Shown here: positions 1 through 64,000 of the stretch, one piece after another
How positions within the stretch are numbered: position 1 is the stretch's first letter
How the letters are laid out: each line of letters opens with the position of its first letter
DNA from: Diaphorobacter sp. HDW4B
GTDB taxonomy: Bacteria; Pseudomonadota; Gammaproteobacteria; Burkholderiales; Burkholderiaceae_C
NCBI RefSeq assembly: GCF_011305535.1
Contig: NZ_CP049905.1
Location: 2,387,501-2,451,500, forward strand
Length of the DNA: 64,000 bases
Direction: 5' to 3'
Position numbers and translations under genes: made by a program
Notes under the pieces: generated by a model
What the model saw: the letters and a program-made list of their open reading frames with translations, nothing else
Databases searched by the model: none
Told to the model about the DNA's origin: nothing

Positions 1-612
1 CGCACCGCCGATCAACAGGGTGGGCAGCGAGATCTGAGCCAGTGCCGCCGCATTGCGCTGAAAGCTGGGCAACGCCTGCAGTGCATGGCGATAGATCAGC
101 GGGTGCACTTCGGTCATGGCGTGGCGAATCAGGCGGACGCCCTCGGGCAGCGCCTTGCTTCCCGTTTGCAGGGGAATGATGCGGTCGGCGATCTGCTCCA
201 TGTTCAGGCCTTCATCCAGCGCGGACAGGCGCGTGTCCACCCAGGCCTCGCGTGATGGCTCATCCAGTGGAGGCCCGCCAGCACAGAGCACCAGTCGCTT
301 GATATGGCTGGGATCGCGCATCACCGTCTCCAACGCCACCATGGCACCCAGCCCGTGGCCGACCAGGGTGACCTTGTTGACCTGCAACGCATCGATCAGC
401 GCCAGACAGCTTTGGGCCAGCGCCTTGACGCTGTAGGGCTCGCTCGGCGGCGTGTACCCGTATCCGGGCATATCGACGGCCACGGCGCGGTAACCCTGAC
501 TGGCGAGCGCCTCCACCGAAGGGGAGAAAGTCAGGTGCCCACCGTCAGCGTCGTGCAGCATGATGACTGTATGGCCGTGGCCGAGCATCGAAAATCGGGG
601 AAGAATTGCCAT
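1..612 (-). CDS. Alpha/beta hydrolase fold protein, 3' part cut by window start
   Basis: The 204 visible residues read as the N-terminal two thirds of an alpha/beta hydrolase: an HDADG turn (residues 20-24) where the oxyanion HG motif sits, a DMPGYGYT strand-turn (47-54), and a nucleophile elbow. The elbow reads LVGHGLG (83-89): the usual GxSxG serine is glycine (residue 87, codon GGG). The protein is therefore probably not a classical serine hydrolase, or it uses another mechanism. The start ATG follows a GAGAG ribosome-binding-like stretch. It is divergent from the flavin reductase at 729. The catalytic Asp and His would lie outside the window, so function is not assignable beyond the fold. 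Confidence 0.75.
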   Translation of the reverse strand, partial: MAILPRFSMLGHGHTVIMLHDADGGHLTFSPSVEALASQGYRAVAVDMPGYGYTPPSEPYSVKALAQSCLALIDALQVNKVTLVGHGLGAMVALETVMRDPSHIKRLVLCAGGPPLDEPSREAWVDTRLSALDEGLNMEQIADRIIPLQTGSKALPEGVRLIRHAMTEVHPLIYRHALQALPSFQRNAAALAQISLPTLLIGGA

Positions 613-728
613 GCAGTGCTCTCTTGTCGAACCCTTTCGGCAGCAGGCCGATCAGTTGCAGACAATAATAGCCCAGTCATTTCATCCAATATCCCGACCT
701 TGTTTTTGGTGCCAAGCGCCATGATTTC

Positions 729-1298
729 GTGAATCGCAACTCTTCTTCGCTCCACCGCTCGGCCGAGGCTCAGACGCCCAATTTCTCGTCACGTGATTTT
801 CGTGATGCGCTGGGCATGTTCGCCACGGGCGTGACCATCGTCACCGCACGCGCCAGCAATGGTCAGTTGATCGGATTGACGGCCAACTCGTTCAACTCCG
901 TGTCGCTGGAGCCACCGCTGGTGCTCTGGAGTCTGGCGCGCAAAGCGGCCTCCATGCCCATGCTGTGCGAGGCAACGCATTACGCGATCAATGTGCTCAC
1001 CGCAGAGCAGCAAGGCCTGGCTGAGCAGTTTGCGCGACGTGACATCGACCGCTGGGCAGGTGTGGATTACCGCTTCGGCAAGAGCGGCGCGCCCTTGCTG
1101 CCCAATGTGGCTGCCACTTTTGAATGCTTCAATCGCAGCCGCTACGACGAGGGCGACCACATCATCTTCGTGGGTCAGGTGGAATATTGCAGCCACCACA
1201 CGGATTCGTCACCGCTGCTCTATCACGGGGGGCGCTTCTTCACCGAGCACCTGCTGGCCGACGCAGCCGTGGCGGACGAGAAGGACACGGCGCGCTGA
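729..1298 (+). CDS. Flavin reductase domain protein (HpaC/RutF-like)
   Basis: A 189-residue protein of the flavin-reductase-like FMN-binding family, which supplies reduced FMN/FAD to two-component monooxygenases. Family hallmarks are visible: RDALGMFATGVTIVT (about 25-39), GLTANSFNSVSLEPPLVLWS (about 49-68), NVLTAEQQGLAEQFA, and the C-terminal HHTDSSPLLYHGGRF. The start is GTG at 729, because the ATG at 721 is followed within 12 bases by a stop. It is divergent from the partial hydrolase. No partner monooxygenase is adjacent, so the oxygenase served is unknown; the DszC-like pair at 49729-52171 is a candidate only by inference. Confidence 0.85.
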   Translation: MNRNSSSLHRSAEAQTPNFSSRDFRDALGMFATGVTIVTARASNGQLIGLTANSFNSVSLEPPLVLWSLARKAASMPMLCEATHYAINVLTAEQQGLAEQFARRDIDRWAGVDYRFGKSGAPLLPNVAATFECFNRSRYDEGDHIIFVGQVEYCSHHTDSSPLLYHGGRFFTEHLLADAAVADEKDTAR

Positions 1299-1332
1299 TC
1301 GGCAAACCGCCGGACTGGCTCCGCACAAAGAC

Positions 1333-1371
1333 AAGCGAGCCTTGGCATGGACTGCCAAGGCTCGCTTTTTT
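1333..1371. terminator. Rho-independent terminator between flavin reductase and minE
   Basis: A perfect 15-bp stem (1333-1347 with 1353-1367) and a 5-base loop, followed by T residues to 1371 on the plus strand. It ends the flavin reductase transcript. The minus side also forms the hairpin but lacks a T-run, so it is less convincing for minE. Confidence 0.85.
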
Positions 1372-1398
1372 CATGGTCCGAAGCAGCTTACTGCGCAA

Positions 1399-1665
1399 TC
1401 ACTTGGCAGGAGCTTCCGGCAATTCGATCTTCACTTCGAGCACTTCGAGGTTTTCCTGACGTTCCAGGTGCACCTTGATGTCGTCGGCGTTGATCGACAC
1501 ATATTTGCTGATCACGGCCACCAGCTCGCGTTGCAGCGCAGGCAGATAGTCGGGCTGACCGGCGTTGCGACCGCTGCGCTCGTGCGCGAGGATGATCTGC
1601 AGACGCTCCTTGGCGACCGAGGCGGTTTTCTTCTTCTCCCCGAGCAGGAAGGACAACAGGGACAT
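1399..1665 (-). CDS. minE: Cell division topological specificity factor MinE
   Basis: An 88-residue MinE. The N-terminus (MSLLSFLLG) is the membrane-binding helix, followed by the MinD-activating segment ([14 protein letters not shown], about 18-31) and the C-terminal dimerisation domain rich in charged residues. MinE displaces MinC and stimulates the MinD ATPase, which drives pole-to-pole oscillation so that the division septum forms at midcell. ATG 1665 is preferred over the GTG at 1668; an AGGGAGG ribosome-binding site precedes both. The gene follows minD by five bases, completing a minC-minD-minE operon. Confidence 0.97.
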
Positions 1666-1670
1666 CACGC

Positions 1671-2486
1671 TTACCTCCCTCCGAAGATGCGCTTGAAGAA
1701 GCCTGGCTTCTCGGCATCCGTGAAACGCATGGGCTTTTCTTCGCCCAGAAAACGGGCAACCACGTCCTTGTAGGCCTCGGAGACATCCGTGCCCTTCAGG
1801 TGGATCGCGGGCAGGCCCTGGTTCGATGCCTGCAGCACGTTCTCGGACTCGGGAATCACGCCGATGAGCTGGATGCGCAGGATGTCCTGAATGTCGGTCA
1901 GGCTCAGCATCTGGCCGTCTTCCACGCGGTTGGGGTTGTAGCGCGTGATGAGCAGATGCTCCTTGATGGGCTCCAGCCCCTCGATGGCGCGCTTGGTCTT
2001 GCTGCCGAGCATGCCCAGAATGCGGTCGGAGTCGCGCACGGACGAGACTTCCGGGTTCGTCACCAGCAGTGCCTCGTCGGCAAAGTGCATGGCCATGAGC
2101 GCGCCGCTTTCGATGCCGGCGGGCGAGTCGCAGACGATGTATTCGAAGCCCATGTCGGCCAGATCCTTGAGGATCTTGCCCACGCCTTCCTGGTTGAGCG
2201 CATCCTTGTCACGCGTCTGGCTGGCGGCCAGCACGAACAGGTTGTCGCATTGCTTGTCCTTGATGAGGGCCTGGTTCAGATTGGCCTCGCCCTGAATCAC
2301 ATTGATCAGGTCATAGACGACACGGCGCTCGCAACCCATGATCAGGTCCAGATTGCGCAGGCCGACGTCAAAGTCGATCACGGCGGTCTTGTGGCCGGCA
2401 AGCGCCAGGCCGGAGGCAAAGGCGGCACTGGTGGTGGTCTTGCCCACGCCACCCTTGCCGGAGGTCACGACGACGATTTTGGCCAT
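1671..2486 (-). CDS. minD: Septum site-determining ATPase MinD
   Basis: A 271-residue MinD of the ParA/MinD family. The deviant Walker A motif GKGGVGKT is at residues 10-17 with both lysines (K11, K16), and the switch region contains [14 protein letters not shown]. The C-terminus ends in the amphipathic membrane-targeting helix ([10 protein letters not shown]). It binds the membrane as an ATP dimer, recruits MinC, and is released by MinE. The ATG at 2486 gives the standard [10 protein letters not shown] start; the in-frame ATG nine bases earlier adds MHN and is unlikely. It sits between minC and minE on the minus strand. Confidence 0.98.
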
Positions 2487-2566
2487 GTTATGCACAGTCC
2501 TTGCTTCGGTTTTTTGAAATTAAAAAGGGGTTCGGTGATTGCCAGCGCATATGGATGGGCTCCCTC

Positions 2567-3328
2567 TCACAATGGTTCGATGATCAGTTTTTCGCCTTCC
2601 AGACGAACCTGCGCAGGCTTGCCCAGCACGTCGGGCGGCAGATCGGTCTCGATGGCGCGGTACATGCCGGCGATGGAGACGAGCTGCGCCTCCATGCAGG
2701 TGCAGAAGATGCGGGCATCGGTATTGCCGCGTGCACCGGCGATCGCGCGGCCACGCAGCGGCGCGTAGACGTGGATGTTGCCATCGGCGATCACCTCGGC
2801 ACCAAAGCTGACCATGGCCATGACGACCAGATCGCCGCCACGTGCATAGACCTGCTGACCGGAGCGCAGCGGCTTGTCGACCACCATGGTGACGACGCCC
2901 TCGCCCGGCACCTCGACCGGGACCTGCACCTCGCGCACCACCTCGACCTCGCGGATGACTTCGCGCACCTCGGGTTTGGCGGATTTTTCGCGCTTGGGCG
3001 CGTCGGGCGCGGCGATCAGGCCCGCCTCGTGCGCGGCCTGCATCTGCTCGCTGCTGCCGCCGCGCACAGCAACGGGCTGGGTATGGTGCTGGCGCAGCTC
3101 GGCGATGAGCGCGGCAAAGTCGATCGGTTCGTCCGACTCGCGCAGGGCGGTCAGGTCGATGAGAACCGGGTCGTTGTCAAAGAATTCGGGATCGTCGGCC
3201 AAGCGCGCCGCCAGATCGGCAGCAAAAGCGGAAACATCCGGGCTCTTGAGCATCACGGCCACCACCGGCAACTGAGCGCTCTTGAGGTCAAAACTGGTGC
3301 GGGACTGCCCCGCAGTATCAACGGCCAT
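2567..3328 (-). CDS. minC: Septum site-determining protein MinC
   Basis: A 253-residue MinC. The N-terminal domain (about 1-110) is the FtsZ-inhibiting half. A charged, repetitive linker (about 120-150, rich in REV/VPV) leads into the right-handed beta-helix C-domain (LRSGQQVYARGGDLVVMAMV, then GRAIAGARGNTDARIF), which binds MinD and dimerises. It is first in the minCDE operon, 80 bases upstream of minD. The interval 3329-3570 holds its promoter region, shared divergently with the large secreted protein. The linker is longer than in E. coli MinC, as is common in betaproteobacteria. Confidence 0.96.
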   Translation of the reverse strand: MAVDTAGQSRTSFDLKSAQLPVVAVMLKSPDVSAFAADLAARLADDPEFFDNDPVLIDLTALRESDEPIDFAALIAELRQHHTQPVAVRGGSSEQMQAAHEAGLIAAPDAPKREKSAKPEVREVIREVEVVREVQVPVEVPGEGVVTMVVDKPLRSGQQVYARGGDLVVMAMVSFGAEVIADGNIHVYAPLRGRAIAGARGNTDARIFCTCMEAQLVSIAGMYRAIETDLPPDVLGKPAQVRLEGEKLIIEPL

Positions 3329-3570
3329 GAACAGAAGTGGTGGGAATCACGATATCGGCACTTGCGCGCGCAACAAAGAGGCGATCTGCGCAGTCACCGG
3401 GAGGTGAATCTGCTTGCGGACTTTGCGGGGCGAGCTGATGAGCCCAGACAGGTCGCCAGACCACGAAAAGATCGCAAACAGGCTCATTAATGGCGAAGTG
3501 TACAGTGCGCGGCGCTGGCGGCTGCATCAGTACGTTTCCCGACGAGCACCGAATGCAGGTTTCCTGATCG

Positions 3571-6500
3571 ATGGAAACAAGCCATCACGCTGGTTGTCAC
3601 GATATTGACATGGCGCGCGGGCAAATTGCATCGCTTTGCAACCAAAGGGCCTTGTCGGCCTGCTCCGCCGTGAAAAGTCCCCGTCCCTTCGCCCCGAGCG
3701 CCACGTCTGCGGCCGCGCTGCTTCTTCTGGCTTCATCCGTCGCCGTGCCGCTGGACTCCTGGGCCGCGCCCTTTGCCAGCGGCAATTTTGTGGCCTACCG
3801 CGTGGGTGCGGAAACGGGAGCGCGCTCGGTCTATCTGGATGAATACAGTGCCGATGGCACGCTGGTACAAAGCGTGGCACTGTCGTCCACAGCGGTCGCC
3901 TCGCTCGCCGCCAGCACCACGGGCTCGGAAGGTCTGCTCAACCGCTCGGCCGATGGCAAATGCCTGACCGTGCCGGGTTATGCGGCGCAAGCCGGTGCAA
4001 CGACGCTCAAGGCCTCGACCACCACCGTCGCACAACGCGCCGTGGCCGTGGTCGGCTCCAATGCCGTGGCTCCGTCCGCGCTCAGCCTGATGGGTGCAAC
4101 GGCCTTCAACACGGATTCGATCCGCAGCGCGATCAGCAGCGACTGTGCGGCCATCTGGGTGAGCGGCAACGGCGACAAAAACGGCAAGGGCGTGTGGTTC
4201 ACCACCCAAAGCGGTGCCACGCCCAAGATTCTGAACGCCACCAATGCGCAAGGTCTGTCGATCCAGAACAGCCAGTTGTTCGTTTCGCTGGCGGGCGGCG
4301 GCACGCTCAACCAACTGGGCAGCAACCTGCCGCAAACGGGCACACCCACGGCCACCCCCGTGGCAGCCCTGCCCGCCAACAACTTTCGCGGCATTGCCTT
4401 TGTCAAACTGAATTCGCAGTCCTCCAGCGCCGACACGCTCTACGTTGCCGCCAATGACGCAAACGCGCTCCAGAAATACCGCTGGAGTGGCAGCCAATGG
4501 ATTGCCAGCGGCACGGCGACGCTCAGCGGCGTGCACGGTCTCGTTGCCATGCCCACGGGCGAAGGCAATGTGATGCTGCTCGCCACCGACAGCAGCGGCC
4601 AGCTGTTCCGTCTGTTCGACACCTCGGGCGCACAAGGCTCCCTGAGTGGGACGCCTGCACTGGTCACCAAACCAGCCACTGCTGGCGAAGCCTTCTACGG
4701 TCTGGCACTTGCACCCGAATCCGCGCCGCCCGCCAACGTGCCATCCGCACCCACCGCCGTGAAGCTTGCAAGCCAGAACGGCAACGGCGGCACCATCCAA
4801 TGGACCGCTCCCGCCTCCGGCGCGGCCGTGGCCTTCTATGTGATCGAATCCTCGCGCGATGACTTCACGACCATCGACCAGAGCGCCGTATCGACGAAGA
4901 CCAGCGCCGCCTTGAGCAATCTGCAAAGCGGCAGCCAGAAGGTGCGCGTGCGCGCTGTCAACAGCCTGGGCGGCAGCGCGAGCGCGGCTTCCGGCAACTT
5001 CGTGATCGGCGAACCGCCCGCAACCACCTTGCTGGACAACACGGCCTATTCCGGCGTGGTCGGCGATGCCAACGATGCGCTCGCCACGCAAGGCATCCGC
5101 TTTGGCGTGAGCGACCCCAAGGGCAGTGCCGCCTCGGTCAGCGTGACGGCCACCTCCAGCGCGCCGAACGTCATCTCCAACATCACCGCCAGCAACGACA
5201 GCGGCACCATCACGCTGAAGCTGACGCCGCAAGGCGTGGGCTATGCCGACATCACGCTGACCATCACCGGGTCGAGTGGAGCCGGTATCACACGCACGAT
5301 TCGCTACGCCGCGTCGGCCAGTACGGCGGCCACCGCTGGCACGCGCTGGTTTGCGGGTCGCTCGGATGCGTCTTCCGCGCTCATCACGTCGAGCGGCGAC
5401 ATGCTGGTCGTGGACGATGAAGCACCAGCCAAGGACGCCTCGGGCAATGCGCTCGCGGGCGGCAACGCCGTGTTCGGCTACAGCGCGCAGAACGGCGGTT
5501 TGCCGGTCAGCCAACTGGTGCCGGATGCGTCGCTCGGCCTGTCGAATGCGGCAAGTTGCAGCAACAGCGGCTTCACCGGCCTTGCCAATTGCAGCGCCGA
5601 TGGCGAGGTCGACCTGGAATCGAGCATCCTCGTCGGCGACCGCATGTACTTCGCGGGATCGCACTCCAACAACAAGAATGGCCGCTCGCGCCCCGACCGC
5701 TGGCGCTTCTTCGGCGTCGATGCAGCCAGCGGCAGCGTGACCGGCTACTACCAATGGCTGCGAGAGGATCTGCGCACCTGGGATGCGGGCAACGCCCACG
5801 GGCTGGGCGCGAACTATCTGGGATTGGTTTCCAGCTCGGATGGAGGCGACAAGAACCCGCTCAAGGCCCCCGAGACCGACACGCTGTCGGGCTTCTCGAT
5901 CGAAGGCAGCACGACCAGCCCCGACGACGGCCAGCTCTGGCTGGGTTTTCGCGCACCGCTGGTCAGCGCGCCCGGCCAGCCTGCCGTCACGTCCGATGTG
6001 GCCACCAACCGCACGCACGCGCTCATCATTCCCGTGGGCAACTACGCGGGCATGCTCGGCGCGAGCGGCGGCACCAAGGGCTCGGCGCAGATCGCCGCGC
6101 CGATTCGCCTGGACCTCGGCGGACGCGGCATCCGCGAGATCCGCAAGAACGCGAATGGTGACTACCTGATCATCGCCGGTCCGCCGAACGGCGCCAACGG
6201 CACGGCACCGCGCGACTTCCGCCTGTTCTCGTGGGATGGCCGCGTGAGCAGCAACGGCTTGGCGCTCAATGTGCGCGTACTCGCCGCCGATGTGGCCGCG
6301 TTCACGCCGCCGAAAACCGCCTGCTCCGCCGAAGGCATCGCCACCCTGCCCGCGCAGTTGGCGCAAGGCGGTGCAGCCACCATCATCAGCGACTGCGGCG
6401 ACGCGGACTTCTACGGCGACGGCAGCGCAGCCAAGGACCTCGCCTTTGCAGCATGGAAGAAATTTCGCAGCGACAGCGTGAGCATCGCCGCCCTTCCGTC

Positions 6501-7629
6501 CGTCACATGGACCCACACGGCCAGCGCCACCAGCAGCGCCGATTTCTCGGCACAAAGCGCGCAGGCAGGCACGCTGTACGCCATCGTCCTCGCCGCCAAC
6601 GCGCCCGCGCCGAGCTGGGAACAGGTGAAGGCGGGCCGCGATTCCACCGATCAAGCGGCTTTGTGGAGCAGCCCCGGCACGGCCCTCACAGCCAATCAGC
6701 CCGCCAAGCTGCAGGCGAGCGGGCTGGCGACCGACTCGGCCTATGTCGCCTACAGCGTGATCGTTGCCGCCGATGGCTCGGCCAGTCTGGTCGCCAAAAC
6801 CGAGTTCCGCACGGGCGCAGTCGTCGTGGTCACGCCGACCATCCAGTTCGCCGAGCAGCCCAACCGCACCTTGGGCAGCGCGCCCATCACCGTATCGGCC
6901 ACCGGCAATGCGTCCAACAACCCGGTGCAGTTCGCCAGCCGCACGGAGGCCGTCTGCAAGACCGGCGGAGCGCAGGGCGCAACCGTCACGCTGCTGACCA
7001 AGGGAGTCTGCACGCTGCGCGCAACGCAGGATGGCGCGAACGGCTCGCCCGACGCCACGCCCGTGGAGCGCAGCTTCCAGATCGAACTGCCCGCCACCAC
7101 CGGCAACACCTTGCCCGGCGGCGATGGCAGCAGCGGCTCAGTGAGCGGCAACGGCTGGCAGTTCGCGGGCAACTCGGCGGGTTCGGCGCCCAGCGCCTCC
7201 CTGCCGCCTTTGCCAACGGGCTATCGCTTTGTGCTGCCTTCGGGCTTCAGCTTTGTGCTCGCGGGCGGTACTGCGAATGGCCCAGCCAATGTCACCTGGC
7301 AATGGCCGCAAGCCGCGCCCAGCGGAGCGATGCTGTGGAAATTCGGCCCGACCCAAGCCAACCCGACACCGCACTGGTACGACGTGAAGGGCCAACTCAA
7401 CGGCGCGCGCACCAGCGGCAGCTTTGCGATCACCGATGGCGGCGACGGCGATGAGGACCAGCGTGCCAACGGCGTGATCGTCGATCCGGTGTTCCTGGTG
7501 GCACCCTCAGCGGTAGTGGAGCCCACCCACACCACCGCCGTCCCCACGCTGTCCGACATCGGCAAGGCCTTGCTCGCACTGGCGCTGGCAGGCGCAGCCG
7601 CCCTGAACATGCGCCGTCGCAGGTCGTGA
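3571..7629 (+). CDS. Large secreted IPTL-CTERM protein with FN3, DUF3616-like and choice-of-anchor domains
   Basis: A 1352-residue secreted or surface protein. A hydrophobic signal segment (about 48-66) ends near SWAAPFA. A beta-propeller-like region (to about 385) precedes a fibronectin type III domain (about 388-478) and a Ser/Thr-rich sandwich domain. A region at about 590-890 resembles DUF3616 (GEVDLESSILVGDRMYFAGSHS; LDLGGRGIREIRKN). A choice-of-anchor-U-like domain (about 1190-1310, ITDGGDGDEDQ) is followed by the C-terminal VPTLSDIGK motif, hydrophobic helix and MRRRRS tail of the IPTL-CTERM sorting signal. The start could instead be ATG 3610; neither candidate has a strong ribosome-binding site. 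No exosortase is present in the window. Substrate and role are unknown. Confidence 0.88.
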   Translation: METSHHAGCHDIDMARGQIASLCNQRALSACSAVKSPRPFAPSATSAAALLLLASSVAVPLDSWAAPFASGNFVAYRVGAETGARSVYLDEYSADGTLVQSVALSSTAVASLAASTTGSEGLLNRSADGKCLTVPGYAAQAGATTLKASTTTVAQRAVAVVGSNAVAPSALSLMGATAFNTDSIRSAISSDCAAIWVSGNGDKNGKGVWFTTQSGATPKILNATNAQGLSIQNSQLFVSLAGGGTLNQLGSNLPQTGTPTATPVAALPANNFRGIAFVKLNSQSSSADTLYVAANDANALQKYRWSGSQWIASGTATLSGVHGLVAMPTGEGNVMLLATDSSGQLFRLFDTSGAQGSLSGTPALVTKPATAGEAFYGLALAPESAPPANVPSAPTAVKLASQNGNGGTIQWTAPASGAAVAFYVIESSRDDFTTIDQSAVSTKTSAALSNLQSGSQKVRVRAVNSLGGSASAASGNFVIGEPPATTLLDNTAYSGVVGDANDALATQGIRFGVSDPKGSAASVSVTATSSAPNVISNITASNDSGTITLKLTPQGVGYADITLTITGSSGAGITRTIRYAASASTAATAGTRWFAGRSDASSALITSSGDMLVVDDEAPAKDASGNALAGGNAVFGYSAQNGGLPVSQLVPDASLGLSNAASCSNSGFTGLANCSADGEVDLESSILVGDRMYFAGSHSNNKNGRSRPDRWRFFGVDAASGSVTGYYQWLREDLRTWDAGNAHGLGANYLGLVSSSDGGDKNPLKAPETDTLSGFSIEGSTTSPDDGQLWLGFRAPLVSAPGQPAVTSDVATNRTHALIIPVGNYAGMLGASGGTKGSAQIAAPIRLDLGGRGIREIRKNANGDYLIIAGPPNGANGTAPRDFRLFSWDGRVSSNGLALNVRVLAADVAAFTPPKTACSAEGIATLPAQLAQGGAATIISDCGDADFYGDGSAAKDLAFAAWKKFRSDSVSIAALPSVTWTHTASATSSADFSAQSAQAGTLYAIVLAANAPAPSWEQVKAGRDSTDQAALWSSPGTALTANQPAKLQASGLATDSAYVAYSVIVAADGSASLVAKTEFRTGAVVVVTPTIQFAEQPNRTLGSAPITVSATGNASNNPVQFASRTEAVCKTGGAQGATVTLLTKGVCTLRATQDGANGSPDATPVERSFQIELPATTGNTLPGGDGSSGSVSGNGWQFAGNSAGSAPSASLPPLPTGYRFVLPSGFSFVLAGGTANGPANVTWQWPQAAPSGAMLWKFGPTQANPTPHWYDVKGQLNGARTSGSFAITDGGDGDEDQRANGVIVDPVFLVAPSAVVEPTHTTAVPTLSDIGKALLALALAGAAALNMRRRRS

Positions 7630-7709
7630 AACGCACGGGGACAGCACGTCCCCGGATTCACACAACGACGCCAAGAAGTGGTCAGGCGGTTCGAATCACC
7701 AGCCACAAC

Positions 7710-7801
7710 GGCAAGACGGGGTCTGAGACGAGGCGCTGCCGACGCAGACAGTACTTCGGTACGGCAAGAAGGCACAACGAAGGATCAGACCCCGTATTGC
7801 C
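7710..7801. repeat. REP/RAYT-like palindromic element
   Basis: Inverted 17-base arms, GGCAAGACGGGGTCTGA (7710-7726) and TCAGACCCCGTATTGCC (7785-7801), match at 16 of 17 positions. They enclose a nested hairpin: TGCCG/CGGCA around GTAC-TTCG-GTAC at 7737-7766. The ACGGGGTCTGA core resembles palindromes that accompany REP-associated tyrosine transposases in proteobacteria. No transposase lies next to it. It occupies most of the 292-base gap between the IPTL-CTERM protein and pssA. Confidence 0.6.
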
Positions 7802-7867
7802 GCCCTTGCACGACTAACCAATCAAAGCCGCAGGCTTTGCAGTTCCGAAAAGAGCAAAACCGAAAGC

Positions 7868-7901
7868 AAAAAGGCCCGCAGATGAAAGTCTGCGGGCCTT
7901 T
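7868..7901 (-). terminator. Rho-independent terminator of pssA
   Basis: A 13-bp GC-rich stem (7870-7882 with 7889-7901) and a 6-base loop, followed on the minus strand by a T-run and CTTTCGG. It lies 20 bases past the pssA stop codon. Confidence 0.88.
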
Positions 7902-7921
7902 GCATTTGGTGAAAACCAAAC

Positions 7922-8542
7922 TCAGAGCTTGGGAATCTTGATGCGGCTGATCATCAGGGAGCCGGACAGCGCAAAGATCAACACCAGCGGATGCAGCGTG
8001 AACCCGGCAATGATCACCTTGCCGAACCACAGATGCTCGCGCACCGCGCCCATCGAGGCGGCAATCCCCATCAGCAGCACCAGCACGAACGAAGTCGGGA
8101 TGGGAGTGCCTTCAAAGAACTTGACCTTGCCCGTGCCTTCGGACATGACTTCGGCGGTCACGTTGTAGCGCGCCAGACGCGAGACGCCGCAGGCCACGAA
8201 GAAGGCCAGCAGGATGCGGTCGTACAGCCCCTGCATGCCGCAGGCATAAGCGATGATGGCGGGCGCCACGCCGAACGAGATCACGTCGGCCAGCGAATCC
8301 AGCTCGCGCCCCATCGCGGACGATTTCTGACGCCAGCGTGCGATGCGGCCATCGAGCACGTCGAACACCAGAGCGGCAAAAACCAGCGCGGCGGCGAAAT
8401 AGATATGCCGCACATCGCCGGTTTCCAGAAAAGACATTGCCGAAAACAGGGCTCCCACCCCACTGACGGCATTTCCCAGCGTGAACCAGTCCGCGAGGTG
8501 AAACTCGCGGATCATCGAGAAACGTTTTGGACGATCGGTCAT
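7922..8542 (-). CDS. pssA: CDP-diacylglycerol--serine O-phosphatidyltransferase
   Basis: A 206-residue integral membrane enzyme making phosphatidylserine from CDP-diacylglycerol and serine, the precursor of phosphatidylethanolamine. The complete CDP-alcohol phosphotransferase signature is present: D64-G65, A68-R69, G78, D82 and D86 in the spacing DGx2ARx8Gx3Dx3D. About six hydrophobic segments are visible. The short, hydrophobic form is the type II (Bacillus/betaproteobacterial) enzyme rather than the soluble E. coli type. A strong terminator follows. The neighbouring catabolic genes are probably unrelated. Confidence 0.92.
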   Translation of the reverse strand: MTDRPKRFSMIREFHLADWFTLGNAVSGVGALFSAMSFLETGDVRHIYFAAALVFAALVFDVLDGRIARWRQKSSAMGRELDSLADVISFGVAPAIIAYACGMQGLYDRILLAFFVACGVSRLARYNVTAEVMSEGTGKVKFFEGTPIPTSFVLVLLMGIAASMGAVREHLWFGKVIIAGFTLHPLVLIFALSGSLMISRIKIPKL

Positions 8543-8635
8543 CTTCCTATTATGAAGCTTTACAACCTCGCCCAGCCAACTAGCTTGTGCGGCCGTCTTG
8601 AGATGCTCACTTTTTAAGCATCCCGACGCCCGGAC

Positions 8636-9424
8636 TCACTGGAATTTCGGCGCACGCTTCTCGATAAAAGCCGTGACGGCTTCACGGTGATCGTCCGTTT
8701 TGTGCGCAATCGCCTGAAAGCCTGCCGACATTTCGAGCAGCGAGGCCAGCGACGCCAACTGGCCTTCGCGCAGCAGGCGCTTGGTCATGCGCATGACCGC
8801 GCCGGGGTTGGCGGCGATCTTGGCGGCGAGCTTGTTTGCTTCGGCCAGCAGTTGATCGGCAGGCACGACGCGCGAGACCAGACCGCAGGCCAGCGCTTCC
8901 TGCGCGTTGATCGCCTCGCCGGTGAACGCCATTTCGGACGCCTTGGCCAAGCCCACCGCGCGCGGCAGCAGCCAGGCACCACCGTCGCCGGGGACGATGC
9001 CCACGCGCACAAAGCTCTCGGCGAAGGTGGCGTTGTCGGCGGCGATGCGGATGTCGCACATGCAGGTCAGGTCCAGCCCCGCGCCGATGGCCGGGCCGTT
9101 GACCGCGCAGATCACCGGCACGTCGAGCTGGTACATGGCGTTGGGAATGCGCTGGATGCCCTGGCGGTACTCCTCGCGGATCATGTCAGGCGTGAGCGCG
9201 TCGTCGAAGAAGCGTTTCATGTCCTTGACGTTGCCGCCGGAGCTGAAGATCGGGCCCGCGCCGGTCAGGATGATGACCTTCACGCTCGGGTCGCGGCGCA
9301 CGTCGTCGCAGAGTTTTTCGAACTCGTCCACCGCGGTGTTGCCGGTGAGGGCGTTGCGGGTTTCGGGTTGGTTCATGGTGACGGTGAGGATGGCGCCGTC
9401 TTGTGTTGTCTGCAGGAATGGCAT
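8636..9424 (-). CDS. Enoyl-CoA hydratase/isomerase family protein (PaaG-like)
   Basis: A 262-residue crotonase-fold protein. The oxyanion-hole signature GPAIGAGLDLTCMCDIRIAA is clear. Of the two classical hydratase glutamates, the first is Asp (GLDL) and the second is Phe (AESFVRVG). The following PGDGGAWLLPR resembles the PaaG/isomerase branch, so isomerisation or another crotonase reaction is as likely as hydration. The start is set by an AAGGAGACAAAC ribosome-binding site just before ATG 9424; the 41 codons further upstream are not family sequence. It is the last gene of cluster 1, 290 bases after the acyl-CoA dehydrogenase, so it may have its own promoter. Confidence 0.87.
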   Translation of the reverse strand: MPFLQTTQDGAILTVTMNQPETRNALTGNTAVDEFEKLCDDVRRDPSVKVIILTGAGPIFSSGGNVKDMKRFFDDALTPDMIREEYRQGIQRIPNAMYQLDVPVICAVNGPAIGAGLDLTCMCDIRIAADNATFAESFVRVGIVPGDGGAWLLPRAVGLAKASEMAFTGEAINAQEALACGLVSRVVPADQLLAEANKLAAKIAANPGAVMRMTKRLLREGQLASLASLLEMSAGFQAIAHKTDDHREAVTAFIEKRAPKFQ

Positions 9425-9667
9425 TTTGTTTGTCTCCTTGCGGTGGTGGGTTCTTTGGTACTTTTCAGTACCTGCTCGGTTGTTGATTGTGGATGCCGGG
9501 ACTGCCCCCGGCGGGGCAATCACTTTTTGCTTGCGCGCAAAAAGCAATCAAAAACGCGCTTTGAAGTCATCCGGCAGAACTCGCTTCGTTCCTTCGTCAC
9601 TCCGCTCGGACAACCGCCGGAAGTCAGATTGGAAGAGATATTTTCGGCACTTCGCGTTGCTCGTGCC

Positions 9668-9694
9668 TTGCGCCCGACTTCGGGCGCAATTTTT
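9668..9694 (+). terminator. Terminator-like hairpin in the 290-base gap upstream of the hydratase gene
   Basis: A 9-bp stem TTGCGCCCG/CGGGCGCAA with a 4-base loop and five T residues on the plus strand. All flanking genes are on the minus strand, where no T-run follows, so its role is uncertain. It may block antisense transcription. Nothing else recognisable lies in 9425-9714. Confidence 0.4.
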
Positions 9695-9714
9695 GGGCAC
9701 GCTTGCTGCCGTTC

Positions 9715-10737
9715 TTATGCTGTCTCCACGTCAGTGATGTTGCGGATCACGTCGAGTGTCATGCCGTTGGCGTTGAGCAGTGCTTCACCTGCCACGTTGT
9801 GCCAGTAGCTTTCGCTGCCTGCGGTCTGCCTCCATGCGTGCAAGCGGCGGGTGAAGAGTTGCAGGTCATATTCTTCCGTGAAGCCGATGGCGCCGTGGAT
9901 GGCGTGTGCGGTTTCCGACACTGCCAGCGCGGCTTGGCTGCAGCGGGCCTTGGCGGTGGCGACGCGTAGGCGGTCGGGCGTGGTGCCGTCGCCGCTGCAG
10001 CCGAGTTGGGCGGCCATGCGGGCGGCGAAGACATGTTCGCTCATCACGGCGAGTTGGTGCTGGATGGCCTGGAACTTGCCGATGGGGCGGCCAAACTGTT
10101 GGCGCTCGTTGGCGTATTGCAGCGTGCGGTCGAAGACGGATTTCAAAGCGCCTGCCATTTGCGCGGCGACGACTGCGGCCTGCGCGGTGCGCAGGTCGGT
10201 GGTCGATGGCACGACGGGTGCTGCCTGCCATTGCGCGGCGGTCCATTGCACGCCTGCGTCCAGTGCCAAGGCTTGTGGCGTCAGTTGCGCGCCGTTCAGG
10301 TTCAACAGACGGCATTCGCCATCGACTTCGAGCAGCACGGATTGCGCGACGCGGGCGTTGCGCACGAGGGCGGCGTTGACGTTGTCGCCCACACGCACGC
10401 CGCGCGCCAGCACGATGCGGCCTTCGGGCTTGTCCACGTTGGCAGCGGCGAGCATGGCGCGCGCCAGCATGGTGTCGGCCAGCGGCAGGGGCAGCGCGTG
10501 TGCGCCGCATTGCTCCAGCACGCCGAAGACCGCGCCGAGGCCGAGGCTTGCGCCGCCCTGCTCTTCGGGCAGCATGGCGTCCGCGAGGCCGGTGGCTTCG
10601 AGTTGGGCCCACAGCGCGGCGGTTTCGGGCGCGGCGTTGCCGTGTTCTTCGATGGCACGCACGACGTTGGGCGTGCATTGGTCGGCGAGCACCTGGCGTG
10701 CTGCGTCGGCGAACAGATCGTTGTCCGTATTGCTCAT
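9715..10737 (-). CDS. Acyl-CoA dehydrogenase family protein, short form
   Basis: A 340-residue flavoprotein of the acyl-CoA dehydrogenase fold, shorter than the usual 380. The C-terminal half is well conserved: NERQQFGRPIGKFQAIQHQ, then AIHGAIGFTEEYDLQLFTRR. GSESYW lies where catalytic-glutamate EGT motifs occur. The N-terminal half is weakly conserved, as in the small subunit of heteromeric acyl-CoA dehydrogenases. The start MSNTDNDLF at 10737 follows AGGAGACAAAG. It is translated 19 bases after a second acyl-CoA dehydrogenase gene. The two products may form one enzyme that oxidises the CoA ester made by the adjacent CaiB protein. Confidence 0.85.
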   Translation of the reverse strand: MSNTDNDLFADAARQVLADQCTPNVVRAIEEHGNAAPETAALWAQLEATGLADAMLPEEQGGASLGLGAVFGVLEQCGAHALPLPLADTMLARAMLAAANVDKPEGRIVLARGVRVGDNVNAALVRNARVAQSVLLEVDGECRLLNLNGAQLTPQALALDAGVQWTAAQWQAAPVVPSTTDLRTAQAAVVAAQMAGALKSVFDRTLQYANERQQFGRPIGKFQAIQHQLAVMSEHVFAARMAAQLGCSGDGTTPDRLRVATAKARCSQAALAVSETAHAIHGAIGFTEEYDLQLFTRRLHAWRQTAGSESYWHNVAGEALLNANGMTLDVIRNITDVETA

Positions 10738-10756
10738 TGCTTTGTCTCCTCTTCGA

Positions 10757-11923
10757 TCAACGCAGACCCAGACCACGCGCGATCATGCCGCGCAGGATGT
10801 CGCGCGTGCCGCCGCGCAGCGAGAACGAGGGCGAGGCCTCGGTCACGTATTTCAGCGTCATCAGCAGCTCCACCGGCACGTCTTCCGCGTCGCGCGAGAA
10901 CAGGTCTTCGGCGATGGCGGCGGGGATGAATTGCTCCAGCGTCGTGCCCAGTTCCTTGACCAGCGCGGCTTCCACGATGGGACTTTCGCCGCGGGTGAGC
11001 TTTTCCTGCACCGACACCGACATGGCGCGCAGCGGTGCCAATTCCGTCAACACGCGACCCGCGAGTTGCTGTGCCGATGGCGAGCGGCCTTGCGGCGTGC
11101 GCACGTAATCGAGCCACTGATCGAACAGCACGATGGACGAGAACAGGCGCTCCGGTCCGCTGCGCTCGAACGCGAGTTCGGCGGTGACCTGCTCCCAGCC
11201 CTGACCTTCCGCGCCGATCAGCGCATCGGAGCCGAGCTGCACGTTCTCGAAGAACACTTCGCAGAAATGGCTGTCGCCGGACAAGTCCTGAATCGGCCGC
11301 ACGGTCACGCCCGGCAGCGACAGATCGACGATCACCTGCGACAGGCCCTTGTGGCGGTCTTCGCTCGTGCCCGAGGTGCGCACCAGCGCAATCATGTATT
11401 GGCAGTGGTGTGCGTTGGTGGTCCAGATCTTCTGGCCGTTGAGCAGAAAACCTTTCTCATTCGGAACGGCCTTGGTGCGCACGCTGGCGAGGTCCGAGCC
11501 GGAATTGGGCTCGCTCATGCCGATGCAGAAGAACGCCTCGCCCTTGCAGACCTTGGGGATGTAGAACTGCTTTTGCGCTTCGGTGCCGTATTTCAGGATC
11601 AGCGGCGCGCTCTGGCGATCGGCAATCCAGTGCGAGCCCACGGGCGCGCCGAAGTTGAGAAATTCCTCGACCAGCACATAGCGCGTGAAGGCGCTGCGCC
11701 CACCGCCGCCGTATTCCTTGGGCAGCGTGACGCCCAGCCAGCCCTTGGCACCGAGCTTGTGGCTGAATTCGCCGTTGTAGCCGCCCCAGGAACGCGCGCG
11801 GATATGCGCGGGCATGTCACGCGTGGCTTCGGCGAGGAAGGCGCGCACTTCGCTGCGCAGCGCCTCGTCGGCGGCGGGAATGCGCGTGAGGCTCAATGAA
11901 CCCAGACTGCTGTTGCTGCTCAT
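10757..11923 (-). CDS. Acyl-CoA dehydrogenase family protein
   Basis: A 388-residue acyl-CoA dehydrogenase with the FAD/substrate motifs FCIGMSEPNSGSDLASVRT and LLNGQKIWTTNAHHCQYM. The C-terminus reads SFSLRGGTRDILRG: glycine stands where many family members have the catalytic Glu of EGT. Another glutamate (LAFERSGPERL) could serve as base, as in isovaleryl-CoA-type enzymes. Its start overlaps the CaiB stop as ATGA, showing translational coupling. With the short dehydrogenase next to it this gives an apparent large/small subunit pair. The substrate is not deducible. Confidence 0.88.
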   Translation of the reverse strand: MSSNSSLGSLSLTRIPAADEALRSEVRAFLAEATRDMPAHIRARSWGGYNGEFSHKLGAKGWLGVTLPKEYGGGGRSAFTRYVLVEEFLNFGAPVGSHWIADRQSAPLILKYGTEAQKQFYIPKVCKGEAFFCIGMSEPNSGSDLASVRTKAVPNEKGFLLNGQKIWTTNAHHCQYMIALVRTSGTSEDRHKGLSQVIVDLSLPGVTVRPIQDLSGDSHFCEVFFENVQLGSDALIGAEGQGWEQVTAELAFERSGPERLFSSIVLFDQWLDYVRTPQGRSPSAQQLAGRVLTELAPLRAMSVSVQEKLTRGESPIVEAALVKELGTTLEQFIPAAIAEDLFSRDAEDVPVELLMTLKYVTEASPSFSLRGGTRDILRGMIARGLGLR

Positions 11924-13164
11924 GCGAGAACTCCCTTGTCTTTCAGTGCGGTGATCTGTGCTTCGGTCATCTGGAGATGGCGCGCGAGCACGTCGTCGGT
12001 GTGCGCGCCCAGCTCGGGGGGCGAGGTGCGGTAGCTGACCGGCGTGTCCGACAGACGGATGGGACTCGCGACGATGGGCACGTCGCCCGCCTTCGCGTGT
12101 TCCATGGACAGTTGCATGCCGCGTGCGCGCACCTGCGGATCGTCGAACACGTCGCGCACGGTGTTGATCGGGCCGCAGGGCACGGCGTGCTGCTCCAGCA
12201 GCGCGACCCAATCCTTGGTGGTCTGGCTCACGGTGATCTGGCGGATGCGCTCGATCAGCTCCACCCGGTTGGCCAACCGCGCAGAGTTGGTCTGAAAGCG
12301 CGCGTCCTGCGCCCATTCGGCAACGCCCGCTGCGTTGCAGAAACGCGCGAACTGGCCATCGTTGCCAATCGCGAGAATCATGTGACCGTCGGCCGTCGGA
12401 AAGTCCTGATACGGCACGGTGTTCGGGTGCGCATTGCCCATGCGCTGCGGCAGGTTGCCGCTGTAGAGATAGTTCATGCCCTGATTGGCAAGGCAGGCCA
12501 CCTGCACGTCGAGCAGCGCCAGATCGATGTGCTGGCCGCGCCCGGTGTGCTCGCGCGCCTGCAGCGCCGCGAGAATCGCCGTGCTCGCATACAGCCCCGT
12601 GAGGATGTCGGTGAGCGCCACGCCCACCTTCACCGGGCCGCCGCCGGGCTCGCCATCGGGCTTGCCTGTGATGCTCATGAGCCCGCCCATGCCTTGGATC
12701 AGAAAGTCGTAGCCCGCGCGATGCGCGTAGGGCCCGCTGTGGCCGAAGCCGGTGATCGAGCAGTAGACCAGACGCGGGTTGAGCGCCGACAGCGTCTCGT
12801 AGTCGAGCCCGTACTGCGCGAGGCCGCCGGTCTTGAAATTCTCGACCAGCACATCGCACTGCGCCGCCAGATCGCGCACGATCTGCGGACCTTCGGGCTG
12901 GGTGATGTCCACCGCGACCGACTGCTTGTTGCGGTTGGCGCACATGTAATAGGCCGACTCGCGCGTGCGCTGACCGTCCTTGTCCTGCACGAACGGCGGG
13001 CCCCAGGCGCGGGTGTCGTCGCCGATGTCGGGGCGCTCGATCTTGATGATTTCCGCGCCCAGATCGCCGAGCGTCTGCGCAGCCCAGGGGCCTGCCAGAA
13101 CGCGCGACAGATCGAGCACCTTCACGTGTTTCAAGGCACCGTGGTTGCTGCTGTTCGTGCTCAT
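11920..13164 (-). CDS. CaiB/BaiF family CoA-transferase
   Basis: A 414-residue family III CoA-transferase. VLDLSRVLAGPWAAQTLGDL marks the N-terminus. The catalytic aspartate is D153 in GYDFLIQGMGG, and RTGRGQHIDL-like residues follow. Such enzymes move CoA between carboxylic acids (succinyl-CoA or formyl-CoA donors), activating an acid for beta-oxidation. The start MSTNSSNHG at 13164 overlaps the stop of the upstream Bug receptor gene by ATGA, and the stop overlaps the next gene the same way. The operon order receptor, CoA-transferase, dehydrogenases suggests import and activation of one carboxylic acid. Confidence 0.9.
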   Translation of the reverse strand: MSTNSSNHGALKHVKVLDLSRVLAGPWAAQTLGDLGAEIIKIERPDIGDDTRAWGPPFVQDKDGQRTRESAYYMCANRNKQSVAVDITQPEGPQIVRDLAAQCDVLVENFKTGGLAQYGLDYETLSALNPRLVYCSITGFGHSGPYAHRAGYDFLIQGMGGLMSITGKPDGEPGGGPVKVGVALTDILTGLYASTAILAALQAREHTGRGQHIDLALLDVQVACLANQGMNYLYSGNLPQRMGNAHPNTVPYQDFPTADGHMILAIGNDGQFARFCNAAGVAEWAQDARFQTNSARLANRVELIERIRQITVSQTTKDWVALLEQHAVPCGPINTVRDVFDDPQVRARGMQLSMEHAKAGDVPIVASPIRLSDTPVSYRTSPPELGAHTDDVLARHLQMTEAQITALKDKGVLA

Positions 13165-14150
13165 TGCAGCGGAACCTTGGCCTGCACCACGATGCGCTTC
13201 CACAGCGCGATCTCGTTCTTCTGGAACTCACGCATCTGCTGCGGGCCGCCGGTCATCGGGATCGCGCCGATGCGCTCGTAGAAAGCGCGGGTTTCGTCCA
13301 TCCTGGAGATCTGCGTGAGCAGCTCGGCCAGCTTGGCGGTTTCCGCTGCGGGCGTCTTGGCGCTCACCATCGCGCCCACCCAGGTGTAGGCCTCGAAGCC
13401 GGGCAGACCGGCCTCGGTGAATGTCGGCACATCGGGCGAGGTGCCCACGCGCTTGTCGGATGCCACGGCAAACACCTTCACGCGGCCGCCCTTGGCGAGC
13501 TCCTGCACGGCGGTGACTTCGGCGAATGTGAAATCCACCGTGCCGCTGGCGACGGCGGTGGTGGTCTCGCCCGCGCCCTTGAAGGGAACGTGCACGGTCT
13601 GCACCTTGGCGACGTCGTTGAGCAGCTCGCCCATGAGCTGGTAACCGGCCGAGCCCGCACCGAAATTCACCTTGCCGGGGTTGGCCTTGGCATAGGCGAG
13701 CAAGCCCTTCAAATCCTGATATGGAGCGCTCGGGGCCACGGCCAGCATGGCGGGCGAGCGCATCATCATGGTCAGCGGCGAGAAGTCGGCGACTGGGTCA
13801 TACGGCAGTTGCTTGAACAGCGCCGCATTCACCGCGAGCGTGGAGTTGCTGCCGATGAACACCGTGTAGCCATCGGCCGGGGCGGACAGCACCTGCTTGA
13901 CGGCCATGAAGCCGTTCGCGCCGGGCTTGTTTTCCACAACCACGGCCTGGCCGGTCAGGTCCTGCAGCTTCTTGGCGAAGTAGCGCGCCGAAGTGTCCGT
14001 GCCGCTGCCGGGGCCAAACGGCACGACGAACTTGATCGTCTTGGAGGGAAAACTGTCGGCGTGCGCGAAGGGCGCACCCACGGCGGAAAGCGCCAGCAAA
14101 TTGGCAGCGGCGAGCGTGCGCAGGGCGGACCTGCGGGTCTTCAATGGCAT
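13161..14150 (-). CDS. Bug/TctC-family periplasmic receptor (tripartite tricarboxylate transporter type)
   Basis: A 329-residue periplasmic solute receptor. The signal peptide (about 1-31) ends at HADSFPSK. Bug hallmarks are FVVPFGPGSGTDTSAR, VVVENKPGANG, SAPADGYT and LPYDPVADFSP. Members bind carboxylates. No tctA/tctB membrane genes lie nearby, so this is one of the orphan Bug proteins typical of Burkholderiales. It is the first gene of catabolic cluster 1, has a strong AAGGAGACAAGAC ribosome-binding site, and is divergent from the LysR gene at 14301, which probably controls it. Confidence 0.92.
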   Translation of the reverse strand: MPLKTRRSALRTLAAANLLALSAVGAPFAHADSFPSKTIKFVVPFGPGSGTDTSARYFAKKLQDLTGQAVVVENKPGANGFMAVKQVLSAPADGYTVFIGSNSTLAVNAALFKQLPYDPVADFSPLTMMMRSPAMLAVAPSAPYQDLKGLLAYAKANPGKVNFGAGSAGYQLMGELLNDVAKVQTVHVPFKGAGETTTAVASGTVDFTFAEVTAVQELAKGGRVKVFAVASDKRVGTSPDVPTFTEAGLPGFEAYTWVGAMVSAKTPAAETAKLAELLTQISRMDETRAFYERIGAIPMTGGPQQMREFQKNEIALWKRIVVQAKVPLQ

Positions 14151-14275
14151 GTCTTGTCTCCTTGGAAGACTCTGGCTTCCGACTGGGCCTGTGTGTGTTC
14201 AGCCCGAACTTGATTCAACTGGAGCCCCCACTCTAGGATTCACGCACTACGCTGTCTAATATTACTTTTTTCAAA

Positions 14276-14298
14276 ATCGATACTGATTTAGTATTGAT
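14276..14298. promoter_or_regulatory. LysR-type palindrome abutting the LysR start codon
   Basis: ATCGATACT (14276-14284) and AGTATTGAT (14290-14298) are inverted with one mismatch around GATTT. The core ATACT-N5-AGTAT holds the LysR T-N11-A signature. The right arm ends two bases before ATG 14301, so occupancy would block translation or transcription of the regulator itself. It lies in the divergent promoter region of cluster 1. Confidence 0.7.
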
Positions 14299-14300
14299 CC

Positions 14301-15230
14301 ATGAATCTCCGCCAGCTCCGCCAATTCGTCACGCTTGCCGAGACCGGCAATTTCCACCGCGCGGCCGAACAGTTGCACATGGCGCAGCCGCCGCTGTCGG
14401 TGTCGATCCGCAAGCTGGAGGAGGAACTGGGCAGCCCGTTGTTCGAGCGCACCTCGTCCGGTGTGCTGCTCACGGCCGCTGGCGAGGCCATGCTGTGCGA
14501 CGCGCGCACCACGCTGCTGCACGCCGAGCGCTGCCGCCACGCGGTGCAGGACACGCGCTCGGGCGACGGCGGGCTGGTGCGCCTTGGCATCATCGGCTCG
14601 GCCACCTATGCGCTGCTGCCGGAGCTGATTCCGTCACTGCGCGCACGCTATCCCAAGATCGAGCTGGAGCTGAGCGAGGCCACCTCGTCCGAGATTCTGG
14701 AAGGACTGGTCACGCGCCGCTTCGACGCGGGCCTGCTGCGCTACCCGGTTCTGAATCCGAGCGGCTTCGAGATCCTGCCGCTGGATCGTGACGACTTCGT
14801 GCTGGCCGTCTCGGAGAAAAGCCCGCTGGCCGAGCGCGATGCGATCGCGCTGTCGGACGCGGCCAAGGAGCCGTTCATCATGTACCCGGCCGACAAGGTG
14901 CCGGGCCTGTCGGCGTTGGCGATGCTGCGCTGCCAGTTCTCCGGCTTTGTGCCGCATGTGGCGCAGGAGGCCATGCAGGTGCAGACCATCATGAGCTTGG
15001 TCGCCTCGGGTCTGGGCGTGGGGCTGGTCGCCAGTGTGGCGCGGCTGATGATGCCCAAGGGCATCAAGTGCCTGCCACTCACCGACAACCCACCCGGCTT
15101 TCACGTGGGCATTGCGCTCGCGCTGCTGCCGGGCGGTGGCAATCGCACGGTGGAGAAGTTCACCGAGCACGCGCTGCGCTTTTCCAGCGTGCCGCGCGAA
15201 GACCGGACGAATCCGGATCGCCCGGTCTGA
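14301..15230 (+). CDS. LysR-family transcriptional regulator
   Basis: A 309-residue LysR regulator. The N-terminal winged helix-turn-helix (MNLRQLRQFVTLAETGNFHR, then AAEQLHMAQPPLSVSIRKLE, about 1-40) is typical, followed by the ligand-binding domain (LVRLGIIGSATYALLPEL onwards). ATG 14301 is the natural start of the family, yet no Shine-Dalgarno sequence precedes it; the operator palindrome occupies that place. It is divergent from the Bug-CaiB-dehydrogenase operon and is the likely regulator of that cluster. The inducer is probably a carboxylate or its CoA ester (inference). Confidence 0.93.
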   Translation: MNLRQLRQFVTLAETGNFHRAAEQLHMAQPPLSVSIRKLEEELGSPLFERTSSGVLLTAAGEAMLCDARTTLLHAERCRHAVQDTRSGDGGLVRLGIIGSATYALLPELIPSLRARYPKIELELSEATSSEILEGLVTRRFDAGLLRYPVLNPSGFEILPLDRDDFVLAVSEKSPLAERDAIALSDAAKEPFIMYPADKVPGLSALAMLRCQFSGFVPHVAQEAMQVQTIMSLVASGLGVGLVASVARLMMPKGIKCLPLTDNPPGFHVGIALALLPGGGNRTVEKFTEHALRFSSVPREDRTNPDRPV

Positions 15231-15240
15231 GCAACCGTGC

Positions 15241-15477
15241 TCAGCGCGTCATTTCCTTCACGCTGGTGATCGCGTAACGCTTCTTGTCGAGTTGCTCGCC
15301 GGGGTTCTCGATGCCGTATTCGGGCCAGCTTGCCAAGTCTTCGTTGAGCACGATGCCACGCGCTTCGTCATGCCATTCCCAGTCGGTTGCTTCCTGCGGA
15401 ATCGGTTCGCCCTGTGGCACGACGAGATGGGAGAACTTGCCGTTGGCTTCGGCGCGGCGGAAAACATCTACGAGCAT
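15241..15477 (-). CDS. Small conserved protein resembling DUF6139
   Basis: A 78-residue acidic cytosolic protein. It begins LVDVFRRAEANGKFSHLVVP, carries IPQEATDWEWH in the middle, and ends KKRYAITSVKEMTR. The pattern of a short beta-rich protein with a terminal YAITSV motif matches my recollection of the Burkholderiales family DUF6139, whose function is unknown. It is convergent with the LysR gene (10-base gap). Codon use is normal. No signal peptide or membrane segment is visible. Confidence 0.7.
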   Translation of the reverse strand: MLVDVFRRAEANGKFSHLVVPQGEPIPQEATDWEWHDEARGIVLNEDLASWPEYGIENPGEQLDKKRYAITSVKEMTR

Positions 15478-15659
15478 GGGTGCATCCTTGAAAGTGCTGA
15501 AAATTTGAGCAATGTCCGCTTCACTCTAACCCCCGCTCGCCATCGGTTCTGTAGGAGAAGGTCGGCAAGCCCAGCATCCCGCCTTGACTCAAGGCAATGC
15601 GATGTCTTGTCATGCGTCACACAATGCAAGCGCGTTTTGTGTTTTCCAAAGATGCCCTC

Positions 15660-16985
15660 ATGACCTCGACCGACCTGCTCTGCGCCCCCGCCACCCAAGC
15701 CACCGCAACCGACTGCGACGTGCTGATCGTGGGCGGCGGGCCGGCGGGGCTGTCGCTGTCGATTGCGCTGTCGCAGGCCGGCTTTTCCAGCATCGTGCTG
15801 GAGCAGCAAAGTGCCAGCACGCTGGCCGCGCCACCCGAAGACGGACGCGAGATCGCCCTCACCCATCCAAGCGTGGAACTGCTCAAGACGATGGGATCAT
15901 GGGCCGAACTCGCCACCCACGAAATCGGCCGCATCCGCGAGGCCCATGTGCACGACGGCCCGGTGCGCGGCACAGCGAGCATGAGCCTCGATGCGCTGGG
16001 CAGCGGCGAGGAACACCTCGGCTGGATCGTGCCCAACCACGCGCTGCGCCGCTCGGCCTGGGCCGTCGCCTCGCAAAGCCCGCGCGTGCAGATGCTCGAC
16101 AACGCCAAGGTGCTGGGCGTGAGCACATCGAAGCACTGCGCCACGGTCGAATACCAGCGCGCCGATCAGCCCAAGGCCACGCTGCGCGCACCGTTGGTGG
16201 TGGCTGCCGACAGCCGCTTTTCCGCCACGCGCCGCCAGCTTGGCGTGGGCGCGCAGATGACCGACTTTGGCCGCACCGTCATCGTCTGCCGCATGCGGCA
16301 CGAGCGGCCACACGACGACATCGCCCACGAATGCTTTGGCTACGAGCGCACGCTGGCTGTGCTGCCGCTGCAGGACGATCCGCTCACCGGCGCGCACCTG
16401 TGCTCCGCCGTGGTGACCGCCGACAGCGCCGAGGCGCTGGAGCTCATGAGCCTGTCGCCTGAAGCCTTCACCGCCAAGGTGCAATCGCAGTTCGATGGCC
16501 GTCTGGGTGCCATGCAACTGGTGGGCGAGCGCCATGCCTATCCGCTCGTCGCCGTGTACGCGCACCGCTTTGCCGGACACCGTTTTGCGCTGCTCGGCGA
16601 CGCCGCCGTCGGCATGCATCCCGTCACCGCGCATGGCTACAACCTCGGTCTTGCCAGCGTGCGCGAGCTGAGCGAAGCGCTGCAACGCGCCCGCAAGTTG
16701 AAACAGGACATCGGCCACCCCGCTCACCTGCAGCGTTTTGCCCAGACCCACCACCGCCACGCCTGGCCGATCTTTCAGGGCACGAACACCGTCGTGCGCC
16801 TGTTCACCAATGCCAAGCCGTTGCCGCGCCTGTTGCGCCAACTGGTGCTCAAAGGTGCGAATGTGCTGCCGCCGGTGAAGGCCGCCATCGTCCAGCAACT
16901 CACCGGGCGCGGTCTGTTCGCCATCGGCGCGGGCGGGTTGACGAGCCACGGCAACACCGCGCGCACCCACCTCACCAACCGCTGA
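15660..16985 (+). CDS. ubiM: UbiH/UbiF/Coq6-family FAD hydroxylase, probably UbiM
   Basis: A 441-residue class A flavoprotein hydroxylase acting on the ubiquinone ring. The Rossmann FAD motif GGGPAG is at 25-30, the NAD(P)H/FAD-linking region has VVAADSRFSATRR, and the second FAD motif FALLGDAAVGMHPVTAHGYN lies near 313-332. GREIALTH, LGWIVPNHALRR and TDFGRTVIVCRM agree with what I recall of UbiM. UbiH or UbiF cannot be excluded without alignment. ATG 15660 gives MTSTDLL; the 21 codons before it look non-coding. It is monocistronic. Confidence 0.8.
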   Translation: MTSTDLLCAPATQATATDCDVLIVGGGPAGLSLSIALSQAGFSSIVLEQQSASTLAAPPEDGREIALTHPSVELLKTMGSWAELATHEIGRIREAHVHDGPVRGTASMSLDALGSGEEHLGWIVPNHALRRSAWAVASQSPRVQMLDNAKVLGVSTSKHCATVEYQRADQPKATLRAPLVVAADSRFSATRRQLGVGAQMTDFGRTVIVCRMRHERPHDDIAHECFGYERTLAVLPLQDDPLTGAHLCSAVVTADSAEALELMSLSPEAFTAKVQSQFDGRLGAMQLVGERHAYPLVAVYAHRFAGHRFALLGDAAVGMHPVTAHGYNLGLASVRELSEALQRARKLKQDIGHPAHLQRFAQTHHRHAWPIFQGTNTVVRLFTNAKPLPRLLRQLVLKGANVLPPVKAAIVQQLTGRGLFAIGAGGLTSHGNTARTHLTNR

Positions 16986-17219
16986 AAGCGCGCGCTCACA
17001 CTCCCGAAACGGGAAATTTCCTCTTCATTGTTTCTATTTTCGCAACGATCAGTTGTCCGGGCGGTGGTTTTTCTCGGTTTGTGATCGGAATACAGTTCAT
17101 CCATCGATTCGACAAACACGAACGACAGATCGATGGAGCGAGAAAAGGCAGTCACCAACCTGGACGCCGGGCTCCATGCAAAACCCATCAGGTTGAAGCC
17201 AAGAAAAGGAAAGAACATC

Positions 17220-17543
17220 ATGAAGAACGTCATCCGCTCCGCCGCCGTAGTCGCCCTGATGAGCCTGGGTGCAGTCGCCGCCCAAGCACAGGTGCAAAGC
17301 GCAGAAGCCGGTTTCGCCCCTGAAATCGCCAGCGCACAAAGCACCCTGTCGCGCCAACAAGTCAGCAACGACTTCGTGCAAGCCCGTCAGGCGGGCAAGC
17401 TGCAACTGGCCGGTGGCAACACCTTCAAGCCAGTCAACGACATCAAGTCCCCATCGCAAGTGAGTCGCGCTGACGTGAAGGCTCAGGCCATCGCCGCCAA
17501 CCAGCACGGCCACCTGCTGTCGCAAGAAGGCTCGGTGCAATAA
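17220..17543 (+). CDS. DUF4148-family small periplasmic protein
   Basis: A 107-residue exported protein. The signal peptide MKNVIRSAAVVALMSLGAVA ends near AAQAQ. The mature part has two copies of a Ser-Arg-x-x-Val motif (LSRQQVSNDFVQARQAGKLQ and SRADVKAQAIAANQHG), characteristic of the short DUF4148 proteins abundant in Burkholderiales. Function is unknown. ATG 17220 is preceded by AAAGGAAAG; earlier in-frame codons are not secretory. A 234-base upstream region should hold the promoter, and a hairpin follows the gene. Confidence 0.82.
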   Translation: MKNVIRSAAVVALMSLGAVAAQAQVQSAEAGFAPEIASAQSTLSRQQVSNDFVQARQAGKLQLAGGNTFKPVNDIKSPSQVSRADVKAQAIAANQHGHLLSQEGSVQ

Positions 17544-17588
17544 GCGACCGGCATTGGGCACCCGCCCTCTCCTTCTGTTGAAAAGCCC

Positions 17589-17620
17589 AAGCGGGCGAGG
17601 CCTTCGGGTCTCGCCCGCTT
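17589..17620 (+). terminator. Hairpin terminator after the DUF4148 gene
   Basis: AAGCGGGCGAG (17589-17599) pairs with CTCGCCCGCTT (17610-17620) across ten bases. The downstream tract CTGCTTT is only moderately T-rich. It lies 46 bases after the stop codon. Confidence 0.65.
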
Positions 17621-17703
17621 CTGCTTTGGGGGCTTGCGTCATGGTCGCGTCACACACGCTACCTAGCATGCGCTGGAATTCGTCCACCCAAAATCCAGTC
17701 ACC

Positions 17704-18396
17704 ATGCAGATGTCCAACCGAATCCTGAGCGTTCTCACCCTCAGCGCCGCGCTCTTCCTGCCCAACGCCCACGCAGCCGAAGAAGGCGTGCTCGACATCT
17801 ACATCGTGCGCCACGGCCAGACCCACTGGAATCTGGAAAAGAAACTGCAAGGCTCCACCGACAACGCGCTCAACGAAACCGGCACCAAGCAGGCCAAGGA
17901 CCTCGGCGACAAGCTCGCCGGCGTGAAGTTCGACCAGATCTACAGCAGCGGCCTGAAGCGCGCCAAGGACACCGCCGCCGCCTTCGCTGGCAGCACCAAG
18001 GTCACGCCGTTGCCCGAACTCAACGAGCGCTCGTTCGGCAAGTTCGAAGGCATCTACGAAGACGACCGCAGCGCCGTCGAATTTGCCGAATTCGGCAAGC
18101 GCGTCACCGTGCTCGACGACAGCCTCGACGGCGGCGAATCGCTGCAATCCCAGGCCAACCGCGTCAAGACCGCCGTCGCCACCATCCGCCAGCAACACAA
18201 GCAAGGCAACATCGCCATCGTCGCCCACGGCGGCGTGAACCCGCTGGTGCTCTCGGCCTTGCTCGACATCCCCGTCGCCGAAGCCGTCTCGCGCATCAAG
18301 CAAGGCAACGACGAGGTCTACCTGGTGCGCGTGCGCGAAGGCCAGGCCCCCAGCGTATGGAAGCAGGTGGTGCGCGGAACGCTGGAGCAGCTCTGA
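17704..18396 (+). CDS. Secreted histidine phosphatase superfamily protein
   Basis: A 230-residue phosphoglycerate-mutase-like phosphatase. A signal peptide (about 1-24, ending PNAHA) precedes the catalytic RHGQTHWN motif with the phospho-accepting His37. The proton donor lies in PELNERSFGKFEG, and the second histidine is H175 in AHGG. The export signal places it in the periplasm, unlike cytosolic phosphoglycerate mutases. The substrate is unknown. The start could be ATG 17704 or 17710; neither has a clear ribosome-binding site. A strong terminator follows. Confidence 0.88.
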   Translation: MQMSNRILSVLTLSAALFLPNAHAAEEGVLDIYIVRHGQTHWNLEKKLQGSTDNALNETGTKQAKDLGDKLAGVKFDQIYSSGLKRAKDTAAAFAGSTKVTPLPELNERSFGKFEGIYEDDRSAVEFAEFGKRVTVLDDSLDGGESLQSQANRVKTAVATIRQQHKQGNIAIVAHGGVNPLVLSALLDIPVAEAVSRIKQGNDEVYLVRVREGQAPSVWKQVVRGTLEQL

Positions 18397-18441
18397 GAGC
18401 TCTGAGCCAGCACGCATGACAAGCCCCTGACAGGGCACACC

Positions 18442-18483
18442 AAGGGCGCAGCGGGGATAATTCCGCTCCGCCCTTTGTTTTTT
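18442..18483 (+). terminator. Rho-independent terminator of the histidine phosphatase gene
   Basis: AAGGGCGCAGCGG (18442-18454) pairs with CCGCTCCGCCCTT (18463-18475) at 12 of 13 positions, followed by TGTTTTTT. It separates the phosphatase transcript from the radical SAM gene. Confidence 0.9.
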
Positions 18484-18516
18484 CGGCGGATTTTCCAGAC
18501 TTCCAAGCCCGCCGCC

Positions 18517-20430
18517 ATGCCAGCCAACACTCAGCGTGTGCTGTCCATCATCCCCCCGATGACGCAGCTGAACACGCCCTATCCGTCCACCGCCTACCTC
18601 ACGGGTTTCCTGCGCTCGCGCGGGGTCGATGCTGTGCAGGAAGATCTGGCGTTGGCGCTGGTGCTGCGTCTGCTCTCCAAGCCGGGCCTGCAGGAAGTCG
18701 CCGAGCGGATCGCGAAAATTCCGACCAAGCTGCACAGCCCCGCCGTGCAGTTCTTCGTCGAGCATCAGGACCGTTTTCTCGCCACGATCACGCCCGTGAT
18801 GGCGTTTTTGCAAGGGCGCGACACCACGCTTGCGCATCGCATCGCAAGCCGCACCTATCTGCCCGAAGGCCCGCGTTTCGCCTCGCTCGACGTGTATGTC
18901 GATGAGGAAGGTGGCGATCCGCTGGGCTGGGCCTTCGGCGCGCTGGGCCTCACCGATCGCGCCAAGCATCTGGCCACGCTGTATCTCAACGATCTGGCCG
19001 ATGTGCTGCGCGATGCCGTCGATGAGCGCTTTGAATTCGTGCGCTATGCCGAATCGCTCGCGGCGAGTCAGCCGAGTTTCGATCCGCTCGCCGACGCGCT
19101 GGCGGCTGCGCCGTCGCTGGTGGATGACCTGCTCGCGCAACTCACCATCAAGGCATTGGAAACGCATCAGCCCGATGTGGTGCTGCTGTCCGTGCCCTTC
19201 CCCGGTTCGGTCTATGCGGCGTTCCGCATCGCGCAGACGATCAAGCGCTTTCGCCCGCAGATCAAGACCATTCTCGGTGGTGGCTTTGTGAACACCGAAC
19301 TGCGCGAACTCGCCGAGCCGCGCGTGTTCGACTATTTCGATTTCGTCACGCTCGATGCGGGCGAAAGGCCGCTGATCGCGCTGCTCGAACATCTGCGTGG
19401 CGAGCGCGGCGCATCGCGTCTCGTGCGCACTTTCCTGCGCGATGCCGAGACGCGTGAGGTCCGCTACGTCAACATGATGGAAGCCGACATCGCGTTCGCT
19501 GAAATCGGCACGCCGACATGGGACGGCCTGCCGCTCGACAAGTATTTGTCGCTGCTCGACATGCTCAATCCCATGCACCGTCTGTGGAGCGATGGCCGCT
19601 GGAACAAGCTGACCGTGGCGCACGGCTGCTACTGGAAGAAGTGCAGCTTCTGCGACGTGGGGCTCGACTACATCGGCCGCTACGAAGGCGCAGGCGCCGA
19701 CGTGCTGGTCGACCGCATCGACGCCATCGTTGCCGAAACCGGCCAGACGGGCTTTCACTTCGTCGACGAAGCCGCACCGCCCAAAGCACTCAAGGCCCTC
19801 GCGCACGAACTCATCGAACGCAACACCGACATCTCGTGGTGGGGCAATGTGCGCTTTGAAAAAACCTTCACACCCGACCTTGCGAATCTGCTGGCCGACA
19901 GCGGCTGCATCGCGATCTCGGGCGGGCTCGAAGTGGCGTCCGACCGCCTGCTCGAACTCATGAAAAAAGGCGTCTCCGTCGAACAGGTCGCGCGCGTGAC
20001 CAAGGCGTTCAGCGATGCGGGCATCTTGGTGCACGCTTACCTGATGTACGGTTTTCCGACGCAGACCGTGCAGGACACCGTCGATGCGCTGGAATACGTG
20101 CGCCAGCTGTTTGAAAACGGCTGCATCCAAAGCGGCTTTTTCCACCGCTTTGTCTGCACCGTGCACTCACCCGTCGGCCAAAATCCCGAGGAATACGGCA
20201 TCGAACTGCTGCCGCTTCCCGACAGCAATTTCGCGCGCAACGACGTGGGATTCGTCGACCCGACCGGCGTCGATCACGACGCCCTCGGTGCCTGCCTTAA
20301 AAAGGCCATCTACAACTACATGCACGGCATCGGTCTGGAAGACGACGTGCGCATGTGGTTCCCGTTCAAGGTGCCGAAGACCACCGTCAAGCGCGACAAG
20401 ATTGCGCGCGCTTTGCAGGCTCGGCACTGA
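18517..20430 (+). CDS. B12-binding-domain radical SAM protein with CX4CX2C cluster motif
   Basis: A 637-residue protein. The N-terminal part (about 1-300) has the layout of a cobalamin-binding/Rossmann domain: VLSIIPPMTQLNTPYPSTAY, YLTGFLRSRG, DVVLLSVPFPGS. The radical SAM core starts at HGCYWKKCSFCDVGLDYI. The three cysteines are C371, C376 and C379, so the spacing is CX4CX2C rather than canonical CX3CX2C. SAM-binding features follow (GFHFVDEAAPPK; SGGLEVASDRLL). No modification partner or substrate gene is adjacent, and the reaction is unknown. ATG 18517 (MPANTQRV) is preferred, since the preceding codons overlap the terminator. Confidence 0.85.
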   Translation: MPANTQRVLSIIPPMTQLNTPYPSTAYLTGFLRSRGVDAVQEDLALALVLRLLSKPGLQEVAERIAKIPTKLHSPAVQFFVEHQDRFLATITPVMAFLQGRDTTLAHRIASRTYLPEGPRFASLDVYVDEEGGDPLGWAFGALGLTDRAKHLATLYLNDLADVLRDAVDERFEFVRYAESLAASQPSFDPLADALAAAPSLVDDLLAQLTIKALETHQPDVVLLSVPFPGSVYAAFRIAQTIKRFRPQIKTILGGGFVNTELRELAEPRVFDYFDFVTLDAGERPLIALLEHLRGERGASRLVRTFLRDAETREVRYVNMMEADIAFAEIGTPTWDGLPLDKYLSLLDMLNPMHRLWSDGRWNKLTVAHGCYWKKCSFCDVGLDYIGRYEGAGADVLVDRIDAIVAETGQTGFHFVDEAAPPKALKALAHELIERNTDISWWGNVRFEKTFTPDLANLLADSGCIAISGGLEVASDRLLELMKKGVSVEQVARVTKAFSDAGILVHAYLMYGFPTQTVQDTVDALEYVRQLFENGCIQSGFFHRFVCTVHSPVGQNPEEYGIELLPLPDSNFARNDVGFVDPTGVDHDALGACLKKAIYNYMHGIGLEDDVRMWFPFKVPKTTVKRDKIARALQARH

Positions 20431-20447
20431 GTCCTCACGAAGGTGCT

Positions 20448-21458
20448 TCAGTCCACCTTCGCGCCGGAGAACTTCACCACTTCGCCCCACTTGAGGATGT
20501 CGCCCGCGAGCTGCTTTTCGAACTGATCTGCAGTGCCGCCCAAAGGCGCGTAGCCGAGGCCGACAAGGCGGTCGCGGAAGGCAGGCGTCTTGAGCGCGGC
20601 GTTGATGGTTGCGTTGATTTTCTGGCGCAGTTCGACAGGCGTGTTCTTGGGCGCGAGCAAGCCGAACCAGGTTTCCGACACCAGCGCTGGCATGCCGAGT
20701 TCCACGGTCGTCGGCACATCGGGCATGAGGTCCGCGCGCTTGTCGGACATGACGGCGATGGCGCGCACACGGCCATCCTTGGCGAACGGCGCGGCCGCCG
20801 TCACGCCGGGAAAAGCCAGTTGCAATCGACCCCCAACCAAGTCCGTGAGCACCGCGCCGGGCGAGGTGTAGGGCACGTGCTGCATGCTCACGTCCTGCGT
20901 TTTCTTGTACAGCTCGCCGGACAGATGGTAGGAGCTTCCGCTGCCGGTCGAGCCAAAGTTGAGCGCGCCCGGATTGGCCTTGGCGTATTGCGTGAGTTCG
21001 GCGGGCGTCTTCACGTTCAGCGTCGGGTTCACGATGATCACGTTCGGCACCGAACCGATGAGCACGATGGGGTCGAGATCCTTCTGCGGATGGTAGGGCT
21101 TGGCGTTGTAGAGCGTGATCGCGGGCACGAGCGTGCCGGTCCAGCTGAACAGCAGCGTGTAGCCATCGGCGGGCGATTTGACGACCGATGCCGAGCCCAC
21201 ATTGCCGTTGGCACCGGGGCGGTTTTCCACCACGAAGGATTGGCCGAGCACACGCGCCAACTCTTCGGAAACCAAGCGCGCCAACGGATCGGCACTGCCG
21301 CCCGGCGCTGCGGGCACGATCACGCGCACCGGCTTGCTCGGCCAAGTGTCGGCCTGCGCGTTCTGCATCCACGCGGCCGAAACGGCGAGCATGGCGGCTG
21401 CGGCGCACAACGTGCGGCGACGCGTCGAGGCTGCTGGTGTTGTCATCATTTTCGTCAT
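20448..21458 (-). CDS. Bug/TctC-family periplasmic receptor
   Basis: A 336-residue solute receptor. The twin-positive N-terminus and signal peptide end near NAQADTWPSKPV. Motifs are VIVPAAPGGSADPLARLV, VVENRPGANGN, SPADGYTLLFSW and YKKTQDVSMQHVPYTSPG. An AAGGAGACAAGAG ribosome-binding site sets the start at 21458. It is an orphan receptor with no tctAB nearby. It ends catabolic cluster 2 downstream of an acyl-CoA dehydrogenase, so import is again paired with CoA-ester chemistry. The ligand is unknown but probably a carboxylic acid. Confidence 0.92.
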   Translation of the reverse strand: MTKMMTTPAASTRRRTLCAAAAMLAVSAAWMQNAQADTWPSKPVRVIVPAAPGGSADPLARLVSEELARVLGQSFVVENRPGANGNVGSASVVKSPADGYTLLFSWTGTLVPAITLYNAKPYHPQKDLDPIVLIGSVPNVIIVNPTLNVKTPAELTQYAKANPGALNFGSTGSGSSYHLSGELYKKTQDVSMQHVPYTSPGAVLTDLVGGRLQLAFPGVTAAAPFAKDGRVRAIAVMSDKRADLMPDVPTTVELGMPALVSETWFGLLAPKNTPVELRQKINATINAALKTPAFRDRLVGLGYAPLGGTADQFEKQLAGDILKWGEVVKFSGAKVD

Positions 21459-21531
21459 CTCTTGTCTCCTTCTTTTATGAAATGGTGTGTCCGTGAAGTC
21501 CCGTGAAAACGGTGCGCCCGACACTCAATAC

Positions 21532-22704
21532 TCAATACGACTTCGGCATGCCGAGCACGCGCTCGGCGATGTGGCTCAGGATCAGTTCGCGGCTGACCGG
21601 GGCGATGCGCGGGATCATGATTTCGCGCAGGTAGCGCTCCACATGAAACTCCTTGGAGTAACCCATGCCGCCATGCGTGAGGATGGCCTGTTCGCAGGCC
21701 CTGAAGCCCGCTTCTGCCGCAAAGTATTTGGCGGCGTTGGCTTCGGCTCCGCACTCGCGGCCGTTGTCGTAGAGCCATCCGGCTTTGAGCATCAAGAGCT
21801 GCGCGGCTTCGAGTTCGATCCAGTTCTTGGCCAGCGGATGCTGAATGGACTGGTTCTTGCCGATGGGCCGGTCGAACACCACGCGCTCGCGCGCATAGTT
21901 CGATGCCTTGTTGAGCGCCGCCCGGCCCACGCCGATGGCCTCGGCGGCGAGCAGAATGCGCTCGGGATTCATGCCGTGCAGGATGTACTTGAAGCCCTTG
22001 CCTTCCTCGCCGATGCGGTCCTCCACGGGGATCTCCAGACCGTCGATGAACAGCTCGTTGGAGTCCACGCATTTGCGGCCCATCTTCTCGATCAGGCGCA
22101 CGTCGATCTTCGAGCGATCAAGGTCGGTGTAGAACAGCGTGAGCCCATGCGACTGCTGGCCTGGCGCGAGGTCTTCGAGCGCCGTGGTGCGCGCGAGCAG
22201 CAGAATCTTGTCGGCCACTTGCGCAGTGGAAATCCACACCTTCTGCCCATGCACGACGTACTTGTCGCCTTGCCGCACGGCGCGTGTCTTGAGCTTGGTG
22301 GTGTTCAGCCCCGCGTTCGGCTCGGTCACGCCAAAGCAGGCCTTGACCTCGCCGCGCGCAATCGGCGGCAGCATGCGGCGCTTCTGCTCCTCGGTGCCAT
22401 AGACGACCACCGGCATCAGGCCAAAGATGTTGATGTGCACGGACGATGCGCCGCTCATGCATGCGCCCGATTCGGCGATGGTCTGCATGACCACGCAGGC
22501 CTCCTGCACGCCGAGGCCCGCGCCGCCGTATTCCTCGGGCAGCGCGGTGCCGAGCCAGCCCGCGTCGCCCATGGCGCGGTAGAAGTCGTGCGGGAACACG
22601 CCGTCGGCGTCGCGCTCCAGCCAGTAGCTTTCGGGGAAGCGTTTGCACAGGTCCTGCACGGCCTCGCGGATGGCTTCTTGTTCGGTGCTGAGTTCAAAGT
22701 TCAT
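21532..22704 (-). CDS. Acyl-CoA dehydrogenase
   Basis: A 390-residue full-length acyl-CoA dehydrogenase. Visible motifs are YGGAGLGVQEACVVMQ, FGVTEPNAGLNTTKLKT (FAD/substrate site), GQKVWISTAQVADKIL, FDRPIGKNQSIQHPLA and ILTHGGMGYSKEFHVER. At the EGT position it reads IAPVSREL, so the usual catalytic glutamate is absent there. GMNPERILLAAEAIG offers a glutamate at the isovaleryl-CoA-dehydrogenase position. It sits between the enoyl-CoA hydratase-like gene and the Bug gene in cluster 2. Confidence 0.92.
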   Translation of the reverse strand: MNFELSTEQEAIREAVQDLCKRFPESYWLERDADGVFPHDFYRAMGDAGWLGTALPEEYGGAGLGVQEACVVMQTIAESGACMSGASSVHINIFGLMPVVVYGTEEQKRRMLPPIARGEVKACFGVTEPNAGLNTTKLKTRAVRQGDKYVVHGQKVWISTAQVADKILLLARTTALEDLAPGQQSHGLTLFYTDLDRSKIDVRLIEKMGRKCVDSNELFIDGLEIPVEDRIGEEGKGFKYILHGMNPERILLAAEAIGVGRAALNKASNYARERVVFDRPIGKNQSIQHPLAKNWIELEAAQLLMLKAGWLYDNGRECGAEANAAKYFAAEAGFRACEQAILTHGGMGYSKEFHVERYLREIMIPRIAPVSRELILSHIAERVLGMPKSY

Positions 22705-22736
22705 GATGTGTTGGCAATGCTTTCGTCACGTGGGCA

Positions 22737-23531
22737 TCAACGGCCCTGCCAGCGCGGCGCGCGCTTTTCGGCGAATGAGCGCGGGCCTTCCTGCGCGTCT
22801 TCGCTCAGGTAGACGGGCTCGAAGAGATGCTGCGCGGAACGCAGCGCGGCAGAGCGCCCCATTTCGGTGGACAGATAGACCAGCTCGCGCGCGGCCTTCA
22901 CGGTGAGCGGCGCGTTCGCGGCAATCGTGCGCGCGAGGTTCAGCGCGCAGTCACGCAGTTCGGCCAGTGGCACGACCTGATTCACATAACCCAACTCCAG
23001 CGCGCGCTGCGCCGTCAATGGTTTGGCGGTGAGCAGCACTTCCATCACCACGCGCTGCGGCAGCATGTGGATCAGCGGCGCGGCCCACGGCATGCCGCGC
23101 CCCACCTTGGCTTCGGTGATGCCGAAAGTGGCGTGGTCCGCAGCCACGCACAAGTCGCACATCTGCGCGAACAGCCAACCGCCTGCCAGCGCCAGACCAT
23201 TCACCGCCGCGATGGTGGGCTTGCTCACATGTTCCACATCGCCGAGCACGGGCAGCATGTCGCGCGGCGGCACCTTGAGCGCCTTGGCTGCAGCCTCTTT
23301 CAAATCCATGCCCGCGCAAAACGCCTTGTCGCCCGCGCCGGTCAAGATGCCGACGCGCAATGCGCTGTCTTCCTCCAACCTGCGCCAGGCCATGCGCAAA
23401 CCTGCGGCCACGCCGCTGTTGATGGCGTTGCGCTGCGCGGGGCGGTCGATGGTGATGACGGCGATGCAGCCGTCCACCACTTCCCATGTCACTTCGTCGG
23501 TCAGGCGTTCGACTCGTTCGATTGGTTCCAT
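22737..23531 (-). CDS. Enoyl-CoA hydratase/isomerase family protein
   Basis: A 264-residue crotonase-fold protein. The oxyanion-hole residues (CAGMDL; NGLALAGGWLFAQMCDLCVA) are present. Only one of the two hydratase glutamates is kept (FGITEAKVGRG); the other position is leucine, so hydratase activity is uncertain. ATG 23531 (MEPIERVERL) is chosen, since upstream in-frame codons do not resemble the family. It lies 16 bases after the CaiB-type gene and 32 before the acyl-CoA dehydrogenase, in one operon. Confidence 0.88.
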   Translation of the reverse strand: MEPIERVERLTDEVTWEVVDGCIAVITIDRPAQRNAINSGVAAGLRMAWRRLEEDSALRVGILTGAGDKAFCAGMDLKEAAAKALKVPPRDMLPVLGDVEHVSKPTIAAVNGLALAGGWLFAQMCDLCVAADHATFGITEAKVGRGMPWAAPLIHMLPQRVVMEVLLTAKPLTAQRALELGYVNQVVPLAELRDCALNLARTIAANAPLTVKAARELVYLSTEMGRSAALRSAQHLFEPVYLSEDAQEGPRSFAEKRAPRWQGR

Positions 23532-23547
23532 ATCGGTTCTTCTTTCT

Positions 23548-24780
23548 TCACGCAGCCGATGCGGCAGCCGCTGCCACCATGGCCTGCACCTGCGCCTCGC
23601 TGTAGCCCAGTTCGCGCAGCACTTCGGTCGTGTGCTGGCCCAGCGTGGGCGCAACGCGCGGCGTGGCGGGCGGGTGGTTCTTCCACTTCACCGGATTGCG
23701 GATCGACTTGATCGCGCCTTCGCTCGGGTGCTGCACTTCGGCAAAGAAATCCGTGGCGACGAGGTGCGGGTCCTGCAGCACGCTCTGCAGGCTGTGCATG
23801 GGCATGAAGGGCACGTCGGCGCGCTCCAAAATCTCCATCCACTCGTCGGTCGAGCGCTCTTCGAAAATGCCTGCGAGCACGTCGTACACATGGTCGATGT
23901 GCACCGTGCGCTGCGCATAGCTGGCAAAGCGTTCGTCGTCGCGCATCAAGGTCTCGCGGCCGATCTCGGCGAGAAAGCCGCGCCACTGCTTGTCGGTGTA
24001 GACCAGCGCGCAGATGTGGCCGTCCTTCGTGCGATACGGGCGGCGCTGCGGCGAGAGCTGGCGCGCGTAACCACCGCCATCGAGCGGCGGCTCGAACGTG
24101 AGCCCGCCCATGTGGTCGCCCATGATGAAGGCCACCATGGTCTCAAACATGGGAATGTCGATCTTGTCGCCGCGCCCGGTGCGCTCGCGCGCCAGCAGGC
24201 TGGCAAGAATGGCACCCACACCAGTCAGGCCGACGATGCGATCGCACAGCGCATTCGGCACATAGCGCGGAATGCCGCCCGAGGCGCGGGCGATCAGATC
24301 GGGCAGCGCGCAGGCGCCCTGGATCAGATCGTCATACGCAGGCCGCGCTGCGTATGGGCCGTCCTGCCCGTAGCCGAACAGGCCCGCATAGATGATGCGC
24401 GGGTTGATGGCCTGCACCGCCTCGTAGCTCAGCCCCAGCCGCGCCATGGCTTGCGGGCGCACGTTGTACATGAGCACGTCGGCATCGGCGATCAGCTTGC
24501 GCAGCGCGTCCATGCCGTCGGGCGATTTCAGATCGAGCACCACGCTGCGCTTGCCGCGATTGGCGTTGAGAAATACCGGCCCCATGCCGGCATGGCGGGC
24601 CGGGCCGATCTGGCGCACGAGGTCGCCCTGCGGCGCTTCGATCTTGATGACGTCCGCGCCCATCTCGCCAAGGTTCTGCGAGGCGAAGGGCCCCATGAGC
24701 ACCGAGGTCAGATCGATGACGCGCACGCCCTGCAACGGGCCACCCGAAGACTGGTTTTTGTCGAAATCATTCTTGTGCAT
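23548..24780 (-). CDS. CaiB/BaiF family CoA-transferase
   Basis: A 410-residue family III CoA-transferase. VRVIDLTSVLMGPFASQNLG begins the fold, the catalytic aspartate is D150 in PAYDDLIQG, and ERTGRGDKIDIPMFE follows. It presumably activates the substrate of cluster 2 by CoA transfer. The start is uncertain: ATG 24780, ATG 24801 and TTG 24807 are all in frame and none has a good ribosome-binding site. I prefer 24780. Repeats upstream of and overlapping this start suggest control by the divergent IclR regulator. It is first in the operon CoA-transferase, hydratase, dehydrogenase, receptor. Confidence 0.88.
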   Translation of the reverse strand: MHKNDFDKNQSSGGPLQGVRVIDLTSVLMGPFASQNLGEMGADVIKIEAPQGDLVRQIGPARHAGMGPVFLNANRGKRSVVLDLKSPDGMDALRKLIADADVLMYNVRPQAMARLGLSYEAVQAINPRIIYAGLFGYGQDGPYAARPAYDDLIQGACALPDLIARASGGIPRYVPNALCDRIVGLTGVGAILASLLARERTGRGDKIDIPMFETMVAFIMGDHMGGLTFEPPLDGGGYARQLSPQRRPYRTKDGHICALVYTDKQWRGFLAEIGRETLMRDDERFASYAQRTVHIDHVYDVLAGIFEERSTDEWMEILERADVPFMPMHSLQSVLQDPHLVATDFFAEVQHPSEGAIKSIRNPVKWKNHPPATPRVAPTLGQHTTEVLRELGYSEAQVQAMVAAAAASAA

Positions 24781-24808
24781 GAACAAATCATACGCACACA
24801 TGAACAAT
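24778..24808. promoter_or_regulatory. Direct repeat CATGAACAAW, candidate IclR-type operator
   Basis: CATGAACAAA (24778-24787) and CATGAACAAT (24799-24808) repeat in direct orientation 21 bases apart, two helical turns. They cover the candidate starts of the CaiB-type gene and lie 62 bases or more from the IclR start. Confidence 0.5.
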
Positions 24809-24869
24809 TTACCAGTATGCTAGCCTCCATGTTTTCCCTGAGCGGCTGGAATTTCCCGCCGCGAACACA

Positions 24870-25628
24870 GTGACCACCGTGAACGTCAAACAAGCCGCCA
24901 ACGTCCTCGAACTGCTCGAATTCTTTGCCGCGCACCAGCGCCCGGCGAGCTTGGCCGAGATCGCCAAGCATTTCGACTGGCCGCGATCGAGCACCTTCAA
25001 CCTGCTGGGCACGCTCGCGCAGCGCGGCTATCTGTACGAGCCGCGTCCCAAGGCGGGCTACTACCCCACGCCCGCCTGGGCCTCGCTGATCAACCGCATC
25101 GAGCAGGCCCAGCCCATGCCCAAGGACATGCTGGCGTTGCTGCAGCAACTGGTCTCCGACACCGGCGAGACCGCCGTGCTTGCGGCGGTGAGCGGAACGG
25201 ATGCGCTGTTCGTGGAAACCGTGGAGTCGCCCCATTCCGTGCGCTACGCCGCGCCCGTGGGCAAGCGCGTGCCGCTGCACACCACGGCGACCGGCCGCAC
25301 CCTGCTCTCGCAGATGCGGGCCGACGAGCGCGCGGGCGTGCTGCGCAAGGCGAGCTTCGACCAGTACACCGACACGACGCTGATGAGCGCCGAAGCGGTT
25401 GAGGCGGAAATCGCGCTGTCGATCAAGCGCGGCTGGTTTCAGGGCAATGCCGAATTCACGCAGGACCTGGGCGGCGTGGCCATGCCGCTCGCGCTGGGCG
25501 AACGCCGCTTTGCCGTGCTGGTGGCCGGGCCGATGTACCGCGTGGCGCATCGCATTCCCGATCTGGCGCAGACGCTGCGCGCACGCCTGGACGCCTACCT
25601 CAAAGCTCAGGGCGACCATCCGGGCTAG
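24870..25628 (+). CDS. IclR-family transcriptional regulator
   Basis: A 252-residue regulator. The N-terminal winged helix (NVLELLEFFAAHQRPASLAE, then IAKHFDWPRSSTFNLLGTLA, about 11-50) is followed by the effector domain (MLALLQQLVSDTGETAVLAA; TATGRTLLSQM). The start is GTG 24870. It is divergent from the CoA-transferase operon, whose product pathway it most likely controls. IclR proteins commonly bind an aromatic or organic acid intermediate. The upstream direct repeats are the probable binding site. Confidence 0.92.
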   Translation: MTTVNVKQAANVLELLEFFAAHQRPASLAEIAKHFDWPRSSTFNLLGTLAQRGYLYEPRPKAGYYPTPAWASLINRIEQAQPMPKDMLALLQQLVSDTGETAVLAAVSGTDALFVETVESPHSVRYAAPVGKRVPLHTTATGRTLLSQMRADERAGVLRKASFDQYTDTTLMSAEAVEAEIALSIKRGWFQGNAEFTQDLGGVAMPLALGERRFAVLVAGPMYRVAHRIPDLAQTLRARLDAYLKAQGDHPG

Positions 25629-25713
25629 GAATTTCACCAACACCACGCGCGCAATCCCATGTGATGCCCTACCATCGCCGCACTTTTTTCAAAATCTGTA
25701 GCGGGAGCGTGCA

Positions 25714-27003
25714 ATGGGATTCTTCAACTGGACCGAAAGGTCCCCACAGGTGCTGCAATCGGGCGGCGTGATCGGGCCTGACGAGCGACTGCCTTGGACG
25801 CAGACGGGGCTGATGGGCATTCAGCACGTCATCGCGATGTTCGGCTCGACGGTTCTGGCGCCGATCCTCATGGGGTTCGATCCGAACATGGCGGTGTTCA
25901 TGAGCGGCATCGGCACGCTGATTTTCTTTCTGATCACCGGCGGCAAGGTGCCGAGCTATCTCGGTTCGAGCTTTGCCTTCATCGGCGTGGTGATCGCGGC
26001 GACGGCCTATGCGGGCAAGGGGCCGAACGGGAACATCGGTGTGGCGCTGGGCGGCATCATTGCCTGCGGTGCGGTCTACACGCTGGTGGGCGTGATCGTG
26101 CAGTTGGTGGGCACGCGCTGGATCGAGCGCTTCATGCCGCCGGTCGTGACCGGTGCCATCGTGGCGGTGATCGGTCTGAATCTGGCCAGCATTCCGGTCA
26201 AGAACATGGCATCGAACAATTTCGAAAGCTGGATGCAGGCACTCACTTTTGTCTGTGTCGGTTTGGTGGCTGTGCTCACGCGCGGCATGATGCAGCGCTT
26301 GCTGATTCTGATCGGCCTGCTGATCGCCTCGGTGCTGTACGCGGTGTTCACCAACGTGATGGGTCTGGGCAAGCCGCTTGATCTGTCGGGCGTGATCAAT
26401 GCGCCCTGGTTCGGCATGCCGAGCTTCCATGCGCCGGTGTTCGAAGCCCAGGCCATGCTGCTGATCGTTCCGGTGGTGGTGATTCTGGTGGCCGAGAACT
26501 TGGGCCACATCAAGGCCGTGACCGCGATGACCGGCAAGAACCTGGACCAGTACATGGGCCGCGCCTTCATCGGTGACGGCGTCGCCACGATGGTGAGCGG
26601 TGGCGTGGGCGGTACCGGAGTGACCACTTACGCCGAGAACATCGGCGTGATGGCGGCCACCAAGATCTATTCGACCGCGGTATTCCTCGTGGCCGCGCTG
26701 ATTGCGGTGCTGCTGGGTTTTTCGCCGAAGTTCGGTGCGCTGATTCAGGCAATTCCCCTGCCGGTAATGGGGGGAGTCTCGATCGTCGTTTTCGGCCTGA
26801 TCGCGATCGCCGGAGCCAAGATCTGGGTAGAAAACAAGGTGGACTTTTCGCAGAACAAGAACCTGATCGTGGCGGCCATCACGCTGATCCTCGGCACAGG
26901 TGATTTCACTCTGAAATTCGGCCAATTTGCGCTCGGCGGAATCGGCACCGCGACCTTCGGCGCGATCATTCTTTATGCCCTGCTCAACCGCAGCGAAGAC
27001 TGA
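25714..27003 (+). CDS. NCS2-family pyrimidine/uracil permease (UraA/RutG-like)
   Basis: A 429-residue transporter with about 14 hydrophobic segments. Family hallmarks are FGSTVLAPILMGFDPN, the half-helix TGGKVPSYLGSSFAFIG, the substrate-site glutamate in VAENLGHIKAV, and GGTGVTTYAENIGVMAATK. It imports uracil or a similar nucleobase with protons. The start at 25714 follows AGCGGGAGCG. No pyrimidine catabolism (rut) genes are adjacent; it follows the IclR gene in the same direction after 85 bases. Confidence 0.9.
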   Translation: MGFFNWTERSPQVLQSGGVIGPDERLPWTQTGLMGIQHVIAMFGSTVLAPILMGFDPNMAVFMSGIGTLIFFLITGGKVPSYLGSSFAFIGVVIAATAYAGKGPNGNIGVALGGIIACGAVYTLVGVIVQLVGTRWIERFMPPVVTGAIVAVIGLNLASIPVKNMASNNFESWMQALTFVCVGLVAVLTRGMMQRLLILIGLLIASVLYAVFTNVMGLGKPLDLSGVINAPWFGMPSFHAPVFEAQAMLLIVPVVVILVAENLGHIKAVTAMTGKNLDQYMGRAFIGDGVATMVSGGVGGTGVTTYAENIGVMAATKIYSTAVFLVAALIAVLLGFSPKFGALIQAIPLPVMGGVSIVVFGLIAIAGAKIWVENKVDFSQNKNLIVAAITLILGTGDFTLKFGQFALGGIGTATFGAIILYALLNRSED

Positions 27004-27051
27004 GCCGAATACGCCGTCGATGCGGCTGTCAGAGTGACGTAAGGCTAGGGT

Positions 27052-27151
27052 TTCCACCTGAATCCAGTGGAATGCCTGATAAGATTTACATCTGATAACT
27101 AGCCAAGAGCGATATCAGCTCGAACAGAGGGGGCCCTGCCAAGGTGCCCCT
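27052..27151 (+). promoter_or_regulatory. Inverted repeats in the leader of the CoA-transferase gene
   Basis: TTCCAC (27052-27057) and GTGGAA (27067-27072) form a dyad with a nine-base spacer. A hairpin AGGGGGC/GCCCCT spans 27128-27151, shortly before the CoA-transferase start. Together they suggest an operator and a leader hairpin, or a weak terminator of the permease gene. Neither is proven. Confidence 0.35.
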
Positions 27152-27177
27152 TCTTGCATTTTCGGAGTCAAGTTTCC

Positions 27178-28695
27178 ATGTTGTGTCCTACGTCCCGCAT
27201 CCAACATCCCGAACTGAAGAAAAAGGTGATGTCAGCCAGCGAAGCCGCTGCGCTGATTGAACCGGGATCCAACGTAGGCATGAGCGGGTTCACCGGCGCG
27301 GGCTATCCCAAGTCGATTCCGCAGGCGCTGGCCCAGCGCATCGAGCAAGAACATGCCGCCGGTCACCCTTTCCGCGTGAGCATCTGGACCGGCGCTTCCA
27401 CCGCGCCCGAACTCGACGGCGCGCTCGCCAAGGTCGACGGCATGGCGATGCGCCTGCCCTTCCAGTCCGACCCGATCTGCCGCGAGAAGATCAACACCGG
27501 CAAGATGCACTTCACCGACATGCACCTCTCGCATGTCGCGCAGCACGCCTGGTTCGGCTTTCTGGGCCATCTGAACGTGGCCGTGATCGAGGTCACCGCG
27601 ATCAACGCGGACGGCAGCTTCGTGCCGACCATGGCGGTGGGCAACAACAAAACCTGGCTGGATCTGGCCGACAAGGTCATCCTCGAAGTCAACCACCGTC
27701 TGCCGTTCGAGCTCGACGGCATGCACGACATCTACTACGGCACGGCGATTCCGCCGCAGCGCAAGCCGATTCCGCTGTACGGTCCGCATGACCGCATCGG
27801 CGAGCCGCATCTCAAGTGCGACATCGACAAGATCATCGCCATCGTCGAGACCGACAGCCCCGATCGCAACTCCGCGTTCGCCGCGCCCGATGCGAACTCC
27901 GAGCTCATCGCCGGTCACATCATCGACTTCCTCGCGCATGAGGTGAAGGTCGGCCGCCTGCCCAAGGAACTGCTGCCGCTGCAGTCGGGCGTGGGCAATG
28001 TGGCCAACGCCGTGCTGGCCGGTCTGCTCAAGAGCCCGTTCGACGGCCTGACCGGCTACACCGAAGTGCTGCAGGACGGCATGCTCGATCTGGTGCGCGC
28101 GGGCAAGATGAAGTCGGCCTCGGCCAGCGCGATCTCGCTGAGCCACGCGGCGCTCGACGACTTCGTCAAGAACATCGACTTCTACCGCGAGCGCATCGTG
28201 CTGCGTCCGCAGGAAATCAGCAACCACCCCGAAGTGGTGCGACGCCTCGGCGTGATCGGCATGAACTCGATGATCGAGGCCGACATCTACGGCAACATCA
28301 ACTCCACCCACATTCTGGGCACGGGCATGATGAACGGCATCGGCGGCTCGGGCGACTTCGCGCGCAACAGCTACCTGAATTTCTTCGTGACGCCCTCCAT
28401 CGCCAAGGGCGGCAAGATCAGCTGCATCGTGCCGATGTGCGCCCACGTGGACCACACGGAGCACGACACACAGGTCATCGTCACCGAGCAGGGCCTGGCC
28501 GATCTTCGCGGCCTCTCGCCACGCCAGCGCGCGCAGGTCATCATCGACAAGTGCGCCCACCCCGACTACCGCCCGATGCTGCAGGACTACTTCGACCGCG
28601 CGCAGCAAAGCGGTGGCCAGCACACGCCGCACATCCTCGGCGAAGCGCTGTCCTGGCACGACCGTTGCCAGAAAACGGGCAGCATGATGGCCTGA
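27178..28695 (+). CDS. Succinyl-CoA:acetate CoA-transferase / acetyl-CoA hydrolase family
   Basis: A 505-residue class I CoA-transferase. The catalytic glutamate is E296 in GYTEVLQDGML, equivalent to Glu294 of Acetobacter AarC. GVGNVANAVLAG and GIGGSGDFARNSYL form the CoA-binding and oxyanion sites. The length and GPHDRIGEPHLKCD segment fit the succinyl-CoA:acetate branch. It would recycle acetate to acetyl-CoA using succinyl-CoA, bypassing succinyl-CoA synthetase. ATG 27178 is preferred over ATG 27154. A strong terminator follows. Confidence 0.9.
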   Translation: MLCPTSRIQHPELKKKVMSASEAAALIEPGSNVGMSGFTGAGYPKSIPQALAQRIEQEHAAGHPFRVSIWTGASTAPELDGALAKVDGMAMRLPFQSDPICREKINTGKMHFTDMHLSHVAQHAWFGFLGHLNVAVIEVTAINADGSFVPTMAVGNNKTWLDLADKVILEVNHRLPFELDGMHDIYYGTAIPPQRKPIPLYGPHDRIGEPHLKCDIDKIIAIVETDSPDRNSAFAAPDANSELIAGHIIDFLAHEVKVGRLPKELLPLQSGVGNVANAVLAGLLKSPFDGLTGYTEVLQDGMLDLVRAGKMKSASASAISLSHAALDDFVKNIDFYRERIVLRPQEISNHPEVVRRLGVIGMNSMIEADIYGNINSTHILGTGMMNGIGGSGDFARNSYLNFFVTPSIAKGGKISCIVPMCAHVDHTEHDTQVIVTEQGLADLRGLSPRQRAQVIIDKCAHPDYRPMLQDYFDRAQQSGGQHTPHILGEALSWHDRCQKTGSMMA

Positions 28696-28721
28696 TCACC
28701 GCGCGTTCAGATGCACCAAAG

Positions 28722-28747
28722 CAAAGGGCCTCATTCGAGGCCCTTTG
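28722..28747. terminator. Bidirectional terminator between the CoA-transferase and LivK-like genes
   Basis: CAAAGGGCCTC (28722-28732) pairs perfectly with GAGGCCCTTTG (28737-28747) over a 4-base loop. It lies between convergent genes and can serve both. Confidence 0.8.
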
Positions 28748-28771
28748 TCATTGTGGCGCGCTGCTGCCGGA

Positions 28772-29929
28772 TCAACCGATGAAGCGGCCCGTGTTGCCCA
28801 ACACGCCCAGATCGATGAAGCGCGAGCCCACATAAGGCGCGGTGCCGCTGTAGTCGACCACGAAGCCGCCCAGATCCCAATTCTTGATGCTGGCAAGCGC
28901 CGTGCGCAGCTTGGCGGGCGATGGGTCCTTGCCAGCGCGCTCCAGACCTTCGGCCAGCACGCGGGCATTCACATAGGCTTCGAGGCTGCCCTGCGAGAAC
29001 TCGTTGTGACCCTTGGCGCGCATGGCGGCCTGGTAGTCGCGCACGAGCTGAATGCGTGGGCGGTTCGGATCGGGCACGATCATGGTCAGCGCCAGACCGC
29101 TGCCGTCATCGCCGAGCTTGAGCTGCGCATCGCCGGGCATGGTCACGGAAAGACCGGCCATCAGCACGCCGGGCACATGCTTCTTCATGCCGCGCACCAG
29201 ATCGACCGACACGGCACCGGCGGTTGCCAGCAGCACGGCCGATGGACGGCCTGCTGCGACCTTGGTGAACACCTCGTTCAGATTGGAGCCATTGGTCGCC
29301 ACAGCGGCTTCCACGGCGGGCTTCATGCCCAGACTGTCGAGCGTGCGCTGCGCGTCGGCCAGCGCTTCCTTGCCGTAGCCGTTGTCCTGGTAGACGACGC
29401 CGATGCCCTTGAGCCCCATGCCCGCCAGTCGCTTGATCAGACGCTGCACCTCGTCGGTGTAGCTGGCGCGCACATGGAACACGTTGCGCGAGCCCTTGCG
29501 CAGCGACGAAGCGCCGGTCACCGGAGCCACATAAGGAATGCCCGCCTCGTCGATCAGCGGCAGGATGGCCGTGTTGTTGGGCGTGCCCACGCAGGACAGC
29601 AACGCCAGCGCCGAGCCGTTGCCGAGAATCTGCTTGACGTTGGAGAGCGTACGGTCGGGCACGTAGGCGTCGTCCATCATCTGCAGTTGGATGCCGCGGC
29701 CATGCACACCACCCTGCGCATTGATCTGCGCGAACGCCGCGCCCGCGCCCTGCGAGATGTCGTTGCCGAAGCTCACCAGCGGGCCGCTCATCGCGGCCGA
29801 GCAGCCAATCGTCACCGACTTGGCACTCAGGCCGGGCACTTCCTGCGCGGCGGCACTGCTGATGAAAGCGGGAGCGGCCGACAAGGCTGCCACACCGGAT
29901 GCGAGCGATACAAATTGGCGACGTTGCAT
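28772..29929 (-). CDS. LivK-type ABC transporter substrate-binding protein
   Basis: A 385-residue periplasmic binding protein of the branched-chain amino acid type. The N-terminus MQRRQFVSLASG has a twin-arginine-like signal ending near SSAAAQE. The body shows IGCSAAMSGPLVSFGNDISQ, GVHGRGIQLQMMDD, SCVGTPNNTAILPLIDEAGI and VYQDNGYGKEAL. The ligand may be an amino acid, amide or aromatic acid. No permease or ATPase is adjacent, so it is an orphan receptor here. Its promoter lies in the 245-base interval shared with the divergent thioesterase. Confidence 0.88.
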   Translation of the reverse strand: MQRRQFVSLASGVAALSAAPAFISSAAAQEVPGLSAKSVTIGCSAAMSGPLVSFGNDISQGAGAAFAQINAQGGVHGRGIQLQMMDDAYVPDRTLSNVKQILGNGSALALLSCVGTPNNTAILPLIDEAGIPYVAPVTGASSLRKGSRNVFHVRASYTDEVQRLIKRLAGMGLKGIGVVYQDNGYGKEALADAQRTLDSLGMKPAVEAAVATNGSNLNEVFTKVAAGRPSAVLLATAGAVSVDLVRGMKKHVPGVLMAGLSVTMPGDAQLKLGDDGSGLALTMIVPDPNRPRIQLVRDYQAAMRAKGHNEFSQGSLEAYVNARVLAEGLERAGKDPSPAKLRTALASIKNWDLGGFVVDYSGTAPYVGSRFIDLGVLGNTGRFIG

Positions 29930-30067
29930 GATCCAGAACTCCTTCGATCTCTACTACAAGGCAACATGTGTCTCCAACGTGACTGGCCTGTGAAACCGGT
30001 CTGCCGTGACACACATCAACAAACGTGAATTTTTGTTAATACCTTCCAAAGATCGCGATTCTGTGTC

Positions 30068-30086
30068 GCATCTAGTTGCCAGATGC
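30068..30086. promoter_or_regulatory. Inverted repeat between LivK-like gene and thioesterase
   Basis: GCATCT (30068-30073) and AGATGC (30081-30086) form a perfect six-base dyad with a seven-base spacer in the divergent promoter region. It is a candidate operator. Confidence 0.3.
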
Positions 30087-30174
30087 GCCAAAACACTCGC
30101 ATTTCACGCCAAAGCAGCACGCACGTTCAGCGATTGGTGCAAGGGCGACTATCTCGGAGGATTCAAATGTCGCC

Positions 30175-30603
30175 ATGGCAAACATTTGGAAAAAACCCTT
30201 CACCCTGGACATGGCCAACCGCACGGGCGAACGCACCGCCACCAGCCATCTGGGCATCGAAATTCTGGAAATCGGCGACGACTACATCCGCGGCCGCGTG
30301 CCCGTGGACGAGCGCACCAAGCAGCCCTTCGGCCTGCTGCACGGCGGCGTGAGCGTGGTGCTGGCCGAGTCTCTGGGCTCGCTGGGCGCTTTCTACGCCG
30401 CCCCCGAGGGCTGGGGCGCCGTGGGGCTGGACATCAACGCCAACCACCTCAAATCCGCCCGCAGCGGCTGGGTGACCGGCACCGCGCGTCCAGTGCACAT
30501 CGGCAAGACCACACAGGTCTGGGCCATCGAGATGGTCAACGACGACGGCGAGCTGACCTGCGTCTCACGCCTGACCATGGCGATGCTGGCACCGCGCGGC
30601 TGA
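30175..30603 (+). CDS. Hotdog-fold acyl-CoA thioesterase (YdiI/EntH-like)
   Basis: A 142-residue hotdog thioesterase of the YdiI/EntH group. The signature GLLHGGVSVVLAESLGS contains the probable catalytic Glu65, followed by VGLDINANHLKSARSG and TQVWAIEMVND. It hydrolyses an aromatic or short acyl-CoA ester. The start at 30175 (MANIWKKPF) follows GGAGG; the longer in-frame extension lacks family sequence. It shares a strong terminator with the convergent DUF11-repeat gene. Confidence 0.9.
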   Translation: MANIWKKPFTLDMANRTGERTATSHLGIEILEIGDDYIRGRVPVDERTKQPFGLLHGGVSVVLAESLGSLGAFYAAPEGWGAVGLDINANHLKSARSGWVTGTARPVHIGKTTQVWAIEMVNDDGELTCVSRLTMAMLAPRG

Positions 30604-30631
30604 CCATCCACATCGTTTTCGAGCGCACAAG

Positions 30632-30670
30632 AAAAAAGGCCGGTGACTCGTTGAAGAGTCATCGGCCTTT
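30632..30670. terminator. Bidirectional terminator between thioesterase and DUF11-repeat genes
   Basis: A 15-base stem, AAAGGCCGGTGACTC (30635-30649) with GAGTCATCGGCCTTT (30656-30670), with one G-T pair. A-tracts on the plus side give a T-run on the minus strand. Confidence 0.88.
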
Positions 30671-30699
30671 GCTTTACCGCGCGCTACAGCGCATTCGCA

Positions 30700-33600
30700 T
30701 TACTTGCGGCGGCGCACTCCGCTTCCGCCGAAGCCCAGAGCCATCAGGCCCAGCAGCGACGACAGGATGATCAGGCCCCATTGCGACAGGGTTGGAACGG
30801 GCGTCGCGTCAGGAGGAGGCACGATGGTCGTCGAAGCTTCGTCTTCGTTGTTCTTCGGGTTTTCATCGCCGGGAAGCGTCACCGAAGCCTTGTTCACCAG
30901 CGGACGCGCGCCCTTGTAGGGGTCGGCCAGCTTGGTGTCGATGGTGAACACCGCAGTGGCCTTGCTGTCGAGCGCAGGCACGTCGCAGCTCACGGTGCGC
31001 AAGGCTTGCGTGTAGGTGCAACCGTCACCGCCGTTGGCGCTCACGAACTCCAGGCCTTCCGGCAGCACGTCGGTCACCTTGCCACCCTTGGTGTAGGGCT
31101 TGCCGCCCTTGCCTTCGTTGGTCACGGTGAGCGTGTAGGTGGCGCTGTCGCCAGCGTCCAGCGGGCCTGCAGGGCCTGCCTTGCTGATGCCGAAGTCGAC
31201 AGTGGGTGCGGGCTCGACCGGTGTGGTTTCCTCGTCGGTGTCGTTGTCCGGATTGCTGTCACCAGGCACGGACACGGTGGCCTTGTTGACCAGCGGACGC
31301 GCGCCTGTGTAAGGTTGCTCCAGTTTGGCCTGCACGGTGAAGGCGGTGCTGGTGCCGCTCAGGATCGAAGGCACATCGCAGGTCACGGCGCGCGTGGCCT
31401 TGACGAACGCGCAGCCGCTCGATGCGCTGACGAATTCCAGACCTGCGGGCAGCACGTCGATCACCTTGCCGCCGGTGGGCGACATGGTGCCCGCCTTGCC
31501 GTGGTTGGTCACCGTGAGCGTCCAGGTGATGGTGTCACCCTCGTTCACGGCAGCGGTCGGGCCAGCCTTGTGGATGCCCAGGTCGATGGCGGCCTTGCTG
31601 GTCGAGGTGCGGTCGGTCGTGGCGTTGTTGCTGGACACGTCCACACCGCCGGGCATGCTTTCCACTTCCAGCGGCTTCACTGTCGCTGCGTGGAAGATCG
31701 TGCCGGTGGTTGCGCCCAGTGGCAGGGAGTCGGCCTTCATCGTGAACTTGATGACCACGGTATCGCCGGGGGCCATCAGCGGGATCGTGCAGTTCAGCGA
31801 ACCGTTCGTGGAGCCCACTGCAGGTTCGGCGCACATGCTGACGCCAGCGGCCCAGGCTGCGCTGCCGGAGCCGGTCACCTTCAGGCCGCCTTCGTAGGTG
31901 AAGGTGGCGTTGGAGCCCGCTGCCGGAAACAGATCGGCCACGTTCACGTTCGATGCGTAGGACGACGAGTTCGAGTCGTTGCGCACGATGATCGTGTACT
32001 CGGTGGTTTCGCCCAGTGCCAGGCCATCGGCCGTGTGCGACATGTCGATCTGCACGTCGAGCTGCGCTGGCTTGAGCGCAATCGAACGGGCATCGTCGTT
32101 GTTGTCGTAGCGGGTTTCCGGTGTGGTGGTCGACACATGCACGCTGTTGTCCATGGTGTCACCCACGGCTGCGTCGTCGCCCACGGAACGGGCCTTGTAC
32201 TGAACGACGTACTTGTAGCCCGTTTGCAGGTCGGTGCCCCACACGCAGGTCATGGTGCCGCCCTTGAGACCGTCACCCTTGGCGACCGGCTGACCGGCAG
32301 CGTCGGCGAACGTGCACTTGGCATTGCCCGACAGCCCCCAGGGCTCGCCCACCAGATAGGCGTTCGCGGGCAGCGTATCCACCAGCGTCACTTGCTGCGC
32401 AGCCGATGGGCCATAGTTTTGCGTGGTCACGGTGTAGGTGGCTGGCTCGCCAAGCGCCACGCTGGTCACCGGAGCCACCTGCTTGGTCACGGCGAGGTCG
32501 GTCAACGCCGTCGTCTGCAGATCGGCGGTGCTGGTGTTGTTCGTCAGATCGTCGTCGTTGATGTAGGCGGAATAGGCCGTGGCGGTGTTCTTGTAGACGC
32601 CCGTCGTTGCGACGCGAGGACGAATCTTCACTTCGATGGTCACGCTCTCGCCCGGTGCGAGCAGGTCGATAGGGCAAGTCAGCGTGCGGCTGCGCGAGTC
32701 CTTGTTGCCTGTGGCGGCACAGGTGACGGTGCCGGCATTGGCCGGAACGGTACCGATGGTCTGTGCGGAGATGAAGCCGCCGTTCGGATAAGGACTGTTC
32801 GATGGCACGGAGCCATTGGCTGGTGCGCCGTCGTCGGTGCTCACCACCAAGTCATTCAACTGATCGGTCACGGTGACGGATTGCGCGTCCTGCGTGCTGT
32901 TGGCGTCGTTGGTGATCGTGAGGTGATAGGTCACCTCGTCGCCGCTGGTGGCAGGGCCGGGGTTGGGCGACACCAGTGTTTTCTCGATCAGCAAATCCGC
33001 GCGGCGGTCGGAAACCGTCACGTTGGCGTTGGCCGAGATGGTCTGGCCGCCGCGGTCGCCCGGATTCACACCGGCAGAAGCGCTGTTGTTCCAGTTGGCG
33101 TACTCGACACCACTGGGCAGGTTGTCCACCTGGGCATTGAAGATGAGCGTCATCGACTGACCGACCTTCAGGCCTGCCGTGGTCGCGCACTGGGCTGGAG
33201 TGCCTGCGACGCCATTCACGTCGGTGCAGGTCCACACGCTCTTGTCCGAATAGTCGAGCATGCGAATTTCGGAAGATGGCGTGTCCGTCAGCGCAATGCT
33301 CTGACCTGGCAGCACGTCCATCGGACCTTCATTGGTCACCGTGAGCTTGTACTGGAAAGGCTTGCCCTTTTCCACAGGACGTCCATCACCGACCAGCGCC
33401 TTGGACAACGCGAGCTGGGCCGTGTTGTTGAACGTGACGGGCACAGAGGCCTTGTTGTTCGTGGTGTTGGGCTCGGGCACTTCGGGCGGCATGCTCAGCG
33501 TTGCGCTGTTCACGCGCGAACCCACGAGCAGTGCGTCGGAGGGGGCCGTCACATGCGCGTTGAACTTGATGACCGGCATCGTGGAGTTCAGACCGCCGGT

Positions 33601-34902
33601 GAAGTCGCCAGCCCATTCGCAACGCACTGCGCGCGTGATCGCACCCGAGTAGGAGCACGACCAGCGCGAGTCGTTCGACGCATCGAAGGAGTCCCATTCG
33701 ATGTCTTCGGGCAGCACATCCAGCACGACGATGTCGCGCGGCGTCAGGCTGCCGGATTCGCGCTTGGCGGTCAGTGTGTAGACCAGCGGAGTGACCGCGC
33801 CCGCAGTGGCGTCCGCATAGGATGCGGAGACCGACTTGCCCAGCGACATGTCGGAGAAGTCCGCGCCTGCCGAGGTCACGATCACGGAATCCGTGTTGTT
33901 TTCCTTCTGCCCGTCCGCCACTGGCGTGGTGGCCGTCTTGTCGGTGAAGGCTTCGACGCTCACGGCGGCGCCAATCGGGCCGCCCATGTTCGCCTTGACC
34001 GGCACCGTGATGGGAGGCAATGCCTCGTTCACGTCCACCGAGTCACCTGCGGGCACGGCGTAGTGGCAGGTGATCACGCCAGAAGTTTGCATGCCCGTGG
34101 GCAGGCAGGTCCAGCCGTTGCCGGTGGGCGTGCCGGTCACCGGAGCACCCGCAGGCACCTCGAACGTCACGCGCACCAAGCCATCGGCCGGGATTTCCGT
34201 GGGGCCGTTGTTGGTCACGTCGATTTGGTAGTCGAACGCGTCGCCGTTGTTGACCTCGCCATTGTTGGTGCCGGTCGCCTGCAGTTCCACGCCCAGATCG
34301 GACGCCTTGCTGGTGGTGAAGTTGCGACGCAGATCGACGTTGTTGATGCCGCCATCGCCGTCGATTTCGCCCACCTTGGGCAACGACGCGCTGGCCACGG
34401 CTTCCCAGTTGGTGCTCACACTGGGCAGGATCACATTGAAATCCACCCACTTGAAGCCGTCTTTTTCGGACAGCGAGCTGATCGTGCATGCGATCGTGTT
34501 GTTGCTCGCCGTGAGCACCGTGCCCTTGGGCAAGGCGGGCTTGCACGCAATGCCGGTCGGCTTGCTCGAATAGGACTGGAAGATCGAGCCCACGGGCAGC
34601 ACTTCGGTCAACGTGATGTTGGAGGCCGTCGGGCCCGCATTGAGCCGCACCTTGGCGCGGTAGGTGAACGAGCCACCTGCCGGGCCCGAGACATCGATCT
34701 CGCCGCCGTACAGGCCGTCATGGTTCACCAGAACGTCCGACGTTGTCGCTGCGCCGGCCAGGCCGCTCAGCAGAACTCCACTCAAAAAGGCCGTGGCCGT
34801 GATCCATCGCGGTACACCCGACCGCACCTGACCGGATTGCCCGGCCTGTCCACCCGCGTCAGCCCTTTCCAAGGCTTGGCTTGGACTCCAAACTGAAAAC
34901 AT
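30700..34902 (-). CDS. Giant DUF11-repeat surface protein with IPTL-CTERM sorting signal
   Basis: A 1400-residue secreted protein. A long N-terminal region and hydrophobic segment (about 33-50, ending AGAATTSD) form the signal. At least seven DUF11-type beta-sandwich repeats follow, each with a xxYTLTVTNxG start and a PGDxNPxNN-like end. The last two (about 1120-1355) are close copies: both carry GGKVxDVLPxGLEFVSA and GARPLVNKA. The C-terminus VPTLSQWGLIILSSLLG, then a basic VRRRK tail, is a textbook IPTL-CTERM signal. It is probably a stalk or adhesin-like envelope protein processed by a sortase-like enzyme encoded elsewhere. Confidence 0.92.
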   Translation of the reverse strand: MFSVWSPSQALERADAGGQAGQSGQVRSGVPRWITATAFLSGVLLSGLAGAATTSDVLVNHDGLYGGEIDVSGPAGGSFTYRAKVRLNAGPTASNITLTEVLPVGSIFQSYSSKPTGIACKPALPKGTVLTASNNTIACTISSLSEKDGFKWVDFNVILPSVSTNWEAVASASLPKVGEIDGDGGINNVDLRRNFTTSKASDLGVELQATGTNNGEVNNGDAFDYQIDVTNNGPTEIPADGLVRVTFEVPAGAPVTGTPTGNGWTCLPTGMQTSGVITCHYAVPAGDSVDVNEALPPITVPVKANMGGPIGAAVSVEAFTDKTATTPVADGQKENNTDSVIVTSAGADFSDMSLGKSVSASYADATAGAVTPLVYTLTAKRESGSLTPRDIVVLDVLPEDIEWDSFDASNDSRWSCSYSGAITRAVRCEWAGDFTGGLNSTMPVIKFNAHVTAPSDALLVGSRVNSATLSMPPEVPEPNTTNNKASVPVTFNNTAQLALSKALVGDGRPVEKGKPFQYKLTVTNEGPMDVLPGQSIALTDTPSSEIRMLDYSDKSVWTCTDVNGVAGTPAQCATTAGLKVGQSMTLIFNAQVDNLPSGVEYANWNNSASAGVNPGDRGGQTISANANVTVSDRRADLLIEKTLVSPNPGPATSGDEVTYHLTITNDANSTQDAQSVTVTDQLNDLVVSTDDGAPANGSVPSNSPYPNGGFISAQTIGTVPANAGTVTCAATGNKDSRSRTLTCPIDLLAPGESVTIEVKIRPRVATTGVYKNTATAYSAYINDDDLTNNTSTADLQTTALTDLAVTKQVAPVTSVALGEPATYTVTTQNYGPSAAQQVTLVDTLPANAYLVGEPWGLSGNAKCTFADAAGQPVAKGDGLKGGTMTCVWGTDLQTGYKYVVQYKARSVGDDAAVGDTMDNSVHVSTTTPETRYDNNDDARSIALKPAQLDVQIDMSHTADGLALGETTEYTIIVRNDSNSSSYASNVNVADLFPAAGSNATFTYEGGLKVTGSGSAAWAAGVSMCAEPAVGSTNGSLNCTIPLMAPGDTVVIKFTMKADSLPLGATTGTIFHAATVKPLEVESMPGGVDVSSNNATTDRTSTSKAAIDLGIHKAGPTAAVNEGDTITWTLTVTNHGKAGTMSPTGGKVIDVLPAGLEFVSASSGCAFVKATRAVTCDVPSILSGTSTAFTVQAKLEQPYTGARPLVNKATVSVPGDSNPDNDTDEETTPVEPAPTVDFGISKAGPAGPLDAGDSATYTLTVTNEGKGGKPYTKGGKVTDVLPEGLEFVSANGGDGCTYTQALRTVSCDVPALDSKATAVFTIDTKLADPYKGARPLVNKASVTLPGDENPKNNEDEASTTIVPPPDATPVPTLSQWGLIILSSLLGLMALGFGGSGVRRRK

Positions 34903-35256
34903 AAAACCCTATCCAAACTGAAAACCGGAGCGTCTGGATGGCCTGGAAGAATTCACTCAATTACTGGCAAATTCAATCCAAAACACTCAAACGCAATCTA
35001 TCGATTGTATAGTTTGGATACAAATCACGCTTTTAGACACAAGTCAACGGTGATTTCCCTGTGCCTTATCTGGCACCGATAGCATGGTCTTTTGTACTTG
35101 GAAGCCAAGCCAGTCAATGGCTTTGATCCGCAGATGCGCATGGCATCTGGGTTGGGGATGTGCTTTTGCTGAAAAACAGCAAGGCAAGATGTCTCTGAAT
35201 GTCGTTCATTGTAACACAGAAAGACAACCTGATTACCGATACCCATGCGACGGGCA
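34903..35256. other. 354-base intergenic region, promoter region of the DUF11-repeat gene
   Basis: AT-richer than its surroundings. TCCAAACTGAAAAC occurs twice in direct orientation (34887-34900 and 34912-34925), the first copy reaching the start codon. TATCCAAACT (34910-34919) is inverted at AGTTTGGATA (35011-35020), and CAATC-TATC-GATTG lies just before that. These are candidate operator sites. A 73-codon open frame at 35025-35246 shows no family pattern and I do not call it. Confidence 0.5.
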
Positions 35257-36000
35257 TCAGTGCATCTCGTAGGCCCGCCGGGCCAGCTCCTGCGCCAGAA
35301 TCCTGGCCGGATCGATCAGCACGGCCCCCTGCGCTTCGCGCGCTTGCGGCAGAGCCAGAGGGATTTCGGTGCAGCCCATGACGACCGGCACCTGGCCGTG
35401 GCGGGCCAGCAGCGGTGCCAGCACCTCGCCGAAGCGGTTGGCGGCCAGCGCGATGTCGCCGCGCTTCACGCCGTCGTAGATGCCTTGCATGAGCCGCGCC
35501 ACACCCTCCTCCTCGGGCACCAGCGGCGTGATGCCGTAGGCGCGCAGCGTCTGGTCATAGAGGCCCGTCTGATAAGTGCCCGCCGTCGCGAGCAGGATGG
35601 CCTGCTCCACGCCTTGCTGTTGCAGGTGGCGCGCGGTTTCTTCGGCGATGTGGAGGATGGAAATCTGCGGAAACAGTGCCTGCATCTGCCCATGCCAGAC
35701 ATGTGCGGTGTTGCAGGCCACAGCCACGCTGCGCACGCCAAGCGCGGCCAACCGCCCCACGCCTTGCAGCAGATGCGGAGCCGGGTCCTGCACGTCGGGC
35801 TGCGGGTGGTGGATGGCGCGGGTGCGGTCGGGGATCGGCATCTGCACCAGCCAGTGCTCGGGGAAGGACTGATCGCGCACCTCTTCGCCATGGCTTTGCA
35901 GATAGTGGGTGCAGGCCTCGACGAACAAACGCACGAAGTCGGCCCCCGCAGCGGGCCCCATGCCGCCCAGGATTCCTACGGATTGCGGCGGGGCCAACAT
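35257..36000 (-). CDS. Aspartate/glutamate racemase family protein
   Basis: A 247-residue cofactor-independent racemase of the Asp/Glu/hydantoin family. VGILGGMGPAAGADFVRLF opens the fold. The two catalytic cysteines lie in VACNTAHVWH (about 95-104) and VVMGCTEIPLAL (about 207-218). It interconverts D- and L-aspartate or glutamate. Its neighbours are a glutamate-type binding protein (52 bases upstream, same strand) and a D-amino-acid dehydrogenase, so the set may handle D-amino acids. Confidence 0.88.
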   Translation of the reverse strand: MLAPPQSVGILGGMGPAAGADFVRLFVEACTHYLQSHGEEVRDQSFPEHWLVQMPIPDRTRAIHHPQPDVQDPAPHLLQGVGRLAALGVRSVAVACNTAHVWHGQMQALFPQISILHIAEETARHLQQQGVEQAILLATAGTYQTGLYDQTLRAYGITPLVPEEEGVARLMQGIYDGVKRGDIALAANRFGEVLAPLLARHGQVPVVMGCTEIPLALPQAREAQGAVLIDPARILAQELARRAYEMH

Positions 36001-36052
36001 GCGGGAGTCTCCCTTGTGGTCTCTGATGGATCTATGACGCGAAGTCGCCGGA

Positions 36053-36934
36053 TCAGGTCGCGGGCTTGTCGCTCAGCTCGATCACGTTCTTCTTCAAGTC
36101 GTCGCTCATCGGCATGTTGAGCGGCGTGTTGGTCGGCGGAATCGGCTGCATGAACCACTTGTCGTAGAGCTTGGTGAACGCGCCCGACTTCATCATGCCG
36201 CCGATCACGCCATCGACCAGCTTCTTGAATTCGGGATCGTTCTTGCGAAGCATGCAGGCGTAGGGCTCGACCTGCAGCGCATCGGCCACGACCTCGTAGT
36301 CGCCGGGATTCTTGGTGTTGGCCATCAGGCCGAAGAGCAGCACGTCATCCATGCCGAAGGCCACGGCGCGGTCCTGCTGCACCTGCAGGAAACCATCCGA
36401 ATGGTCCTTGGGCATGATGATGTTGAGGTCCAGTCCCTTGTCGGCGTTGTACTTGCGCATGACCTGCAGGTTGGTGGTGCCGGAGGTGATCGCCACGGTC
36501 TTGCCCTTGAGGTCTGCATAGTTCTTCACGCCCGAATTTTTCTTCACCAAGAGGCGCGTGCCGGTGTAGAAGTGGTTGATGGCGAAGTCCACTTCCTTGC
36601 CGCGCACGCTGTTGTTGGTGGTTGAGCCGCATTCCAGATCGATCGTGCCGTTGGACAGCAGCGGAATGCGGTTCTGCGAGGTGACGGCCTGCCACTTCAC
36701 TTCGAGGTTCGGCTTGCCCACGGCCTTCTTGACCGCATCGGCGATCGCCTCGGACATCTCCACCGTCATGCCCACACGCTTGCCAGCATCGAGATAGCTG
36801 AACGGCACGGACGACTCGCGATACGCGAGCGTGATGTAGCCGTTCTCGCGCACCTTGGCCAAGGTGTCCGCGTGGGCAGTTGCAAGACAGCCCAGACCCA
36901 ACGCCGCGCAAAGCAAAGTAGTACGAAATTTCAT
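36053..36934 (-). CDS. Glutamate/aspartate-type ABC transporter binding protein (GltI-like)
   Basis: A 293-residue periplasmic amino-acid binding protein, SBP family 3. The signal peptide ends CLATAHA before DTLAKV. YITLAYRESSVPFSYLDAG, ECGSTTNNSVRGKEVDF, GKTVAITSGTTNLQVM and FGMDDVLLFGLMAN match the GltI group that binds glutamate or aspartate. Membrane and ATPase partners are not nearby. It is probably co-transcribed with the racemase gene downstream and is divergent from the D-amino-acid dehydrogenase. Confidence 0.9.
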   Translation of the reverse strand: MKFRTTLLCAALGLGCLATAHADTLAKVRENGYITLAYRESSVPFSYLDAGKRVGMTVEMSEAIADAVKKAVGKPNLEVKWQAVTSQNRIPLLSNGTIDLECGSTTNNSVRGKEVDFAINHFYTGTRLLVKKNSGVKNYADLKGKTVAITSGTTNLQVMRKYNADKGLDLNIIMPKDHSDGFLQVQQDRAVAFGMDDVLLFGLMANTKNPGDYEVVADALQVEPYACMLRKNDPEFKKLVDGVIGGMMKSGAFTKLYDKWFMQPIPPTNTPLNMPMSDDLKKNVIELSDKPAT

Positions 36935-37000
36935 GCCGACTCCCCAAGTGAAAAAGGTTGAAGTGAGCCCAGTTTATGGACTCGCACGCCCCTTGTGGGA

Positions 37001-37096
37001 TGCAATTTGCACGCCAATCCATGCCCTGTATTTATGGCCTCAAGGGTTATCACCAAGGCCGTGCATGATCTGCTGCATGCTGGTGCAATCCGCACC
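37001..37096. promoter_or_regulatory. Dyads in the divergent promoter region of the GltI-like and dehydrogenase genes
   Basis: TGCAATTTGCA (37001-37011) is a perfect 11-base palindrome, and GGTGC-AATCC-GCACC (37082-37096) a perfect five-base dyad. Both lie in the 276-base gap between divergent genes. They are candidate operators for amino-acid-responsive control. Confidence 0.35.
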
Positions 37097-37210
37097 CTTT
37101 GTGGGCGACAAAGCTAGGGGTAAACGACGTCATCCATAACTCAAGGGCATACCCTATGTGCAAAACGCCATGCGACGCGGGAGCGCGGCGGAACTACAGT
37201 GTTTCTCGTC

Positions 37211-38449
37211 ATGAAAACCGAGCAACCCAAGCACATCTGCATCGTCGGCGCAGGCATCGTCGGCCTGGCCACCGCCTATGTTCTGCAGCAGGCCGGTCAC
37301 CGCGTCACCGTGGTGGACCGCGCGCCGCGCCCCGCCATGGGCGCAAGCGGCGGCAACGGCGCGCAACTGAGCTATTCGTACGTGCAGCCGCTGGCCGATC
37401 CGGGCATCTGGAAGATGCTGCCCAAGCTGCTGCTGGAAAAAGATTCGCCACTCAAGTTCCGCCTGCAAGCCGATCCGCAGCAATGGCGCTGGGGCATGGA
37501 ATTTCTCGGTGCCTGCAATGCGCAGACATCGGCGCAAAGCACGCGCGAACTGCTCACGCTGGCCGCCGAAAGCCGCAAGGCATTCGAGGCCATGCAGGAG
37601 AAAGAACAGCTAGCCTGCGACTTTCACACGCCCGGAAAACTCGTGCTTTTTGCCTCGCAGGAAGGGCTGGATGGCGCGGCGCAGCAGGTGCAACTGCAAT
37701 CGAAGATGGGCGGTGCACTGCAACGCGTCGTCAATGCCGCCGAAGTGGCGCGACTCGAACCCGCACTGGCTGCCTACGCGCCGCGCATGGTCGGTGCCGT
37801 CCACACACCGAGCGAAAGCGCCGTCGATTGCCGCAAGCTCTGCGAGCAACTCGCCGAGCGCCTGCAGGAGCGCGGCGTGCAGTTCCAGTACGGCACCGAG
37901 GTGCAATCGTTCGACGTGCAAGGCGGCAGCATCGCCGCGCTGAACAGCTCACGCGGCAAGATCGGTGCCGACCATTTCGTGCTGGCCAGCGGCTGGCAAA
38001 GCGCCGAGCAGGCACGCCAACTCGGCGCCAGCATCCCCGTCTATCCCCTCAAGGGCTACAGCATCACGCTCGACGCCACCGCCACGCCGGATGCTGCACC
38101 GCAGATCAGCGTGACCGACACCGCGCGCAAGGTCGTGTTCGCACGCACCGGCGAGCGCCTGCGCGTGGCGGGCATGGTCGAGATCGTGGGCCGCGACACA
38201 CGCCTGAACCCCGCGCGCATCGAAAGCCTCAAGCGCTCCACGCGCGAGGTGTTTCCGCATCTGCCGGTGGACGGCGAAGTTCAACCCTGGACCGGCATGC
38301 GCCCAGCCACACCCAAGGGCTTGCCAATCACCGGAAGGCAAAAAGGGGGGCCGGACAATCTGTGGATGCAGACAGGACACGGCGCATTGGGCCTCACGCT
38401 GGCCTTTGGTTCGGCCACGGAGCTGCTCAGGCAGATGAGCCGGGGCTGA
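37211..38449 (+). CDS. FAD-dependent D-amino-acid dehydrogenase (DadA-like)
   Basis: A 412-residue FAD oxidoreductase of the DAO/DadA type. The dinucleotide-binding GAGIVGLATAYVLQQAGHRV is near residue 14, followed by GASGGNGAQLSYSYVQPLAD and the C-terminal PWTGMRPATPKGLPITG, then GHGALGLTLAFGSATEL. It oxidatively deaminates D-amino acids, passing electrons to the respiratory chain. ATG 37211 is preferred over the GTG four codons earlier. It is convergent with the LysR gene, with stops three bases apart. Confidence 0.88.
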   Translation: MKTEQPKHICIVGAGIVGLATAYVLQQAGHRVTVVDRAPRPAMGASGGNGAQLSYSYVQPLADPGIWKMLPKLLLEKDSPLKFRLQADPQQWRWGMEFLGACNAQTSAQSTRELLTLAAESRKAFEAMQEKEQLACDFHTPGKLVLFASQEGLDGAAQQVQLQSKMGGALQRVVNAAEVARLEPALAAYAPRMVGAVHTPSESAVDCRKLCEQLAERLQERGVQFQYGTEVQSFDVQGGSIAALNSSRGKIGADHFVLASGWQSAEQARQLGASIPVYPLKGYSITLDATATPDAAPQISVTDTARKVVFARTGERLRVAGMVEIVGRDTRLNPARIESLKRSTREVFPHLPVDGEVQPWTGMRPATPKGLPITGRQKGGPDNLWMQTGHGALGLTLAFGSATELLRQMSRG

Positions 38450-38451
38450 AC

Positions 38452-39354
38452 TCAACCGAGCGTGTCGCGCAGCGCCTTGCGCATCTCCTGCGTCATCGCA
38501 CGAGCGAGCACCGAGCCCGGTCTTTGCGCGAGATGCAAGGCGTTCACGCCCACGGTGATGTGCGGCAGCAGCGGCACGACATGCACCTTGCTCAAGTCGG
38601 CCGCGGCGGCCGTGCAGCCGTCGACGATCGCCGCGCCGAGGCCGTATTCGGCCATCGACAACGCCGCGTGATACGTCTGCACCGTGACCACCGGAGACAG
38701 CCCCACGCCGTGCTCGCGGCAGGCCTGATTGATGCGGATGCCGAGCGGGTCCTTGCCGTCAAGCGCGACCACCGGCAGATCGGCCAGATCCTTCAACTCC
38801 ATGCCCGCCGCCCGCACGCGCGATGGCGGCAGCAGGCTCTTGGGCAGGATGCACTGCATGTCGACTTCGGCCAGCGTTTCGTGCTCCAGCGCGGCCTGGC
38901 GCACCGAGCTGATCACGAAGCCCACATCGGCCTCCTGCAGCAGCAGCGCGGAGACAACCTGCGGCGTGTGCAGCGCCTGCACATGGACCTGCACCTGTGG
39001 ATATTTCTCGCGGAACCCGGCCACTGCGCGCGGCAGCGCGTCGCGGCTCAATGCGAACACGGTCAGCACGGTGAGCCGATCCGCCGCCTGACCGTGGCGC
39101 AGATTGACGGCAAGGCGCTGCACTTCATCGAGCTGCTCGAACAGCCTTTCGATGTGCGGGAACAGCGCGAGCGCTTCGTTCGTTGGCGTGAGCCGTCCGC
39201 GCGCACGCTGGAACAGCGCGAAGCCGAGCTGCAGCTCCGCGTGCTGCAACGTGCGACTCACGGCTGGCTGCGTGACGTTGATGAGCCGCGCGGCTGCGCT
39301 CACGCTGCCGGTCTGCATGACGGCGTTGAAGACTTCGATGTGCCGCAATCGCAT
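38452..39354 (-). CDS. LysR-family transcriptional regulator
   Basis: A 300-residue LysR regulator. The helix-turn-helix is at about 1-60 (MRLRHIEVFNAVMQTGSVSA; AARLINVTQPAVSRTLQHAE), with an effector domain from about 90. It belongs to the branch of amino-acid-metabolism regulators (inference from LRHIEVFxAVMxxGSVSxAA). It may control the neighbouring D-amino-acid dehydrogenase or racemase/binding-protein genes. It lies 46 bases downstream of the cobalamin adenosyltransferase gene on the same strand. Confidence 0.92.
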   Translation of the reverse strand: MRLRHIEVFNAVMQTGSVSAAARLINVTQPAVSRTLQHAELQLGFALFQRARGRLTPTNEALALFPHIERLFEQLDEVQRLAVNLRHGQAADRLTVLTVFALSRDALPRAVAGFREKYPQVQVHVQALHTPQVVSALLLQEADVGFVISSVRQAALEHETLAEVDMQCILPKSLLPPSRVRAAGMELKDLADLPVVALDGKDPLGIRINQACREHGVGLSPVVTVQTYHAALSMAEYGLGAAIVDGCTAAAADLSKVHVVPLLPHITVGVNALHLAQRPGSVLARAMTQEMRKALRDTLG

Positions 39355-39400
39355 GGCTGTGCGCGCTGGTGCTGCTGGTCAGTGGGTCAGATGGCGCGCA

Positions 39401-39973
39401 TCACTGCTCGTCTTTCGCGGCGCGCGCGAGACGTTCGCTTTTCCAGTACACATCGTCGCCGCCGTTCACGCGGTTGAGCACGCGCGAGAGAACGAACAGC
39501 AGATCGGACAGACGGTTCAGATATTGGCGCGGTGCGGAGCGCATGTTTTCGCTGTCCTGCAGCGCCACCACGGCACGCTCTGCGCGACGCGCCACGGTGC
39601 GGCAGACATGGGCTTGCGATGCGGCGCGCGTGCCTGCAGGCAGGATGAATTCCTGCAGACGCGGCAGTTGCGCGTTGTAGTGCGCGAGCGCGTCGTCGAG
39701 CTGCAGCAGGCCGTCGTCCTTGAGCAATTCGAAACCGGGAATCGACAGCTCGCCGCCCAAGTTGAAGAGCTGGTGCTGCACATCGACAAGCAGATCGCGC
39801 ACGTCGGCAGGCAGGTCTTCGCACAGCAGCAGACCGATGTGCGAGTTGAGCTCATCCACATCACCCATGGCGTGCGGGCGGCCACTGTTCTTGGAAACGC
39901 GCGTGTTGTCCCCAAGGCCGGTAGTGCCATCATCGCCTGTGCGTGTCGCGATTTGTGTCAAACGGTTACCCAT
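39401..39973 (-). CDS. Cob(I)yrinic acid a,c-diamide adenosyltransferase, PduO type
   Basis: A 190-residue PduO-type ATP:cob(I)alamin adenosyltransferase. The ATP site TRTGDDGTTGLGDNTRVSKN is near residues 8-27, and VCRTVARRAERAVVALQ and QYLNRLSDLLFVLSRVLNR are the classical helices of the trimer. It makes adenosylcobalamin from cob(I)alamin and ATP. The start MGNRLTQI at 39973 is the family start. The B12-dependent radical SAM gene at 18517 is not linked. Confidence 0.95.
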   Translation of the reverse strand: MGNRLTQIATRTGDDGTTGLGDNTRVSKNSGRPHAMGDVDELNSHIGLLLCEDLPADVRDLLVDVQHQLFNLGGELSIPGFELLKDDGLLQLDDALAHYNAQLPRLQEFILPAGTRAASQAHVCRTVARRAERAVVALQDSENMRSAPRQYLNRLSDLLFVLSRVLNRVNGGDDVYWKSERLARAAKDEQ

Positions 39974-40131
39974 GGCGTGTTTTCTCCTAGTTGTCTGCGC
40001 AAGTTCTCCATTGTGCTTTACATCAAGGCGGCAAATGAGGAGGCGAGCAACAGCGGGCAATAGTGCTGGATCGAGAGCGCTTGCTGCGGTGCAATAGAGC
40101 CGTGTTCAACACTTTTTCGGAGTTCAACGAC

Positions 40132-40404
40132 ATGACCCAGCCTCAGCAACGACGTACCCCGATGGCCTGGTTTGACGCACGCAGCGTCATGCTGTTTGCG
40201 GCCATCGCCATCGGCGCCACTGCGGTGGGCGCACAAGCGCAAACGACTTCCCCCTCCTCGGACAAAACCAGCTCCGGACCCGTGATCGGTCCGGTTTCAT
40301 CGCCCGGCACCCCAACGTCTGGCGAACAAACCCAGCGCAACGAGCCCTTCAGCGTACAGCGCGAACGCGCCTTCAAGGCAGCGGACGCGCTCAACGGATA
40401 TTGA
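40132..40404 (+). CDS. Small exported protein of unknown function
   Basis: A 90-residue protein. A hydrophobic signal or anchor (about 18-36, ending VGAQAQ) precedes a Ser/Pro/Thr-rich tail. The end QRNEPFSVQRERAFKAADAL is charged. I do not recognise a family. ATG 40132 follows TCGGAG. The gene stands alone between the adenosyltransferase and the D-lactate dehydrogenase. Its tail is low in complexity but codon use is normal, so it is probably real. Confidence 0.6.
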   Translation: MTQPQQRRTPMAWFDARSVMLFAAIAIGATAVGAQAQTTSPSSDKTSSGPVIGPVSSPGTPTSGEQTQRNEPFSVQRERAFKAADALNGY

Positions 40405-40425
40405 TGACTCTCCGTTTCTCGACCC

Positions 40426-40466
40426 GCCGCTGACGCCGTCCCACCGGACCGTCAGCGGCCATTGTT
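40426..40466 (+). terminator. Hairpin after the small exported protein gene
   Basis: GCCGCTGACG (40426-40435) pairs with CGTCAGCGGC (40450-40459), loop 14 bases, followed by CATTGTTTT. It probably terminates the gene ending at 40404. Confidence 0.6.
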
Positions 40467-40499
40467 TTCGTCAGCATTCTTCTTCATGGACATTCACCG

Positions 40500-40608
40500 C
40501 TAGTCATCCCCACATCACGCAAAGAGGCATTCACGAGTAGAGGCGTGAACGCATCACGAATTTGCACCCGAACCGCCAGGTTGCCACTCCAGGGCCTGGC
40601 GGTTTTTT
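40500..40608 (+). ncRNA. Candidate small RNA with strong terminator
   Basis: After the terminator at 40426-40459, a second very strong intrinsic terminator occurs at 40571-40608: AACCGCCAGG pairs with CCTGGCGGTT, followed by TTTT. No gene ends between the two. A hairpin TTCACG/CGTGAA (40530-40549) precedes it. This layout fits a short non-coding RNA, start unknown, of about 100 bases. The alternative is a read-through terminator of the upstream gene. The rest of the 325-base gap (40609-40729) holds only the promoter region of the D-lactate dehydrogenase. Confidence 0.4.
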
Positions 40609-40729
40609 CATGCGCGCCTTCATGCGTGGAATCTGACCGTCCAACTGCGGCTATGGTTATCCACAGCCAGGGCGAGCCGTGCGAAACCTAGAATGTGAGG
40701 CTTGATTTGTCAGTCTCCGGAGAACACCC

Positions 40730-42154
40730 ATGAACGCCCCCACCGATGCCACCCACCTGCTGCCCAAAGTGCAACTGCGCCCCGTGCCGCAGGCGTTTCT
40801 GGATGCGCTGGCGGCGCGATTCGGCGCTCAGTTCTCCACCGCGCAGGCCGTGCGCGAGCAGCACGGCCGCGATGAAGGATCGCTGCAGGCCCCGCCTCCA
40901 TCGGCCGTGGTGTTTGCCGAAAGCACGCAGGACGTGGCCGATGCCGTCAAGCTCGCATCGCAGTACGACGTGCCGGTGATTCCCTACGGCGCAGGCTCCT
41001 CGCTCGAAGGCCATCTGCTGGCCATTCAAGGCGGCATCAGCATCGACGTGAGCCGCATGAACAAGATTCTGTCGGTCGATGCGGACGACCTCACCGTCAC
41101 CGTGCAGCCGGGCATCACGCGCAAGCAGCTCAACGACGCGATCAAGGACACAGGTCTGTTCTTCCCCATCGATCCGGGCGCGGACGCCAGCATCGGCGGC
41201 ATGACATCGACCCGCGCGAGCGGCACCAACGCCGTGCGCTACGGCACCATGCGCGAGAACGTGCTGGCGCTGGAAGTGGTGACCGCCAACGGCGACGTGA
41301 TCCGCACCGGAACGCGCGCCAAGAAAAGCGCTGCGGGCTACGACCTCACGCGCCTCTTGGTCGGCAGCGAAGGCACGCTCGGCATCTTCACCGAAATCTC
41401 CGTGCGCCTGTACCCGCTGCCCGAAGCCGTGAGCGCCGCGATCTGCTCGTTCCCCAGCATCGAAGCCGCCGTGCGCACCGTGATCCAGACCATCCAGCTC
41501 GGTGTGCCGATTGCGCGCGTGGAACTGATCGATGCGAACTCCGTGCGCATGGTGAATGCCCACAGCAAGCTCACGCTGCGCGAAGAGCCGCTGCTGCTGA
41601 TGGAGTTCCACGGCTCGCCCGCAGGCGTGCAGGAACAGGCCGAAACCGTGCAGGAACTCGCCAAGGAATGGGGCGGCCAATCGTTCGAATGGGCGACCAC
41701 GCCCGAAGACCGCACACGCCTTTGGACCGCGCGCCACAACGCCTATTTCGCCGCCGTGCAATCGCGCCCCGGCTGCCGCGCCATCAGCACCGACACCTGC
41801 GTGCCGATCAGCCGCCTGGCCGACGCGCTGCTGGACTCCGTGAAAGAAGCCGACGACAGCGGCATCCCCTACTTCCTCGTCGGCCACGTGGGCGATGGCA
41901 ACTTCCACTTCGGCTACCTGATCGACCCCAATATCCCCGAAGAACGCGTGAAAGCCGAAGCCCTGAATCACCAGCTCGTGGCGCGCACCATCGCGCTGGG
42001 CGGCACCTGCACGGGCGAGCACGGCATCGGCATCCACAAGATGGGCTTTCTGCTCGAAGAAACCGGTGCGGGCGCGGTGGACATGATGCGCACCATCAAG
42101 CAGGCGCTTGACCCGAAGAACATCCTCAATCCGGGGAAGATTTTCTCGATCTGA
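40730..42154 (+). CDS. FAD-linked D-lactate/2-hydroxyacid dehydrogenase (GlcD family)
   Basis: A 474-residue FAD-binding oxidoreductase. The PP-loop FAD site VIPYGAGSSLEGHLLAIQGG is near residues 84-103, GADASIGGMTSTRASGTNAV near 148, and AGYDLTRLLVGSEGTLGIFT near 203. The C-terminal GHVGDGNFHFGYLID and CTGEHGIGIHKMGFL match cytochrome-linked D-lactate dehydrogenase (Dld/LDHD). Glycolate oxidase GlcD is less likely because glcE and glcF are absent. It oxidises D-lactate to pyruvate at the membrane and starts at a clear ATG after TCCGGAGAAC. Confidence 0.92.
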   Translation: MNAPTDATHLLPKVQLRPVPQAFLDALAARFGAQFSTAQAVREQHGRDEGSLQAPPPSAVVFAESTQDVADAVKLASQYDVPVIPYGAGSSLEGHLLAIQGGISIDVSRMNKILSVDADDLTVTVQPGITRKQLNDAIKDTGLFFPIDPGADASIGGMTSTRASGTNAVRYGTMRENVLALEVVTANGDVIRTGTRAKKSAAGYDLTRLLVGSEGTLGIFTEISVRLYPLPEAVSAAICSFPSIEAAVRTVIQTIQLGVPIARVELIDANSVRMVNAHSKLTLREEPLLLMEFHGSPAGVQEQAETVQELAKEWGGQSFEWATTPEDRTRLWTARHNAYFAAVQSRPGCRAISTDTCVPISRLADALLDSVKEADDSGIPYFLVGHVGDGNFHFGYLIDPNIPEERVKAEALNHQLVARTIALGGTCTGEHGIGIHKMGFLLEETGAGAVDMMRTIKQALDPKNILNPGKIFSI

Positions 42155-42194
42155 TCCGGCGGTGAGGATGGCGCGCAAGCGCTTTCTCGCCGCT

Positions 42195-43034
42195 TCAGAA
42201 ATGGCGAATCGCGGTGATCGCCAAGAAGGTGTTCAGCCCCGACTCGTGGGGCGCACGATAGACGCCCATGGCTTGGAGATGCTGCACACCGATGGCCGCA
42301 AGCTCCCATGCCATGCATTCCTCATCGAGCTTGAAGGCTTCGGGAACGATGAACATGCGGCGACCCGTGATGCGTTCCAGCACTTTCAGTCGTCTGGATT
42401 TTTCGCGCAATGCAGGCAGCACATGTTCATTGCCCCACGCCCATTTCCAGGTGTTCGATTGGCGCGCGTAGCTTCCGATGTCGATCACATCGGCTTCGAT
42501 GATCTTCTTGTCTGCCTCATCGAACATCTCCAGTTTTTCACTGGCCTGATCGAAGGACCAACGCTCGAAATCACCGAAGCCATGCTCGGAGATCAGCGCG
42601 TCCTGTTTGCAGCTCAATTCATCCACGGCGGCATCGACGAAGGCCTCGAATTCCGATGCCGTCATGCGAACGAAATCTTCGTCGCTGCCCGCTTCGTCGT
42701 CCTCTGCTTCCTCATCTTCGTCTTCGGGAAACACGTCGCGAATCCACGATTCGCCTGGTGCGGCACGATCGGCGCACCAACCCGGCGGCAGGTCGGAGAG
42801 TTCAAACAGCGACGCATCGCGCTCCAGCACGCAGCCCATGCAGACGAGTTTCACATCGGCCTGTTCGGTCGTGGTGCCGCACAGAAACTGCCACTCGCCA
42901 TCGTGGTCATGAAACACCTCCAACACGGGAAGCGATCCGTCCATCACATGCCGCGTGGTGAACGTGGCCGTGTTCACGGGCTCGTCAAACGGCCAACGGG
43001 CTTCGTCGAATGAATGCTTGTGTGGGTTGGACAT
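42195..43034 (-). CDS. Two-domain protein with acidic linker and DUF6882-like C-terminus
   Basis: A 279-residue cytosolic protein. The N-terminal half (ARWPFDEPVNTATFTTRHVM; HDHDGEWQFLCG; VCMGCVLERD) I recall only as an uncharacterised domain. A strongly acidic linker (PEDEDEEAEDDEAGSDED, about 107-124) leads to a C-terminal domain (WSFDQ; YARQSNTWKWAWGNEHVLPA; AMGVYRAPHESG) that resembles DUF6882, found in some immunity-type proteins. No toxin gene is adjacent. ATG 43034 is preferred; upstream in-frame codons are unlike protein. Function unknown. Confidence 0.7.
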   Translation of the reverse strand: MSNPHKHSFDEARWPFDEPVNTATFTTRHVMDGSLPVLEVFHDHDGEWQFLCGTTTEQADVKLVCMGCVLERDASLFELSDLPPGWCADRAAPGESWIRDVFPEDEDEEAEDDEAGSDEDFVRMTASEFEAFVDAAVDELSCKQDALISEHGFGDFERWSFDQASEKLEMFDEADKKIIEADVIDIGSYARQSNTWKWAWGNEHVLPALREKSRRLKVLERITGRRMFIVPEAFKLDEECMAWELAAIGVQHLQAMGVYRAPHESGLNTFLAITAIRHF

Positions 43035-43126
43035 GATGTGCCCAGAGCGGCGGGATGCGCACATCATGCCGCATTTGTGCTTTGAAAGCACAAGCGCTGT
43101 GCCATCAAAAGACCTAGTTTTCATCA

Positions 43127-44482
43127 ATGCGCCAGCCCATCATGCAAGTCCTTCCATATCTGACTGGACCTGCCAGCATGAAGCATCTTCCGCACAGCGA
43201 CGACCGGACAACGAGCAGCCCCATGCGAAGTGCGCGCACACCCTCGGGCGGTGCACTGACTCATGCGTGGGTGGCCAGTTGGGCCGCCAGCGCGCAGCCG
43301 GTCTGGGGCGACGATTTCCTGTTTCCCACCAATGTTCCGGGCCGATTGCACAACCAGACGGTGCGCCAGATGGCGCGCCTCAGCCTGGGTGGAAAGAGGC
43401 TGCGCATCGTGCTCTCCAACGTGCATGGAAAGACGCCGGTGTGTATCGGTCGCGCCACTGTCGCGCGCTCGGCGGATGACATCCGCGCGGTCACGTTCGG
43501 TGGTGAATCTGCGGGCACGATGCTTCCCGGCGCATCGTTGATCAGCGATCCGATCGACATGAAAACCGAGGCGCTTTCGCTCCTCACCATCAGCCTTTTT
43601 CTGCCGGAACCCACGCCGCTCACCACCTTCCATTGGGATGGCCGCCAGACGGGCTGGATCGTGTCCGGCGATCAAACCCAAGCACCCCAACTCGACATGA
43701 TTCCGCCAGCGATGAGCACCACGGCAAGGTCGCTGCTTGCAGGCATTCATGTCGAACGCATCGGCACGCCGCGCAGCGTGGTGGTGATCGGAGATTCAAT
43801 CACCGATGGCGCAACAGCCAGCCTCGACAAGGACACACGCTGGCCCGATTTTCTGGCCACGCGGTTGACCCCGCATGACGTTGCCGTCGTCAACGCAGGC
43901 ATCTCGGGGGCACGTCTGCTGTCGGATGGAATGGGCGTGAATGCGCTCGCCAGACTGGATCGCGATGTGCTGTCGCAACCGGGCCTGCAAGCGGCCGTCG
44001 TGGCACTCGGCATCAACGACATCGCCTGGCCCGGAACCGCGTTTGCGCGCGATGCATCACTGCCCACCCTCGCATCGCTGACGGCGGGCTACCGCCAGTT
44101 GATCGCGCAGTTGCATGCTCACGGCGTGCGCGTGATCGGAGCCACGCTCGCGCCGTTCGAAGGCGCGTTGCCCGACTCGCCGCTCGATGATTATTTTCAG
44201 CCTGAGAAAGACGCGCTGCGCCACCAACTCAACGACTGGATCAGGCACAGCCATGCGTTCGATGCGGTGGTGGATTTCGATGCGGTGCTGCGCGATCCAG
44301 CACATCCCGCGCGCATGCTGGCGGCATACGACAGCGGCGACCATCTGCATCCGGGCGATGAAGGTTTGCGCTCCATGGCCGATGCTGTCGACCTGCGCGC
44401 GCTGTCGCCCGAACTGGTGCCCGAAGCGATGCCCGAACTGAGACCTGAAGCCGTCAGTCCACCTTCGCGCCCGACGCCTTGA
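43127..44482 (+). CDS. SGNH/GDSL-family hydrolase
   Basis: A 451-residue esterase or acyl hydrolase. Block I is VVVIGDSITDGA with the catalytic Ser224, block III contains VVALGINDIAW, and block V is SGDHLHPGDEG with Asp405 and His408. The N-terminal 200 residues (THAWVASWAASAQPVWG; NQTVRQMARLSLGGKRLRIV) form the sandwich domain seen in this two-domain subfamily. The start may be 43127, 43178 or 43223. No conventional signal peptide is seen. The 3' end overlaps the convergent Bug gene by 29 bases. Confidence 0.87.
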   Translation: MRQPIMQVLPYLTGPASMKHLPHSDDRTTSSPMRSARTPSGGALTHAWVASWAASAQPVWGDDFLFPTNVPGRLHNQTVRQMARLSLGGKRLRIVLSNVHGKTPVCIGRATVARSADDIRAVTFGGESAGTMLPGASLISDPIDMKTEALSLLTISLFLPEPTPLTTFHWDGRQTGWIVSGDQTQAPQLDMIPPAMSTTARSLLAGIHVERIGTPRSVVVIGDSITDGATASLDKDTRWPDFLATRLTPHDVAVVNAGISGARLLSDGMGVNALARLDRDVLSQPGLQAAVVALGINDIAWPGTAFARDASLPTLASLTAGYRQLIAQLHAHGVRVIGATLAPFEGALPDSPLDDYFQPEKDALRHQLNDWIRHSHAFDAVVDFDAVLRDPAHPARMLAAYDSGDHLHPGDEGLRSMADAVDLRALSPELVPEAMPELRPEAVSPPSRPTP

Positions 44483-45461
44483 CCACAGGAGCCCAGCTCG
44501 CGACTTCGTGCTTGATGAACTCGCTGTACTGCTGCGGCGTGTTCTTCTCCGACACCGCGCCCAGCTTGGCGTAGGCCTCTTTCACCTCGGGCTTGTCGAA
44601 GGCCGCATTCACGGCCTTGTTGATCTTGTCGATCGCCTCCTTGGGCGTGCCCTTGGGGGCGATCAGACCGAACCACGAACTCACGTCGAAAGGCGCGACG
44701 CCGCTCTCCTCCATGGTCGGAATGTCGGGCGCGGAAGGCGAGCGCGTCTTGGTCGTCACCGCCAACGCTTTCAGCTTGCCGCCCTGCACCTGTGGCCAGG
44801 CGGACGGCATGTTGTCGAACATGAACTGCACCTGTCCACCGATCAGATCGGTAAGTGCCGGCGCGCTGCCCTTGTAGGGCACATGCTGCGTTTTCAGGCC
44901 CGTGCGCACCTTGAACAGCTCACCGGCCATGTGGATGGACGTGCCGCTGCCGGACGAAGCGTATGCCGCCTTGTCGTTGTTGGCTCGCACCCACTCGATC
45001 AGCTCCTTCACGTTCTTGGCGGGAACGTTGTTGTTGACCACCAGAATGTTGGGCACTTTCGCGCCCAGCACCACAGCATCGAAGTCGCGATTGAGGTCGA
45101 ACTTCACGTTGGGATACAGCGTCTGGTTGATGGCGCTGGTGACCGCAACGCACAGCAGCGTGTAGCCGTCGGCGGGCGCGGCCATGACCTGATCCGTGGC
45201 GATGTTGCTGCCGCCACCGGGCTTGTTGTCCACCACGAAGGATTGGCCCAGCGCCTGCGTGAGCTCCTTGGCCAGAATGCGCGCCACCAGATCGGTGGTT
45301 CCGCCAGCGGAAAAGCCGACGACGATGCGCACCGGCTTGGCGGGATAGTCCGCCGCACGCGCGGCCGTGCCAAGGCCCAGCCCCAGCGAACCCAAAAGGC
45401 CGCCCGCAGCGATGGACGCTGCGGCGCGACGGCGACTCAGCCCCCGAGAACTCGAATGCAT
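44454..45461 (-). CDS. Bug/TctC-family periplasmic receptor
   Basis: A 335-residue receptor. A signal peptide with RRRAAASIAAGG ends near AARAADYPAKP. VRIVVGFSAGGTTDLVARIL, VVDNKPGGGSNIATDQV and ADGYTLLCVAVTSAINQTLY are typical. The start at 45461 follows AAGGAGACACGC. It is the third orphan Bug receptor in the window. Here no CoA-transferase or dehydrogenase accompanies it; the neighbours are an SGNH hydrolase and an M20 peptidase. Confidence 0.92.
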   Translation of the reverse strand: MHSSSRGLSRRRAAASIAAGGLLGSLGLGLGTAARAADYPAKPVRIVVGFSAGGTTDLVARILAKELTQALGQSFVVDNKPGGGSNIATDQVMAAPADGYTLLCVAVTSAINQTLYPNVKFDLNRDFDAVVLGAKVPNILVVNNNVPAKNVKELIEWVRANNDKAAYASSGSGTSIHMAGELFKVRTGLKTQHVPYKGSAPALTDLIGGQVQFMFDNMPSAWPQVQGGKLKALAVTTKTRSPSAPDIPTMEESGVAPFDVSSWFGLIAPKGTPKEAIDKINKAVNAAFDKPEVKEAYAKLGAVSEKNTPQQYSEFIKHEVASWAPVVKASGAKVD

Positions 45462-45602
45462 TGCGTGTCTCCTTGCCTGTAGTTTGTGCTGCGCTGCCGT
45501 TGCGATCACGGCAGCGCCTGCAAGCCACTATAGGACGAGACGTCGCGATTTCGATTTCGGGTTTGCCCCTGCGTGCCGGGGCATTTCAGACCGATCCGAG
45601 CC

Positions 45603-46880
45603 TTATTTGACCTTGCCCGCAGAGATGTCCTGAATCATCCGTGCGGTCAGATACAGGCGCGGCACGATGGTGTTGATCTGCACGTATTCGGCACTGTTCG
45701 AGTGCGCGCCGTAGCCCGACAATCCAAATCCCTCGATCACGCCGCCCTTGGCCTTGAGCGCCGCGAATGCCGCATCGGTGCCGCCGCCGGTGGCCTTGTC
45801 CATGACCTTCATGGGCAGTTGCAGTTCCTTCTCGTAGATGCCTTGGGCGTGCTTGGAAATCGCGCGGCCCGAGTCGTTGGCCTCGAGCGGCGGACGGCGC
45901 ACTTCGAACTTCAGTTCCACCTTGGAATCGGGCAGCAGCTTGTTTTTGACCTTCTCGTTCATCGCCGCTTCGAGCGCGGTGAAATCGGCCACCTTGAGTG
46001 CACGCGCATCGGCCTGGGCCGTCGCTTCGGCAGGCACCACATTGCGGTTGGAACCCGACTTGGACAGGGTCCAGTTGAGCTTCAGACCTTCTTCGGGCTT
46101 GGACGACAGATCCTTCATCTGCAGCACCTGATGCGACAGCTCGTACAGCGCGTTCACGCCATCTTCCGGCTTGGCACCCGCGTGCGAGGCCTTGCCCGTC
46201 ACCTTCAGATACGCCGCGCCAATGCCGCTGGTCGCAAGGCGCAGGCTGCCATCGGTGCCGCCGCCTTCGTACGAGAACACGGCATCCTGCTCCGCGCCCA
46301 GACGCACCATGGTGCTGCGCGCGGCGGGCGAGCTGATTTCCTCGTCGCTGTTCATCAGCACGGTGAGCGTGCCGTAGTCTTCGTAGCCCAGCTTCTTGAT
46401 CAAATCGACCGCGTGAATGATGAGCGCCACGCCCTGCTTGTCGTCCGCAATGCCGAGGCCATAAGCCTTGTCGCCATCGACGCGGAACGGCTGGTCCTTG
46501 ATCATGCCCTTGAGGTACACCGTGTCCATGTGCGCAATCATCATGATGCGGCTCTTGCCCTTGCCCTTGAACTCGGCATGCACCATGGGGCCGACCTGCT
46601 CGGGCGTGTCGTCAAGACGGTAAATGTCGGTGGCAGGCAGGATCTCGACCTTGCCACCGAGCGCGCGCAACTTGCCCGCGACGTACTCGGCGATCTGCTT
46701 GGTGCCTTCCAGATCTTTGCTGCCGGACTCGATATGCACGAGCTCCTTCAGCGTATCGAGATAAGCCTGCTGCTGCTTTTGCGCAAGCTCGTGGAGTTCG
46801 GCCTGCGGTGCGGCCTGTGCGGCCAACGCGGCGGTTGCGATGGCCAGAGCGGTGAAAGAGGTGGAGAAGCGGCTGCGCAT
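45603..46880 (-). CDS. M20-family metallopeptidase (carboxypeptidase G2-like), exported
   Basis: A 425-residue zinc peptidase. The signal peptide ends LAAQAAPQ. Zinc ligands are recognisable: H in MIAHMDTVY, D in GLGIADDKQG, the catalytic and ligand pair in NSDEEISS, and a C-terminal H in GYGAHSNSAEYV. The family removes C-terminal glutamate from N-acyl or folate-type substrates. It lies 82 bases after the ABC permease gene on the same strand, so it could belong to the same operon and release an amino acid from the imported compound (inference). Confidence 0.9.
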   Translation of the reverse strand: MRSRFSTSFTALAIATAALAAQAAPQAELHELAQKQQQAYLDTLKELVHIESGSKDLEGTKQIAEYVAGKLRALGGKVEILPATDIYRLDDTPEQVGPMVHAEFKGKGKSRIMMIAHMDTVYLKGMIKDQPFRVDGDKAYGLGIADDKQGVALIIHAVDLIKKLGYEDYGTLTVLMNSDEEISSPAARSTMVRLGAEQDAVFSYEGGGTDGSLRLATSGIGAAYLKVTGKASHAGAKPEDGVNALYELSHQVLQMKDLSSKPEEGLKLNWTLSKSGSNRNVVPAEATAQADARALKVADFTALEAAMNEKVKNKLLPDSKVELKFEVRRPPLEANDSGRAISKHAQGIYEKELQLPMKVMDKATGGGTDAAFAALKAKGGVIEGFGLSGYGAHSNSAEYVQINTIVPRLYLTARMIQDISAGKVK

Positions 46881-46962
46881 GGACGTTCCTTTTTATTGAA
46901 AACTGCTTGTGTCTTGCCCGAAGGCGGCAGCAAGATTACCAGCAATGCGCAGTGAATACCGA

Positions 46963-47880
46963 CTAACGACGCGCCTCCGCGCCGTACCAGGGGAACAGCC
47001 GGTGCAGCAGCCAGGCAAACAGTTGATCGGTCAGAAACCCGATGGCTCCAAGGTAGATGAGACCGACGAACATGATGTCCACGCGGAACACCAGATGCGC
47101 GAACGAGATCAGGTAGCCAAGGCCTTTTTCCGCGCCCACGAGTTCGGCGGCGACCACCACCACGAAGGCCACGGACGTGGCATGCCGCAGGCCCGCGAAC
47201 ACGAACGGCAGCGCAGCGGGCAACGCCACCTGCAGCACGGTGGACGTGCGACTCGCGCCCAGCGATGCGGCCGAACGCAGATACACCGGCGGCAGATCGC
47301 GCACACCGATGAAGGTGTTGAGCCACACCGGAAAGAAAGTGCCCCAGGCGATCAGCATGACCTTGGAGACATCGCCCAGGCCGAACCACACAATGGCCAG
47401 CGGCACGATGGCGATGGCGGGAATCGCGCGCAAGCCGTGCACCACCGGATCGCTCAACTGCCGCAGCCATGGGATGCGCCCGGTCAGCACGCCAAAGACA
47501 ATGCCGACGCTCGAACCCAGCAAAAACCCCCAAAGCGCACGCAGCAGGCTCGCGCCCACATGCGGCCAGATTTCGCCGGTGCCCCATGTCATGTCGGCAA
47601 ACACTTGGGCAATGTGCGATGGAGGTGGAAACATCTTGGTGTTGACACCCGGAACCACGCGCGGTGCCAGCTCCCACACCAGCAGAAACAACAGCACGCC
47701 GGCAATGCCGAGCAGCAATTGCGAGCGCAGTGCAATGCGCCGCCGGGCCTGTTCGCGCGCGATGAACGCCTGTTCGATATGCCGCGTGGTGCGAGGCAAC
47801 GCGGCATCGGTCTTGTGCTCGCTCTTGCCAGAGGTGGTGGTCAACGACGCGGAATGTACGGCCGTGCTCAAGGTATTCAT
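46963..47880 (-). CDS. ABC transporter permease (SsuC/TauC/NrtB-like)
   Basis: A 305-residue inner-membrane permease with a long hydrophilic N-terminus (about 1-55) and about six transmembrane helices. The EAA-type loop reads YLRSAASLGASRTSTVLQVA, then LPAALPFVFAGLRHATSVAF. It belongs to the sulfonate/nitrate/taurine/thiamine-precursor import family. Its start overlaps the ATPase gene's stop as ATGA. It serves the two binding proteins encoded upstream in the same operon. Confidence 0.93.
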   Translation of the reverse strand: MNTLSTAVHSASLTTTSGKSEHKTDAALPRTTRHIEQAFIAREQARRRIALRSQLLLGIAGVLLFLLVWELAPRVVPGVNTKMFPPPSHIAQVFADMTWGTGEIWPHVGASLLRALWGFLLGSSVGIVFGVLTGRIPWLRQLSDPVVHGLRAIPAIAIVPLAIVWFGLGDVSKVMLIAWGTFFPVWLNTFIGVRDLPPVYLRSAASLGASRTSTVLQVALPAALPFVFAGLRHATSVAFVVVVAAELVGAEKGLGYLISFAHLVFRVDIMFVGLIYLGAIGFLTDQLFAWLLHRLFPWYGAEARR

Positions 47881-48662
47881 GCTGCGTTCACTTCCTGACC
47901 CACATGGGCAAACACTTCGCTGATGCGCGCGTAAGCTGCACCAAAGGCGGCATCGCCGCGATGGCGCGGATACGGCAAATCGATCTCGACGATCTCTTCG
48001 ATTCGTCCAGGATGCGGGCTCATCACCACCACCTTCTGCGCGAGATAGACCGCCTCCTCGATGTTGTGCGTGATGAAGAACACCGACAGCGAGAGCTTCT
48101 GCCAGATCCGCAGCAACTCGTCCTGCAAGGTCGCGCGCGTGAGTGCATCGATGGCGGCGAATGGCTCATCCATCAACAGCAGTTGCGGCTCTGTCGCCAA
48201 TGCACGCGCCACGGCGACGCGCTGACGCATGCCGCCCGAAAGCTCGAATGGATAGCGGTCCGCTGCATGCGTGAGGCCGATGAGATCGAGCAACTGCTGC
48301 GCCTTCTCGTGCGTTTCCTTGCGATTCGCGCCTTGCTGGCGCAAGCCGAATTCGACGTTCTTGCGCGCCGTCAGCCATGGGAACAGTGCGTACTCCTGAA
48401 AGACGACGCCGCGATCCGGGCCCGGTCCTTGCACCGGCTGACCGTGCGCCTGCACCGTGCCCTGCGTGGGCTTGAGGAAGCCCGCAATCATGTTCAGGAG
48501 CGTGGTCTTGCCGCAGCCGCTCGGGCCGATGGCGCAGACGAATTCACCCGCGCGAATGTCCAGACTGACGTCGCGCAGCGCCCAATGGATGTCGCCCGAT
48601 GCGGAAGCATAGAGCTGGGAAACGTCGCGAATCCGTGCGGCGATTTGCGGATCATTGGTCAT
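47877..48662 (-). CDS. ABC transporter ATP-binding protein (SsuB/TauB-like)
   Basis: A 261-residue ATPase. Walker A GPSGCGKTT is at 46-54, the Q-loop is in VVFQEYALFPWLTARKNVEF, the signature is LSGGMRQRVAVARALA, Walker B is LLLMDEPFAAID, and the switch histidine is in FFITHNIEEAVYLA. It energises uptake through the adjacent permease. It starts five bases after the binding-protein gene and overlaps the permease gene. The start at 48662 is chosen because preceding codons are not part of the fold. Confidence 0.95.
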   Translation of the reverse strand: MTNDPQIAARIRDVSQLYASASGDIHWALRDVSLDIRAGEFVCAIGPSGCGKTTLLNMIAGFLKPTQGTVQAHGQPVQGPGPDRGVVFQEYALFPWLTARKNVEFGLRQQGANRKETHEKAQQLLDLIGLTHAADRYPFELSGGMRQRVAVARALATEPQLLLMDEPFAAIDALTRATLQDELLRIWQKLSLSVFFITHNIEEAVYLAQKVVVMSPHPGRIEEIVEIDLPYPRHRGDAAFGAAYARISEVFAHVGQEVNAA

Positions 48663-48667
48663 GGAGT

Positions 48668-49681
48668 TCACCTGCTCAATGTGACGCGATCCGCTGCAGC
48701 AGCGCGCAACGCGTCGGGGTAGATCAGTCCGCGATAGAGCTGGCGCAGATCCTGCGCAGGCCGTTGAGCCAAGCCCGATTCGACGGCCCATTCACCGTTG
48801 AGCACGAGGTCGTCGATCAGACGATCATCGAGTCGCACCCCCAGTTTCACGTTCGAGAGCCCTTCGCGCGTGGTCTCCACGGTCGATTTGGTGCGCTGCG
48901 CCACCAGTGCAATCGCCTCGTCGGTCTGCGCGCGATAGAACGCTTCGGCGTCGAGCAATGCCCGCACTGCGCCCTCCACCAGCTTGGGCGATTTGTGCAC
49001 TACCTCTTCGTTGGCGGTGAGCACGTAGTGGCTCACGAACACACGCTCCAAACCGTCCGCAGGCAGTTGAACGACCTTGCCTGCGCTTTGCTCGATCGCC
49101 TGCTGCCCGGCATCCCAGCCCCAGGCAAAGGCGTCGATGCCGCCTTGCGTGATCGCGGTGACCGCATCGGGTCCGCGCAGATTCACGACCGTCACGTCCT
49201 TGAGCGTGAGTCCATGCAGCGAGAGATAGCGACTCAGAAAGTAGTGACCGCTGGAGCCCAGCGTGGTCGCAATGCGTTTGCCCTTGAGCTGCGCAGGCGT
49301 GTGGATGCCGCGATCCGTTCGCGCCACCACCACCATGCCGCTGGACAGTCGCGTGAATTCCGCCACGATGTACGAGCGCACGCCATTGGCGCCCGCCAGG
49401 CCCACCACGCTGTCGGTGGACGTGGCGAACTGTGCCTTGCCCGCGACGGCGGCATCAAAGGCCAGACGGCCCGAGGTGAACGGCAAGGTGCTGGCTTCGA
49501 TGCCATGGTTTTTCCAGAGGTTCTTGCTGGAGACCAGATAGGGAATCGCCCAGCTGAAGCCTTGGCTTTCGGCGATGACGACCTTCTGCGCAGCCGCATG
49601 GGCACTGGTGCCGGCAAGCGAAAGCGCAGAGAGCCCCAGCCCGAGATTGAATTGGCGACGGTTGAGTGGTTGAAACGGCAT
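48668..49681 (-). CDS. SsuA/NrtA-type periplasmic binding protein, paralogue B
   Basis: A 337-residue binding protein with a RRQF-type twin-arginine-like signal ending SAHAAAQ. FTSGRLAFDAAVAGKAQFAT, TSTDSVVGLAG, LGSSGHYFLSRYLSLHGLT and GGIDAFAWGWDA match the aliphatic sulfonate/nitrate receptor group. It is clearly paralogous to the protein at 53868-54869 (shared SGRL, TDSVV, GHYF, LHGLT, DVTV and NLR blocks). It precedes the ATPase gene by five bases, so it is the receptor most directly linked to the transporter. Confidence 0.92.
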   Translation of the reverse strand: MPFQPLNRRQFNLGLGLSALSLAGTSAHAAAQKVVIAESQGFSWAIPYLVSSKNLWKNHGIEASTLPFTSGRLAFDAAVAGKAQFATSTDSVVGLAGANGVRSYIVAEFTRLSSGMVVVARTDRGIHTPAQLKGKRIATTLGSSGHYFLSRYLSLHGLTLKDVTVVNLRGPDAVTAITQGGIDAFAWGWDAGQQAIEQSAGKVVQLPADGLERVFVSHYVLTANEEVVHKSPKLVEGAVRALLDAEAFYRAQTDEAIALVAQRTKSTVETTREGLSNVKLGVRLDDRLIDDLVLNGEWAVESGLAQRPAQDLRQLYRGLIYPDALRAAAADRVTLSR

Positions 49682-49728
49682 GAGCGTCTCCGACAGATGA
49701 GGTGAAAAAAAGCGGCAGGCCCAAGGAC

Positions 49729-50937
49729 TCAGCCATAGCCGAACGGATCGGGAATGTCGCCGGTCAACAGCCAGCGCCCCACGGCCTTCTTGCGATGGTC
49801 GAGTGGGTCATGCAGCGTGTGCACGCGCACGTTGCGCCAGAAGCGGTCAAAGCCATGCTTGCGCGCAGTGGACCGAGCACCGACCAGCTCGAAGATTTCG
49901 GAGGTCACATGCAAGGCCACGCGACCGGCATGCACGCGCGCTGCGGCGATGTCGAGCGACAGTGCGCCGCGTTGTTCGGCGGTGAGCGAATCGCCCGCAT
50001 CCCAAGCACGCTGAAAGTGCTCCAACGCGCGATCGGCAAGCGCTTCGGCGGCCTGAAGCTGAATCCACTGATCGCCCGCCTGCAATTGCATGACGGGGTC
50101 ATCGACGGCACGCTCGACCCCCGCCATTGGCCAGGGCTGGACATGCTCGCGCATATGCTCCACCGACGACAGCAACGCACCGCGCGCGTTGCCCAGATAG
50201 ATCTCGGTGAGCACCAATTGCCCGATGAGATTGCGCAGTGTGGCGCGCGGACTGCTGGCCACGCCAGGTGGGCCAAGCACCTCGGCACGCTCGATGAGCA
50301 CGTGATCGAACGCGACGGTGCCACTGTCGGTCTGGCGCTGGCCCATGTTGTCCCAGTCGTCGCGCACGGTGATGCCTGCGCGGTGGGTGGGAATCACCGC
50401 GAACCGGCGATCCGTCGGGGCCGTGCCGACCGTGAAGGAGACGTTGAGCACATCCGAATCGCGAGCCCCCGAACAGAATGCCTTGAGGCCATTGAGCAGG
50501 TACCCGTCGCCCGATTGCTGCACACTGAGCCGCGTGTCGCGCGCATTGACGGCATTGCCCCAGAACCAGCGTTCATCGACGGTCGCACGCAGGTACTTGG
50601 CTTTCTGGACATCCGATCCGAACAACAGAACAGAGGCCACCTGCAGATGCTGAAACCCGAAGAGGTGGGCCAGCGAGCTGTCCACTTCGGCAAGGCTGCG
50701 CACCAGCCGCAGAACGTCGGGCCACGCGAGTTGCTGACCGCCCCATTGGCGCGGCACGGCCAGCGTCAACAAGCCACTGTCACGCAGCAAGCGGCGTTCG
50801 GCCAAGGCCGTTCCACCCGCCGCATCGCGCGCCACGGCAGTGAGGGCGAGTTCGCGCTTGAGTCCGTCCATCGCGGCAAGCGCGACATCCAGTTCCTTGG
50901 AACGCGAGGTCACAGAGATGCCATCTGATGGGTTCAC
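49729..50937 (-). CDS. DszC/SfnB-type flavin-dependent monooxygenase, paralogue A
   Basis: A 402-residue protein with acyl-CoA-dehydrogenase fold, of the FMNH2-dependent sulfur-oxygenase branch. Diagnostic residues are VDSSLAHLFGFQHLQVASVL, RWFWGNAVNARDTRL, DNMGQRQTDSGTVAFD, LTEIYLGNARGAL and the C-terminal RNVRVHTLHDPLDHRKKAVG. Such enzymes oxidise organosulfur compounds using reduced flavin. The start is GTG 50937, six bases after GAGGAG. It is 19 bases downstream of its paralogue. No reductase is in the operon; the flavin reductases at 729 and 61086 are possible partners. Confidence 0.88.
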   Translation of the reverse strand: MNPSDGISVTSRSKELDVALAAMDGLKRELALTAVARDAAGGTALAERRLLRDSGLLTLAVPRQWGGQQLAWPDVLRLVRSLAEVDSSLAHLFGFQHLQVASVLLFGSDVQKAKYLRATVDERWFWGNAVNARDTRLSVQQSGDGYLLNGLKAFCSGARDSDVLNVSFTVGTAPTDRRFAVIPTHRAGITVRDDWDNMGQRQTDSGTVAFDHVLIERAEVLGPPGVASSPRATLRNLIGQLVLTEIYLGNARGALLSSVEHMREHVQPWPMAGVERAVDDPVMQLQAGDQWIQLQAAEALADRALEHFQRAWDAGDSLTAEQRGALSLDIAAARVHAGRVALHVTSEIFELVGARSTARKHGFDRFWRNVRVHTLHDPLDHRKKAVGRWLLTGDIPDPFGYG

Positions 50938-50956
50938 AACATGCTCCTCACGCGCT

Positions 50957-52171
50957 TCAACTGAAACCGGAAGGCTGTGGAGCCTCGCCGCGCAACAGCC
51001 ATTTGCCCAACGCCTGGCGCTTGAGATCCAGCGGATCATGCAAGCTGTGCACGCGGATGTTTCGCCAGTAGCGATCCAGTGCGAGCCCGCCAGCGGTGGC
51101 GTTGGCCCCCATCTGATCAAACAGACCACTGGTGATCGCGAGCCCCGCCTGCGCCGAGGCCACACGCGCTTCTGCCATCTCCAGCGCCACGGCTGCGCGC
51201 TCCGGTGCGGTCAACGCATCGCCGCGCGCCCATGCGTGCTGCAGCGAAAGCGCCGCGTGGTCTGCAATACGGCGCGCGCCGCGGTAGGCAATCCAGTGCT
51301 CTCCGAACCGCAGTTGAATCGTGCTGTCCTGCGTTGCCGAATCGGCTCCGGTTCCGGGCCATGGACGGGCTCGCTGCGTGAGGTGTTCGCGCGCAGCCTC
51401 CAGCGCTCCTTCCGTGTTGCCCAGATAGATTTCGGTGAGGATGGCCTGCGCCAGGCACGAGCGCAGCGAATGCCGTGGCAGACGCGGCAGCGGCGGCTGA
51501 TCGGTCGGCCAACCCAGACGATCAGCAGGCTCCACGGGCGTGCCCTCGAACTGCACGCTTCCGCTGTCGGTCTGACGCTGACCGAAGGCGTCCCAGTCGC
51601 CGCCGATGCGCACGCCGTGGCGGTCTGCAGGCACCGCCAGAAACAGGCGCGCTCCATCGATGGCCGGATGCGGCACGTTGACGATCAAGCCTTCCGCATC
51701 CACCGAGCCCGAGCAGAAGAAACGCGGACCGACCAACTGGTGTCCGCTCGCCGTGTTTTCGAACAGCAAGCGCACATCACGGTCATTCGTCGCATTGCCC
51801 CAGAACCAGCGTTTTTCAACAGTCTTCGTGAGTAGGCTGTGCTGCTGCTCGGGCGTTCCGAACAGCAGCACGGTCGCCACTTGCAGATGTTGAAACGCAA
51901 ACAGATGCGCAATGGAACTGTCCGCAGCAGCCAGTCTGCGAACGATGCGCAGGATCAGCGGCCATACCTCGCCTTGCCCGCCAAATTCCTTGGGAACGAG
52001 CAAGGTGAGCAGGCCGCTTTCACGCAACAGGCGGCGCTGCTCCAGCGCGGTGCCGCCTTGACGGTCGCGTTGTGCTGCGGTGGCGGCGAGCTGCGCGGCG
52101 ACGGATTCGACCACCTCGGTCCATGCGCCGAAGTCGCGGTTGAAAAGCAGATCGCTGGACGGAACACTCAT
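50957..52171 (-). CDS. DszC/SfnB-type flavin-dependent monooxygenase, paralogue B
   Basis: A 404-residue paralogue of the next gene, with matching blocks AADSSIAHLFAFQHLQVATV, RWFWGNATNDRDVRL, DAFGQRQTDSGSVQFEG, ILTEIYLGNTEGAL and RNIRVHSLHDPLDLKRQALG. The substrate loops (ENTASGHQLVGPRFFCSGSV) differ from the other copy, suggesting different substrates or a two-step oxidation. The start ATG overlaps the amidohydrolase stop as ATGA. Reduced flavin must come from elsewhere. Confidence 0.88.
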   Translation of the reverse strand: MSVPSSDLLFNRDFGAWTEVVESVAAQLAATAAQRDRQGGTALEQRRLLRESGLLTLLVPKEFGGQGEVWPLILRIVRRLAAADSSIAHLFAFQHLQVATVLLFGTPEQQHSLLTKTVEKRWFWGNATNDRDVRLLFENTASGHQLVGPRFFCSGSVDAEGLIVNVPHPAIDGARLFLAVPADRHGVRIGGDWDAFGQRQTDSGSVQFEGTPVEPADRLGWPTDQPPLPRLPRHSLRSCLAQAILTEIYLGNTEGALEAAREHLTQRARPWPGTGADSATQDSTIQLRFGEHWIAYRGARRIADHAALSLQHAWARGDALTAPERAAVALEMAEARVASAQAGLAITSGLFDQMGANATAGGLALDRYWRNIRVHSLHDPLDLKRQALGKWLLRGEAPQPSGFS

Positions 52172-53871
52172 GCGCCCACTCCTTGCGCAAAGTCCTGCAA
52201 GTCACCGTGCACCGGCTTGCCCCCCACCAGCGTGAGCAGCGCGTGGATGTTTGGCAGCGCCTCGTCATCCACCGTCAATGGATCGTCGGACAGCACGGCG
52301 ATGTCGGCGAACTTGCCCGGCGTGAGCGTTCCCTTGATGTCTTCTTCGAAGCTCAACCACGCCCCATGCGAGGTGATCATTCGCAGCGCATCGATGCGGG
52401 AGAGACGTTGATCGGGGCCGATGACTTGTCCACTCGTGCGTTCACGCCGCGTGACGCAGGTCCACACCGCATAGAAAGGGTTCACCGGAATGTTGTCGCT
52501 GCCAGCGGAGACCGCAAAGCCGGCCTCGATCAGCGAACGCACGGGCATGTAGTGGTTGCCGTCGTCCGGCTCGTTCAGATGCGGTGCGCCGTTCTTCCAG
52601 ATCGTGTAGAGCGGATTCGTCGTGATGAACAGCCCCAGACGGCGAATGCGTGCGTAGTCTGCCGGCTCCACATGGCCGATATGCTCGATCACCCAGCGCC
52701 GTCCCGCGAGCGGGTAGCGCGCGTCGATGCGCTCGTAGACATCCAGCACATCGGACAAGCGCGTGTTGATCACCGAATGCACCCGCAGATCGTGCTCTGC
52801 CGCGTGCTGCGCATAGCGCTCGTAGTCTTGCAGCGGGTTGTTCCACTCCACGAATCCGGCCCAGCCCGTGTTGGGCAGGGCCCTGCGCGATGCAGCCGCC
52901 ACATCGGGCGCGCCGTTCATGCCGAGGTTGATGCCGCCGATGCGCAGAAAATCATCGCCCAGCCCCTGCCCACGGGCATGCGGCAGCGCGTCGCGCATGG
53001 TGATGCGCGCTTCTTCCGGTGTGGACCAAGTGGGGCTCACGCACAGACGCGAACGCATGCTCAGCGCTTGCGCCTGCCACAGCGCGCGATACACGGCGAG
53101 CGTTTGCGGTGCGGAGCCGTGACCCTCGTAGATGCTGGTGGTGCCGAACGCGTGGTAGATCGGCAGCGAGCGGCGCAAGCCTTCGAGTCGATCATCGAAC
53201 GAAAACGCGGGCACGTTGCTCAGCAGATCGAACTCCAGCATCGGGCGCTTGTTGTGCTCGACGATGATGCCCGTGGGCTCGCCCTTCGCATCGAATTCGA
53301 TCTCGATGCCGCGGCACGTCGGGCAGGTGCCGGGCAGGATGTTGTTGCGCGCCAGCGCCAGCGAATTGAGCGCGCTGAATCCGGGCGGCACGCCCCAGTT
53401 TCCGAACAGGCCGGGGATGTAGACGGGATGATCGGGCGCAGCCTGATCCAGCTCCCAACGCGTGGGCATGCGGCCTTCCGCCAGGTTGGACGGGCCGCCG
53501 AAGTAGTACGGCCCCTGCCCCACCGGCATGGTGATGATCCATTCGCCCTTGGCGCGATGTGCGGCTTCGCGGCGCACGATGTCGAGCACGTCGTTCACTG
53601 TCTTGGCATGCGCGAGCGTGGGCCGCAAGGTCTTGAGCCCCTCGCGCTCCATGTGCGCATGTGCGTCGATGAAGCCCGGCGTGACGGTGCGTCCGGCAAG
53701 GTCGATCACCTTGGTGGAAGCGTCGGCCAGCGCGCGAATCTGCGCATCGTCGCCCACCGCCACGATGCGGCCACGCGCAATCGCCAACGCGGTGGCATGC
53801 GGCCGCGCAGCATCCATGGTGATGATGTTGCCGCGCACCAGCACGAGTTCGGGAACGGTCACGACGCTCAT
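52168..53871 (-). CDS. YtcJ-type amidohydrolase (amidohydrolase 3)
   Basis: A 567-residue metal-dependent hydrolase. The metal-binding HxH is H71/H73 in GFIDAHAHME, later ligands lie in EHIGHVEP, and the aspartate is in AGSDNIPVNP. The C-terminal GTLTPGKFADIAVLSDDPL closes the beta-sandwich. These enzymes hydrolyse amide or similar bonds of unknown natural compounds. The CPTC motif (GTCPTCRG, about 180) inside the barrel is not a standard ligand. Both ends overlap neighbouring genes by ATGA, so it is coupled to the binding protein and the monooxygenases. Confidence 0.9.
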   Translation of the reverse strand: MSVVTVPELVLVRGNIITMDAARPHATALAIARGRIVAVGDDAQIRALADASTKVIDLAGRTVTPGFIDAHAHMEREGLKTLRPTLAHAKTVNDVLDIVRREAAHRAKGEWIITMPVGQGPYYFGGPSNLAEGRMPTRWELDQAAPDHPVYIPGLFGNWGVPPGFSALNSLALARNNILPGTCPTCRGIEIEFDAKGEPTGIIVEHNKRPMLEFDLLSNVPAFSFDDRLEGLRRSLPIYHAFGTTSIYEGHGSAPQTLAVYRALWQAQALSMRSRLCVSPTWSTPEEARITMRDALPHARGQGLGDDFLRIGGINLGMNGAPDVAAASRRALPNTGWAGFVEWNNPLQDYERYAQHAAEHDLRVHSVINTRLSDVLDVYERIDARYPLAGRRWVIEHIGHVEPADYARIRRLGLFITTNPLYTIWKNGAPHLNEPDDGNHYMPVRSLIEAGFAVSAGSDNIPVNPFYAVWTCVTRRERTSGQVIGPDQRLSRIDALRMITSHGAWLSFEEDIKGTLTPGKFADIAVLSDDPLTVDDEALPNIHALLTLVGGKPVHGDLQDFAQGVGA

Positions 53872-54869
53872 GCCAGCTTCACCCGGTCTGCGGCCACGGC
53901 GCTCAGCGCGCGCGTGTCGATGGCCTGGCGATAGAGCTGACGCAGCTCTGCCGGGTTGGCCTGTGCAAGCTTCTCGGAGATCGCCCACTGGCCGCCAAGC
54001 ACCAGATCGTCGAGCAGTCGCGGCGCAAGCTGCACGCGCGTCGCATTGCGCGACAAGCCATTGCGGGACGATTCGATCGAGCCACGCGTGCGTGCCGCCA
54101 GAATCTGTGCGCCCTTTTCCGCATCGGCGTTCAGCACCTGCTCGGCACCGATCAGCGCGCGTACGGCGGCCTGCAGCACCTCGGGTTTGCTGTCTGCGGT
54201 CTGCTCGTTGGTGATGAGCACGAAGTGGCTTTGGAAAACCTTGTCGATGCCCGCAGAAGAAAGCACATGCACGTTGCCCTGGCCTTCGACCTTGGCCGCG
54301 TCTTCCGCTGCCCACCAGTCCCATGCAAAGGCGTCGATGCTGCCCTGCGCAAGCGCGGAAATCATCTCCGGCGGGCGCAGGTTCAGCACCGTCACATCCT
54401 TGGTCGTGAGGCCGTGCAAACCGAGGTAGCGGTTCACGAAGTAATGTCCCGCCGTGCCGAACATGGTGGCAAATTTCTTGCCGCGCAAATCCTGCGGCTG
54501 CACCACACCCTTGTCGCGGCGCGCGGCCACCAGCATCTGCGTGGACGAGTTGGCGAACTCGGCGAACACCTTGACCTTCTGGCCTTGCAGCGCGGCCAGT
54601 GCGACCACGCTGTCGGTGGTGGTGGCAAAGTCGGCCTTGCCAGCCAGCGCGGCTTCGGCCGAGAGACGACCCGATGTGAAGCCCAGACTGGTGACGTTCA
54701 GGCCTTCCTTGGCCCAGAGCTTTTCTGCGTCGGCCACAAAGGGAACCGCCCAACTGTGGCCTTCACTCGCGGCAAAGACCGCCGGAATCTGCGCGCGCTG
54801 TTGGGCCCACGCCCCGGAAGATGCAAGGGCCAGAGCCGATCCGGCGGCAAGAAAGTCGCGACGCTGCAT
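53868..54869 (-). CDS. SsuA/NrtA-type periplasmic binding protein, paralogue A
   Basis: A 333-residue binding protein, first gene of the operon. The signal MQRRDFLAAGSALALA resembles a Tat signal, ending SGAWAQQ. LGFTSGRLSAEAALAGKADF, ATTTDSVVALAAL, FGTAGHYFVNRYLGLHGLTT and QGSIDAFAWDWWAAEDA parallel the second receptor. Two receptors with one permease/ATPase suggest two related ligands. A perfect palindrome lies ten bases upstream of the start, where no good ribosome-binding site is visible. Confidence 0.92.
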   Translation of the reverse strand: MQRRDFLAAGSALALASSGAWAQQRAQIPAVFAASEGHSWAVPFVADAEKLWAKEGLNVTSLGFTSGRLSAEAALAGKADFATTTDSVVALAALQGQKVKVFAEFANSSTQMLVAARRDKGVVQPQDLRGKKFATMFGTAGHYFVNRYLGLHGLTTKDVTVLNLRPPEMISALAQGSIDAFAWDWWAAEDAAKVEGQGNVHVLSSAGIDKVFQSHFVLITNEQTADSKPEVLQAAVRALIGAEQVLNADAEKGAQILAARTRGSIESSRNGLSRNATRVQLAPRLLDDLVLGGQWAISEKLAQANPAELRQLYRQAIDTRALSAVAADRVKLA

Positions 54870-54878
54870 TTGGAAACA

Positions 54879-54895
54879 CTTTCAAAATTTGAAAG
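54879..54895. promoter_or_regulatory. Perfect palindrome upstream of the organosulfur-type operon
   Basis: CTTTCAAA-A-TTTGAAAG, a perfect 17-base palindrome, ends ten bases before the first start codon of the operon. It shares its half-site with a second copy at 54954, so a dimeric regulator site is likely; a leader hairpin is the alternative. Confidence 0.6.
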
Positions 54896-54953
54896 CGGCC
54901 CAGTCTAGAAAACGCGGTCCATTCAGTCCAAGATGGATTCCGGATATGGATAG

Positions 54954-54972
54954 TTTCAAAACGCGTTTGAAA
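54954..54972. promoter_or_regulatory. Second TTTCAAA/TTTGAAA operator
   Basis: TTTCAAA (54954-54960) and TTTGAAA (54966-54972) flank ACGCG. Same half-site as the palindrome at 54879-54895, centres 76 bases apart. It lies in the region between the operon and the divergent glycosylase gene. Confidence 0.55.
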
Positions 54973-55041
54973 TGCAGGTATATGCGCGGGCGTGGACAAT
55001 GCAACGTTCCACGTCTTCACACGATTCATCCACTCAACACC

Positions 55042-55470
55042 GTGCGTCTCTGGTCTCTTCACCCCCGTTATCTCGATGCCAAAGGGCTGGTCGCGCTGTG
55101 GCGCGAGGCGTTGCTGGCGCAGGCTGTGCTGCGCGGCGAAACCAAGGGGTATCGCAACCATCCGCAGCTCGATCGGTTCAAGGTGCTGGCCGATCCGGCT
55201 GCTGCGCTCGCGCGTTATCTGCAGGACGTGCATGCCGAAGCGACGCGGCGTGCTTATCGTTTTGACGGCAGCAAGATTCACGCAGCCGATGCGAATGCAG
55301 TCATCGCGGTGGCGAGCGGGCAGTTGGAATACGAGTGGGAGCATCTGCGCAAAAAATTGCAGACGCGCAGCCCTGCGGACTTTGAAAAGATCGCACTGCT
55401 GAGCGGGCCTGAGCTGCATCCAATGTTCCGCCTTCAGCCGGGGCCGATTGCGGATTGGGAACGGCCCTAA
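55042..55470 (+). CDS. Pyrimidine dimer DNA glycosylase/endonuclease V family protein
   Basis: A 142-residue protein. The N-terminal VRLWSLHPRYLDAKGLVALW and RNHPQLDRFK are the hallmark of the T4 endonuclease V-like (Pyr_excise) family. HPMFRLQPGPIADWE ends it. T4 denV itself uses an N-terminal threonine; here the Thr before VRLW is encoded just upstream. The start is GTG 55042. The role would be repair of UV-induced dimers, although close homologues are of uncertain activity. It is divergent from the operon at 46963-54869. Confidence 0.82.
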   Translation: MRLWSLHPRYLDAKGLVALWREALLAQAVLRGETKGYRNHPQLDRFKVLADPAAALARYLQDVHAEATRRAYRFDGSKIHAADANAVIAVASGQLEYEWEHLRKKLQTRSPADFEKIALLSGPELHPMFRLQPGPIADWERP

Positions 55471-55473
55471 AAC

Positions 55474-55528
55474 GGTTCTGAAATGGTTCTGAAATGGTTC
55501 TGAAATGGTTCTGAAATGGTCCTGAAAA
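55474..55528 (+). repeat. Five 11-base tandem repeats
   Basis: GGTTCTGAAAT occurs four times in tandem, then a diverged fifth copy GGTCCTGAAAA. The array begins four bases after the glycosylase stop codon and runs into the terminator of the convergent MFS gene. Each unit carries a TGA. Confidence 0.95.
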
Positions 55529-55530
55529 AG

Positions 55531-55560
55531 CAAAAGGGCTCCGGTCTTGCGACGGAGCCC
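55531..55560 (-). terminator. Rho-independent terminator of the MFS gene
   Basis: GGGCTCCG (55536-55543) pairs with CGGAGCCC (55553-55560). On the minus strand the stem is followed by TTTTGCTTTTT, extending into the repeat array. Confidence 0.85.
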
Positions 55561-55585
55561 CTGGCGTTGGCGAGCAGTCGATGAA

Positions 55586-56857
55586 TCAGGCGGCGGCCGG
55601 GCGCACTGTTCGAGCGGCGACACCCGCACCAACGAACCCTGCCGAGACCACGCCCAGTGCCAGCGCGGCGGCCGAGCCGAAGAAGATGCCGGGCACCATG
55701 TTCGCATCGAGCAACGCGCCGAACACCGGAGCGGACACGCAGAAGCCCAGATCCAGCCCCGAGTACACCGTGCCGTAGACGCGGCCGGTAGCGCCCGGAG
55801 GAGCGGCGCGCTTGATCAGCATGTCGCGCGATGGACCGGCGATGCCGATGCCCATGCCTGCGAGCGAGGTGACCACCAGCGCGGCCATGCCGGGCAAGAC
55901 GCCTGTGCCCACGAGCGCGAGCATCGCGGCGGCGGCGAGCAGGCACAGCGAGATGGTTTTTTCCAGACGCTGCACGCGCGCGACGAGAAAGCCGCCGATC
56001 ACCATGCCAACAGCACCGCACAGCATGTAGCCGGTGACGACCAATGCCGTGACCGACACTGGTGTGCCGTAGAGCTTGTGCAGCGCAGGACTGGCGAAGC
56101 TCTGGATGGCCGAGAGCGAGCAGGTGCTCCAGAAAAAGAACGAGAAGCACAGCCACACCGATGGCAGTTTGAGGAAGGCCATGGGGTGTTCCTGCACCGC
56201 GGCTGCGCCGCCCTTCGCAGCGGCTGGCTGGTTGGACCAGGAGCCCTTGCGGTCATCGAGCGAATCGCGGTTGATCACCATGATCATCAGGATGACGAAC
56301 GCCAGCGCCGCGCCGCTCAGGCAGGCCGTGCGCCACGAGCCTGTGGCCGTGGCGATGCCGGCCATGAACACAGGCGCGGTGGCCCAGCCCAGGTTTCCAG
56401 AGATGCCATGCACCGCAAAGCCGTGGCCAAGGCGCTTGGCCGACACGCGCTTGTTGAGGATAGTGAAGTCCACCGGATGGAATGGCGCGTTGCCCATGCC
56501 CGCGAGCAGCGAGGCGAGGATCAGCGATGCATAGCCGCTGGCCGTGCCCGCAACCAAGCCAGCCGCGATGAAGCAGGACAGCGCGAAGAACAGCACCGGG
56601 CGCGCACCCACGCGGTCGACGATGAAGCCCGAGAGCATCTGCCCGACGCCGGAGACCACGAAGAACACCGACACCAGCAGGCCGAGCTGTGAATAACTGA
56701 AGCCGAACTCCGCGATCAGGAACGGAAACAGCGGCGGCAGCAGCATATGGAAGAAGTGCGAGGAGCCGTGCGCCAGTCCGATCAGGCCGATGGTTCGCGC
56801 GTCCTGCCGGAAGTTGTCCGGCGGCGACGTGGAAGGTGTGGATGTTGTAGTGGTCAT
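55586..56857 (-). CDS. MFS transporter (Fsr-like)
   Basis: A 423-residue major facilitator with 12 predicted membrane segments. LIGLAHGSSHFFHMLLPPLF opens helix 1. The loop GQMLSGFIVDRVGARPVLFF matches the MFS GxxxDRxGRR-type motif, and GMGNAPFHPVDFTILNKRVS lies in helix 4-5. Closest in type to fosmidomycin-resistance-like efflux pumps. The start at 56857 is chosen because upstream codons are not membrane protein. It is divergent from an AraC regulator, its probable controller. Confidence 0.88.
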   Translation of the reverse strand: MTTTTSTPSTSPPDNFRQDARTIGLIGLAHGSSHFFHMLLPPLFPFLIAEFGFSYSQLGLLVSVFFVVSGVGQMLSGFIVDRVGARPVLFFALSCFIAAGLVAGTASGYASLILASLLAGMGNAPFHPVDFTILNKRVSAKRLGHGFAVHGISGNLGWATAPVFMAGIATATGSWRTACLSGAALAFVILMIMVINRDSLDDRKGSWSNQPAAAKGGAAAVQEHPMAFLKLPSVWLCFSFFFWSTCSLSAIQSFASPALHKLYGTPVSVTALVVTGYMLCGAVGMVIGGFLVARVQRLEKTISLCLLAAAAMLALVGTGVLPGMAALVVTSLAGMGIGIAGPSRDMLIKRAAPPGATGRVYGTVYSGLDLGFCVSAPVFGALLDANMVPGIFFGSAAALALGVVSAGFVGAGVAARTVRPAAA

Positions 56858-56895
56858 GGGGCCGATGTTAGGCCGAATGCCTTTCGTCCGATATA

Positions 56896-56918
56896 CGATA
56901 GTCTGCCAACTTCTATCG
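56896..56918. promoter_or_regulatory. Inverted repeat between MFS and AraC genes
   Basis: CGATAG (56896-56901) and CTATCG (56913-56918) with an 11-base spacer, in the 66-base divergent region and six bases from the AraC start codon. A candidate operator for the AraC protein. Confidence 0.5.
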
Positions 56919-56923
56919 AGATC

Positions 56924-57811
56924 ATGCCAACAGACACCGCCACCGGGGCGTTGCGCGAGACGCCCACCAGACGCATTCCGCGCGAGCTTTCGTATGTGGA
57001 GTCCGCCACGCCCGAGCTGTTTCTGCCCACGCGCCAGCGCCCCGTACGCGTGAAGTACCGACGCCTGCGCGCGGACACGCAGATCAAGCCGCACAGCCAT
57101 GCGTGGGCACAGGTGGCGATCTCGACGTCCGGCGTGATCCGCCTTGATGTGCCGACCGGCACCTACCTCGTTCCACCCTCGCGCGCGCTGTGGATTCCGC
57201 CTGGTGTGGAGCACGCGGTGACAATGGTGGAGGATGCCGATCTGCGCACGCTGTACTTCCATCAGCCCGTGGGCCGCTGCGGTCCCGGTGTGGCTCGGCA
57301 CGATGAAGATGCATGGCGGCAGTGCCGCGTGCTGGAGGTGTCGGACCTGCTGCGCGCGCTGGTGCGCGAGATGCCCACGGTGTCGAATGCCGGTCCCGCA
57401 CTGTCACCGGAAGAACTCGCGCGCGAGAAGCATTTGAGCGCGTTGATCCTCGATGAAATGCGCCGCGCGAATCCCGTACGCATCGGTGTCGATCTGCCGC
57501 ACGACAAGCGCCTACGGAATCTGTGCGAGGCGGTGATCGCCGATCCCACGCGCCACGAAACGCTGGAGGAATGGGCGCGTGACACAGGTGCGAGCCCGCG
57601 CACGGTGGCGCGCCTGTTCCGTCATGAACTGGGCAGCACGTTCACGCAATGGCGTCAGCAGGTGGTGCTCGCCAAGGCACTGTCGATGGCCGCATCGCGC
57701 ATGCCGGTAGCGCACATCGCAACCGAGTTGGGCTACAGCCCCAGTGCGTTCAGCGCGATGGTGCGCAAGTCGGTGGGGCAGTCACCGGGGCAGTTCTTCG
57801 GCTCGCAATGA
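56924..57811 (+). CDS. AraC-family transcriptional regulator
   Basis: A 295-residue regulator. The N-terminal cupin domain has the metal-like H-x-H set KPHSHAWAQVAISTSGV and LVPPSRALWIPPGVEHAVTM. The C-terminal helix-turn-helix pair is LEEWARDTGASPRTVARLFR and VAHIATELGYSPSAFSAMVR, then KSVGQSPGQFF. It is divergent from the MFS pump and probably activates it in response to a small ligand or drug. ATG 56924 agrees with the family start. Confidence 0.93.
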   Translation: MPTDTATGALRETPTRRIPRELSYVESATPELFLPTRQRPVRVKYRRLRADTQIKPHSHAWAQVAISTSGVIRLDVPTGTYLVPPSRALWIPPGVEHAVTMVEDADLRTLYFHQPVGRCGPGVARHDEDAWRQCRVLEVSDLLRALVREMPTVSNAGPALSPEELAREKHLSALILDEMRRANPVRIGVDLPHDKRLRNLCEAVIADPTRHETLEEWARDTGASPRTVARLFRHELGSTFTQWRQQVVLAKALSMAASRMPVAHIATELGYSPSAFSAMVRKSVGQSPGQFFGSQ

Positions 57812-57829
57812 ACCTGTTCGCGCAAGGCG

Positions 57830-58333
57830 CTACAAGGTGCGTGCGAGGGCTTCGAGCTGGTCCGCGCAGATGCCCCAGCCGGTGTGAAAGCCCATGTCCT
57901 CGTGGGTCTTGCGATCCTGCTCGTTCCAGTGCCGCGCGATGGCGGTGTAGCGGGTCTGATCGCCGACGGGCTCGAAGTTCACGATGGCCGTCATGAACGG
58001 CTTGTCGGCTGGAACCCAGCCCGCACGGTAGGCGTCGGTGAACACCAGTCTGCGGTTGGGAACGACTTCGAGATACACGCCGTCGTTGGGTACTTCCTGA
58101 CCCTCGGGGCTGCGCATGACGACGAGGCAACGCCCGCCGGGTCGCAGGTCCGACTCGACACGCGCCACGCTCCACGGCGCGGGCACGAACCATTGCACGA
58201 GGAGTGCGGGATCGGTCCAACAGCGAAACAACTTGTCGGCAGGCGCGGCCAGCAGGCGCGTGAGCACCAGATCGTTGATGTGCGATGGTTGTGCCGACGA
58301 TTCGCCGTCGTCCTTGGATGTGGGATCGAACAT
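57830..58333 (-). CDS. SRPBCC/AHSA1-domain protein
   Basis: A 167-residue hydrophobic-ligand-binding fold protein of the AHSA1 type. LTRLLAAPADKLFRCWTDPA, LLVQWFVPAP and DRKTHEDMGFHTGWGICADQ are the family pattern. It begins MFDPTSKDD at 58333 after AAGGAGACAAG. It is the last gene of a same-strand series of VOC and DUF1428 genes (59 to 84 bases between most of them), and convergent with AraC. Function unknown; such genes accompany stress-response or antibiotic-binding sets. Confidence 0.85.
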   Translation of the reverse strand: MFDPTSKDDGESSAQPSHINDLVLTRLLAAPADKLFRCWTDPALLVQWFVPAPWSVARVESDLRPGGRCLVVMRSPEGQEVPNDGVYLEVVPNRRLVFTDAYRAGWVPADKPFMTAIVNFEPVGDQTRYTAIARHWNEQDRKTHEDMGFHTGWGICADQLEALARTL

Positions 58334-58401
58334 GGCTTGTCTCCTTGTGCCGGGTTGCAATGAGGTCGTAGAGATCCCCCCGTGCCGCGAACCCAGCGTG
58401 T

Positions 58402-58794
58402 TCATTTCATCGAGTGCAGGCCGAAGCAATTGCCCTCAGTATCCATCATCAGCGCGCAAAAGCCATAGGGACCAATGGAAAACTTGGCCTTGTGGATCTG
58501 CCCACCCGCGCCCTCGACGCGAGCCTGTTCGACCGCGCAGTCGTCGCACGCAAAGTACACCAGCGTGCCGCCTCCACCCGAAGGAACGCCGTCCATCTTC
58601 ACCAGCATGCCACCCGCGCCGGGGCCGTGGGGATCGCCTGGAAAGGCGAGCATCTCGAAGCCCGACGCATCCCCTTCAGGGGGCTGCATGGGCTCCAGCT
58701 TTTTCTGCAACACGGACTCGTAGAACGTGCGGGCACGGGCCATGTCCTGCACATAGATTTCAAACCAGACAACAGGGTTGTGTACAGCTGACAT
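58402..58794 (-). CDS. VOC-family (glyoxalase/bleomycin resistance) protein
   Basis: A 130-residue VOC protein with paired beta-alpha-beta modules. NPVVWFEIYVQDMARARTFY is the opening motif and GGTLVYFACDDCAVEQARVE the second. DTEGNCFGLHSMK ends it; a metal-site His/Glu pattern is partly conserved. It lies between the SRPBCC gene and another VOC gene on the same strand. Substrate unknown. Confidence 0.9.
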   Translation of the reverse strand: MSAVHNPVVWFEIYVQDMARARTFYESVLQKKLEPMQPPEGDASGFEMLAFPGDPHGPGAGGMLVKMDGVPSGGGGTLVYFACDDCAVEQARVEGAGGQIHKAKFSIGPYGFCALMMDTEGNCFGLHSMK

Positions 58795-58806
58795 GGGGGG
58801 CCTCCT

Positions 58807-59241
58807 TCAAGCCGGAACGAACACGTTGAGCATCCACGGCGTGCCGAAGCGATCGGTCACCATGCCGAAGCCCGGCGACCAGAAGGTCTTGTCGAACGGC
58901 ATGGACACCTTGCCGCCTTCCGCGAAGGCATTGAAGATGCGACGGCCTTCATCCACGGTATCCACACGGATGGAGATGTACATGCCGTGCGGCGCCTGAT
59001 AGGCCATGCCGCCGCAGGCCTCGGGCATCACGTCGGAGGCCATCAGTTCCTGATCGCCAAACTGCACGAAGGTGTGCATCACGCCGTTCTTGGCGCTCTC
59101 GGGCACGGGCGGCATGTCGGGCGATGGTGGCATGTCGCCAAAGCGCATGACGGGGCCTTGCTTGCCGTTGAGCACCTTGGCATAGAAAGCCATGGCCTCC
59201 GCGCAGTTGCCGTTGAAGTTGAGATAGGGAATGAATTGCAT
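58807..59241 (-). CDS. VOC-family protein, PhnB-like
   Basis: A 144-residue PhnB-type VOC protein. QFIPYLNFNGNCAEAMAFYA opens it; GDMPPSPDMPPVPESAKNGV and the C-terminal FDKTFWSPGFGMVTDRFGTP are diagnostic of the group related to 3-demethylubiquinone methyltransferase-like proteins. Twelve bases separate it from the next VOC gene, so they are co-transcribed. Metal ligands are not conserved with certainty. Confidence 0.92.
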   Translation of the reverse strand: MQFIPYLNFNGNCAEAMAFYAKVLNGKQGPVMRFGDMPPSPDMPPVPESAKNGVMHTFVQFGDQELMASDVMPEACGGMAYQAPHGMYISIRVDTVDEGRRIFNAFAEGGKVSMPFDKTFWSPGFGMVTDRFGTPWMLNVFVPA

Positions 59242-59325
59242 GCGAGTCTCCTGAAAATGGGATAAACACCGGATGGTTGCGCGACAAGATGAATGGAATG
59301 TGAATCAGCGGAAGTCACGCGTCAA

Positions 59326-59826
59326 TCAGCGGCCTTCGTAGGCGGCGAGCAGTTCGGCAAGGTTCAGCTTTTTCATCGCAAACATGGCACGCATGCCGCG
59401 ATCGATGCCTGTTTGTTCGCCGCTGACCAGCAGGCGCATCCATGGCTCAGGCACGATCTGCCATGAAAGACTGAAGCGATCCTTGAGCCATCCGCATTGC
59501 TGCGCCGCCGGGTCGCCGCCTTCGCCCAAGCGGCTCCAGTAGTGGTCGATTTCCTGCTGCGTGTCGCAGTGCACCACCAGCGAGATGGCTTCGTTGAATC
59601 GAAAGCTCGGGCCTCCGTTGAGCGCCAGAAAATCCATGCCGTCGAGCTGAAAACTCACCGTGAGCGCGTGGCCGCTGGGCATGTGGTGGAACTCGCGGCC
59701 CTCGTCGCTGTAGTGCGTGATGGGGCCGATGCTCGAATGGGGAAACACCGAGGTGTAGAAGCGCGCCGCCTCCTCGCCATTGCGGTCGAACCAGAGGCAG
59801 GGCTGTATGCGTTGGAGCTGGGCCAT
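59326..59826 (-). CDS. VOC-family protein, PhnB-like
   Basis: A 166-residue PhnB-type protein. LQRIQPCLWFDRNGEEAARF, TSVFPHSSIG and FLALNGGPSFRFNEAISLVV are family motifs, followed by QQCGWLKDRFSLSWQIVP. It lies 12 bases downstream of the DUF1428 gene and 84 upstream of the next VOC gene. The three VOC proteins in this cluster are not close duplicates, so each likely has its own ligand. Confidence 0.92.
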   Translation of the reverse strand: MAQLQRIQPCLWFDRNGEEAARFYTSVFPHSSIGPITHYSDEGREFHHMPSGHALTVSFQLDGMDFLALNGGPSFRFNEAISLVVHCDTQQEIDHYWSRLGEGGDPAAQQCGWLKDRFSLSWQIVPEPWMRLLVSGEQTGIDRGMRAMFAMKKLNLAELLAAYEGR

Positions 59827-59838
59827 GGTGACACTCCT

Positions 59839-60192
59839 TCAGGCAACCAGAATCGGCTGGAATCCGCCGTAGATCAGGCGCTTGCCGTCGAACGGCATGT
59901 CCTTGGGCATCTGCGGGTCGTCCATCACGGCCTGCATGCCCTTGTCGCGCACGGCCTTGTCGGGCCAGACGACCCACGAGAACACGACGATCTCGCCCTG
60001 CTCCAGCTTCACCGCCATGGGCATGGAGGTGAGTTTGCCATCCGGCACATCGTCGGCCCAGCACTCGACCACCGAGAGCGCGCCGTGCTTTTTGAACAGC
60101 GCAGCCGCCGCCGTGGCGACCGCCAGATAGCGCTCCCGGTCCTGCGTTTTCACCGGACAGAGGAAGCCGTCAACGTAGTTCTGCAGATTCAT
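59839..60192 (-). CDS. DUF1428-family protein
   Basis: A 117-residue protein: NYVDGFLCPVKTQDRERYLA, FKKHGALSVVECWADDVPDG, VVFSWVVWPDKAVRD and the end FDGKRLIYGGFQPIL match DUF1428. It is a ferredoxin-like-fold small protein of unknown function. The start follows AAGGAG. It is the first gene of the VOC cluster, divergent from the TetR gene, with two operators between them. Confidence 0.93.
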   Translation of the reverse strand: MNLQNYVDGFLCPVKTQDRERYLAVATAAAALFKKHGALSVVECWADDVPDGKLTSMPMAVKLEQGEIVVFSWVVWPDKAVRDKGMQAVMDDPQMPKDMPFDGKRLIYGGFQPILVA

Positions 60193-60246
60193 GATCTCTG
60201 ACTCCTTGAGAGAAAGGCATTGAAAGAAAAAATGGAGAACGCCATC

Positions 60247-60299
60247 AATGTGGACAACGTTCACTTATTCTGCAGACTAAAATGAACACTGTCCACATT
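60247..60299. promoter_or_regulatory. Two inverted copies of a 17-base TetR-type operator
   Basis: AATGTGGACAACGTTCA (60247-60263) and TGAACACTGTCCACATT (60283-60299) are reverse complements at 15 of 17 positions. Each contains a TGNAC-N3-GTNCA palindrome (60251-60263 and 60283-60295), centres 32 bases apart. They occupy the divergent promoter between the DUF1428 operon and tetR. Confidence 0.85.
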
Positions 60300-60359
60300 T
60301 GATTTGTTCGGCTTGGTAAGGCTTTGTTTTCATGCCCCTGCCAACCGGCTCCCGTGCAC

Positions 60360-61016
60360 ATGACTGGCCTGCCCACCGATGTTTCCGTTCGACGCTCCTA
60401 CCACCATGGCGATCTGCGCATGGCGCTGGTGGATGCGGGCATGAAACTTGCGCGCGAAGGCGGGCCGCAGGCCATCGTGCTGCGCGAGGCGACGCGGCGC
60501 GCGGGCGTGGCACCGAATGCGGCGTACCGGCATTTCGCCAACCGTGAAGCGCTGTTCGAGGCCGTGCGCATGCAGGTGCTGGCAACCATGGCTCAGACCA
60601 TCGAAGACCTGCTCGCTCTCGCGCGGCAGATGGCCGAACCGGCTCCGCGCGCAAAGGCCATGCTGGCGGCCGTGGGGCGCGGCTATCTGGAATTCGCGCA
60701 GACCGAAACCGGCTGGTTCCGCACCGCGTTTGCGGCCAACGAACTGGAGCGCGATGCGCTCGCCGACCAGAAGCAGCAACTGCAGGCGGACAAGCCTCCG
60801 GCAGATCCTTTCGAGCTGCTGTGCGAGGCGCTGGATGCGATGGTCGAAGCGGGCGTGCTGCCCGCCGCGCACCGCCCACAGGCCGAGTATCTGGCCTGGT
60901 CCACGGTGCACGGCATGGCCACGCTGATGATCGACGGGCCGCTGCGCCACAGCACGCCCGAGCAACGCGCGGCGCTGGTCGAGCGGCTGCTGCTGATGGT
61001 CGAAAAAGGGCTTTGA
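60360..61016 (+). CDS. TetR/AcrR-family transcriptional repressor
   Basis: A 218-residue TetR-type regulator. The HTH domain (VRRSYHHGDLRMALVDAGMK; VLREATRRAGVAPNAAYRHF) occupies about 10-55. The ligand domain has the TetR WHG-type pattern (EFAQTETGWFRTAFAA; LAWSTVHGMATLMIDGPLR). It most likely represses itself and the divergent DUF1428-VOC-SRPBCC operon through the twin operators upstream. Start ATG 60360 avoids an unlikely upstream TTG. Confidence 0.93.
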   Translation: MTGLPTDVSVRRSYHHGDLRMALVDAGMKLAREGGPQAIVLREATRRAGVAPNAAYRHFANREALFEAVRMQVLATMAQTIEDLLALARQMAEPAPRAKAMLAAVGRGYLEFAQTETGWFRTAFAANELERDALADQKQQLQADKPPADPFELLCEALDAMVEAGVLPAAHRPQAEYLAWSTVHGMATLMIDGPLRHSTPEQRAALVERLLLMVEKGL

Positions 61017-61085
61017 ACGCGGCTCGTCGGCGCGCGGCGTGAACGGCTAGGATGGAGCCAACCGCATCTTCATCCGCAGGCTGCC

Positions 61086-61715
61086 ATGACCACCGAATCC
61101 GAGCGCTTTCACACCTACATCCCGAGCGAAGGCCACGGCCTGCCGCACGATCCGTTCAACGCCATCATCGGGCCGCGTCCGATCGGCTGGATGTCCACGA
61201 AAAGCAGCGCGGGCGTGCTCAATCTCGCGCCCTACAGCTTCTTCAACGCGTTCAACTACACGCCGCCGATCATCGGCTTTTCCAGCCTCGGCAAGAAGGA
61301 CACGCTGACCAACATCGAGGAGACCGGCGAGTTCGTCTGGAACCTCGCGACCTATCCGCTCGCCGAGGCCATGAACCAGAGCTGCGCGGCGGTCCCGTTC
61401 GAGGTCAACGAGTTCGAGCTGGCCCAGCTCACGCCGCTCGCGTCGCTCAAGGTCGCCCCGCCGCGCGTGGCCGAAAGCCCGGTGACCATGGAGTGCAAAT
61501 GCACGCAGATCATCCAGCTCCGATGCGCGGACGGCACGAATGCGCCGAGCTGGCTGGTGCTGGGCGAGGTGGTGGCCGTGCACATCGAGCACCGCCTGCT
61601 CAAGGACGGCATCTACGACACGGCGGCGGGCCAGCCGATACTGCGTGGCGGTGGCCCTGCGGACTACTTCAAGATCGAGGAAGCTCAGCGCTTTCGCATG
61701 TTCCGCCCGCGCTGA
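61086..61715 (+). CDS. Flavin reductase family protein
   Basis: A 209-residue flavin-reductase-like protein. IIGPRPIGWMSTKSSAGVLN, LAPYSFFNAFNYTPPIIGFS, DTLTNIEETGEFVWNLAT and PILRGGGPADYFKI are the group pattern of the small diflavin reductases. It may supply reduced FMN to a monooxygenase not encoded nearby. It is convergent with the GNAT-like gene and lies 69 bases after tetR; whether it belongs to that regulon is unclear. Confidence 0.92.
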   Translation: MTTESERFHTYIPSEGHGLPHDPFNAIIGPRPIGWMSTKSSAGVLNLAPYSFFNAFNYTPPIIGFSSLGKKDTLTNIEETGEFVWNLATYPLAEAMNQSCAAVPFEVNEFELAQLTPLASLKVAPPRVAESPVTMECKCTQIIQLRCADGTNAPSWLVLGEVVAVHIEHRLLKDGIYDTAAGQPILRGGGPADYFKIEEAQRFRMFRPR

Positions 61716-61730
61716 GCAGGCAGGCTCTCG

Positions 61731-62504
61731 TCAAGCGCAGACGGCCTCTTCGGCCATGCTCATGCGCGCGGAAGTGGCGAGGCCTTCGATGCTCCAGCCC
61801 TTGCCAAGCAGAATGCGGCGCGTGTTGAGATCGTCCATCAGGCGCTCGTCGTCGACTTCGGTGCCCAGATAGGTCACTGCCTTGTCCTGCAGGTGCACGT
61901 AGCCCTGCGCGTAGTCGCGCGCAAGACGGTCCCATAGCGCATGTGCGCCGTCCGACTGGCGCGCGCCCGTCATCAGGCACTGGCCGCCGTCCAGCGCCCA
62001 GCGATACACGGCTGTGGCCAGGCCCCGGCGCTGGTACTCCGGCGCGAATTTGGAATGCGGCGCGCGCAGAAAACGGTCGGCGCGCTTGTTGATTTCAATG
62101 AGGCGGTTGAAGACCGTGTAGCCCGCGAGTCGCTGCTCCAGCGTGTCTTCGATGTAGACATAGCGCTCACCATCGGCCTCGCGCCAGTGCACGGTGAATC
62201 GGGGATCTTCGAGGAGCGAAAGATGCTCGATGCCGTGCATGGAGTCACCGGGGGTGTGGAGCCTGCCATGCAGCGAGTCCAGCTCGCTCTCGATGGCTTC
62301 GGGGCCGGTGTGCACATCGATGCGCAACTCGGTCACGAGAGGGGATGCCAGCGGCACCAGCCCCTTGAACGCTCGCAGCGTCCGCGCAGCCTGAGTCAGC
62401 TGCGAAAGGGAAAGAGAAGAAAAAGAAACTTTGGAAACGTCAGAAGGGTTGCAGGCGGACGCAGGCAACCACGACGCCCAGAATGGCGGCAGTGAGAGGT
62501 GCAT
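61731..62504 (-). CDS. GNAT-like N-acetyltransferase domain protein
   Basis: A 257-residue protein. The acyl-CoA binding motif PEYQRRGLATAVYRWAL (about 155-171) indicates an acetyltransferase fold, with YVYIEDTLEQRLAGYTVFNR preceding it. The first 45 residues (Ser/Leu-rich) are unusual for GNAT, so the true start may be further downstream. The substrate is unknown. No operon partner is visible. The 195 bases upstream hold only the CsgG-like gene's terminator. Confidence 0.7.
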   Translation of the reverse strand: MHLSLPPFWASWLPASACNPSDVSKVSFSSLSLSQLTQAARTLRAFKGLVPLASPLVTELRIDVHTGPEAIESELDSLHGRLHTPGDSMHGIEHLSLLEDPRFTVHWREADGERYVYIEDTLEQRLAGYTVFNRLIEINKRADRFLRAPHSKFAPEYQRRGLATAVYRWALDGGQCLMTGARQSDGAHALWDRLARDYAQGYVHLQDKAVTYLGTEVDDERLMDDLNTRRILLGKGWSIEGLATSARMSMAEEAVCA

Positions 62505-62644
62505 GGGAATGAAGATCCGTTGTGAACGGCGGGCATCCTAGGCCAATCGATAGCGTTTGTCGCCCATTTCGCACGTATCCAGTGCGATAAGACCGCGCAT
62601 CGTGCACGACTGCGCGAAAGGTGCATCCCCGCCTGCGCCGAGCA

Positions 62645-62671
62645 CAAAAAAAGCGGCCCGAAAGCCGCTTT
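62645..62671 (-). terminator. Rho-independent terminator of the CsgG-like gene
   Basis: AAAGCGGC (62650-62657) pairs with GCCGCTTT (62664-62671); on the minus strand a T-run follows. It lies about 30 bases past the stop codon. Confidence 0.85.
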
Positions 62672-62700
62672 GAATCACCCTGGAAGTGAATCTTGGTGAA

Positions 62701-63738
62701 TCAACGCGACAGCGCGTCCAGCGTCGCCTTGTCCAGACGACCACTTTGGGGCAGTCCCTGGTCCTTCTGGTACGAACGGACCGCGTTCATGGTCTTGGGG
62801 CCCATGGAGCCATCGGCCGTCAGGTTGTAGCCCAAACCCACAAGGCGCTCCTGCGCCTCGCGCGTGGACATGGTGGCACCGGCGCGGGTCTGCGACGGAG
62901 GCGCAGCGCCATCCACGCTCAGGCGACCGCCGCCACCCAGACCTTGGCCTTGCACGGCCTGGGCCTTGTAGTTGCGCAGTGCCATGACCATCTGGTTGTA
63001 GGCATCCATGAACGCAGCTGTCAAAACCTTGCCCTGAGCGGTGTTCTGGTAGCCGCCCAGACTTCCCCCTGCCGCACTGCCGAAAATGCTGCCAAAGCCC
63101 GCAAAATCGGTTTTGGAGGCACTTCCTTCGGAAGCCGAGACCTGCACGCCGGAGCGGTTGTCCACCAGCGTCAACATGGCGCTGGCTTCACGGGTCTTCA
63201 TGCTGCCGCCGATGGCCGCCACAGCCGCACCGCGACCGCCGCCGATCAGGCCGCCCAGCGCACCGCCGATGCCGCCAGCATCGCTGTTCGAGAAGATGAT
63301 TTCAGGCGACATGGCGTAGTCGGACGCCACCATCTGGCCCTTGCCGAAGTTGCTGCCGCCGCGCATTTCGCCCGAGCCCATGATCTGGCGCTCGCGGTCC
63401 ATGGCGCGCATGCCTGCTGCGCTGCGCTCGACGACGATGAAACAGTTGGATTGCTGCACCAGCAGGCGCAGCAGATTGGCCGTGGGCGGCAGGCGGTATT
63501 CGTTGCGCAGGATCGTGTACCAACCTGCGTCCTGGTTCTCGACCAGAGAGACCGTGCCCAGAGGCGACTGGCAGCGCTCCAGCTGGCTGCTCGCATTGGC
63601 AGTGCTGGAGCCGCCTGCAGCGCCCGTCGCCACAGTCTTCGACTCGGAGCTGCCCATCTTCATGTTGGTGGTTTCGCAACCGGTCAGAACGACGGCAGCA
63701 CATGCGGCTGCGATCAAGGTCCACTGGGTTTTGCGCAT
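62701..63738 (-). CDS. CsgG-like lipoprotein with C-terminal peptidoglycan-binding domain
   Basis: A 345-residue outer-membrane-type lipoprotein. The lipobox LTGC places the lipidated cysteine at 21. The middle (QSNCFIVVERSAAGMRAMDR; GGIGGALGGLIGGG; MKTREASAMLTLVDNRSGVQ) resembles the CsgG/curli assembly pore fold. The C-terminal MSTREAQERLVGLGYNLTAD, then GSMGPKTMNAVRSYQKDQGL, is a PG_binding_1 repeat. It may couple an envelope secretion channel to peptidoglycan. Curli genes are absent. ATG 63738 (MRKTQW) is the start. Confidence 0.88.
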   Translation of the reverse strand: MRKTQWTLIAAACAAVVLTGCETTNMKMGSSESKTVATGAAGGSSTANASSQLERCQSPLGTVSLVENQDAGWYTILRNEYRLPPTANLLRLLVQQSNCFIVVERSAAGMRAMDRERQIMGSGEMRGGSNFGKGQMVASDYAMSPEIIFSNSDAGGIGGALGGLIGGGRGAAVAAIGGSMKTREASAMLTLVDNRSGVQVSASEGSASKTDFAGFGSIFGSAAGGSLGGYQNTAQGKVLTAAFMDAYNQMVMALRNYKAQAVQGQGLGGGGRLSVDGAAPPSQTRAGATMSTREAQERLVGLGYNLTADGSMGPKTMNAVRSYQKDQGLPQSGRLDKATLDALSR

Positions 63739-63881
63739 CACGGACTCCCCTTCCAATACGCTTGATTGAAGTGCGATTGAGTGGGGGGTCTTGTTCCCGC
63801 TCAAAAAAGACAGGAAATAATAGCGCTGACCCTGTCGCGCCGGATGATGCTTACAACTTGTTTCTTTTGGCGTTTTTTACA

Positions 63882-64000
63882 TCAATTTGGCGACGAGTTG
63901 CCGCGCAAACGCTCGATCAGGCCGTTGAGCGACTCCAGCGAACCGAACTGGATCGCCACTTCACCCAACTCTTCCATGCGGCCATGGCGCTTGACGCGCT
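63882..64000 (-). CDS. C-terminal end of a protein, possibly ParB
   Basis: Only the last 39 residues are in the window, ending GSLESLNGLIERLRGNSSPN after EELGEVAIQFG. The pattern of an amphipathic strand plus helix resembles my memory of the C-terminal dimerisation part of chromosomal ParB in Comamonadaceae. If so, the rest, and probably parA, lies beyond 64000. The identification is tentative. Confidence 0.4.
   Translation of the reverse strand, partial: RVKRHGRMEELGEVAIQFGSLESLNGLIERLRGNSSPN

Follow-up and report, generated by a model that had tools for sequence, protein, structure and literature searches.

What does a cell do with a gene block that encodes two receptors of the binding-protein fold and two flavin oxygenases but a single amidohydrolase and a single ABC importer, and how did such a block come about? 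The question is raised by positions 46963-54869 of the window (the whole 64,000-nucleotide stretch of DNA analyzed here), where seven minus-strand genes follow one another almost without gaps. Order and coordinates agree with those proposed in a first-pass annotation. In the direction of transcription, with the two genes that lie further downstream added at the end, the features are:

54902..54931, minus strand: candidate promoter ahead of receptor A (TTGGAC, 18 bases, TAGACT), read by eye, low confidence
53868..54869, minus strand: receptor A, NMT1/SsuA-like binding protein, twin-arginine-like N-terminus, no cysteine
52168..53871, minus strand: amidohydrolase, Amidohydro_3, 567 aa
50957..52171, minus strand: oxygenase B (monooxygenase B), predicted DszC/MsuC/SfnB-class flavin monooxygenase
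49729..50937, minus strand: oxygenase A (monooxygenase A), predicted DszC/MsuC/SfnB-class flavin monooxygenase, GTG start
48668..49681, minus strand: receptor B, NMT1/SsuA-like binding protein, twin-arginine-like N-terminus, no cysteine
47877..48662, minus strand: ATPase of the ABC importer, ABC_tran (Pfam)
46963..47880, minus strand: permease of the ABC importer, BPD_transp_1 (Pfam)
45603-46880: M20 peptidase (carboxypeptidase), downstream of the permease
44454-45509: TctC receptor, downstream of the M20 peptidase

The gaps between successive genes are -4, -4, 19, 47, 5, and -4 bases, each of the three overlaps reading ATGA, and on this layout the block looks like a single operon. The Pfam domains bear out the assigned parts: the two receptors match NMT1, the hydrolase Amidohydro_3, the two oxygenases acyl-CoA-dehydrogenase-type domains, and the importer ABC_tran and BPD_transp_1. 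The receptors had been described as a paralogous pair, as had the oxygenases, and the members of each pair are indeed 46% identical to one another. Neither a flavin reductase nor a desulfinase is encoded in the operon. Near the candidate promoter, reading by eye finds TTTCTAGACT upstream in all three loci that have the seven-gene order; a promoter-consensus scan of the region returned no promoter-like site, and palindromes noticed by eye upstream of receptor A were set aside, as they are not conserved in Diaphorobacter caeni. A terminator scan gave six sites against 5.7 expected, which is not above chance; all six fall inside genes, and the two on the minus strand are both within the permease gene. 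The M20 peptidase and TctC genes adjoin the block in D. caeni as well, and were left out of the operon because nothing matching them lies downstream in isolate 18069 or in the half-cassettes described below.

Counting the window itself, we compared 13 loci whose hydrolase is at least 52% identical; genes at the fetched loci were called by a custom script, and some starts are uncertain. The seven-gene order occurs in three genomes, that of the window and those of D. caeni and isolate 18069 (L027 and L028), so that the conservation which the first-pass annotation proposed to look for in gene neighborhoods is present in two other genomes. Seven further loci have the order oxygenase A, receptor B, ATPase, permease, hydrolase: five from Pandoraea (L030, L031, L121, L122, and L123), one from G529 (L108), and one from Variovorax paradoxus VAI-C (L024). 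A single locus, in Herbaspirillum autotrophicum (L029), reads ATPase, permease, receptor A, hydrolase, oxygenase B. There are thus eight cassettes with one receptor and one oxygenase of these families. The remaining two loci, in Azospirillum (L025) and Cupriavidus metallidurans (L026), have the order receptor, ATPase, permease, hydrolase, with no DszC-type oxygenase match within 10 kb. More distant amidohydrolases (37-44% identity; seven loci, L032 and L109-L114) sit in a different gene context, in which none of the two oxygenases and two receptors finds a counterpart at E 1e-8; six of the seven have a TctC match in the stretch.

Trees were built with L122 included (it is not in protein alignments A1-A5) and with four ATPase/permease paralogues of other importers (L024, L028) left out. 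Receptor A groups with the Herbaspirillum receptor (support 97/98) and the hydrolase with the Herbaspirillum hydrolase (100/99), while receptor B groups with the seven other loci from Variovorax, Pandoraea, and G529 (100/99); oxygenase B joins Herbaspirillum with support of only 58/74. Topology tests reject duplication in place for the receptors (p 3e-6) and for the oxygenases (p 1e-4), and also a hydrolase grouping with the other seven loci to the exclusion of Herbaspirillum (p 2.5e-4). The p values against duplication in place are generous, since the groups tested were chosen in the light of the first trees. For the ATPase and permease the tree tests give no decision. Taken together, the half-cassettes and the trees argue against duplication in place and for a merger: the operon looks like two older cassettes brought together, with both receptors and both oxygenases kept beside one hydrolase and one importer. 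In the simplest account, a Herbaspirillum-type core (receptor A, hydrolase, and oxygenase B) would have been joined to a Pandoraea-type core that contributed oxygenase A, receptor B, and probably the ATPase and permease, after which one hydrolase and one importer would have been lost. The suggested pairing of receptor A with oxygenase B, and of receptor B with oxygenase A, comes mainly from the receptor tree, because the Herbaspirillum type is represented by one locus and the other type by seven, and the support for oxygenase B is low.

Purifying selection acts on each of the seven genes: dN/dS is 0.040-0.099 when the block is compared with that of D. caeni, and 0.062-0.165 when it is compared with that of isolate 18069 (one of the receptor starts used being a codon off). 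Both pairs are retained, and no sign was found that one half of the operon is decaying.

The receptors fall within PF09084 (NMT1/THI5-like), at 87.3 and 77.9 bits against a gathering score of 20.5. Against the SsuA family model TIGR01728, receptor A scores 107.4 and receptor B 103.5 bits, short of the cut-off of 163.5, and against the TauA model the scores are 66.6 and 64.0 bits for a cut-off of 304.25. TauA is the closest solved relative by profile (75.6 bits), and the structure model of receptor A (mean pLDDT 83.7) finds its best matches in TauA and SsuA structures. PMC6906117 gives E106 and D205 as contacts of TauA with taurine; the equivalents in the window receptors, located by hand in the alignment, are M112 and F/Y216, and it is because of these replacements that a taurine receptor is an unlikely identity for either protein.

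The Dsz pathway also includes an enzyme with the binding-protein fold, the desulfinase DszB, and DszB chains do appear at ranks 40, 41, and 46 among the 50 fold matches listed for receptor A. A desulfinase of this type in the guise of one "receptor" is nevertheless hardly credible, and is contradicted by the sequence. The catalytic cysteine is absent: a PDB title names Cys27 as the DszB residue, whereas neither window receptor contains any cysteine, and the one occurrence in 15 aligned receptor rows lies within the signal-like stretch. Both window receptors, and all 15 rows (window included), also begin with a putative RR signal-like sequence.

Whether the two receptors bind different ligands, as the first-pass annotation supposed in assigning two ligands to one importer, was approached through the differences between their clades. 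Fixed differences occur in 38 of 324 columns and at three of the six positions that correspond to TauA contacts (p 0.023); without Q30, a position mapped by eye, the count is two of five (p 0.11). One importer with two receptors is confirmed, and the pocket-residue statistics may be said to fit two ligands weakly. The alternative is a single ligand, with receptors and oxygenases that are redundant and differ in affinity, or with oxygenases that act in series (sulfide to sulfoxide to sulfone or sulfonate). Such an arrangement would accord with the weak pocket statistics, with the retention of both pairs, under similar constraint, in all three seven-gene genomes, and with the one hydrolase and one importer that remain. 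Yet one receptor and one oxygenase can suffice, because eight cassettes carry one of each, and some of the 38 fixed receptor differences fall at TauA-contact positions; we consider a single ligand a serious contender but on balance unlikely. Two ligands, one for each receptor-oxygenase pair, are assumed in the reading preferred here.

The oxygenases score 334.1 and 297.6 bits against the DszC model (NF043015; cut-off 850) and 258.6 and 213.1 bits against the SfnB model (TIGR04022; cut-off 430.9), and other listed models stay below 57 bits (e.g., HsaA, 54 bits). The genome has no other strong SfnB-type match: after these two, at 258 and 213 bits, the next scores 110, and none passes the cut-off. 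The solved chains closest to the oxygenase profile are MsuC (431.7 bits) and DszC (388.4 bits). Equivalents of DszC H92, N129, S163, and H391 are present, as expected of a DszC/MsuC-type two-component flavin oxygenase; these positions, together with H388 and D392, are invariant in all 13 aligned oxygenases, and H92, N129, S163, H388, and D392 are residues that we take to matter for activity. The importance of His391 comes from PMC11134501. At two further positions the block differs, DszC Y96 and H97 being replaced by F and Q; the DszC numbering was verified. By sequence the oxygenases are placed in the DszC/MsuC/SfnB class, with a substrate that the names do not give: the class part of the earlier naming (SsuA-type receptors, DszC/SfnB-type oxygenases) held, and the substrate part fell away, since the names SsuA, TauA, DszC, and SfnB denote class and not substrate where the curated cut-offs are missed.

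Enzymes that oxidize carbon and nitrogen are also found among the oxygenases of the acyl-CoA-dehydrogenase fold, and the locus might serve a route without sulfur. An N-heterocycle or amide would be bound (as formylaminopyrimidine is by ThiY) and opened by the hydrolase, hydroxylation at carbon or nitrogen would fall to the oxygenases, and the products would feed nitrogen or carbon metabolism. Weak oxygenase matches such as that to HsaA would suit this, as would the eighth rank of the formylaminopyrimidine receptor 3ix1 in the Foldseek search with the receptor A model, although seven sulfonate-receptor chains stand ahead of it. Two of the four locus types, moreover, have no sulfur gene seen nearby. 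The oxygenases nevertheless reach 213-334 bits with the DszC and SfnB models and have MsuC and DszC as their best solved relatives, and several of the related loci adjoin sulfur genes; we judge a route without sulfur improbable. PMC13352529 describes oxygenases of this fold that oxidize dimethyl sulfide and its sulfoxide, and its authors suggest that MsuC prefers other organosulfur substrates.

Sulfur genes neighbor some of the relatives and not others, as raw occurrences near the loci. In the Variovorax flank, 6-8 kb off, MsuE passes its cut-off and an SfnB-like gene stays under its own, and the Azospirillum flank has an O-acetylhomoserine sulfhydrylase over cut-off, along with FAD and ferredoxin proteins. 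Two of the five Pandoraea loci have a sulfur neighbor (L030 a Sulf_transp gene, L123 a serine acetyltransferase), and downstream of the block in isolate 18069 an SsuA gene lies just over its cut-off (166.3 against 163.5 bits). At L122, also from Pandoraea, the neighboring aminotransferase reaches none of the cut-offs, the flank gene scanned in G529 is not a sulfur gene, and by-eye reading of the Herbaspirillum flank genes showed no sulfur gene. The genome of the window (6.2 Mb) encodes SsuE outside the operon, at 225 bits against a cut-off of 164, with SsuA-like and SsuD-like genes beside it that are both under their cut-offs.

The amidohydrolase is a member of PF07969 (Amidohydro_3; 249 bits against a gathering score of 29.7) and matches no characterized subfamily, its best NCBIfam match scoring 52 bits; its best solved matches cover the N-terminal 100 residues only and are to uncharacterized proteins. 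All 13 aligned hydrolase rows have the same residue at H71, H73, E249, H251, H397, and D459, and H71, H73, E249 or H251, H397, and D459 are presumably the metal ligands, on the pattern known for such enzymes. The hydrolase may, as the first-pass annotation proposed, open an amide- or ring-containing organosulfur compound. The structure model (mean pLDDT 56.5) is too poor to place these putative ligands or to read the fold.

Our preferred reading, to which we give a probability of roughly 60%, is that of a sulfur-scavenging operon formed from two merged cassettes, in which two receptor-oxygenase pairs, each with its own ligand, share a hydrolase and an importer. Each of the two exported receptors would capture its own organosulfur ligand and deliver it to the single permease-ATPase pair. 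Inside the cell, the amidohydrolase may cleave a C-N bond that the two ligands share. Sulfur oxidation would then fall to oxygenase B for the ligand of receptor A and to oxygenase A for that of receptor B. The FMNH2 for this step could come from the SsuE-type reductase encoded elsewhere in the genome, and sulfite might be released by Ssu-type enzymes likewise encoded elsewhere. A wider proposal, which we hold tentatively and at somewhat under even odds, is that this is an undescribed sulfur route, in which C-N-linked organosulfur compounds are imported, cut by a metal-dependent amidohydrolase from an uncharacterized subfamily, and oxidized by an enzyme of the MsuC/DszC class, with receptor-oxygenase pairs as exchangeable cassettes around a hydrolase-importer core and the merger as a widening of diet. 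If right, the reading would define on genetic grounds a class of substrates to try with the DszC/MsuC/SfnB enzymes, which often have uncertain natural substrates, and would offer a natural experiment in the merging of uptake cassettes around one shared importer.

The seven-gene combination, which the first-pass annotation did not recognize as a described pathway, was likewise not found described in searches of open-access literature. The N-acetyltaurine system consists of the amidohydrolase NaaS and a transporter. It resembles the block in that an N-acylated organosulfur compound is handled by an amidohydrolase together with a transporter; it is not known to include an oxygenase pair. With the alkanesulfonate systems (SsuABC or TauABC with SsuDE or TauD) the block shares an ABC importer of the same family, a receptor of the SsuA/TauA fold, and the presumed logic of an FMNH2-dependent oxygenase; an SsuE is encoded in the window genome. 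Unlike them, it has two receptors per importer and an amidohydrolase, it misses the curated SsuA, TauA, SsuC, TauC, and TauB cut-offs, its oxygenases have the acyl-CoA-dehydrogenase fold where SsuD is a barrel, and its receptors have replaced the TauA contacts. The oxygenases have their closest solved relatives in MsuC (methanesulfinate monooxygenase) and DszC (dibenzothiophene monooxygenase), whose active-site equivalents they keep. They differ from DszC in score (334 and 298 against 850 bits) and at Y96 and H97, and the block, unlike the Dsz pathway, has no DszA, DszB, or DszD. The SfnB family sulfur acquisition oxidoreductases (TIGR04022) are alike in class and in a probable sulfur role, at scores of 259 and 213 against 430.9 bits. 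One paper mentions an amidohydrolase, in passages that place it after desulfurization and not in an importer operon.

The distribution of the hydrolase and of the block is patchy. A search with the hydrolase gave matches at E 1e-100 in 3 of 60 relatives (own genome counted), and the block is rare among congeners (1 of 5). Of 171 relatives, the best 80 were listed and six examined (L027-L032), the other 74 being at most 34% identical. In the wider searches the best three to five candidates were scored per genome: across the family 3 of 399 genomes matched at 1e-130, own genome counted, and across the order 14 of 399 at 1e-90, the own genome included and the 13 others at 38-43% identity. The same hydrolase query matched in 3 of 249 genomes from the family of isolate 18069. 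The receptor A query, scored in the same way, matched in 1 of 379 genomes, which is the Herbaspirillum genome itself. Among plasmid records the hydrolase query matched eight at 1e-60, of which three were examined, and in the Pandoraea family, scored by best candidates as above, it matched in 6 of 398 genomes, with Pandoraea itself giving 5 of 32.

SsuA-type importers lie close to fumarate-reductase-type FAD proteins at three loci of relatives, and in two of these cases the same amidohydrolase core is also close by:

L025 (Azospirillum), 5206-7187, fumarate-reductase-type FAD protein, with ferredoxin
L026 (Cupriavidus metallidurans), 12072-13721, fumarate-reductase-type FAD protein
L028 (isolate 18069), 16660-17817, fumarate-reductase-type FAD protein

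These FAD proteins perhaps provide an alternative redox route that replaces the oxygenase. The genome carrying L028, titled Pantoea sp. 18069 in its record, falls in the same family sample as that of Diaphorobacter caeni, and the title therefore looks wrong. At the loci of more distant amidohydrolases (L110, L111, and L114; ∼41% identity), the neighbor is a TctC-type receptor match, not an ABC importer.

The window's own genome also encodes an Ssu-like cluster, in which the SsuA-like and SsuD-like genes flank a cytochrome-c-like gene, and which holds another, weakly SfnB-like gene:

L144 (C1:1138-1144 kb), 6363-11509, Ssu-like cluster

Upstream of receptor A, two TTTCAAA/TTTGAAA palindromes were spotted by eye (window 54870-55050); they are not conserved in D. 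caeni. Further upstream of the operon, an 11-base tandem repeat, AAATGGTTCTG (5.3 copies; window 55470-55527), adjoins an MFS gene.
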